Below are positions 1 through 41,939 of a stretch of DNA of 41,939 nt, one piece after another (within the stretch, counting starts at the first letter, position 1; each line of letters begins with the position of its first letter). Location of the stretch: the NCBI GenBank assembly GCA_947446635.1, contig CANFHF010000018.1, positions 1 through 41,939 on the forward strand, in the 5' to 3' direction. The translations under genes and the position numbers were made by a program. Source of the DNA: Flavobacteriaceae bacterium (lineage in GTDB: Bacteria; Bacteroidota; Bacteroidia; Flavobacteriales; Flavobacteriaceae). Under the pieces are notes generated by a model. That model was not told the DNA's origin. It ran no database searches and worked only from the letters and a program-made list of their open reading frames with translations.

Positions 1-2
1 CT

Positions 3-134
3 ATTCTTTTGGCTACAGGTCAAATAAAAATGAAAGAAATGTTTTTACCCGGACTTATATTAATGATAATTTCTGGATTAGTTATTAGTTTAGCTATGTT
101 TTACTGGGGTACTTATGTTTTTGGTTTAAAGTAA
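3..134 (+). CDS. C-terminal end of a membrane permease, probably SLC13/DASS family (partial)
   Basis: Only the last 43 codons lie in the window; the gene starts upstream of position 1. The reading frame is open from base 3 to a TAA at 132-134. The peptide begins ILLATGQIKMKEM and continues into a hydrophobic helix of about 25 residues that ends in FGLK. A short ATG-(Q/K)-(I/L)-K stretch before the last transmembrane helix is typical of SLC13/divalent anion:sodium symporters, so this family is my best guess, but 43 residues are too few to be certain. The gene converges on the glucan operon, whose last stop codon is 36 bp away. No terminator hairpin is visible between them. Confidence 0.5.
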   Translation: MLLATGQIKMKEMFLPGLILMIISGLVISLAMFYWGTYVFGLK

Positions 135-170
135 AAAAAATGGTTTTATTAGTTTTACTTCAGTTGGTTT

Positions 171-3100
171 TTATCTTTTAGTTACGCGGAGTGATTTTAG
201 GTTTTTGCCTTGACTTACTTTCAAGATATAAGTACCACTTGGGTAATTCGCTCCTAGTTGCGTTAGTCCTGATTGAACTTGAAGCTTTTCGATGAATCGT
301 CCTGCCATATCATATACCTGTACTCCAGCTGATGTTCCTTTAGCCAAATTGACATCAAGAGTAAATACCGATGTTGCAGGGTTAGGATAGGCCACCGCCT
401 TGAATGCTTCCGAAACAATCGCTGAGCTATCATTGGCTATTCTACCACAACTAGCGACTTTCTTAACATCAAGTGCTTTAGCAGCGCTAGAACCCGTACC
501 ATTTGAACCAATTACACTAACCGCAAGTGTTGCTGTTGTTACATTGGATACATTAATTACAATAGAATTACTTCCTTGTCCACTTGTAATTGTGGCGCCA
601 CTTCCAACTGTCCACACATAAGAAACTCCAAATACAGAAGGAACTTGTACCGTAATGGTACTACTACAAGTAGGGTTGTAAGTTGGCACGGCTAGTGACG
701 AAGTTGTTATTGAACCTGGAGTAGCTGGCGCCGCACTTGTTAAAGGTAATAGCTTAGCTTTAGAAGTTCCAGCACCATTTACAGCGTAAACATTCATAGG
801 AATTGACTTTACGCCTGAGGCTATACCTTCTAAATTAATAGTCAATACCCTTGCAGTACCTTCCCATGTTTTTGTAGTTCCATTATCGCTAGTTAAAGTA
901 GCTCCAGCGGTAACATTTACCCCTGAAAGAAGTACCCATTGAAGTTTAGTGGCTTCTGCTCCTTGCGTTAAAACAGGAGTCGCTGTCAAAGTCAATGGTG
1001 TTGTTTTACCAGTATAGGCCCCTACAGTAGTAACAGCAGTAGTCTCAGAAATTGCAGTATTTGTAAGCACCAATTTAGTAGGAGCTGTAGGTACTACTCT
1101 TGACAAAGTTAAAGTTCGAGCTACAGATTCCTGACAACCCCCTACAGAGTATACACTTATAGGCAAGTTGCCAATTGCTGGATTAACTCCTGCAAAGTCA
1201 ACCGTGATTACATTTGATGTACCACCTGAAAACTGATTCACACCTGAAGGTAAGGACCATCGGTAATGGTGTGCTGTATTGCTAACGTCAGAAGCAGTCA
1301 AGGTAAATACTGTAGCGGTTCCCATATAAGGACCAACTTTGGTTATAGCAGCAAGTGTACCTAGTGTACCTTCTGAGCTAGTAAGCACTATTTTAGTAGG
1401 AGCTGTTGGGATTTTAGTGGTTAAAGCAAATGTCTTTTCTGTAGCCGAAATACATCCAGCAGCAGTCATTACTTTAACGCCTATGTTCCCGATAGCACCA
1501 GCAAGTGTTTGACTTACACCTGAAAGATTTACCGTTAAGGCATTTCCAGTTGACGAACCTATGATAGTAACTACACTAGGAACAGTCCATGCATAAGTTG
1601 AACCTGCGACGGCTGGTGTAGTAAAGGTCAATGGGGTTTGCTGCCCTACATATTTACATAAAAGGATATCAGGAGTGGTTATGCTTCCCGCAGTAGCCGG
1701 TAAAGCGTTTACCACAATTGATTTAGCTACTCTTGTAGTGCTTTCATCACCATTTTTGGTCTCGGTTACATACAAAGTTTTAGAAGTTAAAGCAGTAGTT
1801 CCTGCTAAAGCAGTCCCTCCCGTTGCAAGGGTATAGAATTTTAAACTCGTTGTTCCTGTAGCCGAAGCGATAGTTGCGCCTTTACAGAAAGATGGAAAAG
1901 CGGAAGGGATTTCAGTAGCACTAGTTGTAGTGATAGTCAAAACTAACAACTCCGTCACACAATTTGTGGTTGCGCCTGTTTTGGTACCACTTGTAGTGTA
2001 CGTTTGTCCATTACCTGCTGTCCAAGTATAGGTGTTCAATGAAGAAACCGTAGTAGTATGATTTGTGGCTGGTGTCAATACCAAGGTTAATGTAGCGGTG
2101 TTGCATCCTACAATATGAGTATAGGTTCCCGAAGAAGTGTACGATTGACTATTTAATGGCCAAGTGTATGAACTTCCACAAGCGGATACTGTTTCACTAC
2201 CTATGGTAGTTAATGGAGTAATGGATAAATTCAATGTAGCGGTGTTACATCCTGAAACAACTGTAACTCCGCTTTGAGCTGTGGTATACGTTAGTCCATT
2301 TGCTGGCCAGGTATAAGATGCGCCTGAACAAATTGAAGTGGTTACACTTCCCGTTGTAGTCAATGGAGTAATTATCACAGAGACTGCCGTTCTTGTACTT
2401 TCAATTCCCACTAGGGTTTGCGATACATAGTAGGATTTGGTTGTCAAAGCCGTTGAAGATGACAAGGCTGTTCCCCCTGCTGAAACATCGTACCACTTCA
2501 AGGCGGTTCCTGTAGCTACTAAACTCGCTACTGTAGCTAGCCCACAAAAATTTTGAGCAGAAGCTGTGGGTGCTACCGCAGATGCTCTCCAAAAATAAAT
2601 ATTGTCAAAATAAATAGTATTTATTTCGCCTTTAAGTACAAAGGCTGTTTTTTCAAATTTAAATTGTCTAATACTTGCTTTATTTAAAGAAGGAAAATCA
2701 GTAGCCAAAACGATATCATAACTATTCCAACCTGATTTTGTCGGAGTAAGCGTTTTAAAGAGTAGATCTGTTTTATCATCTATTGGAAAAAATTTGAATG
2801 AAGCAATATCTGGAGTCCAAACATCAATATGAAGCGTTGTCATAGCTGAAAAATCGACTCCAGGAGGATTTCCATAAGCAGTTATATTGATCCCTTGGTA
2901 ATCTAAATTGCTATATTTTATTACATTATTAACTGGACTGCTCGCAGGTATTGTATAATTTACATACTTTGTTCCTTGTCCCCAATCTGGGAATAATTCA
3001 ACGGTTGAAATGTTAGTGTAAGCATCACTAAAAATAGATTTAACATCCACTGATAGTTTTGTTGGTGTTGGAGCACTTGTTGTGGGTTGAGTATCACTAG

Positions 3101-6100
3101 GTGCTGGCGTTATTATCAAGTTCAAAGTAGCGGTATTACATCCCGAAACTACTGTTTGTATAGTGCTAGCAGTATACGTTAGGCCATTCGCAGGCCATGT
3201 ATATGACCCTCCAACTTGTGATTGAATCACACTTCCGTTTGTAGTGCCATTTATCAATACCAAGGTTAATGTAGCTGTGTTACATCCTACTATATAAGTA
3301 TAGGTTCCCGAAGAAGTATACGTTTGTCCGTTTAATCCCCAAGTATAAGAACTTCCACAAGTTGATGCTGACATAGTACCTGTAGTGGAGGCAGGGGTAA
3401 TTGTTACAGAAACTGCCGTTCTTGTGCTTTCGGTTCCCGCTAGGGTTTGCGACACATAATAGGTTTTGGTTGTCAAAGCCATTGAAGATGACAAGGCAGT
3501 TCCTCCTGCGGAAACATCGTACCACTTCAAGGCGGTTCCAGTAGCTACTAAACTCGCCACTGTGGCTATACCGCAAAAAGTTTGGGAAGAGGCTGTTGGA
3601 GATGTTTCACAGCTACTTCCAACTACATAAGGGAAATATTTAGTTACTGACATTCCGCCGGTATAAGCAAATTTAACAGCATAACTTAGGGTTGAGCCAA
3701 TAGTTTGTCCCGTAATGGTTTTGGTGAAAATATTTCCTGAAACATTCGTCATCGCGGTTTCTCCAAATGGGGTTTGCTTCCATAAAAAAGCTACTACACC
3801 CGTTTTACTTGTATCTAAGAGCTCAAAAGTGAATTTAACATCGGTTCCAGTAGTTTCGAAAGCGTATTTATACCCAGTTGAAAACGTCCCTTGTGAAGAT
3901 TCCGAAGTAGTTCCTGCACATGCCGTGGTTGTATTTGCTGTTGTCGTAGCAGTAACTAGAATTGGATTATTGACAGCCGTGTTTCCGGCGGCGTCAGTTG
4001 CTGTAACTGTAAAAGTATAGTTGGTATTGGGAGATAAATTTGCTACGATTAAAGATTTTTGAACACCCGAAGTACCAAATGTAGTACTCGTTCCGGATCC
4101 ATATGCAACGTTATAGGTTACATTGCCTGAATTATCCGTAGCGTTTAGTAATAGTTCAACAGAAGATCCTGTAATTGCTCCAGCCACAGCGGTTAAATTT
4201 GTAGGGGCTTGCGAATCAATCGTAGTATTTTTATATACTCTTACATAATCAACTTCCATGGCACCCTCTGTAAAATTGGAGCTGATATTTGATTGAATGG
4301 CTAAATTTAACAAAAGATATTGTTCAGAATCAAAAGGCCAAGTACTTGCATTTTTTACGCTTGGGTTATATATATAATGCTCTACGCCATCTACACTAAA
4401 CACTATTTTTTCTGCTGTCCAGTCCATGGTGTATATATGAAATGCACTTGAAACTGTAGCAATTGTTTGCCCTCCTAAATTTACCGTACTACCAGAACTT
4501 GAAGGGGTATGCATCGCACTTTGAACATAATTTTGATTACTTCCCCAGTGTTCCATAATGTCCACTTCGCCACAAGCAGGCCAACTTAGTGTTCCAGAAC
4601 TTGCAGACCAATAACCGCCAGGTTCAATAATATTTTTCCCTAACATCCAAATAGCAGGCCAGGTTCCAACTCCAGAAGGTAATTTAGCACGAACTTCAAC
4701 GCGCCCATACTTAAAGGCGAATTTTGAGTTTAATCTGGCAGATGTAAATTGCTTTGTTACCCCTTGATCCGTAAAAGTTTCTTTTTTTGCTACTAAACTT
4801 AAAGACCCATTACTTTGATAGGAATTTATTTGTCGATTTGTGTAATGTTGCATCTCCCCATTATACCAACCACCTCCATCTGGGAGTTGAGTTTGCTGAA
4901 ACCAATTAGTTGAATTGATCGCCCCACTTCCATTAAATTCATCAGACCAAACTAAATCATTATTTACAACATCAGCTTTAGTAGTAAAACTAATTGGCTG
5001 TGAAGTACTTTGTCTTCCAAAAGTATCAGTAGCAACGGCTGTAATGACATGTACTCCATCCGTAACACCAGTCCATTCATATTGGAATGGAAAAGCAAAA
5101 TCGGCACCCAACAAAGTAGTTCCAGAATAAAATGCAACATTAGAAATTACATTGTCACTATCGGTAAGGTTTGTTGTTATAGTTACACTAGAACTATTTG
5201 TAGAATTGGCAATAGGAGAAGTAATGGCAACTGTTGGAATTGAGACATCCCTATACAAAACGGAGTTAGGAATAAGTTGTTTGGTAATTCCTGGTCCTGA
5301 ATAACTAGTTTCCAAAACAGCCCCCCCCGTTTTTTGAAAAAATAATTCGGTAATAGCATGTTTCCCTTTTTTCAACCCTATTGAACCATAATTTTCAACT
5401 GTAGCATGTAACCCATCATTGTCCACAACCAAATTATCGCCAATATAAAGCCTACTTCCATCATCTGAATTGGTGTAAAAATTATAATAGCCATCTGAAG
5501 GAATATCAATATATCCTTTAAATCGAAAAGCATAATTAAGCGAATTTGTAGCTGGACTTAGGCTAAAATTTGCTAAAGAACCACTTTTAGCAGATGTTAA
5601 AGCGTCAAAGTTCGGTAAGTAATCATAGGAGCCATTGTAATATTCGTATCGAACACCACTAAGGGTAGTTATAGGATTGTCGGGTTCTCTTTTGGTAGGT
5701 GTTCCTGCCCCATAAACCACCAATTGATTAGAAAAAGTAGCCATATACACTTTACCATTCGCTATGGTGGGTGGAACAAACTTGGCAAATTTTCCAATTG
5801 CATCACCAGCATTCATGCTGCTGTTCCATATTTCTTTAGTAACATCATTGGCATCAAAAGCTCTCAGAACACCACTTACAACATCATGATTGGCATCGCC
5901 ATTAAAGGGATGTGATGCCCATACTATTCCTGTGCCTGCTTGATTTCCATTAGAACTTACCGAGAGCATTGCCCCAGGCATACCGCCAGGCAAAGAAATA
6001 ACGCCTTTGATTTCACTAGCAACATCAAAACGTAAATTAGTTCGGTTGAAAGGAATTTGTTTTAGAAAACTGTTTTCTGCCCAAGCATATACATATTCTT

Positions 6101-7322
6101 GTCCTAATGAATTTTTATAATAAACAGGAGAACCGTGTAGATGTCTGTAACTTGTGTTTGGTGTTGCACTGATATCCCATTTCTGCAAAACGTTAGTATT
6201 ATTCGCGTTCATGCCACCCATTGCATTATTATCCATCAAATAAATAAAACCTTGTTTGCTTCCAGAAAGCGACAAATGGGTATTTGGAATTAGCAAAACC
6301 CCATCCGAACCATAATCAAGATCGGCGTCTTCTAATTCTTGATAATTATTTGGCGTGAAAAAATCTTGAATTTGAAGTTGAGGATTTAATTTAATTAAAC
6401 TTTCGCCCCTATTTATTGGATCGTTAAGATTAGCTGTTGTTCCTATACTTCCATTACCAGTTGCTATATAAAAATTACCATATTCATCTACTGAAGGGGG
6501 TTGTCCGCTCATCCAAATACCAGCATTATAGCCATTTGGAGTAGTATTATAAACATACTTTTTTTCGAGAGTTGCCGCATCATATCCAATCATCCATCCA
6601 TGATAGGGTCCCCAGTCGCAATGGGATGCCCAGCAAATATATACGATACCATTATACAATAACAGACCTGCTCTTTGGTTTTCTGTTTGTTGATTGAAGG
6701 TAATGATTCCATTAACGCTTCCATCTCCAGTTCCATTAGAAGTTGCGGTTATAAATATAGGGCTATTGGGTTTCTCAACACCCGTAGTCAAATCAATAGC
6801 ATGTAAATATTGTTGATAAATATTATTTGTGGTAACACTTCGGGCTACCACATACATTGTGTTTGAAATGGTGTCAATTGCGGGAGTGCCCACTATACCC
6901 ATGTTTCCACTGAAATCTTTATAATTACCCCCGCACGCTCCAGTCATATCGGTGTTTTTGATCACGCGAGAACCTATGGGGGTGAGGTTTTTTTCCCAAT
7001 AAGCAGTTCCCGCATTATCCGCGTCAAATGCATAAACAGAATTATTAACCGTGGCTACCAAAACAATGTTACGAAGATTGCCCGCTATACTTACTTTAGT
7101 TATTATAAGTGGCTGAGCGTAAATTTGATCGTCCACCGATTTTGTAAAAAGTTTAGTAAATGTAGAAGGCGAAACATTTTGTGTGTTTAGAACCGATTCT
7201 TTATCATTCCATCCTGTACGCCTTAGGTTATTATGATTAGAAAGTACATTGATTTGAGAAACGACAGAATTGGAGAGCAGTAAAGTGCAAATAACCAACA
7301 ACTTAATTTTTATAAATTTCAT
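171..7322 (-). CDS. Giant T9SS-secreted multidomain protein: PQQ-like propeller, PA14, Ig-like, GH16 beta-glucanase, FN3, repeats
   Basis: A 2383-residue secreted protein and the last gene of the glucan operon. The signal peptide is about residues 1-22. Residues 30-545 look like a PQQ-type beta-propeller (the QPL and VYAFDA motifs recur in that fold). Residues 555-692 are a PA14 domain (with SDDGSRLYIG), and 695-783 are Ig-like. Residues 787-1035 are a GH16 domain with the catalytic motif GEVDIMEH (E919 nucleophile, D921, E924 acid/base), pointing to endo-beta-1,3-glucanase activity. An FN3 domain (1038-1128) follows, then a beta-rich module (1135-1240) shared with the GH16 gene at 8990-10690. 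Ig-like repeats follow, interrupted by a putative glycan-binding module (1422-1582). The end (2305-2383, with YPNPATSVFTLD and GTYILKV) is a type A T9SS sorting domain, so the protein should be exported and attached to or released from the cell surface. Domain calls come from reading motifs. The propeller's role is unknown. Confidence 0.9.
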   Translation of the reverse strand: MKFIKIKLLVICTLLLSNSVVSQINVLSNHNNLRRTGWNDKESVLNTQNVSPSTFTKLFTKSVDDQIYAQPLIITKVSIAGNLRNIVLVATVNNSVYAFDADNAGTAYWEKNLTPIGSRVIKNTDMTGACGGNYKDFSGNMGIVGTPAIDTISNTMYVVARSVTTNNIYQQYLHAIDLTTGVEKPNSPIFITATSNGTGDGSVNGIITFNQQTENQRAGLLLYNGIVYICWASHCDWGPYHGWMIGYDAATLEKKYVYNTTPNGYNAGIWMSGQPPSVDEYGNFYIATGNGSIGTTANLNDPINRGESLIKLNPQLQIQDFFTPNNYQELEDADLDYGSDGVLLIPNTHLSLSGSKQGFIYLMDNNAMGGMNANNTNVLQKWDISATPNTSYRHLHGSPVYYKNSLGQEYVYAWAENSFLKQIPFNRTNLRFDVASEIKGVISLPGGMPGAMLSVSSNGNQAGTGIVWASHPFNGDANHDVVSGVLRAFDANDVTKEIWNSSMNAGDAIGKFAKFVPPTIANGKVYMATFSNQLVVYGAGTPTKREPDNPITTLSGVRYEYYNGSYDYLPNFDALTSAKSGSLANFSLSPATNSLNYAFRFKGYIDIPSDGYYNFYTNSDDGSRLYIGDNLVVDNDGLHATVENYGSIGLKKGKHAITELFFQKTGGAVLETSYSGPGITKQLIPNSVLYRDVSIPTVAITSPIANSTNSSSVTITTNLTDSDNVISNVAFYSGTTLLGADFAFPFQYEWTGVTDGVHVITAVATDTFGRQSTSQPISFTTKADVVNNDLVWSDEFNGSGAINSTNWFQQTQLPDGGGWYNGEMQHYTNRQINSYQSNGSLSLVAKKETFTDQGVTKQFTSARLNSKFAFKYGRVEVRAKLPSGVGTWPAIWMLGKNIIEPGGYWSASSGTLSWPACGEVDIMEHWGSNQNYVQSAMHTPSSSGSTVNLGGQTIATVSSAFHIYTMDWTAEKIVFSVDGVEHYIYNPSVKNASTWPFDSEQYLLLNLAIQSNISSNFTEGAMEVDYVRVYKNTTIDSQAPTNLTAVAGAITGSSVELLLNATDNSGNVTYNVAYGSGTSTTFGTSGVQKSLIVANLSPNTNYTFTVTATDAAGNTAVNNPILVTATTTANTTTACAGTTSESSQGTFSTGYKYAFETTGTDVKFTFELLDTSKTGVVAFLWKQTPFGETAMTNVSGNIFTKTITGQTIGSTLSYAVKFAYTGGMSVTKYFPYVVGSSCETSPTASSQTFCGIATVASLVATGTALKWYDVSAGGTALSSSMALTTKTYYVSQTLAGTESTRTAVSVTITPASTTGTMSASTCGSSYTWGLNGQTYTSSGTYTYIVGCNTATLTLVLINGTTNGSVIQSQVGGSYTWPANGLTYTASTIQTVVSGCNTATLNLIITPAPSDTQPTTSAPTPTKLSVDVKSIFSDAYTNISTVELFPDWGQGTKYVNYTIPASSPVNNVIKYSNLDYQGINITAYGNPPGVDFSAMTTLHIDVWTPDIASFKFFPIDDKTDLLFKTLTPTKSGWNSYDIVLATDFPSLNKASIRQFKFEKTAFVLKGEINTIYFDNIYFWRASAVAPTASAQNFCGLATVASLVATGTALKWYDVSAGGTALSSSTALTTKSYYVSQTLVGIESTRTAVSVIITPLTTTGSVTTSICSGASYTWPANGLTYTTAQSGVTVVSGCNTATLNLSITPLTTIGSETVSACGSSYTWPLNSQSYTSSGTYTHIVGCNTATLTLVLTPATNHTTTVSSLNTYTWTAGNGQTYTTSGTKTGATTNCVTELLVLTITTTSATEIPSAFPSFCKGATIASATGTTSLKFYTLATGGTALAGTTALTSKTLYVTETKNGDESTTRVAKSIVVNALPATAGSITTPDILLCKYVGQQTPLTFTTPAVAGSTYAWTVPSVVTIIGSSTGNALTVNLSGVSQTLAGAIGNIGVKVMTAAGCISATEKTFALTTKIPTAPTKIVLTSSEGTLGTLAAITKVGPYMGTATVFTLTASDVSNTAHHYRWSLPSGVNQFSGGTSNVITVDFAGVNPAIGNLPISVYSVGGCQESVARTLTLSRVVPTAPTKLVLTNTAISETTAVTTVGAYTGKTTPLTLTATPVLTQGAEATKLQWVLLSGVNVTAGATLTSDNGTTKTWEGTARVLTINLEGIASGVKSIPMNVYAVNGAGTSKAKLLPLTSAAPATPGSITTSSLAVPTYNPTCSSTITVQVPSVFGVSYVWTVGSGATITSGQGSNSIVINVSNVTTATLAVSVIGSNGTGSSAAKALDVKKVASCGRIANDSSAIVSEAFKAVAYPNPATSVFTLDVNLAKGTSAGVQVYDMAGRFIEKLQVQSGLTQLGANYPSGTYILKVSQGKNLKSLRVTKR
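2364..3587 (-). repeat. Intragenic near-identical repeat pair inside the giant GH16 protein
   Basis: Two copies of a segment of about 195 bp encode residues 1246-1310 (3393-3587) and 1589-1653 (2364-2558). Both begin with (T/N)FCG(I/L)ATVASLVATG and end in RTAVSV. They differ at only a few codons, mostly synonymously, which suggests recent duplication or gene conversion. They flank the putative glycan-binding module. A second, shorter unit ending in GCNTATL recurs at about residues 1346, 1394, 1691 and 1739. Such Ig-like stalk repeats are common in large flavobacterial surface proteins. Confidence 0.8.
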
Positions 7323-7361
7323 AATAAGGTAATTAAATATTGTAAAAAAACTTGTTTTGGT

Positions 7362-7380
7362 GATTTACTCTTTGTAAATC
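7362..7380 (-). other. Small hairpin after the MFS sugar porter stop codon
   Basis: A perfect 7-bp inverted repeat (GATTTAC / GTAAATC, 5-nt loop) sits directly after the stop codon of the sugar porter gene and before the giant GH16 gene. In the transcript a run of seven T follows only about 14 nt after the stem. It is therefore not a classical intrinsic terminator, but it could protect the upstream mRNA or attenuate the distal gene. The stem is AT-rich and weak. Confidence 0.35.
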
Positions 7381-7381
7381 A

Positions 7382-8944
7382 TTATTTAACCAATATGGCT
7401 TCCAATTCCTCTAATGATTTTCCTTTTGTTTCAGGTAATAATTTTAGAATTAATAGGAGTCCGAAAAAAGCGAAAATCCCAAAAATTAAAAAGGTCAAAG
7501 TGGTTCCTAATCTTGATAATTCCAATGGAAATACCAATTGAACCAAAAAACTTACTGCTGAATTGATAAACCCAACAAACGAAATGGCGACACCACGTAT
7601 TCTGTTTGGGAAAAGTTCAGAAAATAACACCCACATTACGGGTCCCAATGAAATGGCAAAAGAGGCTACAAATCCTAAAATACAGAATAGAATTAGTGTT
7701 GAATTCATCGTTATTGAAGCTGTAATTAACTCTGATTCATATTTAGCGGTCACATCAGATCCAATTGTTTGGGCAACAGCATTTTTGAATTCGGTATCCG
7801 TATCAAAAGTAGTGTTTTTTAATGAACTCAATTGACTTCCATTTATTTCTGTAGGTAATTTCGCTATTGAAGCATCCGTCAAAGTATAAGTCGCCGCATT
7901 AAAACTATAAGAGAGTATAAACATACTTATGGCAATACCGCTTACGCCAATGAGCAACAATGGTTTTCTCCCCAACTTATCAATCAATGCCATCGCAACA
8001 ATAGTAAATACCACATTGATAAGACCTACCAAAATCGCTTGTATAAAAGAGGCGTCGGTGCCAATTCCGGATTGTTCAAAAATCATTGGAGCATAGAAAA
8101 ACACACAGTTGATTCCAACAATTTGCTGCAATATGGCGATTCCAATTCCTATGGTCATGACCAATTTCATGGAAGGTGCAAACAACTCTTTGATAGCAAT
8201 TTTTTCTTTTGGAGCAGAATCCAATAAAATACTTTCTTTTATTTCGCTAACCATTTTCTCGGCAACTTTTTCATCGCCTAAGGATTTCATAATATCCAAA
8301 GCCTCATCATATCTTCCTTTCATAATAAGCCATCTTGGACTTTTAGGGACAAAAAACAAAAAGATGAAATAGAACAAAGCTGGAACAAATTCAATACCCA
8401 ACATCCATCTCCAATTATATTCTCTGATCTTTAAAGTATCAACCCAAGGAGCATTAGAACCTGCTAAATAAACTATAAGATAATTGGTAAAAAAAGCAAC
8501 AGAAAGTCCAATTACGATATTTAACTGATTGAAGGAAACCATTTTCCCTCGCTTGGCTGCTGGAGCAATTTCAGCAATGTACATGGGTGCAATTATTAGA
8601 GAAATCCCTACTCCAATTCCAGCTAGCATTCGAGCAAATACCAAGATAAAAAAGCTAGGTGCAACAGCAGATAAAATGGCTGAAAATGCATACAACAGAG
8701 CAGAATATTTTAGAATATTTATTCTACCGCATTTGTCACTTATGGGCCCAGCAAACATCATTGCCGCAGTAGCTGATAAGGACAAGGAAGCTACTGCCCA
8801 ACCCAATTCGATTTTTGAAAGTTGAAATTCGGGTTCTATAAATTTAATCACTCCAGAAATAACGGAGGCGTCAAAACCCATTAAAAAACCACCCATTGCA
8901 ACCACAAGAGCGATTAGTGTTACGGAACTTTTTTTATTTTGCAT
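7382..8944 (-). CDS. MFS sugar porter family transporter
   Basis: A 520-residue inner-membrane carrier of the sugar porter (XylE/GLUT-like) branch of the major facilitator superfamily. Visible hallmarks: DKCGR after TM2, RMLAGIGVG with APMYIAEIAP in TM4, PKSPRWL after TM6, QQIVGIN in TM7, DKLGRKPLL after TM8, GPVMW in TM10 and PETKG after TM12. Twelve membrane segments can be traced. Between TM9 and TM10 a hydrophilic stretch of about 60 residues (349-412) is longer than in typical porters. The substrate is probably glucose released from the glucan, or a short glucoside; this is inferred from context. It lies 45 bp downstream of a GH16 gene and 59 bp upstream of the giant GH16 gene in the same operon. 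Confidence 0.9.
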   Translation of the reverse strand: MQNKKSSVTLIALVVAMGGFLMGFDASVISGVIKFIEPEFQLSKIELGWAVASLSLSATAAMMFAGPISDKCGRINILKYSALLYAFSAILSAVAPSFFILVFARMLAGIGVGISLIIAPMYIAEIAPAAKRGKMVSFNQLNIVIGLSVAFFTNYLIVYLAGSNAPWVDTLKIREYNWRWMLGIEFVPALFYFIFLFFVPKSPRWLIMKGRYDEALDIMKSLGDEKVAEKMVSEIKESILLDSAPKEKIAIKELFAPSMKLVMTIGIGIAILQQIVGINCVFFYAPMIFEQSGIGTDASFIQAILVGLINVVFTIVAMALIDKLGRKPLLLIGVSGIAISMFILSYSFNAATYTLTDASIAKLPTEINGSQLSSLKNTTFDTDTEFKNAVAQTIGSDVTAKYESELITASITMNSTLILFCILGFVASFAISLGPVMWVLFSELFPNRIRGVAISFVGFINSAVSFLVQLVFPLELSRLGTTLTFLIFGIFAFFGLLLILKLLPETKGKSLEELEAILVK

Positions 8945-8989
8945 AAAAATTAAATTTTGTCGGAATTAAATCGCGTTTTTAGTTACCAA

Positions 8990-10690
8990 TTATTTTTTTA
9001 CAATTTTCATGTTTTGAACTCCATGTGAGTTTTTTACTTTTAAAAAGTAGATTCCCGATTTAAAAACACTCATGTCTAAATTATGTGAGGATTTCACAAC
9101 CTCTTGAACTAGTTTTCTTCCCAAAATATCGGTCAAAATGATTTGGTTTTGGTCATCCAACAACTGCAAATACAATTTGTTTTCTACCGGATTGGGGTAG
9201 TAATATTGCTTCAGTTCTAAGGAAGTTGCTACTCCCAAAGAACAACTACTGCCAACCACATATGAAATATATTTGGTTACAGACATTCCACCTGCATAAG
9301 CAAATTTAACGCCGTAATTAATAGTTGAACCCGTTGTCTGTCCAGTTATGGTTTTATTAAAAATATTTCCAGAAACATTCGTCATTTGCGATTCAGAGAA
9401 AGGACTTTGTTTCCACAAATAAGCCACTACGCCTACTTTGTCGGCATCCAACAATTCGAAAGTGATTTTAACATCTGTCCCTATGGTTTCGAAAGCGTAT
9501 TTATAACCTGTCGTGAACGAACCTTGAGAAGCCTGTGTATCAGTACCGGTACATTCCAGTTTTGTTATCGTTGTGACATTACGTACTATTGGATTATTTA
9601 GCGCTGTATTTCCTGTCGCATCACTTGCCGTAATGGTAAAAGTATAGTTGGTGTTGGGAGACAAATTTGAAATTACCAACGATTTTTGAACCCCCGAAGG
9701 ACTAAATGCAGAACTCGTTCCAGATCCATAAGCTACATTATAAGTCACATTACCTGAATTATCCGTAGCATTAAGCAATAATTCGACAGAAGATCCTGAA
9801 ACCGCACCAATGGTAGCCGCGAAATTAGTAGGCGCTTGATTATCAACAGTAGTGTTTTGATACACCTTTACATAATCAATTACCATCGAACTTTGAACAA
9901 AATTAGATGGTATAGGAGCAGCCCACCCACCCATGGCAATATTTAACAAAAGAAATTGTTCTTTATCAAAGGGCCATGTATTGGCATTTTTAACAGTTGG
10001 GCAGTAGGTGTAATATATAACATTATCTAGCAAAAAAGAAATTTGGTTTGGAGACCAATTCATAGAATAGATATGGTAATTATTAGCTAAATCAGAGGCT
10101 AATGCACCTCCATTATTTACGGAGTTTCCAGAGGAAGAAGGGGTGTGTAAAGTGCTTTGAACATAATTGACAGATTGAGACGGAAAAATACCGTGCTCCA
10201 TAATGTCTATTTCACCACAAGCCGGCCATGATGTAGTACCATATGAGGCATCAAAAAAACCACCATCTTCATTTATATTTTTACCCAACATCCATATAGC
10301 AGGCCAAGTACCTGCTTCAACTGGAATTTTTGCCCTAACATCTATACGTCCGTATTTAAAAGCAAATTTAGAATTTAATCTAGCAGAAGTGTACTGCTTT
10401 GTTACACCTTGATCTGTAAAACTTTCTTTTTTTGCAACTATGTGCAAAAACCCCGTATCTACAAAAGAGTTGGTCAAGAGATTGGTGTAATGTTGTACTT
10501 CACCGTTATTCCAGCTTCCTCCTCCTGGCAATTGCGTTTGTTGAAACCAATTAGTTGGATTGACAGCTCCATTAGTATTAAATTCATCTGACCACACTAA
10601 ATCATTATAAACCACATCAACTTGCGCAAAACAAAATTGACTAATTAGAAAAAATGCAAATAGCATTTGAAGTTGGGTATTCTTTTTCAT
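8990..10690 (-). CDS. Secreted GH16 endo-beta-1,3-glucanase with FN3 and T9SS sorting domain
   Basis: A 566-residue enzyme that should cut internal beta-1,3 bonds of laminarin-type glucan outside the cell. The signal peptide is residues 1-22 (cut after FCFA). The GH16 domain covers about 25-280 and has the active-site motif GEIDIMEH (E160 nucleophile, D162, E165 acid/base) and the substrate-cleft segment WPAIWMLG. Residues 287-376 are FN3, and 380-483 are the beta-rich module also found in the giant GH16 protein. The end (496-566, with YYPNPVENKLYL and SGIYFLKV) is a T9SS type A sorting domain. The catalytic, FN3 and following modules are strongly similar to residues 787-1240 of the giant protein, so the two genes share a duplication. 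A 70-bp gap separates it from the upstream cytoplasmic GH17 gene. I saw no promoter or terminator there. Confidence 0.93.
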   Translation of the reverse strand: MKKNTQLQMLFAFFLISQFCFAQVDVVYNDLVWSDEFNTNGAVNPTNWFQQTQLPGGGSWNNGEVQHYTNLLTNSFVDTGFLHIVAKKESFTDQGVTKQYTSARLNSKFAFKYGRIDVRAKIPVEAGTWPAIWMLGKNINEDGGFFDASYGTTSWPACGEIDIMEHGIFPSQSVNYVQSTLHTPSSSGNSVNNGGALASDLANNYHIYSMNWSPNQISFLLDNVIYYTYCPTVKNANTWPFDKEQFLLLNIAMGGWAAPIPSNFVQSSMVIDYVKVYQNTTVDNQAPTNFAATIGAVSGSSVELLLNATDNSGNVTYNVAYGSGTSSAFSPSGVQKSLVISNLSPNTNYTFTITASDATGNTALNNPIVRNVTTITKLECTGTDTQASQGSFTTGYKYAFETIGTDVKITFELLDADKVGVVAYLWKQSPFSESQMTNVSGNIFNKTITGQTTGSTINYGVKFAYAGGMSVTKYISYVVGSSCSLGVATSLELKQYYYPNPVENKLYLQLLDDQNQIILTDILGRKLVQEVVKSSHNLDMSVFKSGIYFLKVKNSHGVQNMKIVKK

Positions 10691-10760
10691 TATATATTTT
10701 TATGGGGTATTCTATTTATAAAAATGACCTTTTATGTTATTAGCTTTATGACTTAACAGA

Positions 10761-11687
10761 TTAATATTTTAATTTTTCGTTTTTATCCCAAATACCCCAA
10801 TAGGCGCCTACCTCGCCCTCCGCCCCTACTTTCCAGGATTCGTCAAAAGAGGAAAAATAGAAAACATCAATATCTTCTTGATGAGACCAAGATTGGGTAT
10901 TTAAAAAATATTTCAAAGCATTTGCTTTGGATGGATGGGAATCTTTAAAACTTTCACCTTGACTTGGCCATCCCGTTTCTGTAATAATTACTTTTTTACC
11001 ATTTGCCGCATGCAACGCCTGATGATACATTTGTTTCATGTGTCCTAATGCATATTCTAAATTACACCCTTCCCAAAAAGGATAGCAGTTTGCTAATATG
11101 ATGTCGCAAGCATCCGTTATTCTTGGTTTTATAGAAAATTCGTAATACGCATCAACATAACCCACGGGGATAGTATCTGGGATCCCTTTTTTAACTTTGT
11201 CGATAAATGCTAAAAGTTCATCTTCGGTTAAATCCTTTCGATACATGACCTCATTCCCTACGGCTGCTATATCTACAAAACCAGCATTAGAAAGTTTTAG
11301 CAATCCTTCTATTTCTTTTTCATTAACCTCAGCATCATCTCCCAACCATGCGCCTACTAAGGTTTTAATACCATATTCTTTTGCAATTATTGGAATAAAC
11401 TCATTGCCTTCGGTACATGAAAAGGACCGCACCCATTGGGTATAAGGTGCAATAATTTTTATTCTTCGTCTTATTTGTTCTTCCGAAATGATGTCACCGG
11501 GTTTTTGTCCATCTTCATAAAGACTAAAACAAAGCCCATGCATTCCTATATCTAGCGTTTCACCAAAAAAATTATTTAATTCTTTTGGTGATTTGTTAGT
11601 ATAATCAATCCCTGCTGTAAAATATGATTCTTCCGTTTTATCAAACTTTACTTGATAAAGCGAATCTTCTTTTCTTCTAAATGACAT
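10761..11687 (-). CDS. GH17 family beta-1,3-glucan-active enzyme without signal peptide
   Basis: A 308-residue GH17 (beta-1,3-glucanase/glucanosyltransferase clan A) enzyme. Visible family marks are GLCFSLYEDGQKPGD near residue 51, the acid/base motif VGNEV (E146), the nucleophile motif ITETGWPS (E237) and a late FDESWK. The N-terminus (MSFRRKEDSLYQVKF) is charged and has no export signal. The upstream stop codon lies only 24 bp away, which leaves no room for one. The enzyme is therefore probably cytoplasmic and acts on imported beta-1,3-gluco-oligosaccharides, either hydrolysing or transglycosylating them next to the phosphorylase. The location is inferred. A second, lipid-anchored GH17 occurs at 14691-15953, so the operon holds two compartment-specific paralogues. 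Start chosen: the only ATG compatible with full family length. Confidence 0.87.
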   Translation of the reverse strand: MSFRRKEDSLYQVKFDKTEESYFTAGIDYTNKSPKELNNFFGETLDIGMHGLCFSLYEDGQKPGDIISEEQIRRRIKIIAPYTQWVRSFSCTEGNEFIPIIAKEYGIKTLVGAWLGDDAEVNEKEIEGLLKLSNAGFVDIAAVGNEVMYRKDLTEDELLAFIDKVKKGIPDTIPVGYVDAYYEFSIKPRITDACDIILANCYPFWEGCNLEYALGHMKQMYHQALHAANGKKVIITETGWPSQGESFKDSHPSKANALKYFLNTQSWSHQEDIDVFYFSSFDESWKVGAEGEVGAYWGIWDKNEKLKY

Positions 11688-11711
11688 CTTTAAAAAAATT
11701 TAAAATAGCTA

Positions 11712-13139
11712 CTACAATTTGCCTTTTCTTGCGTCTAATTCTTTTTTTATTTCTTGTGCTTTTTCTTCGGTCAAGTTATAATTCCTCATGACCCACATGG
11801 CTATCAATGTGCCTAAAATTGGAATGCCCGAGAAAAAAAGTCTTAATCCAGTAACTGCACCCTCTGTTTGGGTTGCTGCCCCAGGATGGAAATCTACAAA
11901 AGACATAATTATACCCGTTAGTAGCCCCGCAATGGCAAAACCAAATTTTACCATCCACCAATAAATGGCCCCAAAAATCCCTTCTCTTCGTTTCCCAGAA
12001 CTCAACTCATCCATATCGCAAACATCCGCAGTCATAGACATCATCAAAGTAAACAAACTTCCAATACCAAAAGAAAAGAAAGGAAGTGCAAACAAAAACA
12101 TATAAGGTTTACCAGGAATAAATAGAAACCAAAGTAAAATATAGCCAAAAACAGAAATCCCTTGACATATCAAAAAAGCATTCTTTTTACCTGTTTTTTT
12201 AGATATCAAAGCCACTATTGGTATCACTATAAAAGTAGTAGCCAAAGCACCTACACAGCCAAAAAGAGTAGGCCAAATACCTGCATCGGATGTGTTTCCA
12301 TTAAAAAGGTAATAAACAACAATAAAAAAGGTAAAACCCGCAACAGTATTAAAAGCATTAAAAATTAAAAAGGTAGCAATACAAAGTTTTCTGAAGGGTT
12401 TATTCACAAACGCTTCTTTGAAACTTTCAAAAATTTCCTTTAAACTACCCCCAATTGTTCTAAACGTCAATGGAGAAAAACTCTCTTCGTCTATAGTTGA
12501 CTTACTCCTAATAAAAATAGCAGGAATCATCGCTAATATCATACATGAAATTCCTACCCAAACGGCTAAAGTTCTTGTGGCCGTATCTGCATTGGGAAAC
12601 CATGTCGGATCATACATAACAACCCAAAACCAAGGTGCAATTACCCAAGCCCATTGCCCAATCCATTGTGATATGGCCATAATACTGGTACGTTCATGAA
12701 AGTCATCGCTCATTTCGTAACCCATGGCCACGTAAGGAACGCTAAAAACAGAAAGCCCAATGTAAAAAACAAACGACCACAAAAGGAAGAACCAAAAATT
12801 ATAATCTATTCCGTTTTCTCGGTACAATTGCCACATCACCACAAAAGAAATTCCCATGATAATTGCCCCAATAAACACATATTGTCTTCTTCTTCCCCAA
12901 ACAGATCGAGTATTGTCTGTAATAAATCCCATAATTGGATCTATAAAAGCATCAAATATTCTTGGCAAGAAAAACAACATTCCCCACATCCAAGCTGGAA
13001 ATTTTAAGTCTTCGACCAATACGACCATGAAAATACCCAGGGCCGCAGGAAACATTTGATTGGCTAACATCCCTAATCCGAAGGCTATCTTTTGCCCCAT
13101 TGGGACAATCTCTTTGGTATTTGAATTATTATTTGACAT
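11712..13139 (-). CDS. GPH-family (MelB-like) sugar:cation symporter
   Basis: A 475-residue inner-membrane carrier with 12 hydrophobic helices, of the glycoside-pentoside-hexuronide:cation symporter family in the MFS superfamily. Family marks: the N-terminal FGLGMLANQM helix, the FDAFIDPIMGFITDN loop with acidic residues used in cation and sugar binding in MelB, the following GRRR loop, and a second-half loop SSGKRREGIFGA before a transmembrane helix. It probably imports gluco-oligosaccharides or gentiobiose/laminaribiose-type disaccharides for the cytoplasmic GH17 and the phosphorylase; the substrate is inferred from its neighbours. It lies 37 bp downstream of the GH30 gene and 24 bp upstream of the cytoplasmic GH17 gene. 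Confidence 0.88.
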   Translation of the reverse strand: MSNNNSNTKEIVPMGQKIAFGLGMLANQMFPAALGIFMVVLVEDLKFPAWMWGMLFFLPRIFDAFIDPIMGFITDNTRSVWGRRRQYVFIGAIIMGISFVVMWQLYRENGIDYNFWFFLLWSFVFYIGLSVFSVPYVAMGYEMSDDFHERTSIMAISQWIGQWAWVIAPWFWVVMYDPTWFPNADTATRTLAVWVGISCMILAMIPAIFIRSKSTIDEESFSPLTFRTIGGSLKEIFESFKEAFVNKPFRKLCIATFLIFNAFNTVAGFTFFIVVYYLFNGNTSDAGIWPTLFGCVGALATTFIVIPIVALISKKTGKKNAFLICQGISVFGYILLWFLFIPGKPYMFLFALPFFSFGIGSLFTLMMSMTADVCDMDELSSGKRREGIFGAIYWWMVKFGFAIAGLLTGIIMSFVDFHPGAATQTEGAVTGLRLFFSGIPILGTLIAMWVMRNYNLTEEKAQEIKKELDARKGKL

Positions 13140-13176
13140 ATTTAAAGAATTTTGGGTTATATATTTTTTTAATTGT

Positions 13177-14691
13177 TTATGATTTGATAATTACTGTTTG
13201 CAACGCTTTTGCGCTAATAGAAATTATTTTCATCTTGTTGTTCAGTTTTATTTCTAAATTATGTTTTTCCGAAGTGGGATTAAAAACAACTACAGCTATA
13301 GTTCCATCCGGATTTTTTACCGCAGTCGTCATAAGGTATTTATTATTTATTGTACAACCTATTTTTACTGCCCCTGGTCTCATAAATTTGCTAAAATGAG
13401 ACATCACATAGTATAAAGGAGTAAAATACACCTCATCTTTTTTGACATCAACTACAACAGGAGCAATACACCAATTCTTGAACCAATTTGGCCCTCCCTG
13501 CTCGTCTAATACCATATTCCAGTCGACCCAACCATCAACCCAATTATTTAAACATCCGATGATATCTACTGCATACCTATTGACTGGTGCGTATTTTGTG
13601 TGTAAATGTTTATCTTTTTCACTTGCCCAATCCCAACCCCAATCAGTAGCTTCTTTACTCCAATACCAAGCATCATCATTCCAATGCGGCACTTCCGAGT
13701 CAACACAAGCTTCGGTTTGAATCAAATATTTATTAGGCGCTTTTTTATGTGCATACTGTAAATCATCCGGGAAATAATCATACGTGCTTTCATACCAATG
13801 AATAGCGGTTCCCGCAAAATATTTTGATGTTTTTTCATCTTTATACATAGCATCAACCCATTCTTTTATGCCAGCTCTATTTTGATCATACCCAAATATT
13901 TTTACATTGGCTTTACCATTCACTTCTAAAGTCGGACCCAAATGATGCTGAACAAAAGAGGTCATTTCTTCAGGTGAAAAAAGCATACTTTCCCAGTTAT
14001 TTCCATTGCCATGAGGTTCATTTATTACTGTAAGACCCCAAATATCTATTCCTGCTTTCTTATAAGCATCAATGTATTTAGAATAGTACAAAGCCCATGT
14101 ATCATTATATTCAGGCAACAATTTTCCGCCTATCCAATTTTTATTGTCTTTCATCCAAGGTGGAGCGGTCCAAGGCGAAGCAATGATGTTAAAGCCGTCT
14201 TTTGAAATAGATTTAGCTTCTAAAATCATCGGGATTAAATGGTTGTTTTTATCTTCTTCAATAGAAAAATGTTCTAAATTTTTATCCCCATCTACCATGG
14301 CATAGGCATAGTGTTTTAATGAAAAATCACAGGAATTGATATGAGTTCTTGTCAATGAATAATTAGCACCCTCTTCACTAAAATAAGCATCCATTATTTT
14401 TTTACGATTTGCTGTACTTAATCGATTGAGTAAATATGCCGAAGATTCAGTAAATGCGCCTCCAAAACCAGTTATGGTTTGGAATTTTTCATCTGGATTT
14501 AATGTAATTACCGCAGGGTTTTCACTGCCTGAAAATTCAGTTATTTTTTTTAACGAATTCCCTTGGGCTGAAGTTTCATAAACTTCTATTTCTAACTCCT
14601 TTGTTGCCTTACAGCTATTTAAAGTAAATGCCATGATAAATGGGATTATCAAAAATTGAATACGATTTATATTGCATCTGAATTTTGTCAT
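13177..14691 (-). CDS. GH30 lipoprotein, probable beta-1,6-glucan-active enzyme
   Basis: A 504-residue GH30 enzyme. A lipoprotein signal ends in LNSC with C27 as the lipidation site, so it is membrane-anchored and periplasmic or surface-exposed. The family marks are GFGGAFTESSA (about 75), ASPWTAPPWMK (about 171), acid/base VINEPHG (E225), nucleophile IQTEAC (E327) and the C-terminal beta-domain with YVMSHFSKFMRPGA. In known laminarin loci GH30 enzymes remove beta-1,6-linked glucose branches (GH30_1) or cut beta-1,6-glucan (GH30_3). I cannot decide the subfamily by eye. Its start codon overlaps the stop codon of the upstream GH17 gene by one base (TAATG at 14689-14693), so translation is probably coupled. 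No T9SS tail is present. Confidence 0.9.
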   Translation of the reverse strand: MTKFRCNINRIQFLIIPFIMAFTLNSCKATKELEIEVYETSAQGNSLKKITEFSGSENPAVITLNPDEKFQTITGFGGAFTESSAYLLNRLSTANRKKIMDAYFSEEGANYSLTRTHINSCDFSLKHYAYAMVDGDKNLEHFSIEEDKNNHLIPMILEAKSISKDGFNIIASPWTAPPWMKDNKNWIGGKLLPEYNDTWALYYSKYIDAYKKAGIDIWGLTVINEPHGNGNNWESMLFSPEEMTSFVQHHLGPTLEVNGKANVKIFGYDQNRAGIKEWVDAMYKDEKTSKYFAGTAIHWYESTYDYFPDDLQYAHKKAPNKYLIQTEACVDSEVPHWNDDAWYWSKEATDWGWDWASEKDKHLHTKYAPVNRYAVDIIGCLNNWVDGWVDWNMVLDEQGGPNWFKNWCIAPVVVDVKKDEVYFTPLYYVMSHFSKFMRPGAVKIGCTINNKYLMTTAVKNPDGTIAVVVFNPTSEKHNLEIKLNNKMKIISISAKALQTVIIKS

Positions 14692-15953
14692 TAATAATTT
14701 TTTACTAACTCAGAAGGCGTCTTCACATCCAACCATAAAGCCTTCTCATTACCGTTATATGTTTTTGTAATGGGTTTGCCATCACGAGTTAACCCCTTAA
14801 AAAAACCCTGATCAACCATCTTCCAAAGCGCATACTTTGCTTGGGCTTCTAAATTGATTAATCCAAAATGATTCTCTGAACCCAAGGGATTTGAACTGTC
14901 TTTCCATTGTTCATCAAAAGCTTCAAAATAAAAACAGGAAATCCCTTCTTTATTTGTCCAATTTCTCATGAGATTATAATATTGAGCCTCTTTGTATTCA
15001 TCTGTTGCTTTAGAACCCGAGGCGCCATAATAGTCATTAGATATAGTAGCCCAACCCGTTTCGCCAATGTGAATTGGCTTATCAATTCCTAAAGATTTCA
15101 TGTAATTTGAAACACTTTTGTATTGCGCAATAGCATAGTCTCTTGATCGAATCATTGCGGCATCAATTTTCTCCCGTTCAGACAATTGTTTTTCATTCTC
15201 CAACCCCCACCAAAATTTGGGGTTGTAATGGGTGTCATGCATGGGATAGGTATGTATGGAAATATAATCCACTGCTTTGATGAGCAGTTTTAAATCTTCT
15301 ACATGATATTCATCACCCCCGCCTCCCCAAGACGCAAAATTATCGGAACTTGTTATCCATACATTTTCAGGTAATTTTTGTTCCTTTTTTAAATTTTGCA
15401 AATGATTTACCCATTTTAAAATTGTCCCTGGTTGCACATAATAACTCGTAGCCCATTTTACCATAGCTTCATTACCAACAGCAATGATCTTTATAATCTC
15501 AGGGTATTCATTTGTTAATTTTACCGCTTCTTCAATTTCAACTGCATTTCTCTCACTTTCTTGGTCATGAATAGGAGGAAGTGCAGTCCAAGCATTTTTA
15601 CAATCTATCCAAGCTCCTAACATGACATACATTTCAAAATTGGGCTCTTTTTTCTTTAAAGCCCTTATGGCTTTTAATAAATTACAGACTTCATTATGAT
15701 GCACATTATACGTTCTAAGCACTTTGATATTCATAGCCGATAGTATTCTCAAATCTTCTTTTATTTGAGAAACGGTCGGCACAGCATCTCTAGTTTTGGT
15801 TCTAAATCCTCCGTAACAGATAGCTTGATACTTTGAATTTCCTAGTATTTCTTTAGCTGTAATTTCTACAGTTTTTTTTGAATTCATATATTTATAACTA
15901 CAAGAAAATAACGTTACTACTAATAGGAGTGATATAACTCTTATTTTAAACAT
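14691..15953 (-). CDS. GH17 family lipoprotein (beta-1,3-glucanase/exo-glucanase type)
   Basis: A 420-residue GH17 enzyme. The short lipoprotein signal ends in LFSC (C18), so the enzyme is lipid-anchored. Family marks: YGGFR near 47, LRTYNVHH (about 79), acid/base VGNEAM (E162), ISIHTYPM (about 231), nucleophile GETGWA (E298) and a late EAFDEQW. GH17 enzymes in flavobacterial laminarin loci are exo- or endo-acting beta-1,3-glucanases that work on debranched chains. This one probably trims oligosaccharides made by GH16 before uptake (inferred). The start codon lies 4 bp after the end of the phosphorylase gene, and the stop overlaps the GH30 start by one base, so the three genes are tightly coupled. 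Confidence 0.9.
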   Translation of the reverse strand: MFKIRVISLLLVVTLFSCSYKYMNSKKTVEITAKEILGNSKYQAICYGGFRTKTRDAVPTVSQIKEDLRILSAMNIKVLRTYNVHHNEVCNLLKAIRALKKKEPNFEMYVMLGAWIDCKNAWTALPPIHDQESERNAVEIEEAVKLTNEYPEIIKIIAVGNEAMVKWATSYYVQPGTILKWVNHLQNLKKEQKLPENVWITSSDNFASWGGGGDEYHVEDLKLLIKAVDYISIHTYPMHDTHYNPKFWWGLENEKQLSEREKIDAAMIRSRDYAIAQYKSVSNYMKSLGIDKPIHIGETGWATISNDYYGASGSKATDEYKEAQYYNLMRNWTNKEGISCFYFEAFDEQWKDSSNPLGSENHFGLINLEAQAKYALWKMVDQGFFKGLTRDGKPITKTYNGNEKALWLDVKTPSELVKNY

Positions 15954-15957
15954 CTCC

Positions 15958-18900
15958 TTAAATATTAATAGCTACGGTAACTTGTATAACTTCTCCCGTT
16001 CGTTGAAATATTTTTTGACTCACCTCATGACTCAATGTCAAAGATGAAATAGTCTCAATAGCATTATTCTTATATTTCACTTCTATTTGGTTCATTTCAG
16101 CCAATTTATATACAATTGGCACTTGACAAATAGTAAATGCTAAACTTCCTTTTTCTAATGGAATTGAATAGGATTTATTTTCAAAATCTATAAAACTCAC
16201 TATTTCCTCCTGTAGTAAAAATTGATTTTTGTTTATTAAATCGGGTTGAAACCTAAGTTTCCCCGCATTAACTTTTATGCCTAATTCTCCTTTTCTTGTC
16301 AGTATATCTTCTTTTACTTGGCCTGTCATTCCAGGCTGTTGAGCCCCTCTGTGAGAAGGAGTATGTGAATAAGGATCCGTAGGAAATGCTCCGTATACTT
16401 CTGGAGTTTTATGAACGCCAATACCTTTGCCTATTTCATCATGATGCAATGCTAGGGCACTGATAACAGTAGCGTCTTCTTGATCACGATAGGCTTTTTC
16501 GATTACTTCCTGCACCGCTAAATGTAATTTGGATACCATGTGCCAATAAATAGAACCCAATCCTTCATACCCAAAGAAAGTACCCGATCTCCCTGTAAAA
16601 GCTTTGTGATTAAAAACTTCTTCAAAAATTTGAAGGATTTCTTCTGATTCTTTTCCAACTAAAAATTGATATTCTTCATCCTTTTTAAGTTGATCTAAAG
16701 CTGCTTTTAAATCATTTGCATTATGAAAATTGCCATTAAAATGATAATCACCTTTTACATCTTTATTTACAATCGCATTATTAGAATTAGCAAATAATTT
16801 GGTTAACAAAGTTGATTTTTCAATGCTAGATTTAGGAATATTGTTTTTCTTTAAGAATGTAGGCAAATCTTTATTTGGATACAAAATATAACTATTTTGA
16901 TCGGGACGGTACAAAGCACTATTTCGTAAAGCATCAATTATTTGTAATGATTCTTTTGCATTCAAATACCCAGAACTTAAAACAGCTACCTGGCCCTCGA
17001 GCATTTCGCTGAGGTTCGAGATAACTACACCCTCATTTTCAACGGACATCAAATTATAGGCTTGATACAATTTATCTGGTCTTTGATTTGCTTCAATAGA
17101 ATGATCAATAAAATCTAAACATACTTGGGTGAAGTTTTTTAAGCCAGCCATAGAGTGGGTTCTTTTCTTACCCCAAAATCCACTATTATATACTTGGTAG
17201 CGATACTCTGAAGCAGCTTGACCTAATGCATCCATTATTCTTTTTCTGTCTTGATTGTTTATTGGCGCGTCAAGTAAAGGTTTAAATTCAAGTAGATTCT
17301 CTCTGATGGCATGATAGAATTCAACCATTTCATTTGAGATTTTGATGTTTTCCTGGGTTGTAGTATCAAGTAATTTCTGGAAAAACTTCAAGAATCTTCG
17401 TAGATAATAAAGTGTCACCATAGAAACCCCATTACCTACTAAAGCATTGTTAGCATCATTCCATTCGGGACGTTGGGTGTTCATCCAAATTCCAGCTTCT
17501 GGAATAAAATTAGACATTTTGGACAACACGGTAGCGAGTACTTTTTCAATAAAATTTACATGATAAATTTCATCATTATTGTCTCGTAACAAAGTGCCAT
17601 CTGCTCCATTTAATTTTCTACGCTTATTAATTTTCTCATCCCATTCATGGTTATACGAAATAGTATCCTTTGGATTTTGCAGGATATCTTGATATGATTT
17701 TATAGTATAAGGAACTGCAGCATACACAAAACATTCTTTTTCAAAATAGGAATGCAATTTGCCAGGCTGGTATTTTTCTATAAATTCCAAGAATTTTAAT
17801 AAATAAATAATTTGGTGATCACCCCAATAGCCAATATAAGACCAAGGGTTATCAGGTTCAATAGTTTCCCAATCAAAACCACTTTTAGTAACGCGATAAG
17901 GATTATATCCATCAAATGTAGAGGCATTCAGGAATTTGTGAATCATTCCTTCTATAAATTCTGGATAGGCATGCGCTAAGGCTTCCCAATTTTGAAAAAT
18001 ATCTCGCCAGTTTCCTTCATAATCCAATATTTTAGAACCATCAATTTCACTTCGGGTATTGATAGAAAATTTATTCCAAGGGCGACTAGGGTCCCCGTGT
18101 CTGCGACTGAATTTTAAGGGTAAGTATTCCGTACACAACCTAACTAAATTCTCATCTTTCTGACTCTCTATTAAATGCAGTAATTGAATATAAGAAAATT
18201 CATCTTTTAAGTTTGAAACAAATGCTTGATTTTTTTCAAACACTGCTCTATTGGCTTTAGCTAAATATTGCGAAAAATCCTTTTTTTCGATTTGATAATT
18301 TTGATCAAAAATTCCGCCTCTCATGATATTGAAAAGCACATTAGCAAAATGCCGAGTGTCAACTAATTTATCAGCTGTAAATTGCAATCCATCAGCAGAG
18401 GCATTAAGCGCAATCAAATTTTGTTTTCCTAACTCAATATCATCCAAAAGTTGTTTTCTAAGCGTTTCATCATACTTTATAGACTCGCAAAGCTGTATAA
18501 CTTGAGATTGATTTTGGTTGACATTGGCAATAATTTTCCAATCTTTGGAAGTGTTTTGTGGTAAATAAAGATCGCTTGAAATAAAATAAGCTCCTTTTTC
18601 GCCTTTAACATCCGTTTCGCCTTTTAGTTTTTGCAACTTCCTAAAAGCTGGAAGTTGTTTAGACGATAGCAAATAGGTTGGATTTTCCATACCTAAAGAC
18701 CAAGCAATATTCGCCTTAAGAGCCTCGCTAGGTTCGGCTTTATCAACTATAATGGCGCTTAGTGCAAAAATACCCAAACCACTTTCAGTCTGTAATTCAC
18801 TTCTTTTATAAGCATCAACTAAATTACTAGTACTATTTTGCAAATCACTACTTACACCATGCGGCATAATGTTTTGAATCCCATCTAGTACCGTAATAGT

Positions 18901-19422
18901 ATAGTCCTTATTAGATTTATTTATAATTTCAGATTTTTTAACAAATCCGAAAAGATTACTTGAATTCCATTGGTATCTATAAGTCAGTTGCAAATCGTGG
19001 TGAATCTCCTCAAAAATGATTTTATTTCCGTAAAAGTTTTTGTATAGGTTTCTAGTAAGATTATAATTCTCATTAAAACGTTCCGAGAAAGGTTCCCAAA
19101 CCAATACTTTATCATCAAAACGAACTTGAAAAATAGATTTACTCCCTGTTATATCAGCAAATTCGGTTATTTTATCATCTGTATAATAAGGAAAAAGTGC
19201 AAACTCTGCATTTTTTCTTCCTGCAGTAAGTCCACCATTGCTTGATATAAACAACCAATGATTGGAATCACTCACGATGCTCATAAAAAAGGGACGCATA
19301 GTATCGTGATTTGGAATTTTATAATATTTTTCTCCTTCTAGAGATACTATTTCCATTGTTTTAATGTCTTTTATTTCTGTACTATTACTGTTTACAGCAA
19401 ATAGGGTATTAATTTCATTCAT
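15958..19422 (-). CDS. GH149-type beta-1,3-oligoglucan phosphorylase (probable)
   Basis: A 1154-residue protein with no signal peptide or membrane segment, hence cytoplasmic. Architecture resembles clan GH-Q phosphorylases: an N-terminal beta-sandwich (about 1-300, with SNGGLTAGRKNAEFALFPYY), a helical linker, and an alpha/alpha barrel (about 400-950). In the barrel, RPEWNDANNALVGNG carries a WND (654-656) like the catalytic Asp motif of GH94. Other conserved-looking blocks are INTRSEIDG (454), YEGNWRDIFQNWEAL (468) and YWGDHQIIYLL (532). Length and the beta-1,3-glucan setting fit GH149 best. GH161 and an unclassified GH94 relative are alternatives. It would cleave beta-1,3-gluco-oligosaccharides with phosphate to give glucose-1-phosphate, saving ATP. 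Its stop is 4 bp before the GH17 lipoprotein gene. Confidence 0.7.
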   Translation of the reverse strand: MNEINTLFAVNSNSTEIKDIKTMEIVSLEGEKYYKIPNHDTMRPFFMSIVSDSNHWLFISSNGGLTAGRKNAEFALFPYYTDDKITEFADITGSKSIFQVRFDDKVLVWEPFSERFNENYNLTRNLYKNFYGNKIIFEEIHHDLQLTYRYQWNSSNLFGFVKKSEIINKSNKDYTITVLDGIQNIMPHGVSSDLQNSTSNLVDAYKRSELQTESGLGIFALSAIIVDKAEPSEALKANIAWSLGMENPTYLLSSKQLPAFRKLQKLKGETDVKGEKGAYFISSDLYLPQNTSKDWKIIANVNQNQSQVIQLCESIKYDETLRKQLLDDIELGKQNLIALNASADGLQFTADKLVDTRHFANVLFNIMRGGIFDQNYQIEKKDFSQYLAKANRAVFEKNQAFVSNLKDEFSYIQLLHLIESQKDENLVRLCTEYLPLKFSRRHGDPSRPWNKFSINTRSEIDGSKILDYEGNWRDIFQNWEALAHAYPEFIEGMIHKFLNASTFDGYNPYRVTKSGFDWETIEPDNPWSYIGYWGDHQIIYLLKFLEFIEKYQPGKLHSYFEKECFVYAAVPYTIKSYQDILQNPKDTISYNHEWDEKINKRRKLNGADGTLLRDNNDEIYHVNFIEKVLATVLSKMSNFIPEAGIWMNTQRPEWNDANNALVGNGVSMVTLYYLRRFLKFFQKLLDTTTQENIKISNEMVEFYHAIRENLLEFKPLLDAPINNQDRKRIMDALGQAASEYRYQVYNSGFWGKKRTHSMAGLKNFTQVCLDFIDHSIEANQRPDKLYQAYNLMSVENEGVVISNLSEMLEGQVAVLSSGYLNAKESLQIIDALRNSALYRPDQNSYILYPNKDLPTFLKKNNIPKSSIEKSTLLTKLFANSNNAIVNKDVKGDYHFNGNFHNANDLKAALDQLKKDEEYQFLVGKESEEILQIFEEVFNHKAFTGRSGTFFGYEGLGSIYWHMVSKLHLAVQEVIEKAYRDQEDATVISALALHHDEIGKGIGVHKTPEVYGAFPTDPYSHTPSHRGAQQPGMTGQVKEDILTRKGELGIKVNAGKLRFQPDLINKNQFLLQEEIVSFIDFENKSYSIPLEKGSLAFTICQVPIVYKLAEMNQIEVKYKNNAIETISSLTLSHEVSQKIFQRTGEVIQVTVAINI

Positions 19423-19481
19423 GATATGCCAAAAAAATCTTTACTATTTATAATCTATTGATTTTACTTATATTTTATTGA

Positions 19482-20318
19482 CTAGTGATACACTCTCACG
19501 TAATCTATAGTCATTTTTTGTGGAAAAGAAGTTGAAGTATTAGGGTTGCCTAAAAAATTCCCTCCTACTGCTAAATTTAAAATTAGATAAAACGGATGAT
19601 CAAAAGCCCATACTTTTGGTACTCCATAAACCACTTTATTATCAACATCTGATTTATTAACTCTTTGATATAAGTAGCCATCCACATAAAAGTCTATTTT
19701 ATTTTCATCCCAATCAACTGCAAAAATGTGAAAACCTGTATCAAAGCGATTATTAATCAAAGTATAAGTATCTGTAATAGGATTGGATCCAAAATAACCC
19801 GGTCCGTGAAGTGAACTTTGCACAACATTAGGCTTCTGCCCTCTTAATTCCATAATGTCAATTTCACCACATTTTGGCCAAGTATTAGTATCCGAATCAT
19901 TTCCTAGCATCCAAAATGCTGGCCATAATCCTTGTCCATAAGGCGTTTGAATTCGGGCCTCAAAGCGTCCGTATTGTTGCTCTAATATTCCTTTTGTTTT
20001 AATTCTAGCTGAAGTATAAGAAGAACCATTTTTTATTGCCGTAATTACCAAATTTCCATTTCCGTCTTGCGAAATATTTTCAGGATCGTTAGTGTAAGTT
20101 TGTAATTCATTATTTCCCCAACCATGATCCCCTGTTCCTAAATCATAAGACCATTTTTCAAAATCAGGTAAATCACCTATTGCACCATCAAACTCATCAT
20201 TCCAAACAAGTGTTGTATATTTCGAGTCTACTTTTTGTCCATCATGAGAATCGCAAGCAATAAACGAAAGAACTATGATTGAGAGTAAAGCTGTTTTTTT
20301 TAATGTTATTTTTTTCAT
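19482..20318 (-). CDS. GH16 lipoprotein, endo-beta-1,3-glucanase (laminarinase)
   Basis: A single-domain GH16 enzyme of about 278 residues. I place the start at the ATG at 20318 (MKKITLKKTALLS), because this gives a standard lipoprotein signal ending in FIAC. An in-frame ATG at 20345 would add nine residues (MVFNLKQIQ) and cannot be excluded. The catalytic motif is GEIDIMEL (nucleophile Glu, Asp, acid/base Glu at residues 152, 154 and 157 from the chosen start). Other GH16_3-like marks are NDEFDG, GWGNNELQTYT, GRFEARIQTP and YGQGLWPAFWMLG. It should cut beta-1,3-glucan endo-wise at the outer membrane. It has no T9SS tail, unlike the two other GH16 genes here. The gaps are 61-88 bp upstream and 59 bp downstream. 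Confidence 0.92.
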   Translation of the reverse strand: MKKITLKKTALLSIIVLSFIACDSHDGQKVDSKYTTLVWNDEFDGAIGDLPDFEKWSYDLGTGDHGWGNNELQTYTNDPENISQDGNGNLVITAIKNGSSYTSARIKTKGILEQQYGRFEARIQTPYGQGLWPAFWMLGNDSDTNTWPKCGEIDIMELRGQKPNVVQSSLHGPGYFGSNPITDTYTLINNRFDTGFHIFAVDWDENKIDFYVDGYLYQRVNKSDVDNKVVYGVPKVWAFDHPFYLILNLAVGGNFLGNPNTSTSFPQKMTIDYVRVYH

Positions 20319-20406
20319 TTGTATCTGTTTTAAATTGAAAACCATATATTTAATTAATTTCGGAAATAAATATTATCTAAAAAATTATGACCATTATTTT
20401 AAAAAT

Positions 20407-21819
20407 CTAATTTTTGTAGAAATATAAGTTATCCAATAGGAAACTGATATTTCCAACAAAAACAATTAGACCAACATTACTTTTTTGGTTAGCAATATTT
20501 CCAGTTAATGGAATATCAATAGGGATCCAACTTCCAGCCGCAGAATTTATTTGGTTTACATCCACTGTTTTCGAAATTTCTTTATCGTCGTTTATTGGAT
20601 TTCCGGTATTATTATCTGATTCAATTATTCCGTTTGCACCTGTATCTCTTATTTTAATTACAAAACTTTGGTTCGCGAAATTAGTTGCGAAAATGTCCAG
20701 ATGGAGCATCGTCATCTCGGTTGCATTAACAGAAGGGTTATTACATTGAATTCCTACCCAATTAAGATTTGTGTAATTTTGAAGATTATCACCACCTACA
20801 GTTATAAGTTTTGTTTGAGTTGAAGAGCCACCCCAGTATCCATTGAAAAAATCAACCTTAACATTCGCATATTTATCACTAAAAAGAGAAATTACATTTC
20901 CTGCAGACTTATCTGGCTCTGGAGCATGAATAAAAGTTCCAGAGGATTGAGTTGTGATAGATCCTTTTGCAGCCACTCCATTTATTGTAGCCGTAATAAC
21001 TGCAGAACCAGATCCAACTTGCGTAATAACACCTTCTGAATCAACTGTTGCTTCAGCTTCGTTGGAAGATGAAAAGGTGAAAAAATAAGGCGAAGTGTTC
21101 ACTACTGGATTCGTTCCGTCTGACAAACTAAAGGTTGCCGAAAGATTTGCAATCTTTGTAGTAGTATTAAGATATAAAGATTCTGTTGTATTTAAGCCAC
21201 TATTTATTACTGGCTGAATATGCGCAAGGGTTCCTAAATTTTCAAATTTTACTTCATCTAACCAAAAAGAAAAACCATTTCCACCGTTTTCATGGGCTCC
21301 AGCAGAGAAATAAAATAATCCTTTTTGAGATTTTAACTTTGAAGCGTCAGGTATTGGTATTATATATTTTCTCCAAGCCGTGCTTAAATGTGTGTTGACT
21401 AAACTAGTAGTATATTTATTTTTATCAAAATCAACCCCAAAACCTAAAACACCTACCGTAGCAGCTACGGATGATTTAGCCCAAAAGGTTAAGGCGTTAT
21501 AACTTGTAAGATCTCTTCCTACTCCAGTAAGGTATGCGCCTCCAGCATAGAGTCCTGTATCTTCATTTGGCACATCAATTCGCATAGCAGCAGATGAGTT
21601 ATTGTACGTTACCTTATTATCTACTTGGAAAGCAAATATATCCGTACTGCCAAATGCACCATAATCTAATCCTGCACTAAAAGTGTCTATAAATACATTG
21701 GGATCCTTTGAAAATTCAGCTTCTTTCAAATCTTTATCATCATTTTGACATCCCAAAACGAATAATACACTCGCCAGAGTAAATCCTTTTTTTAATTTTA
21801 TAATTAAATGTGTTTTCAT
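20407..21819 (-). CDS. Surface glycan-binding lipoprotein with two carbohydrate-binding-like modules and a Big_2 domain
   Basis: A 470-residue lipoprotein (lipobox VLGC, C24) with no catalytic motif. Residues 35-195 form a beta-sandwich resembling carbohydrate-binding modules (FWAKSS at about 112, FWLDEVKFENLG at 185). Residues 205-290 look like a bacterial Ig-like group 2 domain (SSSNEAEATVDSEGVIT). Residues 305-470 form a second sandwich beginning ISLFSDKYANV with GYWGG, and ending FLLDNLYFYK. The second sandwich shares its pattern with residues 1422-1582 of the giant GH16 protein. By position it acts like a SusE/SusF-type surface glycan-binding protein that captures beta-glucan at the cell surface, but there is no SusD here. 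Its start is 13 bp downstream of the glycosidase-barrel gene. The function is inferred from architecture and context. Confidence 0.75.
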   Translation of the reverse strand: MKTHLIIKLKKGFTLASVLFVLGCQNDDKDLKEAEFSKDPNVFIDTFSAGLDYGAFGSTDIFAFQVDNKVTYNNSSAAMRIDVPNEDTGLYAGGAYLTGVGRDLTSYNALTFWAKSSVAATVGVLGFGVDFDKNKYTTSLVNTHLSTAWRKYIIPIPDASKLKSQKGLFYFSAGAHENGGNGFSFWLDEVKFENLGTLAHIQPVINSGLNTTESLYLNTTTKIANLSATFSLSDGTNPVVNTSPYFFTFSSSNEAEATVDSEGVITQVGSGSAVITATINGVAAKGSITTQSSGTFIHAPEPDKSAGNVISLFSDKYANVKVDFFNGYWGGSSTQTKLITVGGDNLQNYTNLNWVGIQCNNPSVNATEMTMLHLDIFATNFANQSFVIKIRDTGANGIIESDNNTGNPINDDKEISKTVDVNQINSAAGSWIPIDIPLTGNIANQKSNVGLIVFVGNISFLLDNLYFYKN

Positions 21820-21832
21820 TTTTTATATTTTT

Positions 21833-24800
21833 TTAATTACCAATGTTTATTTGAATGTAGGTTCTAATTTCCCATTCTTGACCATTAGAAAATCCAATAG
21901 CCGTAGGATCTGGCACTATATTTCCGGCTACATCTACAATTTGTGTTGGATTATATCGATTAGAATATTGATCTAGCGAACGCCAAGTTCCTCTTAACCC
22001 AATTCTTGTTCCTGGAAGTATAAACCAATCTTGTTTTCCTACTCCAAAAGAAACATCCGTCATGAATTGTACTGGATAAGTTAAATTAAAATCTCTGTTG
22101 TAATCATAAGGCCCCCAATCGTTTACTTTTAAAGATGAATTTAATTTTACTTTTTTATAAATCATTCTTAGATCGGATCCAAAACGTTTTATGGTTCTGG
22201 CATCGCTTCCATTCCCTTGGGCTGGCCCTCCATAAAGACTAGCTATGAAGCCAAGATCTGGAGTTAATTTTGATACAATTCTTACATTAGTTTCCCATAA
22301 ATCTTTAGCCGGAGCAGCTCCTGGAAAAGCAAAAGCGGTTCTATTCGCTAAAAAGCCTATAGCAGCATCTTGTGAAGTAGAAAAATGGCGGAATACGAAT
22401 CCTGCACTTATGGCAAATTCCGCATCTTCTGAACGGTCATTGTCCCATTCATACATCCACGTCCCTGGTGTTGGGTCATAAGTCAATAATAATTCCCCAG
22501 AAACTTGCTTTCTATTTGCTCTTACCACAAATGGATCATCTAGAATATTTCTAGGTCTTCCAGGAGCAGGAACGTTAGTGGTTATTGGGCCTTCTATGGG
22601 TTCTTGCCATAAGAAATTTGGAGCAATTTGTAATTTACCAACGGTATAAGTAAAACCACTTAAAAAATTGTATTGATTACCGCTTCCACTATCTTTCAAT
22701 CTCCAACCTGTGAAAGTTTGTGTAAGGTCTGCACCACCACCGGCAACTAATCCTTGAGCAGCAGCCTGTGCATACCAATTGAATTTTCCTCCTATATAGG
22801 TTAGTTTTAGCTTTTCTCCCCAGTTATCTCTAGATTTAATTTGAGTTAAATAGACTTGGTCACCTCTCATGACTTGATATTCTCTGCCAATGAGCGGTTG
22901 TCCTGCCCAAATACTTCCTAAATCAATACTAAAATCACCAAATTTTCTATTTAAATGTAAGGTAAATTTTCTTGTTTTGGGTTGAGGAATAGCAACTGAA
23001 CTTTCAGCTACCCCGCTTTGTTCTAAATCTTCATGAAAAATACCTGTTAGATTAAATTTTCCAATTGTTTTAGAATATTTAAGTAAAACAGCAGGATTGG
23101 CACCCCACCAAAGCTGAGGTCCAAAGGCTAATTTAAATCCTTTAATTGCTTTCTTTCCTTCCATTTCAAATCCAAAAGGAGCACCTGAATTATAGGTGTC
23201 TATATTAGGCCCGTAATTGGCTTCCGGATACAACCCAAAGAAATCGCCTTCATACCCCCAATGATAATGGCCACTTCTATAAAAACTATTTAAATTAAAC
23301 CATTTTTCATCCCATTTATAACTTGCTTTATATAATGACACCCGATTATTGTCTTGTAAACTTACATCCCCATTGGAGCCATTGACGTCTATTGGGCGCC
23401 CTCTGTTTTCATAAAATATTTCATCAATAGGATTAAGTGCTACATTCCCTAAAATATTGAATTCTACATTTGCTGTCATGTTAGATACTGGACTTCCTTC
23501 AACCCCCAAATAATAGGATTCCATGTGATCAAAACCAAGTTGATTTGGAAATGTAGTGTTTTTTGTAGGTGCAGTACTTGGTGTTGTAATTAAACTTCCT
23601 CCAGTGTTAAAAGTGGTAAATTCAGCGGCTAATCTGGAGAATTTAACTTTTCCGCTTTTTTGACTTTCTAATGCGGCTTTATCCCCTCTAGCTTTAAGAG
23701 CAGCTTCCATGATTTGGATTTTATCAAAATAAATCCCTACATCACTTAATGTTTTTCCATAGGCATACGGATTAAACTGATGTACTTCTTTTAAAATGTA
23801 GTACGCAGATCGAGGATATAATTGGTAATTTCCATTGGCATTCGTCGGTCCTTTGGCACAAATACCAAACCATTCTTCATTCATATTATTTTCCCCTTGC
23901 ACGTAATCAAAAGGATATCCTCCATTAGACCAAGAAGCATTGGTATCGTGGATGTCTAAATTTTTGGTTTGCGCATATTTCCACCAACCATCACTAAACT
24001 GAAAAGTAAATCCACCTAAACAATTTCCAATTTTACCTAAACCTGCTGCGTTTTCATAAATTTCTTTCCAATTGCCCTTTAGAATCTTTGCTTGTCCATT
24101 TTGTTCTTCTTCGCCAGTGACAGCGTTAAAAGCATCAGAACCAAATTCAGCAAAAAATACTGGTTTACCGTATTCTTTTTTTACTCTTTCAAAGATATCT
24201 CCAAATGAAATTCCACGGTAAGCATTAACCCCTAGCGCATCTACATCTGGACATTTTTTTGCAATAATATCTAAAAATAACAAGTCTCCATTACATATCG
24301 CCACCGGATGTGAAGTATCGATAGTTTTCATAGCAACAGCGGCTTCATTGAATAAAGCATACATATATTGCGCACGTTTTGTAGACTTTCTGTCCTTAAC
24401 AGGGATGTTTTCGGTTTCAGCTCCATCCCAAAACAAACCATAGTTATTCTCATTCCCTAATAAAAACAACAGCAGTCCTTTGGTGTCTTTATAATCTGAA
24501 GCCAATTCTTTTACTTCTTTCAAAAGTAATTTTCGGGTTTTAGTATCTGCATATTCTGTCGTTGGAACCCATGCTCCATCAATTGTTAAGCCGTAACGAC
24601 CAAAAGAATGGTTTAACATCGTATAAATACCATAATTAGTATAAATGTATTCAATCCATTTTTTTGGGATACCCGCATAAACTCTTATAGTATTTACACC
24701 CATGTTTTTCAATAAAGACATTTCATCGTCTAAAGCTTGCTTAATAACGCTCTCTGGCTGATTATAAAGGCTATACGAATAATTTGTGCCAATAGGGGTG

Positions 24801-24949
24801 TAATCCCAGTTTACACCATTAATAATAAAGTCATTTCCATTGACTTTGATTTTCATTCCTGAGATGCTTTTATCTATGGATACCTTATCAGATTGAGAAA
24901 AAACAGATGCTGAATAACAGCAAAATATTAATAATAAAAAATTTTTCAT
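21833..24949 (-). CDS. Glycosidase-like TIM barrel fused to a predicted outer-membrane beta-barrel
   Basis: A 1038-residue protein and the first gene of the operon. The signal peptide is residues 1-18 (cut before QSDK). Residues 30-400 resemble a GH2/GH5-like clan A TIM barrel, opening with IKVNGNDFIINGVNWDYTP. It contains LLGNENNYG (E167, candidate acid/base) and FFAEFGSDAF (E268, candidate nucleophile), an N-E pair and a later E as in clan A retaining enzymes. Residues 470-1038 hold about 16-18 alternating amphipathic strands with aromatic girdles (KLAFGPQLWW, FNLTGIFHE, KLKLTYIGG, EFAISAGFVF, FMTDVSFGVG) and end EIRTYIQINIGN, which looks like a final outer-membrane beta-strand. The protein would thus be a surface glycosidase or transglycosidase anchored by, or feeding, a porin. 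The family is not recognised with certainty and the barrel is predicted by eye. Confidence 0.72.
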   Translation of the reverse strand: MKNFLLLIFCCYSASVFSQSDKVSIDKSISGMKIKVNGNDFIINGVNWDYTPIGTNYSYSLYNQPESVIKQALDDEMSLLKNMGVNTIRVYAGIPKKWIEYIYTNYGIYTMLNHSFGRYGLTIDGAWVPTTEYADTKTRKLLLKEVKELASDYKDTKGLLLFLLGNENNYGLFWDGAETENIPVKDRKSTKRAQYMYALFNEAAVAMKTIDTSHPVAICNGDLLFLDIIAKKCPDVDALGVNAYRGISFGDIFERVKKEYGKPVFFAEFGSDAFNAVTGEEEQNGQAKILKGNWKEIYENAAGLGKIGNCLGGFTFQFSDGWWKYAQTKNLDIHDTNASWSNGGYPFDYVQGENNMNEEWFGICAKGPTNANGNYQLYPRSAYYILKEVHQFNPYAYGKTLSDVGIYFDKIQIMEAALKARGDKAALESQKSGKVKFSRLAAEFTTFNTGGSLITTPSTAPTKNTTFPNQLGFDHMESYYLGVEGSPVSNMTANVEFNILGNVALNPIDEIFYENRGRPIDVNGSNGDVSLQDNNRVSLYKASYKWDEKWFNLNSFYRSGHYHWGYEGDFFGLYPEANYGPNIDTYNSGAPFGFEMEGKKAIKGFKLAFGPQLWWGANPAVLLKYSKTIGKFNLTGIFHEDLEQSGVAESSVAIPQPKTRKFTLHLNRKFGDFSIDLGSIWAGQPLIGREYQVMRGDQVYLTQIKSRDNWGEKLKLTYIGGKFNWYAQAAAQGLVAGGGADLTQTFTGWRLKDSGSGNQYNFLSGFTYTVGKLQIAPNFLWQEPIEGPITTNVPAPGRPRNILDDPFVVRANRKQVSGELLLTYDPTPGTWMYEWDNDRSEDAEFAISAGFVFRHFSTSQDAAIGFLANRTAFAFPGAAPAKDLWETNVRIVSKLTPDLGFIASLYGGPAQGNGSDARTIKRFGSDLRMIYKKVKLNSSLKVNDWGPYDYNRDFNLTYPVQFMTDVSFGVGKQDWFILPGTRIGLRGTWRSLDQYSNRYNPTQIVDVAGNIVPDPTAIGFSNGQEWEIRTYIQINIGN

Positions 24950-25013
24950 AATAATGTGCTTGATTTAAATGTTTAATAAAATAATTGGGTAGAAGGTTTT
25001 CATATAGCACTCT

Positions 25014-25100
25014 TTAGGCTTGGGCAAAATCATGTTCTTGCGCACAAAGTGAATCTCCATTAGCTGAAAAAGAAAAAATAAATAATTCTGTAAATTTCAT
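25014..25100 (-). CDS. Short open frame (28 residues) in the operon leader
   Basis: An ATG at 25100-25098 opens 28 codons, read as MKFTELFIFSFSANGDSLC... and ending in a TAA at 25016-25014, 64 bp before the start of the first operon gene. I do not recognise it. It could be a leader peptide in the operon's 5' untranslated region, the remnant of a lost gene, or chance. In an AT-rich leader a 28-codon frame is not rare, so support is weak. Confidence 0.2.
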   Translation of the reverse strand: MKFTELFIFSFSANGDSLCAQEHDFAQA

Positions 25101-25179
25101 TATTCTAAATATTTAGTTAGTTAATTAATAATATAGCGCAATAATATAGATTTATTGTCATATTTTCAGCTTAATTATT

Positions 25180-25224
25180 CATACAAAAACACATCATACA
25201 ACAACGTATAACCATACAAAAACA
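25180..25224. repeat. CATACA direct-repeat array, candidate operator
   Basis: The 12-mer CATACAAAAACA occurs twice, at 25180-25191 and 25213-25224, with starts 33 bp apart (about three helical turns). A third core, CATACAACAAC, begins at 25195 between them. The array sits about 230-275 bp upstream of the operon's first start codon and 100-145 bp upstream of the regulator's -7 element. This position suits binding by a dimeric activator such as the adjacent LuxR-type regulator. The repeats are seen directly; the operator role is inferred. Confidence 0.45.
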
Positions 25225-25323
25225 TAACAAAAAAAATTAAGCTACTGATTTACAGACTTTTGAAAATAAATCTAAAAAAAAATTAAAATAAACTAACCCT
25301 ACATTAATAAAAATAGACGAAAT

Positions 25324-25331
25324 TAGCTTTG
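25324..25331 (+). promoter_or_regulatory. -7 element of the regulator promoter
   Basis: TAGCTTTG is a perfect match to the Bacteroidota -7 consensus TAnnTTTG. It lies 50 bp before the first possible ATG (25382) and 92 bp before the preferred one (25424). The expected -33 TTTG about 20 bp upstream is degenerate (ATTA around 25302). Confidence 0.45.
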
Positions 25332-25423
25332 TTAAATTCTTTTTAAGAACATTCTGCTAGTTATAAATCCTTAATTTTTGAATGAAAACCATTATTAAAC
25401 AAAGAATAATTTATAGATTAAAT

Positions 25424-28306
25424 ATGGAATTTAGAACGTTTCGACCCCTATTTTTACTAGTATTATTGTGCACCGAACTCATTTATGGACAAGTAAAGAG
25501 TATCGGTGTTCCAGAAATTAGAAATTATAAAAGAACCGATTATAAAGGCGGTACCCAAAATTGGGATATTAACCAAGATAAAGATGGCAATATGTATTTT
25601 GCCAATAATAATGGTCTTTTTCAATTTGATGGTGTTGCATGGCATAAATATACTTTGCCAAATCACTCGGTTATAAGAGTGGTAGAAATTCAAGATTCTG
25701 GAAAAATTTTTGTTGGAGGCTATAATGAGTTTGGCTATTTCAAATCAGATTCAAAAGGAAAACTAGTCTATTTTTCTATATCAAGGTTTTTAAACTCCCG
25801 AAATGACAATACTGAAAATACTATTGATATTATTTGGAAAATACACTTTAATAAAGAAGAAGTGATTTTTCAATCTTTCGGAAGCCTCTTTGTATTTAAG
25901 AATAATGCTATAAAAACAATTAAGGCGCCTTCGAGATTTCATTTTTCGTTTAAAGTAAATAATAGGCTCTATTTTCAAGATGTTTCATTAGGCTTAATGG
26001 AATATATAAGCGGCAAGCTTTTTCCTATTGCAGACTCAACCATATTAAACAGTACTGAGGTATGGGGAATGTTCCAAATGCCTGATAATAAAATACTGAT
26101 TGCAACTTTGGATAAAGGACTTTACCTATATGGAAAAGGTAAAATAACTTCTTGGGATACTGAGGCTAATAATTTTATCCAAAAGAACAGCTGCTTGGGT
26201 GGAGTCGCTATGAAGAACAACCATATTGTCCTTAATTCCGTTCGGAACGGCTTTATTGTGTGTGACGCTACAGGACGCATAATTCAGCAAATTAATCGCA
26301 GGAAAGGCCTCCAAAACAACACCATACTCACGTCATTTATAGACCATAAAAATAATCTTTGGTTAGGACTTGATAATGGAATTACTTTCATAAACGAAAA
26401 TTCACCCTTTTCATATTTTGGCTATAGTTATGATATAAACACCGTATACGCTAGTGTGACCTATAAAGGAAATTTATATGTAGCCACCAACCAAGGTGTT
26501 TTTTACCATTCTTGGACTATTCCCTTCAACGAAGACACTTTTACTTTGGTAGAAGGTACAACAGGTCAAGCTACAAATATCCAAGTTATTGATGGCCAAT
26601 TAATCTGCGCCCACAATAAAGGAGCTTTCTTAATTGAAGGAGGTAAATCAACCCAAACATTAGACAATGTAGGTTATTGGATTTTTAAGAAAATTCCAAA
26701 TCATCCTAATTTTATGATAGGCTCAAATTACAATGGATTTTCTCTTTTTAAGAAAGGAATTAATGGATGGGAATTCGCACATCAAATAGAAGGGTTTTAC
26801 AAATCTATAGGTGAATTCGAAATTGACGGAAAAAATATTTGGGTGATAAAAGATAATCTTCTTTATCAAATCGCTCTTAACGAAGGTTATGAAAATTTTA
26901 AAAACATACGGACCTACCAAAACCTATCTAAAACCGACAAAGGAATAATAAGCGTACAGCAACTAAAAAACAAAATCTATTTTAAAACTAAAAATCATTT
27001 TTACAGATATTCTCAAAACAGCGATGTCTTTTATGAGGACCAAAAAGCTAGTAACTTATTCAAACCAATCCTCAGCGCTTCCATTACACGCGAGGATAAT
27101 TACGGAAATATATGGTACATTAACAATCGCGGCTTAGGGGTATTAACGAAAAAAACAAAGGACAACTATACCAATAGTACAGCGCCTTTTTTAAATTTTA
27201 CCCAGAATTTAGTTTTAAACAATTTATCGGTAAATAACATCAATCCTGAAAACATATTTATAGGTCTTACCGAAGGAATGGCCCATTATAATTCGAAATT
27301 ATCAAAATATTATATAGATAAGCCGAAAGCTTTTATAAAAAGCTTCTCTACTCTAAAAGATACTTTGTTTTATGGAAATGGGCCAAATAATACCCTAAAA
27401 TATAAAATTCCTTATCAATCAAATTATGTGAAATTTACCTTTTCCACCCCTACTTATGAAAACACACAAAATGTTAAATTCTCTTGTCAATTGGAAGGCT
27501 TTGAAGACAGGTGGAGCAACTGGTCCTTATCCTCTATAAAAGAATACACAAATCTTAGAGAAGGTGATTATGTAATGAAAGTGCGGGTTTTAAATAGTTA
27601 TGGGATTCAATCTGATCAAGCCCAGTTGGCCTTTACCATATCCCCTCCTTGGTACAGACACTTACTAGCTTATTTGTTTTATATTATTACTGTCGGGATA
27701 TTTATTCATTATGTCCGAGAAAAAATACAAGCAAAAATTAGAAAGAATAAGTACTACCAAACTATTGAACAGAGAAGAATTTATTTGGAAAAAGAGTCGA
27801 AAATAAGGCAGGAACAATTTGATTTGGAAAAAGAGATCGAAAGACTGCAAAATGAAAGACTTAAGGTCAAAATCCTCGCAAAAGACAAAGAACTAGTGAC
27901 CAACTCTTTACAAGTTGTGAAGACAAATAAAATTTTGAATGGGATTATTCAAAAACTAAAAGACATTAAAACGGATTCATTTGACGAAGCAACAAAATTC
28001 CAATTTACAAAATTAAATAAAAGCATTGTTAAAGAAGTGACTGTGGACAATAGTTGGAAAGACTTAGAAAAACATATCAAGAATGTTCATTATGACTTTT
28101 TAAAAAGATTAAAAGAAAAATGTCCTACAATTTCAGCTCGGGAAATGGATTTATCTACTTATTTAGTAATGAACATGTCTACAAAAGAAATAGCTGAAAT
28201 TTTGAATATTTCCATCGGTGGAGTAGAACTTGCGCGATATCGATTGAGAAAAAAATTAGACCTTAACAAGAAGGAGAATCTTACAAGCTTTTTAATTAGT
28301 ATTTAA
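25424..28306 (+). CDS. Membrane-bound sensor-regulator: propeller, Y_Y_Y, coiled coil, LuxR-type HTH
   Basis: Transcription regulator of about 960 residues. I prefer the ATG at 25424 (MEFRTFRPLFLLVLL), which starts a clean signal peptide. The frame extends to an ATG at 25382, adding 14 residues, and residue numbers below count from that one. Residues 50-645 form a two-component-type beta-propeller sensor (repeats such as DKDGNMYFANNNGLF, DHKNNLWLGLDNGI and DNYGNIWYINNRG). Residues 682-752 are a Y_Y_Y domain (SCQLEGFEDRWSNWS). Residues 759-778 are a single membrane helix, and 785-850 a charged coiled coil. Residues 915-970 are a LuxR-like helix-turn-helix (STKEIAEILNISIGGVELAR). No histidine kinase or receiver domain is present, so the sensor is joined directly to a membrane-tethered DNA-binding domain. 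It is divergent from the glucan operon and is the likely glucan-responsive activator. Confidence 0.88.
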   Translation: MEFRTFRPLFLLVLLCTELIYGQVKSIGVPEIRNYKRTDYKGGTQNWDINQDKDGNMYFANNNGLFQFDGVAWHKYTLPNHSVIRVVEIQDSGKIFVGGYNEFGYFKSDSKGKLVYFSISRFLNSRNDNTENTIDIIWKIHFNKEEVIFQSFGSLFVFKNNAIKTIKAPSRFHFSFKVNNRLYFQDVSLGLMEYISGKLFPIADSTILNSTEVWGMFQMPDNKILIATLDKGLYLYGKGKITSWDTEANNFIQKNSCLGGVAMKNNHIVLNSVRNGFIVCDATGRIIQQINRRKGLQNNTILTSFIDHKNNLWLGLDNGITFINENSPFSYFGYSYDINTVYASVTYKGNLYVATNQGVFYHSWTIPFNEDTFTLVEGTTGQATNIQVIDGQLICAHNKGAFLIEGGKSTQTLDNVGYWIFKKIPNHPNFMIGSNYNGFSLFKKGINGWEFAHQIEGFYKSIGEFEIDGKNIWVIKDNLLYQIALNEGYENFKNIRTYQNLSKTDKGIISVQQLKNKIYFKTKNHFYRYSQNSDVFYEDQKASNLFKPILSASITREDNYGNIWYINNRGLGVLTKKTKDNYTNSTAPFLNFTQNLVLNNLSVNNINPENIFIGLTEGMAHYNSKLSKYYIDKPKAFIKSFSTLKDTLFYGNGPNNTLKYKIPYQSNYVKFTFSTPTYENTQNVKFSCQLEGFEDRWSNWSLSSIKEYTNLREGDYVMKVRVLNSYGIQSDQAQLAFTISPPWYRHLLAYLFYIITVGIFIHYVREKIQAKIRKNKYYQTIEQRRIYLEKESKIRQEQFDLEKEIERLQNERLKVKILAKDKELVTNSLQVVKTNKILNGIIQKLKDIKTDSFDEATKFQFTKLNKSIVKEVTVDNSWKDLEKHIKNVHYDFLKRLKEKCPTISAREMDLSTYLVMNMSTKEIAEILNISIGGVELARYRLRKKLDLNKKENLTSFLISI

Positions 28307-28317
28307 TAGGAATTCAC

Positions 28318-28344
28318 AACGCCTTCCTAGTTGAAAACGGCGTT
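28318..28344 (+). terminator. Possible weak hairpin between regulator and murF
   Basis: AACGCC at 28318-28323 and GGCGTT at 28339-28344 form a 6-bp GC-containing stem around a 15-nt loop in the 55-bp space between the converging regulator and murF genes. There is no T-run on either side, so it is at best a weak bidirectional transcript end. Confidence 0.3.
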
Positions 28345-28361
28345 ATTGAGTTAATTTAGCA

Positions 28362-29648
28362 TTACAACAAATCCAGAGTTCTCTCTAAAGCCATGCCTCT
28401 TGAACCTTTGATCAATATAGTAGCATCTTCAATTTTATTTTCTTGAAAATGCTTTGAAAATGAATCAAAAGTTTCATGAAAATTAAAATTTTCTTTTTTT
28501 ATTTTATTGGTATAAAAATTACTTCCTACAAAGTAGCAAATAATATTGTCTTCACCCGAGAGTAAATTCACAATTAACCCATGTTCTTGCTGACTTTCCG
28601 AACCCAACTCAAACATATCACCTAATACAATAATTTTATTAGGATTGTCCAACAACTGAATGAAATTTTCTATAGCAACAGTCATACTGCTCGGATTGGC
28701 ATTATACGCATCAAGGACAACCTGGTTTGTTCCTTTGGATAAAAGTTGCGACCTATTATTCTCAGGAATATAACTCTCTAAAGCCTCTTTGATTAACACA
28801 TCTTCAATCCCAAAATATTTTCCTATGGCAAGGGCTGCATTGATATTATTGGCGTTATAAAGTCCAATTAAATGAGTTGAAACCACATTGCCCGAATAAC
28901 TTATTTCCACAAATGGATTTGCTTTTACAGAAGCTATAGTCACGTCGGCATTTTTTTTATTTATTCCAAACGAATAGGTTTTTAATTTTTTTGATTTTTC
29001 TACCTGAATCTGATCTTCTAGATTGATGAAGGCTAATTTGTTGTTTTCTAAAAGATATTGATACATCTCACATTTACCCTCAATCACACCCTCAATACCT
29101 CCAAATCCTTCTAAATGAGCTTTGCCAAAATTAGTTATATACCCATAATCTGGCTGAGCTAGGTCACACAGAAATTCAATTTCTTTTTTGTGGTTGGCTC
29201 CCATTTCAACGATCCCGATCTCTGTTTCAGCATTAAAAGACAATAGTGTCAATGGAACTCCTATATGATTATTTAAGTTTCCAACAGTCGCTTTTGTTCT
29301 GAACTTTTTAGACAGAACTACATTTATCAGTTCTTTAGTAGTCGTTTTTCCATTACTTCCGGTAAGTGCAATTATAGGTAGTTTTAAAAAATTTCTATGA
29401 AATTTCGCGAGTTCTTGAAAAGCAATTAAACTGTTCTCAACCAGAAGTGTTCTTTGGTCAATATAAAAGGTTTCATCATCAATGACAACATACGAAGCTC
29501 CTTTTTCGAGGGCTTCTTTTGCAAAGGTATTGGCATCGAAACGCTCCCCTTTTATGGCAACAAATAGAGAATTTGGCTCTATTTTTCGAGTGTCAATTGA
29601 TACGGAGTTACATTTCAAAAACAAATTATGAATAGTAGAAATATTCAT
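28362..29648 (-). CDS. murF: UDP-N-acetylmuramoyl-tripeptide--D-alanyl-D-alanine ligase
   Basis: A 428-residue cytoplasmic ligase that uses ATP to add D-Ala-D-Ala to the UDP-MurNAc-tripeptide, the last cytoplasmic step of the peptidoglycan precursor. The N-terminal UDP-binding domain has VSIDTRKIEPNSLFVAIKG. The central Mur ligase domain carries the P-loop LTGSNGKTTTKE (G97-T104), EMGANHKKEI and TNFGKAHLEGFG. The C-terminal domain contains LDAYNANPSSM and LGDMFELG. The length is slightly under the usual 450. It lies downstream of gldJ with 60 bp and a strong hairpin between them. The murF-gldJ-porU-porV neighbourhood is conserved in Flavobacterium. Confidence 0.96.
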   Translation of the reverse strand: MNISTIHNLFLKCNSVSIDTRKIEPNSLFVAIKGERFDANTFAKEALEKGASYVVIDDETFYIDQRTLLVENSLIAFQELAKFHRNFLKLPIIALTGSNGKTTTKELINVVLSKKFRTKATVGNLNNHIGVPLTLLSFNAETEIGIVEMGANHKKEIEFLCDLAQPDYGYITNFGKAHLEGFGGIEGVIEGKCEMYQYLLENNKLAFINLEDQIQVEKSKKLKTYSFGINKKNADVTIASVKANPFVEISYSGNVVSTHLIGLYNANNINAALAIGKYFGIEDVLIKEALESYIPENNRSQLLSKGTNQVVLDAYNANPSSMTVAIENFIQLLDNPNKIIVLGDMFELGSESQQEHGLIVNLLSGEDNIICYFVGSNFYTNKIKKENFNFHETFDSFSKHFQENKIEDATILIKGSRGMALERTLDLL

Positions 29649-29666
29649 GCGATAATGATTTAAATA

Positions 29667-29692
29667 ACAAAAGCCCTAAAAAGGGCTTTTGT
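29667..29692 (-). terminator. Intrinsic terminator between gldJ and murF
   Basis: An 11-bp perfect stem (ACAAAAGCCCT / AGGGCTTTTGT) encloses a 4-nt loop, and T-rich sequence follows on the - strand. It ends gldJ transcription at least partly, so murF may need its own promoter or read-through. Confidence 0.8.
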
Positions 29693-29708
29693 TGTTATTA
29701 TGTTAAAT

Positions 29709-31397
29709 TTAATTTCTTGCCGATTTTTTTTTATCAGATTTTGAACCAACTCTAGACATAGCGCATCTAAATCCAATATAGTCAGTCGCCATATCTTCAG
29801 GAAAATAACGTCTTTGTGCTGGATCTAGCCAATACGCTCGGTCTCTCCAAGACCCTCCTTTATACACTCTAACCTTATTATTTATCAAAGTAGTTCTCTT
29901 GTCAGATTTGTCAAGTTTTCTAACCACATTCCCTAAACTATCGGTGGTAGCTCTATTTTTCGGGGAATTATACATAGCGCTTTCATCTTTACCTTTTTTT
30001 GTATCAGACTCCGAATCAGCTTTATTTTTAAAATCGATTGTAGATTGTTTATCCCCGTCTCTATAATTAACATTGTCACTCTTGTCATAATTGTATCTTA
30101 AATATGTATCCATTGAATCAACTGGCACTTGAATAATTTGTCCTGGAAAACTAATTGCAACTTTTTTGCCATTACTCAAAGTTTCGAATCCTATATTATC
30201 TTTTGTAACAACTTCAATTTTACCATCCTTGCCAATTTTATTTTTGGTATACTGATTTCCTCTAAAATAATTAAAATCATTGGCTTCGTTGTCAATAATT
30301 GGTCTATACACATCGGCAACCCATTCAGCTACGTTCCCCGCCATATCATACAATCCAAAATCATTTGCTGGATAGCTTTTTACCGCATTAGTAATATCTG
30401 CCCCGTCATCTGACCAACCTGCAATACCTCCATAATCACCATTTCCTTGTTTGAAATTGGCCAATTGGTCTCCTTTAGTTTGTCTTTTTCCAGAACGAGT
30501 ATAACTTCCGGTCCAAGGGTATTTCTTCTGACCTTTATATATATTAAATTCTCTTTGACCTACATCGGCTGCAGCCGCATACTCCCATTCTGCCTCTGTT
30601 GGCAGTCTATATTCTGGAAGCAGAATGCCTGAAGAACGTTGCGCATATAGGTTTGATGGCTCTATAACCTTACCATCTTTTCCTGGTTTTGCTGTTTTTT
30701 TCGTTCCTTTTCTTCCCGGCAAAACAATTTCAGCATTTCCTCCATAGGCAAGTGTTGGGGAATTCAAATAGGTTTCGGTATTAAAATTGCTTTCAGCCGT
30801 AACATCGTTTGTTTTTGCATTCTTTTTAAGATAACCTTTTTTTTCCAATAAAGCCTCATTAACACGTTCTGTTCTCCATTTGCTAAATTCAACCGCTTGA
30901 ATCCAGTTAACTCCCACAACGGGATAATTGGCATAGGCAGGATGCCTTAAATAATTATTAGTCATCGTTTCATTATAGCCTAATCTATTTCTCCAAACTA
31001 ATGTATCAGGCAAGGCTCCTTGATAAATGTTTTTATAATTTTCTTCCGTTGGAGGAAATACTTTTTTCAGCCAGTTTAAATATTCCAAATACATAAAGTT
31101 GGTCACCTCGGTTTCGTCCATATAAAAAGACATTACATGTTGTTGACTAGGTGTATTGTTCCAATCGTGCATGACATCGTCTTCGACTTTACCCATCGTA
31201 AAAGTACCTCCTTCAACAAATACCAAACCAGGTCCTGCTTGTTGTTTCTTATTGCCAGAAGTTTTTTTGCCGTCTACTTTCCAACCTGTTGCTTGCGAAG
31301 CATTTTTAGAATTCCATATTTTTTTACAACTAGCAAAACTCACAATCAACATCAATGATAAAATCAATCGTAAAGCCATAATTTTGTTTACTTTCAT
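29709..31397 (-). CDS. gldJ: Gliding motility lipoprotein GldJ
   Basis: A 562-residue lipoprotein (lipobox FASC, C24) related to formylglycine-generating enzyme/sulfatase-modifying factor (FGE-sulfatase fold). Marks: LVFVEGGTFTMGKVEDD (about 58), DETEVTNFMYLEYL, YRLPTEAEWEYAAAA, GLYDMAGNVAEWVADVY, KGGSWRDRAYWLDP and YIGFRCAMSR. In Flavobacterium johnsoniae GldJ is required for gliding and stabilises GldK and the T9SS; it is not an active FGE. Length matches the known protein closely. An alternative start at Met7 would still leave a lipoprotein signal. It is divergent from porU, 211 bp away. Confidence 0.95.
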   Translation of the reverse strand: MKVNKIMALRLILSLMLIVSFASCKKIWNSKNASQATGWKVDGKKTSGNKKQQAGPGLVFVEGGTFTMGKVEDDVMHDWNNTPSQQHVMSFYMDETEVTNFMYLEYLNWLKKVFPPTEENYKNIYQGALPDTLVWRNRLGYNETMTNNYLRHPAYANYPVVGVNWIQAVEFSKWRTERVNEALLEKKGYLKKNAKTNDVTAESNFNTETYLNSPTLAYGGNAEIVLPGRKGTKKTAKPGKDGKVIEPSNLYAQRSSGILLPEYRLPTEAEWEYAAAADVGQREFNIYKGQKKYPWTGSYTRSGKRQTKGDQLANFKQGNGDYGGIAGWSDDGADITNAVKSYPANDFGLYDMAGNVAEWVADVYRPIIDNEANDFNYFRGNQYTKNKIGKDGKIEVVTKDNIGFETLSNGKKVAISFPGQIIQVPVDSMDTYLRYNYDKSDNVNYRDGDKQSTIDFKNKADSESDTKKGKDESAMYNSPKNRATTDSLGNVVRKLDKSDKRTTLINNKVRVYKGGSWRDRAYWLDPAQRRYFPEDMATDYIGFRCAMSRVGSKSDKKKSARN

Positions 31398-31517
31398 ACT
31401 CTTTGGTAGCTAATAATTTAGTTGGCGCAATATAATAATTAACCATTAAACTGCAACCTCATTTTTTGAATAAATAAAAAAACAGATGTGTTAATACTAA
31501 AACACACCATGAGAACG

Positions 31518-31525
31518 CAAATTTA
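31518..31525 (-). promoter_or_regulatory. Candidate -7 element for gldJ
   Basis: On the - strand TAAATTTG matches TAnnTTTG perfectly. It lies 120 bp upstream of the gldJ start in the gldJ-porU divergent region. A TTG 16 bp further upstream (31542-31544) could serve as -33, although the spacing is shorter than usual. No equally good element was seen for porU. Confidence 0.35.
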
Positions 31526-31608
31526 TACTATTTATTATTTACAATTATACTAAAAGATATAATTTTACTCGTTATAATATTTTACTCTTAATTGCGTTTA
31601 AAAAAATA

Positions 31609-34600
31609 ATGAAAAAAATACTTTTAGTCTACCTAACCCTTATACCCTTTGTTTCTTTTTCACAAGCTAAAGGCGATGTTGCTATTGAATGGCTTGAGAA
31701 GAAAGAGATGTATTTCGGTGATTCTAAAATAAACGTACCTCAATTTTCTGGAAAAAGTTATAGTTACAATACTGCTGAGAAGTCTCTTTTATTTATCCTA
31801 AATCTAAACGCTTCAGGTGCTTTTGAAGGAAATTCAGTTCAAATCACAAATGTGATTTACGAATCCGTTTCGGCCTCACAACTTGGAGATTTATCCTTGA
31901 AAAACATTCCGAAGACCCCTTCCGCAAAGTTAAAAACTACCATTTCACGAAATACAAAGCAGCTGTTCCTTGTCCTATCCCCCATCGTAAAAGATGAACT
32001 TGGGTACAAACGGATTACGTCTTTTTCCTATTCGGTAAACGGAAGTGTTTCTAGAATTTCACAAAATAGTAAAAGTGCTGCCGTACTAACCAATTCGGTT
32101 TTGGCAACAGGCGACTGGTATCGATTTTATGTCGAAAAATCAGGTGTATATAAAATATCCAAGGCTTTTTTACAACAATTAGGCCTTGATCCAAGTGCAA
32201 TTGACCCCAGAAAACTAAAAATTTATGGGAATGGAGGCCGGATGCTGCCGCTATCAAATAGCATATTCTATCCATCTGATTTAACCGAAAATGCCATTCA
32301 AGTCGTTGGCGAAAGCGATGGCGTATTTAATAATGATGATTTTATCCTATTATACGCAGAAGGAGTGGATACTTGGAATGAAGAAAGCCAGACCAATACT
32401 AATCTGTACGACACCAAATCCTATTATTATGTTACGGTTGAGGGAGACGAAGGAAAGAGAATTTTGGAGATGGCTCAACCCACAGGAAACAGCACTTCAA
32501 CTATAATTACTTTTGATGACTATCAATCCCACGAATTGGATCTTGTAAATATTGTGAAACTAGGCCGGCAATGGTTTGGAGAATCATTTGACACCAACCC
32601 TGAACAAGAATTTTCATTTAATTTTCCAAATATTGACATACAAACGCCAGTAAAATTGATGGTAACAGCCGCCTCGGCCGCTTATACAAATACCTCTTTC
32701 AAGGTTTTGGCAAACGAAAAAAATGCAGGAACAATTTCTTTTTCGGCACTGGCCACTAATTCCGGCACTGGCTTCAATCTAGGTTCTTTACCAAACAACA
32801 CCACTTTTACCGCCAATGAAAATATAAAAATAAAATTAACCTATTACAATAATGGTGTTCCCGGTTCGAAAGGATACCTTGATAACATTCGGCTTTTTGC
32901 CAAAAGAAAACTGCAAGGATATGGAAAACAATTTCGATTTCAGTTTGATTCAGCTGCTTCAAGTAGCGGAATTGTAAATTATCAAATTTCTAACGCAAGC
33001 GGAATTTCACAAGTGTGGGATATAACGGACATATACAATGTAACCAAAGTCGAAAACCCAAATCAAACTTTATTTTCCTTTAAGGCAACTCTGGGTGAAG
33101 TTAGAAAATATGTAGCTATTGATGCTTCGGATTATTTGACTCCTCTGAGAACTAATAAAACAAAAATTGCAAATCAGAATTTAAAAGGAACACTTTTTAA
33201 AAACGAACAAGGACAATTTCAGGATATTGACTATGTAATTATTACGCCCGGTTTTCTGACAACTCAAGCCAATAAATTAGCCGATTTTCACCGTTCTTAT
33301 TCTAAGTTGAATGTCAAGGTGATAACCCTTGAATCCATATATCAAGAGTTTTCGTCCGGAAAACAAGATATTGCCGCCATCAGAAATTGTATTAAATATA
33401 TTTATTGGAATGCTTCTTCCACTGAAAAAAGAATAAAATATGTCAACCTTTTTGGAGATGCTTCCTATGATTATAAAAATCGAATCGCAAACAACACCAA
33501 CATAGTACCTATATATCATGCTTTAAATAGCAATACCCTAGGGGAATCTTCCTATGCGTCTGATGATTTTTATGGATTAATGGATTCTAGCGAAGGGAAT
33601 ATAGGTTACGATTTTGGAGGAGTAGATATTGCTGTGGGTAGAATGTTAGTAAATGACGCCGTGCAAGCCGATGAAATGGTAAATAAAGTAATTGAATACC
33701 ATGATATAAAATCTTATGGAAGTTGGAGAAATAATGTTGTTGTGATTGCAGATGACTCAGACAAAGTTTCGGACTTAACCTTGCAAAGTAGACAAAACAC
33801 TTTGGCAGATGTTGTTTCAGCTCAAAAACCATTTATCAATGTCAATAAAATACTATTGGATTCCTATGTTCAAGAAGCATCTGCAGGAGGGTCAAGATAC
33901 CCTAAGGCCCGGACAGATTTATTCAGTGCCTTCGAAAAAGGAGCGTTGGTTTTTAACTATTTAGGTCATGGTGGTGAAGATGGTTTATCAGGGGAACGGA
34001 TTTGGGAAAAATCCGATGGTCAAAACTTAAGCAATCAATATAAATACCCTTTATTCGTAACGATCACTTGTGATTTTTCTCGTTTTGACAATCCCTTCAG
34101 GCCTACAGCTGGTGAATATGTCTATTGGAACCCTAAAGGAGGTGCTATTGCTATGATAACGACCACTCGTGAGATTGGCCAATTTAGTGCAGAAAATTTT
34201 AATGATCTATTAGCAGAAAAATTGTTTTCCTATGGTTCCAACCAATATACTTCTATTGCCGAAACCTTGATGAACTGCAAAAACGACCAACCCAATTCAG
34301 CAACCAATGTTGTTTTTTATATTGGCGACCCAGCCATAATGTTGGCAATACCCAAGCCCAAAATAACACTCACAAAAATTAACGACATACCTGTTTCGCA
34401 ACCCTTCGACGATTTCAAATCATTGGCAAAGATGAAATTGTCCGGAGAAATAACCGATGAAAACAACAATCCAATACCAACCTATAACGGCGAGCTTTTT
34501 ACTACAATATTCGATAAAACAATTTCGAGAGCAACCTTAAATAATGATGGGAATAGCCCTCCAATAAATTTCAATACATTAGGAGAAACCATCTATAAAG

Positions 34601-35439
34601 GAAACGCATCAATAAAAAATGGGCTCTTCGAATTCAGTTTCGTAGTTCCTCGAGATATTCGAATTCCGTTGGACAATGGAAAGATTAGTTTTTATGCCAA
34701 AAAAACAGCTCAATTTGAAAACGAAACTGGTTATGACACCTCTATAAAAGTGGGGGGAATAAATGAAAATGCAGTGGCGGACAATAATCCCCCAATTGTG
34801 AAGTTATATATGAATGACGAAAATTTTGTTTTGGGCGGTACAACAAATAATTCTCCGTTCTTACTAGCCAATCTTGAAGACGAAAGTGGTATTAGCACCG
34901 CGAGTGGAATAGGGCATGACATTGTTGCTGTTTTGGACGGTGAGGTAGGTAATCCTTATATATTGAATGATTACTATCAAACCAATCTGGATGATTATAC
35001 AAAAGGAACACTGCGGTTTCCTTTTCGGAATTTATCAGTCGGGCTGCACACCATTGCCTTCAAAGCTTGGGACGTTTATAATAATCCCATAAGCGCTGAA
35101 TTACAATTCATCGTTGTGGGTAATGAAACCATAACCTTGACCCATGTGTTGAATTATCCCAACCCGTTTGTCAATTATACCGAGTTTTGGTTTTCGCACA
35201 ATAGACCTTTTGAACCGTTGCAGGTTCAGGTTCAGGTGATGACCATAACCGGAAAAGTGGTTTGGACAAAAAACCAAATCATTACCACGGAAGGATTTCT
35301 TTCCAAAGAAATTACTTGGGACGGCAAGGATGATTTTGGCAATAAAATTGGAAAAGGAGTTTATGTTTATAAACTTACCGTTAAATCGAATTTAACGAAT
35401 ACCAAAACTGAAAAGTTTGAAAAACTTGTAATACTTTAA
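31609..35439 (+). CDS. porU: T9SS sortase PorU (C25 gingipain-like peptidase)
   Basis: A 1276-residue exported protein with a signal peptide of about 1-20. The cell-surface sortase PorU removes the C-terminal sorting domain of T9SS cargo and attaches the cargo to the surface. Residues 1-530 are N-terminal beta-domains. Residues 540-910 are a peptidase C25 domain opening with DYVIITPGF, with the catalytic pair in FNYLGHGGEDG (H787) and VTITCDFSRFDN (C821). After further beta-domains, residues 1150-1276 are a FlgD-like/T9SS-type C-terminal domain (NYPNPFVNYTEFWF, ITWDGKDDFGNKIGKGVYVYKL). The spacing of His and Cys fits the gingipain family. porV follows after 39 bp, an arrangement known in Flavobacterium. 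Confidence 0.95.
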   Translation: MKKILLVYLTLIPFVSFSQAKGDVAIEWLEKKEMYFGDSKINVPQFSGKSYSYNTAEKSLLFILNLNASGAFEGNSVQITNVIYESVSASQLGDLSLKNIPKTPSAKLKTTISRNTKQLFLVLSPIVKDELGYKRITSFSYSVNGSVSRISQNSKSAAVLTNSVLATGDWYRFYVEKSGVYKISKAFLQQLGLDPSAIDPRKLKIYGNGGRMLPLSNSIFYPSDLTENAIQVVGESDGVFNNDDFILLYAEGVDTWNEESQTNTNLYDTKSYYYVTVEGDEGKRILEMAQPTGNSTSTIITFDDYQSHELDLVNIVKLGRQWFGESFDTNPEQEFSFNFPNIDIQTPVKLMVTAASAAYTNTSFKVLANEKNAGTISFSALATNSGTGFNLGSLPNNTTFTANENIKIKLTYYNNGVPGSKGYLDNIRLFAKRKLQGYGKQFRFQFDSAASSSGIVNYQISNASGISQVWDITDIYNVTKVENPNQTLFSFKATLGEVRKYVAIDASDYLTPLRTNKTKIANQNLKGTLFKNEQGQFQDIDYVIITPGFLTTQANKLADFHRSYSKLNVKVITLESIYQEFSSGKQDIAAIRNCIKYIYWNASSTEKRIKYVNLFGDASYDYKNRIANNTNIVPIYHALNSNTLGESSYASDDFYGLMDSSEGNIGYDFGGVDIAVGRMLVNDAVQADEMVNKVIEYHDIKSYGSWRNNVVVIADDSDKVSDLTLQSRQNTLADVVSAQKPFINVNKILLDSYVQEASAGGSRYPKARTDLFSAFEKGALVFNYLGHGGEDGLSGERIWEKSDGQNLSNQYKYPLFVTITCDFSRFDNPFRPTAGEYVYWNPKGGAIAMITTTREIGQFSAENFNDLLAEKLFSYGSNQYTSIAETLMNCKNDQPNSATNVVFYIGDPAIMLAIPKPKITLTKINDIPVSQPFDDFKSLAKMKLSGEITDENNNPIPTYNGELFTTIFDKTISRATLNNDGNSPPINFNTLGETIYKGNASIKNGLFEFSFVVPRDIRIPLDNGKISFYAKKTAQFENETGYDTSIKVGGINENAVADNNPPIVKLYMNDENFVLGGTTNNSPFLLANLEDESGISTASGIGHDIVAVLDGEVGNPYILNDYYQTNLDDYTKGTLRFPFRNLSVGLHTIAFKAWDVYNNPISAELQFIVVGNETITLTHVLNYPNPFVNYTEFWFSHNRPFEPLQVQVQVMTITGKVVWTKNQIITTEGFLSKEITWDGKDDFGNKIGKGVYVYKLTVKSNLTNTKTEKFEKLVIL

Positions 35440-35478
35440 TAAAAAACTATATTTGTTGAATCTATTTTAATTTCAAAA

Positions 35479-36651
35479 ATGAAAAAATTACCATTACTTT
35501 TTATCGTATTAATGATTGTCTCTTTTGCCAAAGCACAAGATAGAGTTATCACCACAGGAGTCCCGTTTTTATTGATTGCCGCCGATGCTCGAGCCGCTGG
35601 TTTGGGTGATCAGGGAGTAGCTACATCAGCCGATGCTTTCTCGCAACAATGGAATCCTGCAAAATATGCTTTTGCTATAGACAAGCAAGGCTTTTCGGTG
35701 AGTTACACTCCTTATCTTACTGATTTAGTTAATGACATCTCGCTTGGGCAATTAAACTATTACAATAAACTTAACGAACGAAGTGCTTTTGCGGGAAGTC
35801 TGCGCTATTTTAGTTTAGGAGAGATTGTACTTACTGATAGCGGCGCTGAGGAAACAGGCACAGTAAAGCCTGCAGAATTTGCATTTGATGGCTCCTATTC
35901 CTTAAAATTAAGCGAGAAATTCTCCCTATCAGTTGGCGGAAGATTTATCAGTTCCAATTTAGCACTATCCTCAGAAGGACAAGCTAACAAAGCCGCGACT
36001 TCATTTGCGTTTGACGTATCTGGTTTTTATCAATCCGAAGAAATTGCCTATAACGAGTTCAACGGAAGATGGAGAGCAGGATTTAATATACAAAATTTAG
36101 GCCCAAAAATTAATTATGATTTAAGTAAGACAGATGAAGGCTCCAACTTTCTCCCTGCTAATTTAAAAGTGGGAACCGGTTTTGATTTTATTCTTGACGA
36201 CTACAACAAAGTTGCCCTAAATCTCGAATTCAATAAATTATTGGTACCTACTCCACAACGAGGCATTGATTTAAATGGAGACACTGTAGTTGATGGTGAG
36301 GACATATTAATTGCAAACGCAGATTATCGCGCTATTGGCTGGGCATCTGGAATTTTTAAATCCTTTGGTGATGCTCCTGGTGGTTTTAGTGAAGAATTAA
36401 AAGAAATTACCTATGCCGCTGGAGCGGAGTACATATACCAAAATTCCTTTGCCATGCGTTTGGGTTATTTTCATGAAAGCCCAATGAAAGGCGCTCGACA
36501 GTTCTTTTCACTTGGAGCTGGCTTCAAGTATAACGTTGTAAAAGTGGATCTTTCGTATTTATTCTCTGCTTCTAAAGTGAAAAATCCTTTAGAAAACACA
36601 CTTCGATTCTCCCTTACTTTTAATTTCGGAGACAAGTATGATGAATATTAG
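35479..36651 (+). CDS. porV: T9SS outer-membrane protein PorV (LptO)
   Basis: A 390-residue outer-membrane beta-barrel of the FadL-like PorV family, with a signal peptide of about 1-19 (cut before QDRV). Near the N-terminus are AADARAAGLGDQGVAT and QQWNPAKYAF, the typical opening of this family. The rest alternates amphipathic strands and ends SLTFNFGDKYDEY. PorV collects T9SS cargo at the translocon and presents it to PorU for processing. The gene is probably cotranscribed with porU and ends at a strong terminator at 36672-36710. Confidence 0.95.
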   Translation: MKKLPLLFIVLMIVSFAKAQDRVITTGVPFLLIAADARAAGLGDQGVATSADAFSQQWNPAKYAFAIDKQGFSVSYTPYLTDLVNDISLGQLNYYNKLNERSAFAGSLRYFSLGEIVLTDSGAEETGTVKPAEFAFDGSYSLKLSEKFSLSVGGRFISSNLALSSEGQANKAATSFAFDVSGFYQSEEIAYNEFNGRWRAGFNIQNLGPKINYDLSKTDEGSNFLPANLKVGTGFDFILDDYNKVALNLEFNKLLVPTPQRGIDLNGDTVVDGEDILIANADYRAIGWASGIFKSFGDAPGGFSEELKEITYAAGAEYIYQNSFAMRLGYFHESPMKGARQFFSLGAGFKYNVVKVDLSYLFSASKVKNPLENTLRFSLTFNFGDKYDEY

Positions 36652-36671
36652 CAATAAATAATACACGATAC

Positions 36672-36710
36672 AAAATCCAAATTTCAATACGATGAAATTT
36701 GGATTTTTTT
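36672..36710 (+). terminator. Intrinsic terminator of porU-porV
   Basis: A 15-bp perfect stem (left arm 36672-36686, right arm 36693-36707) with a 6-nt loop runs into a stretch of eight T, starting 21 bp after the porV stop codon. This is a classical Rho-independent terminator. Confidence 0.88.
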
Positions 36711-37029
36711 TGACTTCAAAAGAATGTAAATTGAATTAATCACAACTGTTTTTAATTTTACGACTTTGTAAACAGAAAATGGAGTTTACGCCAACTATAG
36801 AGGGCTTAAACTTACTGCTAGTAAAAATTGGGGTCTCCAAAATAATTCTATTAGATGAATAATTATTATGAAAAGAATAATAATTGCACTAAAATTGTAT
36901 TATAAATTTTAGTACTTCCTTGGAATGTCCTATTTTTGCAGTCTTGCAAATTTAGGGTAATAAAAGCAAGGGTGTTATTGATTACATCATACTAAACACC
37001 GCATTCATTAAGCAAAAGACAAAATTTAG
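36711..37029. other. AT-rich intergenic region upstream of pdhA
   Basis: These 319 bp contain the pdhA promoter candidate near the right end and otherwise no gene I can support. An open frame of 27 codons starting at 36780 has no recognisable features. The 5' untranslated region of pdhA would be about 85 nt. Confidence 0.5.
36907..36938 (+). promoter_or_regulatory. Probable pdhA promoter
   Basis: TATTTTTG at 36931-36938 is a perfect Bacteroidota -7 element (TAnnTTTG). TTTTAG around 36907-36912 sits about 18-20 bp upstream, where the -33 element is expected. The predicted transcript starts near 36945. Confidence 0.5.
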
Positions 37030-38028
37030 ATGAAAGAAGTTACAAAAGAGGTTTATTTAAAGTGGTACGAAGACATGCTACTTTGGAGAAAGTTTGAAGA
37101 CAAATTGGCGGCATTATACATTCAACAAAAAGTTAGAGGGTTTCTTCATTTATATAATGGTCAAGAAGCGGTTTTGGCAGGTGCCTTACACGCTATGGAC
37201 TTGACGAAAGACAAAATGATTACCGCTTATAGAAATCACGTGCAGCCAATAGGCATGGGAGTTGACCCAAGACGTGTCATGGCAGAACTTATGGGGAAAG
37301 TTACTGGAACTTCAAAAGGAATGGGTGGCTCAATGCATATTTTCTCTAAAGAACACCGTTTTTATGGTGGACATGGAATCGTGGGCGGGCAAATACCAGT
37401 TGGAGCGGGATTAGCCTTTGCTGATAAATATTTTGAAACGGGCGGGGTAACCATGACCTATTTTGGAGATGGTGCAGCAAGACAAGGATCACTTCACGAA
37501 GCCTTTAATATGGCCATGCTATGGAAACTTCCAGTAGTTTTTATCGTTGAGAATAATGGCTATGCTATGGGAACTTCCGTAGAAAGAACCGCAAATCATA
37601 CTGACATTTGGAAACTTGGCTTAGGATATGAAATGCCTTGCGGACCCGTTGATGGAATGAATCCTGTAAAAGTGGCCGAAGCCATGACCGAAGCCATTGA
37701 TAGAGCTCGTCGTGGGGATGGACCAACCTTCTTAGAAATGAAAACCTATCGTTACAGAGGACACTCTATGTCCGATGCCCAATTATATCGATCCAAAGAA
37801 GAGGTAGAAGAGTACAAAAAAATAGATCCAATTACGCAAATTCTAGATGTAATCAAGGATCAAAAATATGCAACTGAAGCAGAAATCGGTGCTATCGAAC
37901 AAAGGGTAAAAGGCTTGGTTGAAGAATGTGTGAAATTTGCCGAAGAATCTCCGTATCCTGAAATCCAACAACTATACGACGTGGTGTACGACCAAGAAAA
38001 CTATCCATTTATTCCTCATAAACTATAA
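37030..38028 (+). CDS. pdhA: Pyruvate dehydrogenase E1 component, alpha subunit
   Basis: A 332-residue subunit of the pyruvate dehydrogenase complex. It binds thiamine diphosphate together with E1-beta and decarboxylates pyruvate. The ThDP motif runs from GDG (146-148) to ENN (174-176). Other marks are YRNHVQPIGMG, GMGGSMHIF, HGIVGGQIPVGAGLAFA and TYRYRGHSMSD, the loop that in mitochondrial enzymes carries regulatory serines. The length is normal. pdhC follows 7 bp after the stop codon. The E1-beta gene (pdhB) is absent here, as is common in Bacteroidota where it lies elsewhere. Confidence 0.95.
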   Translation: MKEVTKEVYLKWYEDMLLWRKFEDKLAALYIQQKVRGFLHLYNGQEAVLAGALHAMDLTKDKMITAYRNHVQPIGMGVDPRRVMAELMGKVTGTSKGMGGSMHIFSKEHRFYGGHGIVGGQIPVGAGLAFADKYFETGGVTMTYFGDGAARQGSLHEAFNMAMLWKLPVVFIVENNGYAMGTSVERTANHTDIWKLGLGYEMPCGPVDGMNPVKVAEAMTEAIDRARRGDGPTFLEMKTYRYRGHSMSDAQLYRSKEEVEEYKKIDPITQILDVIKDQKYATEAEIGAIEQRVKGLVEECVKFAEESPYPEIQQLYDVVYDQENYPFIPHKL

Positions 38029-38035
38029 ATCAATT

Positions 38036-39673
38036 ATGGCTACAATTATAACGATGCCTCGTTTGAGCGACACCATGACAGATGGAACGGTGGCGACTTG
38101 GTTAAAAAAAGTAGGAGATAAAGTAAGCGAAGGCGACATGCTCGCTGAAATTGAAACCGACAAAGCAACAATGGAATTTGAGTCTTTCAACGAAGGGACT
38201 CTTTTGTATATTGGCATTCAAGAAGGAGAAACTGCACCCGTAGATTCTCTATTGGCAATTATTGGAAACGAAGGCGAAGATATTACTGCTTTAATAGCTG
38301 GAGGCGCAAATGCTGCTCCTGCTAAAGTGGAAGCTCCAGCAGCAACAACGGAAGTTAAAAAAGAAGAAACTGCTGCTCCGGCCGCAACCGCTTTACCAAA
38401 AGGGGTTGTTGTGGTAACCATGCCCCGTTTGAGCGATACCATGACCGAAGGAACAGTGGCTACTTGGTTGAAAAAAGTAGGCGATACTGTTGCCGAAGGC
38501 GATATTCTTGCTGAAATCGAAACCGACAAAGCAACAATGGAATTCGAATCTTTCAACGAAGGAACCTTATTATATATTGGAATTCCAGAAGGGCAATCGG
38601 CTCCAATAGATAGCTTATTGGCTATCATTGGACCTGCAGGAACCGACATTAGCGGCATTGCCGAAAATTATAAAATTGGAGGAACTGCTACTGTAGCAAC
38701 AGAAGAAACTAAATCAGCACCGGCTTCACAAACAGCACCAATTGTTCAAGAAGTATCCACTGACGGACAACGCGTTTTGGCTTCGCCATTAGCAAAGAAA
38801 ATTGCCGATGAAAAAGGAATACAATTAGCACAAGTGAAAGGTTCTGGCGAAAACGGGCGCATTACTAAAAGTGATGTGGAAAACTTTACAGTTGGAAGCC
38901 AAGAGTCAAACGCTAAAAGTCAAGTTGCTCAACCTTCAACCGACAACTCACAACCGACAACCATTTCAAAACCTTATATTCCAGCAGGGCAAATTGCCAC
39001 CGAAGAAATCAAGAATTCGCAAATGCGTAAAATCATTGCAAAACGTTTGGCAGAATCTTTATTCACTGCACCACATTACAACTTGGTAATTGAGGTAACC
39101 ATGGACGAAGCAATGAAATCAAGAGCAATTATCAACAGTGTTCCAGATACCAAAGTATCTTTTAACGATATGGTGATTAAAGCTTCAGCATTAGCCTTGA
39201 AAAAACACCCGAAAATCAATTCACAATGGACAGCTGAATCCATCATCATCAATTACCACGTGAACATTGGTGTTGCTGTTGCGGTTGAAGATGGATTAGT
39301 TGTACCAGTGTTACCATTTACGGATGGTATGAGTTTGTCTCAAATTGGAACAAGCGTAAGAGATTTGGCAGGAAGAGCCAAAAACAAAAAATTATTACCT
39401 ACCGAAATGGAAGGAAGTACATTTACGATTTCTAACCTTGGAATGTTTGGCATTACGGAGTTCAACTCCATCATCAACCAACCGAATTCTGCCATCCTTT
39501 CCGTAGGAGCGATTGTAGAAAAACCAGTGGTAAAAAATGGCCAAATTGTAGTAGGAAACACGATGATGTTATCTTTAGCTTGCGACCACCGAACTATTGA
39601 CGGGGCAACCGGAGCACAATTCTTGCAAACTTTGAAACAATATATCGAAAATCCAGTGACGATGCTCGCGTAA
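38036..39673 (+). CDS. pdhC: Pyruvate dehydrogenase E2, dihydrolipoamide acetyltransferase with two lipoyl domains
   Basis: A 545-residue E2 core subunit. The true start is the ATG at 38036 (MATIITMPRLSDTM), 7 bp after pdhA; the longer open frame from 37937 would overlap pdhA and adds unrelated residues. Two nearly identical lipoyl domains (about 1-76 and 125-200) carry the lipoylated lysines K43 and K165 in ETDKATMEF. Ala/Pro/Thr-rich linkers follow each. Residues 246-284 are the peripheral subunit-binding domain (VLASPLAKKIADEKG). Residues 320-545 are the acetyltransferase domain with catalytic H518 in DHRTIDGATG. It transfers acetyl groups to coenzyme A. A terminator follows at 39698-39730. 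Confidence 0.96.
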   Translation: MATIITMPRLSDTMTDGTVATWLKKVGDKVSEGDMLAEIETDKATMEFESFNEGTLLYIGIQEGETAPVDSLLAIIGNEGEDITALIAGGANAAPAKVEAPAATTEVKKEETAAPAATALPKGVVVVTMPRLSDTMTEGTVATWLKKVGDTVAEGDILAEIETDKATMEFESFNEGTLLYIGIPEGQSAPIDSLLAIIGPAGTDISGIAENYKIGGTATVATEETKSAPASQTAPIVQEVSTDGQRVLASPLAKKIADEKGIQLAQVKGSGENGRITKSDVENFTVGSQESNAKSQVAQPSTDNSQPTTISKPYIPAGQIATEEIKNSQMRKIIAKRLAESLFTAPHYNLVIEVTMDEAMKSRAIINSVPDTKVSFNDMVIKASALALKKHPKINSQWTAESIIINYHVNIGVAVAVEDGLVVPVLPFTDGMSLSQIGTSVRDLAGRAKNKKLLPTEMEGSTFTISNLGMFGITEFNSIINQPNSAILSVGAIVEKPVVKNGQIVVGNTMMLSLACDHRTIDGATGAQFLQTLKQYIENPVTMLA

Positions 39674-39697
39674 TTAGCTCGTTATATTTTATAAATG

Positions 39698-39730
39698 AAT
39701 CCCGTTTTGTAAAATCAGAACGGGATTTTT
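39698..39730. terminator. Bidirectional terminator between pdhC and the glycosyltransferase gene
   Basis: A 9-bp stem (AATCCCGTT / AACGGGATT) with an interior loop of about 15 nt is followed by T5 on the + strand and preceded by A-rich sequence, in the 55-bp space between two converging genes. The right arm overlaps the stop codon region of the - strand gene. Confidence 0.75.
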
Positions 39731-40970
39731 ATTTGTTCTTCTCCTCAATCCAACGGGACATATATTTGGTACTTGTCAAAGTATGATGCTGCAATAGTGT
39801 TCCCATAAAATTATCTAATCGATATTGTTTTAAATGGGCCTGCACATTTAAAATATGACATATTAAATCACCCTCAAATAAGGATTTTAAATAGCGTCGT
39901 TCAATAATTTCAAAACCGTGTTGTTGGGCTTTATGCCAATGGGTTGCATCTTGATATAATTCTACCGCTTTATCAGCAAAAGCTTGTGCATCGTCGGCAA
40001 TAAAACCATTCCAAGGCAGATTCCCAAACATGGATTCTGCTCCAATAGATGTGGTTATGCTTGGCGTTCCGCATTGCATGGCTTCAAGCAATTTTCCTTT
40101 TATTCCAGCGCCAAAACGCAAAGGAGCTAAAACAACTCTGGCATTTCGAACGACTTCCTGAGCCTCATTAGCGCGACCCATAATGTAAAAACCTTGTTTC
40201 GGTTGGTGCAATTGCAACACTTTCTGACTGGGATAGGCTCCGTAAATTTGCAAAACCGCTTCTGGTAGTTGCTTTCTAATCAATGGCCAAATGGATTCTT
40301 TTAAATATTGAACGGTATTCCAATTGGGTTCGTGAAGGAAGTTGCCAATGAAAACAAAATTCTTGCGTTCTTCGAATAAAGGCAGATTTTGGATAGTTGA
40401 AACGGTAATCGGATCCAACAACAAAGGCAAATAATACAGTACGTTAGAGTCAATTTTGAAAACGGATTTTAGCAATTGCATTTCATATTCGGCAATCATC
40501 AAGGAAATATCACAACGCAAAATACTGGCAATTTCTCTTTTGGCAACATCTTCAACTAATAAATCATCTGTCGAAAAGGATCGGTTTTCCTTAAATGCTT
40601 TTTGGCGTGCCAAACGCAGGCAATGTAAATCTTCCGTATCTAATACTCGTAAGGCATCGGGACAATTTTCGGCAACGCGCCACCCAAATTGCTCTTCCAT
40701 CATAAAGCGATCAAACAAAACTATTGATGGATTTAATTCCTTTACAAAAACATCAAAACTAGAACTATTTAAAGCAATGGATCTTTTGGAAACCCCCAAG
40801 GCTTCAAGGTCAATCATATAATCACTATCCGAAGCGGAACTGGCAAAAGTAACCTCAAAACCCCGATCTTTAAAAATAGAAATCAACTGTACCATCCTTC
40901 CTCCTGCAGCAGAAGAATTGGGCTCAGGCCAAACAAATCCAAGAATTAAAACGTGCTGATTTACAGTCAT
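39729..40970 (-). CDS. Glycosyltransferase, GT4-like (GT-B fold)
   Basis: A 413-residue cytoplasmic or membrane-peripheral protein. The N-terminal Rossmann half opens with VLILGFVWPEPNSSAAGGRM, a loop typical of acceptor-binding GT-B domains. The C-terminal half has FVFIGNFLHEPNWNTV (about 206), IMGRANEAQEVVRNARVVLAPLRFGAGIK broken across the donor site, and LLEAMQCGTPSI with E296 in the E-x7-E-like nucleotide-sugar motif. These are marks of GT4-type transferases related to WbuB/RfaG. Acceptor and donor cannot be read from the sequence. No polysaccharide gene cluster surrounds it, so it stands alone between pdhC (converging) and miaE (diverging). Confidence 0.85.
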   Translation of the reverse strand: MTVNQHVLILGFVWPEPNSSAAGGRMVQLISIFKDRGFEVTFASSASDSDYMIDLEALGVSKRSIALNSSSFDVFVKELNPSIVLFDRFMMEEQFGWRVAENCPDALRVLDTEDLHCLRLARQKAFKENRSFSTDDLLVEDVAKREIASILRCDISLMIAEYEMQLLKSVFKIDSNVLYYLPLLLDPITVSTIQNLPLFEERKNFVFIGNFLHEPNWNTVQYLKESIWPLIRKQLPEAVLQIYGAYPSQKVLQLHQPKQGFYIMGRANEAQEVVRNARVVLAPLRFGAGIKGKLLEAMQCGTPSITTSIGAESMFGNLPWNGFIADDAQAFADKAVELYQDATHWHKAQQHGFEIIERRYLKSLFEGDLICHILNVQAHLKQYRLDNFMGTLLQHHTLTSTKYMSRWIEEKNK

Positions 40971-41043
40971 CGATTACTTTTTATGATGCAAAATAAGGGA
41001 AAATAAACCGCAAATCAATCCATTCCACAACAAATAAAAACTG

Positions 41044-41051
41044 TATTTTTG
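41044..41051 (+). promoter_or_regulatory. Candidate -7 element for miaE
   Basis: TATTTTTG matches TAnnTTTG and lies 25 bp before the miaE start. No convincing -33 element was seen about 20 bp upstream. Confidence 0.4.
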
Positions 41052-41076
41052 CCACTACTCTTTATACAAAGAAAAA

Positions 41077-41658
41077 ATGTTAGGATTAAAATTAGCCACC
41101 GACCCTAAATGGGTAACCATCGTCGAATCGAATATCGAAGAAATCTTGACCGATCACGCTTGGTGCGAACAAAAAGCAGCCACAAACATCATCACCATCA
41201 TCACATACAATTCAGAACACGAAGAATTAGTGACTGATTTATTGGAAATTGCCAAAGAAGAATTAGAGCATTTTCAGATGGTGCACAACATCATCAAGGA
41301 ACGGGGATTAAAATTAGGGAGAGAAAGAAAAGACCATTACGTAAACGAACTTTTTAAATTTTTGAAAAAAGACGGCAGCCGAAACGACGCTTTTGTAGAC
41401 CGATTACTCTTCTCTGCCATGATAGAAGCCAGAAGCTGCGAGCGATTCAAAGTGCTATCACAAAACATTGAAGACAAAGAATTGGCCGCGTTTTACAAGA
41501 AATTAATGATAAGTGAAGCGGGACATTATACTACATTTCTTCGTTTTGCCAGAAAATATTCCGAGAAAGTTGATGTGGACAAACGTTGGCAAGAATGGAT
41601 TGATTTTGAAGGCGAATTAATTACAAACTACGGAAAAAACGAAACGGTTCACGGGTAA
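41077..41658 (+). CDS. miaE: tRNA-(ms2io6A)-hydroxylase MiaE
   Basis: A 193-residue ferritin-like diiron monooxygenase that hydroxylates the isopentenyl group of ms2i6A at position 37 of certain tRNAs. The helical bundle shows the expected iron ligands: WCEQKAA (E31), AKEELEHFQ (E62, H65), MIEARSCERF (E117) and SEAGHYTTF (E147, H150). The length matches the family. It converges on the rRNA operon at the right edge; the 157 bp after its stop codon hold no gene and no clear terminator for miaE itself. Confidence 0.93.
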   Translation: MLGLKLATDPKWVTIVESNIEEILTDHAWCEQKAATNIITIITYNSEHEELVTDLLEIAKEELEHFQMVHNIIKERGLKLGRERKDHYVNELFKFLKKDGSRNDAFVDRLLFSAMIEARSCERFKVLSQNIEDKELAAFYKKLMISEAGHYTTFLRFARKYSEKVDVDKRWQEWIDFEGELITNYGKNETVHG

Positions 41659-41815
41659 AATCACTTATTGCTTTAAATTCAAATAAGGAAATGACTCATT
41701 TGTAAACACTTAATTTTTTTTCCTTTTTTGAATTAATTCAGATTTTGGATTTATACGGATTGATTTTAAAAAAAGCGAAAATCCGAGTCCGAAGGACGAA
41801 CACCGTCGCACCGAT

Positions 41816-41851
41816 AAAAAAAAGAACCCCAAGCTTTTTAGGTTGGGGTTC
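41816..41851 (-). terminator. Intrinsic terminator of the rRNA operon
   Basis: On the - strand GAACCCCAA pairs with TTGGGGTTC (9 bp, 10-nt loop), directly followed by T8 after a C, seven bases downstream of the 5S rRNA end. This is a strong Rho-independent terminator. Confidence 0.88.
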
Positions 41852-41857
41852 AATAAA

Positions 41858-41939
41858 GAAAGGCGACGACATACTCTCCCACATAACTGCAGTACCATCT
41901 GCGCAGGCGGGCTTAACTACTCTGTTCGGGATGGGAAGA
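41858..41939 (-). rRNA. rrf: 5S ribosomal RNA (3' part, cut by the window edge)
   Basis: Read on the - strand, the sequence from the edge contains CCGAACAGAGTAGTTAAGCC, AGATGGTACTGCAGTTATG and GGGAGAGTA, the conserved helices of flavobacterial 5S rRNA. It ends in CGCCTTTC at 41858. About 82 of roughly 110 nt are present; the 5' end lies beyond the window. 23S and 16S genes are expected further right. The terminator follows immediately. Confidence 0.93.

Follow-up and report, generated by a model that had tools for sequence, protein, structure and literature searches.

A glycosidase joined to a predicted outer-membrane beta-barrel accompanies a lipoprotein gene in Bacteroidota and may form an enzyme-coupled gate for beta-1,3-glucan

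A single gene in the window analysed here (41,939 nucleotides, the whole of contig CANFHF010000018.1 of the Flavobacteriaceae bacterium assembly GCA_947446635.1) joins a glycosidase TIM barrel to an outer-membrane beta-barrel in one polypeptide; the two folds are predicted, and the fusion is real and widespread, carried by 36 of the 392 Bacteroidota genomes sampled. The enzyme also occurs without the barrel, and no barrel was found without one partner lipoprotein, either in the 392 genomes or in the testable named loci. As relatives of the fusion accompany this one lipoprotein gene, the pair is likely an enzyme-coupled gate. We propose, with about even confidence, that the fusion and the lipoprotein import beta-1,3-glucan without a TonB-driven SusC/SusD system, using a glucanase-like domain and a predicted 24-strand pore. 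Somewhat less probable is the wider proposal that this is a second, TonB-independent form of polysaccharide import in Bacteroidota, in which a channel with its own periplasmic endo-glucanase works with a dedicated surface lipoprotein and cutting, in place of a TonB motor, drives uptake.

The fusion gene runs from 24949 to 21833 on the minus strand as a single uninterrupted open reading frame of 1038 aa, confirming the initial annotation, which had placed both parts on one polypeptide. An apparent signal peptide (residues 1-19, 24893-24949, minus strand), read by eye from a hydrophobic N-terminus ending SVFSQ, is followed by the enzyme domain, modelled as a clan GH-A-like TIM barrel (residues 20-400, 23750-24892, minus), a helical linker (residues 401-435, 23645-23749, minus) with a modelled helix of about 30 residues, and the predicted 24-strand outer-membrane barrel (residues 436-1038, 21836-23644, minus). 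The linker is the least conserved stretch, with 0 of 35 positions invariant. Structure prediction supports the claimed fusion of a glycosidase TIM barrel to an outer-membrane barrel, and as predictions go the fold assignment is strong; the full-length model has a pTM of 0.50 and does not fix the placement of the enzyme at the pore.

In the modelled TIM barrel the candidate acid/base E167 (24449-24451, minus), preceded by N166, follows strand 159-164 (beta4), and the candidate nucleophile E268 (24146-24148, minus) follows strand 264-270 (beta7), which is the clan GH-A arrangement of N-E after beta4 and E after beta7. Both glutamates lie where they had been annotated, in GNEN and AEFG, and, like N166, do not vary across an alignment of 58 full-length proteins that includes the focal one. 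The fold of this domain is nearest to the GH158 and GH157 laminarinases and to GH2, with GH158 first in the ranking, and the best PDB profile match was also to GH158 (E 6.3e-4), a partial match of about 140 positions. By the accessible part of PMC7157763, N166-E167 and E268 correspond to the essential BuGH158 residues N136-E137 and E220. The GH2-type beta-sandwich domains that would stand before the TIM barrel are absent, as the TIM barrel begins about 20 residues past the signal peptide, and the focal protein has no GH2 match in Pfam; some relatives do, and relatives are labelled in the sources as glycosidase, GH5 family or GH2 TIM barrel-domain protein. The domain is read as a candidate retaining clan GH-A glycosidase with endo-beta-1,3-glucanase-like activity as the candidate function.

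Residues 436-1037 form 24 strands in two AlphaFold2 models, with short turns alternating with long loops. The annotation of a barrel thus stands, its length being corrected from about 570 to about 600 residues. Hydropathy alternates along the strands more than in shuffled sequences (0 of 2000 reach the value, with strand positions taken from the model), and all 50 structural neighbours among the matches listed are membrane beta-barrels. The prediction has the features of an outer-membrane beta-barrel, namely an even number of amphipathic strands, short inner turns, long outer loops and a signal peptide. The C-terminus, previously described as outer-membrane-like, does form a final beta-strand, but lacks the terminal aromatic residue that is the classical outer-membrane signal, the chain ending ...IQINIGN. 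No Pfam family matched the barrel up to E 5, autotransporter, AlgE and usher families included, and no plug, TonB-dependent receptor or SusC family match was obtained for the fusion protein in Pfam or NCBIfam. A viral fold library returned porin, SusC-like and autotransporter-like phage entries and was uninformative.

Other readings of this half were rejected. Both models and the fold matches speak against soluble beta-sandwiches at residues 470-1038, the possibility raised against the initial annotation, and predict a membrane barrel instead; an autotransporter has neither a family match nor agreement with the 24 predicted strands, and SusC likewise has no family match. A free-standing barrel family was also considered. 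A protein search with the barrel part as sole query gave 958 matches at E <= 1; from the best 120, which were listed, five were read whole, and all five begin inside the enzyme domain and are therefore cut fusions. A barrel profile matched 38 of the 392 genomes and turned up no free-standing barrel: in 36 it hit whole or near-whole fusions, the one in G204 being truncated at the edge of its contig, and in the other two, G119 and G235, remnants of broken genes.

The fusion gene had been called the first of its operon, and it does head a run of 11 minus-strand genes, with a 13-bp gap to the next, which encodes the partner lipoprotein (20407-21819, minus; 470 aa). This protein has an acidic stretch at its lipid cysteine (CQNDDKD) and repeats in common with a T9SS GH16 protein. 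By family match, the run continues on the same strand with a GH16 lipoprotein (19482-20345), a GH149 beta-1,3-glucan phosphorylase (15958-19422; NCBIfam, above cut-off), a GH17 lipoprotein (14691-15953), a GH30 enzyme (13177-14691), an MFS transporter of the GPH kind (11712-13139), a short GH17 protein whose translation has no apparent signal peptide (10761-11687), a GH16 enzyme with a T9SS sorting domain (8990-10690), an MFS sugar porter (7382-8944) and a 2383-aa GH16 protein with PA14, Ig-like and T9SS sorting domains (171-7322). The repeats of this last protein resemble those of the partner lipoprotein. A divergent regulator with Y_Y_Y and LuxR-type domains (family match) lies upstream of the fusion gene at 25382-28306 on the plus strand; the Bacteroidetes-type promoter motif, TAnnTTTG, was not found upstream of the fusion gene. 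The contig that carries these T9SS-tailed GH16 proteins also has genes for a peptidase C25 and PorV, parts of type IX secretion, side by side at 31609-36651 on the plus strand. The MFS and the short GH17 are separate neighbours in the window; in loci L049, L072, L077, L089, L092, L094 and L099 the MFS open reading frames have 783-1107 aa as against 475 aa, and such long frames in relatives' loci are perhaps the published MFS-GH17 fusions.

One GH149, three GH16, two GH17, one GH30 and two MFS genes make up a set for beta-1,3-glucan degradation. A role of the fusion in glucan use is well supported by this context, and its specificity is presumably for glucan. The same gene set bears on a reading in the outward direction, whereby the barrel would release the lipoprotein or a glucan that the periplasmic glycosidase edits, as in exopolysaccharide export or surface remodelling. 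The alginate exporter AlgE does provide the top fold rows for the barrel, and pilus ushers the rows that cover nearly all of it, among the matches listed (6-12% identity to the barrel for both), but none of the operon's 11 genes matched a glycosyltransferase family and the genes together serve breakdown, with a phosphorylase of cytosolic type and sugar transporters of inward type, so that we regard export as very improbable.

With an even number of strands joined by short turns and long loops, the barrel would have its N-terminus, and therefore the enzyme, in the periplasm. Predicted topology hence disfavours display of the enzyme on the surface, one of two roles originally suggested; the other, action at the pore, is favoured, although from the inner side. 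Lipoprotein signals were sought with a home-made lipobox rule, and the counts that follow are restricted to proteins in which it recognised a lipobox, namely 19 of 20 partner lipoproteins, 21 of 24 GH16, 17 of 18 GH17, 10 of 15 GH30 and 5 of 8 enzyme-only proteins (three of the eight have none). Acidic residues are surface signals of Bacteroidota lipoproteins. At least two of them occur at +2 to +7 after the lipid cysteine in 17 of 19 partner and 19 of 21 GH16 proteins; the counts are 4 of 17 for GH17, 2 of 10 for GH30 and 1 of 5 for enzyme-only proteins. As far as such signals go, the pattern suggests that the partner and the GH16 lipoproteins are outside, with GH17, GH30 and the enzyme domain inside.

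Were the barrel mainly an anchor displaying the glucanase on the surface, with the linker helix threading it as in an autotransporter and no sugar passing, the loop pattern, which sets the N-terminus in the periplasm, would have to mislead. The helix of about 30 residues between enzyme and barrel would suit an anchor, and in 5 of the 8 enzyme-only relatives with a readable N-terminus a lipobox replaces the barrel, so that attachment itself may matter. A 24-strand, 600-residue barrel with conserved outer loops nevertheless far exceeds what an anchor needs, no autotransporter family matches, and the pairing with the lipoprotein is left unexplained; we consider an anchor unlikely.

Any match to the fusion was found in 58 of the 392 genomes, comprising 36 fusions, 9 enzyme-only forms, 2 broken genes and 11 weak partial matches. 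In the statistics below, barrel genomes are the 36 alone, and the other 22 fall in the remaining 356. Database relatives numbered 5545 at E <= 0.001 among 7997 scored. Named holders belong to Flavobacterium, Cloacibacterium, Epilithonimonas, Winogradskyella, Algoriphagus and Robiginitalea, and holders among MAGs to Chitinophagales, Saprospiraceae, Bacteroidales and Balneolaceae. Besides the window's own genome, none of the 20 same-genus genomes listed carries the fusion and many Flavobacterium relatives occur elsewhere, and the distribution is therefore patchy. A 59.7% identical fusion lies at 30790-33864 of NZ_OY725931.1, which is 45.8 kb long, is labelled a Bacteroides finegoldii plasmid and may be a mislabelled contig or a product of transfer. 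Short, distant enzyme-domain relatives (331-352 aa, 26-29% identity) occur in two GH149/GH17/MFS loci without a barrel (L040 and L041, from G077 and G139).

The enzyme domain occurs without the barrel in nine genomes. In a tree of the enzyme domain from 32 of the 36 fusions, the 9 enzyme-only proteins and 4 outgroups, fused forms are intermixed with enzyme-only ones, which takes five changes or more, and a single clade of fused forms was rejected (p-AU 1.7e-61). We read this as one barrel family probably lost several times, though the direction of change could be otherwise and lineages may have exchanged the gene.

The strongest evidence for a working unit is the partnership with the downstream lipoprotein. 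Matches to it were found in 65 of the 392 genomes, 37 near full-length and 28 partial, mostly to the C-terminal repeats. The near full-length form is present in 36 of 36 genomes with the fusion and in 1 of the 356 others (Fisher p = 3e-50, not corrected for kinship). It is present in 0 of 9 enzyme-only genomes, which thus lack both barrel and lipoprotein, G123 and G104 having the C-terminal repeats only. The lone exception, G126 (L088), has a near full-length lipoprotein and no barrel, and there the gene is two genes from a SusC/SusD pair, as if the lipoprotein could serve another outer-membrane transporter. The lipoprotein is the next gene on the same strand in 34 of 36 fusion genomes (31 of 33 with large stretches, the focal gene, G305 (L014), and G204 by coordinates); in G144 it stands at the opposite end of the same cluster, and in G387 it adjoins but is divergent. 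It is also next to the fusion in 79 of 79 testable named loci, drawn from the best 80 of 584, a choice that favours whole fusions. A change in the barrel goes with a change in the lipoprotein in each of 5 independent tree pairs, with a sign test p of 0.0625, the minimum for five pairs. The lipoprotein had four matches among solved structures (best E 0.066), no SusD family match and a weak Big_2 match only.

This partnership also weighs on the reading of the barrel as an ordinary diffusion porin for short products, in which the fused glycosidase trims in the periplasm and the lipoprotein is a separate surface binder without contact. Substrate-specific porins (OprD/OccK, LamB and chitoporin) are among the fold matches of the barrel, and the operon has GH16 enzymes that would yield short products. 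The pairing in 36 of 36 genomes and in all five independent pairs is nevertheless unexplained by such a porin, as is the absence of a free-standing barrel from the 392 genomes, and we think it improbable. Porin loops are usually variable, in contrast to the outer loops here, where 26.8% of positions are invariant (enzyme 26.0%, strands 19.1%, linker 0) and loops 3, 4, 7 and 11 are nearly fixed across the alignment.

SusC and SusD were sought in relatives' loci by BLAST with this genome's own proteins. Large stretches covered 33 of the 36 sampled fusion genomes, with 2.6 to 14.9 kb of upstream context, and SusC or SusD was present in 5 of these 33 loci, all in the focal family, a count that can miss upstream pairs because many stretches are short upstream, where the pair sits when present. 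SusC/SusD was found in 3 of 20 sampled loci with at least 5 kb upstream and in 3 of the 49 named loci that extend 8 kb to either side. Pfam revealed no hidden TonB receptor among 14 large unassigned proteins (nine open reading frames from six named loci and five from sampled loci). SusC and SusD lie near the gene in two of the nine enzyme-only loci, and one more has a partial SusC at the distal edge of its stretch. Genome searches for SusC (TIGR04056) and SusD (PF14322) gave no match on the fusion contig; elsewhere in the same genome five SusC and four SusD matches exceeded the cut-off, one pair lying beside GH30 and GH3 genes. Given these, and eight relatives' loci with both systems, the fusion need not be the sole gate.

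In the import mechanism that we propose, secreted and surface GH16 enzymes, as their families imply, would cut laminarin-like glucan to chains, which the lipoprotein would catch at the cell surface and hand to the barrel. The unusually conserved outer loops may guide the chains, which would diffuse through the barrel, taken here as an open pore. The periplasmic enzyme domain below the pore would then cut and trap them, and cut on arrival they could not slip back. Periplasmic GH17 and GH30 would trim the chains, and, again following from the families, MFS carriers would bring oligosaccharides in for GH149 to split with phosphate.

Much carbon flows through laminarin-type beta-1,3-glucan, whose uptake by Bacteroidota is assigned to SusC/SusD. 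A TonB-independent route may have escaped attention because the protein bears a plain glycosidase label and locus finders seek SusC/SusD; no description of a glycosidase-barrel fusion was found in the open-licence papers searched. Glucan loci without SusC/SusD are, in the accessible part of PMC10108472, filed as 'CAZyme clusters' and not as PULs. A phylum-wide fusion family would supply such loci with an outer-membrane channel of their own. If true, this would change how glycan-uptake loci are recognised, provide a testable case of enzyme-driven import and account for a gene listed until now solely as a glycosidase.

Among known systems, the SusC/SusD pair is alike in placing an outer-membrane channel gene beside that of a surface-type lipoprotein in a glycan operon, a likeness of working only. 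It differs in that the fusion has no plug, TonB or SusC match, its partner has no SusD match, and the fusion carries its own glycosidase and 24 predicted strands, the SusC barrel having 22. AlgE, and PgaA with PgaB, presumably resemble the fusion in combining a barrel with a periplasmic sugar-handling part. These are export systems with 16-18 strands, and their enzyme is a separate protein. As far as the accessible parts of the sources go, GH158 (BuGH158 and GH158(Pro)) and GH157 share the TIM barrel, the N-E after beta4, the E after beta7 and the laminarin context, at about 22% identity; BuGH158 differs in its C-terminal Ig-like domain, which is absent here, the linker helix and membrane barrel following the TIM barrel in the models. 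The Formosa laminarin locus has, in the part of PMC6246565 available, an MFS-GH17 fusion that its authors called undescribed before; it too couples a glycosidase and a sugar transporter within a locus of this kind, but with an inner-membrane-kind MFS carrier in place of an outer-membrane barrel. The laminarin loci of variant B or variant 1 share GH149, GH16, GH17, GH30_1 and MFS genes (PMC6298971, PMC10108472, PMC13188888, in their accessible parts). A Muricauda locus has a 'GH2' upstream with GH16 and GH149 (PMC13188888), and North Sea GH149 loci have an unclassified 'GH0', whose expression in one MAG ranks in the top 10% of genes, with one such locus noted as lacking susCD (PMC10108472). These accounts, in the same parts, describe no outer-membrane barrel on the 'GH2' or 'GH0' and assign uptake to SusCD; on gene order alone, either protein may be the enzyme half of the fusion described here.
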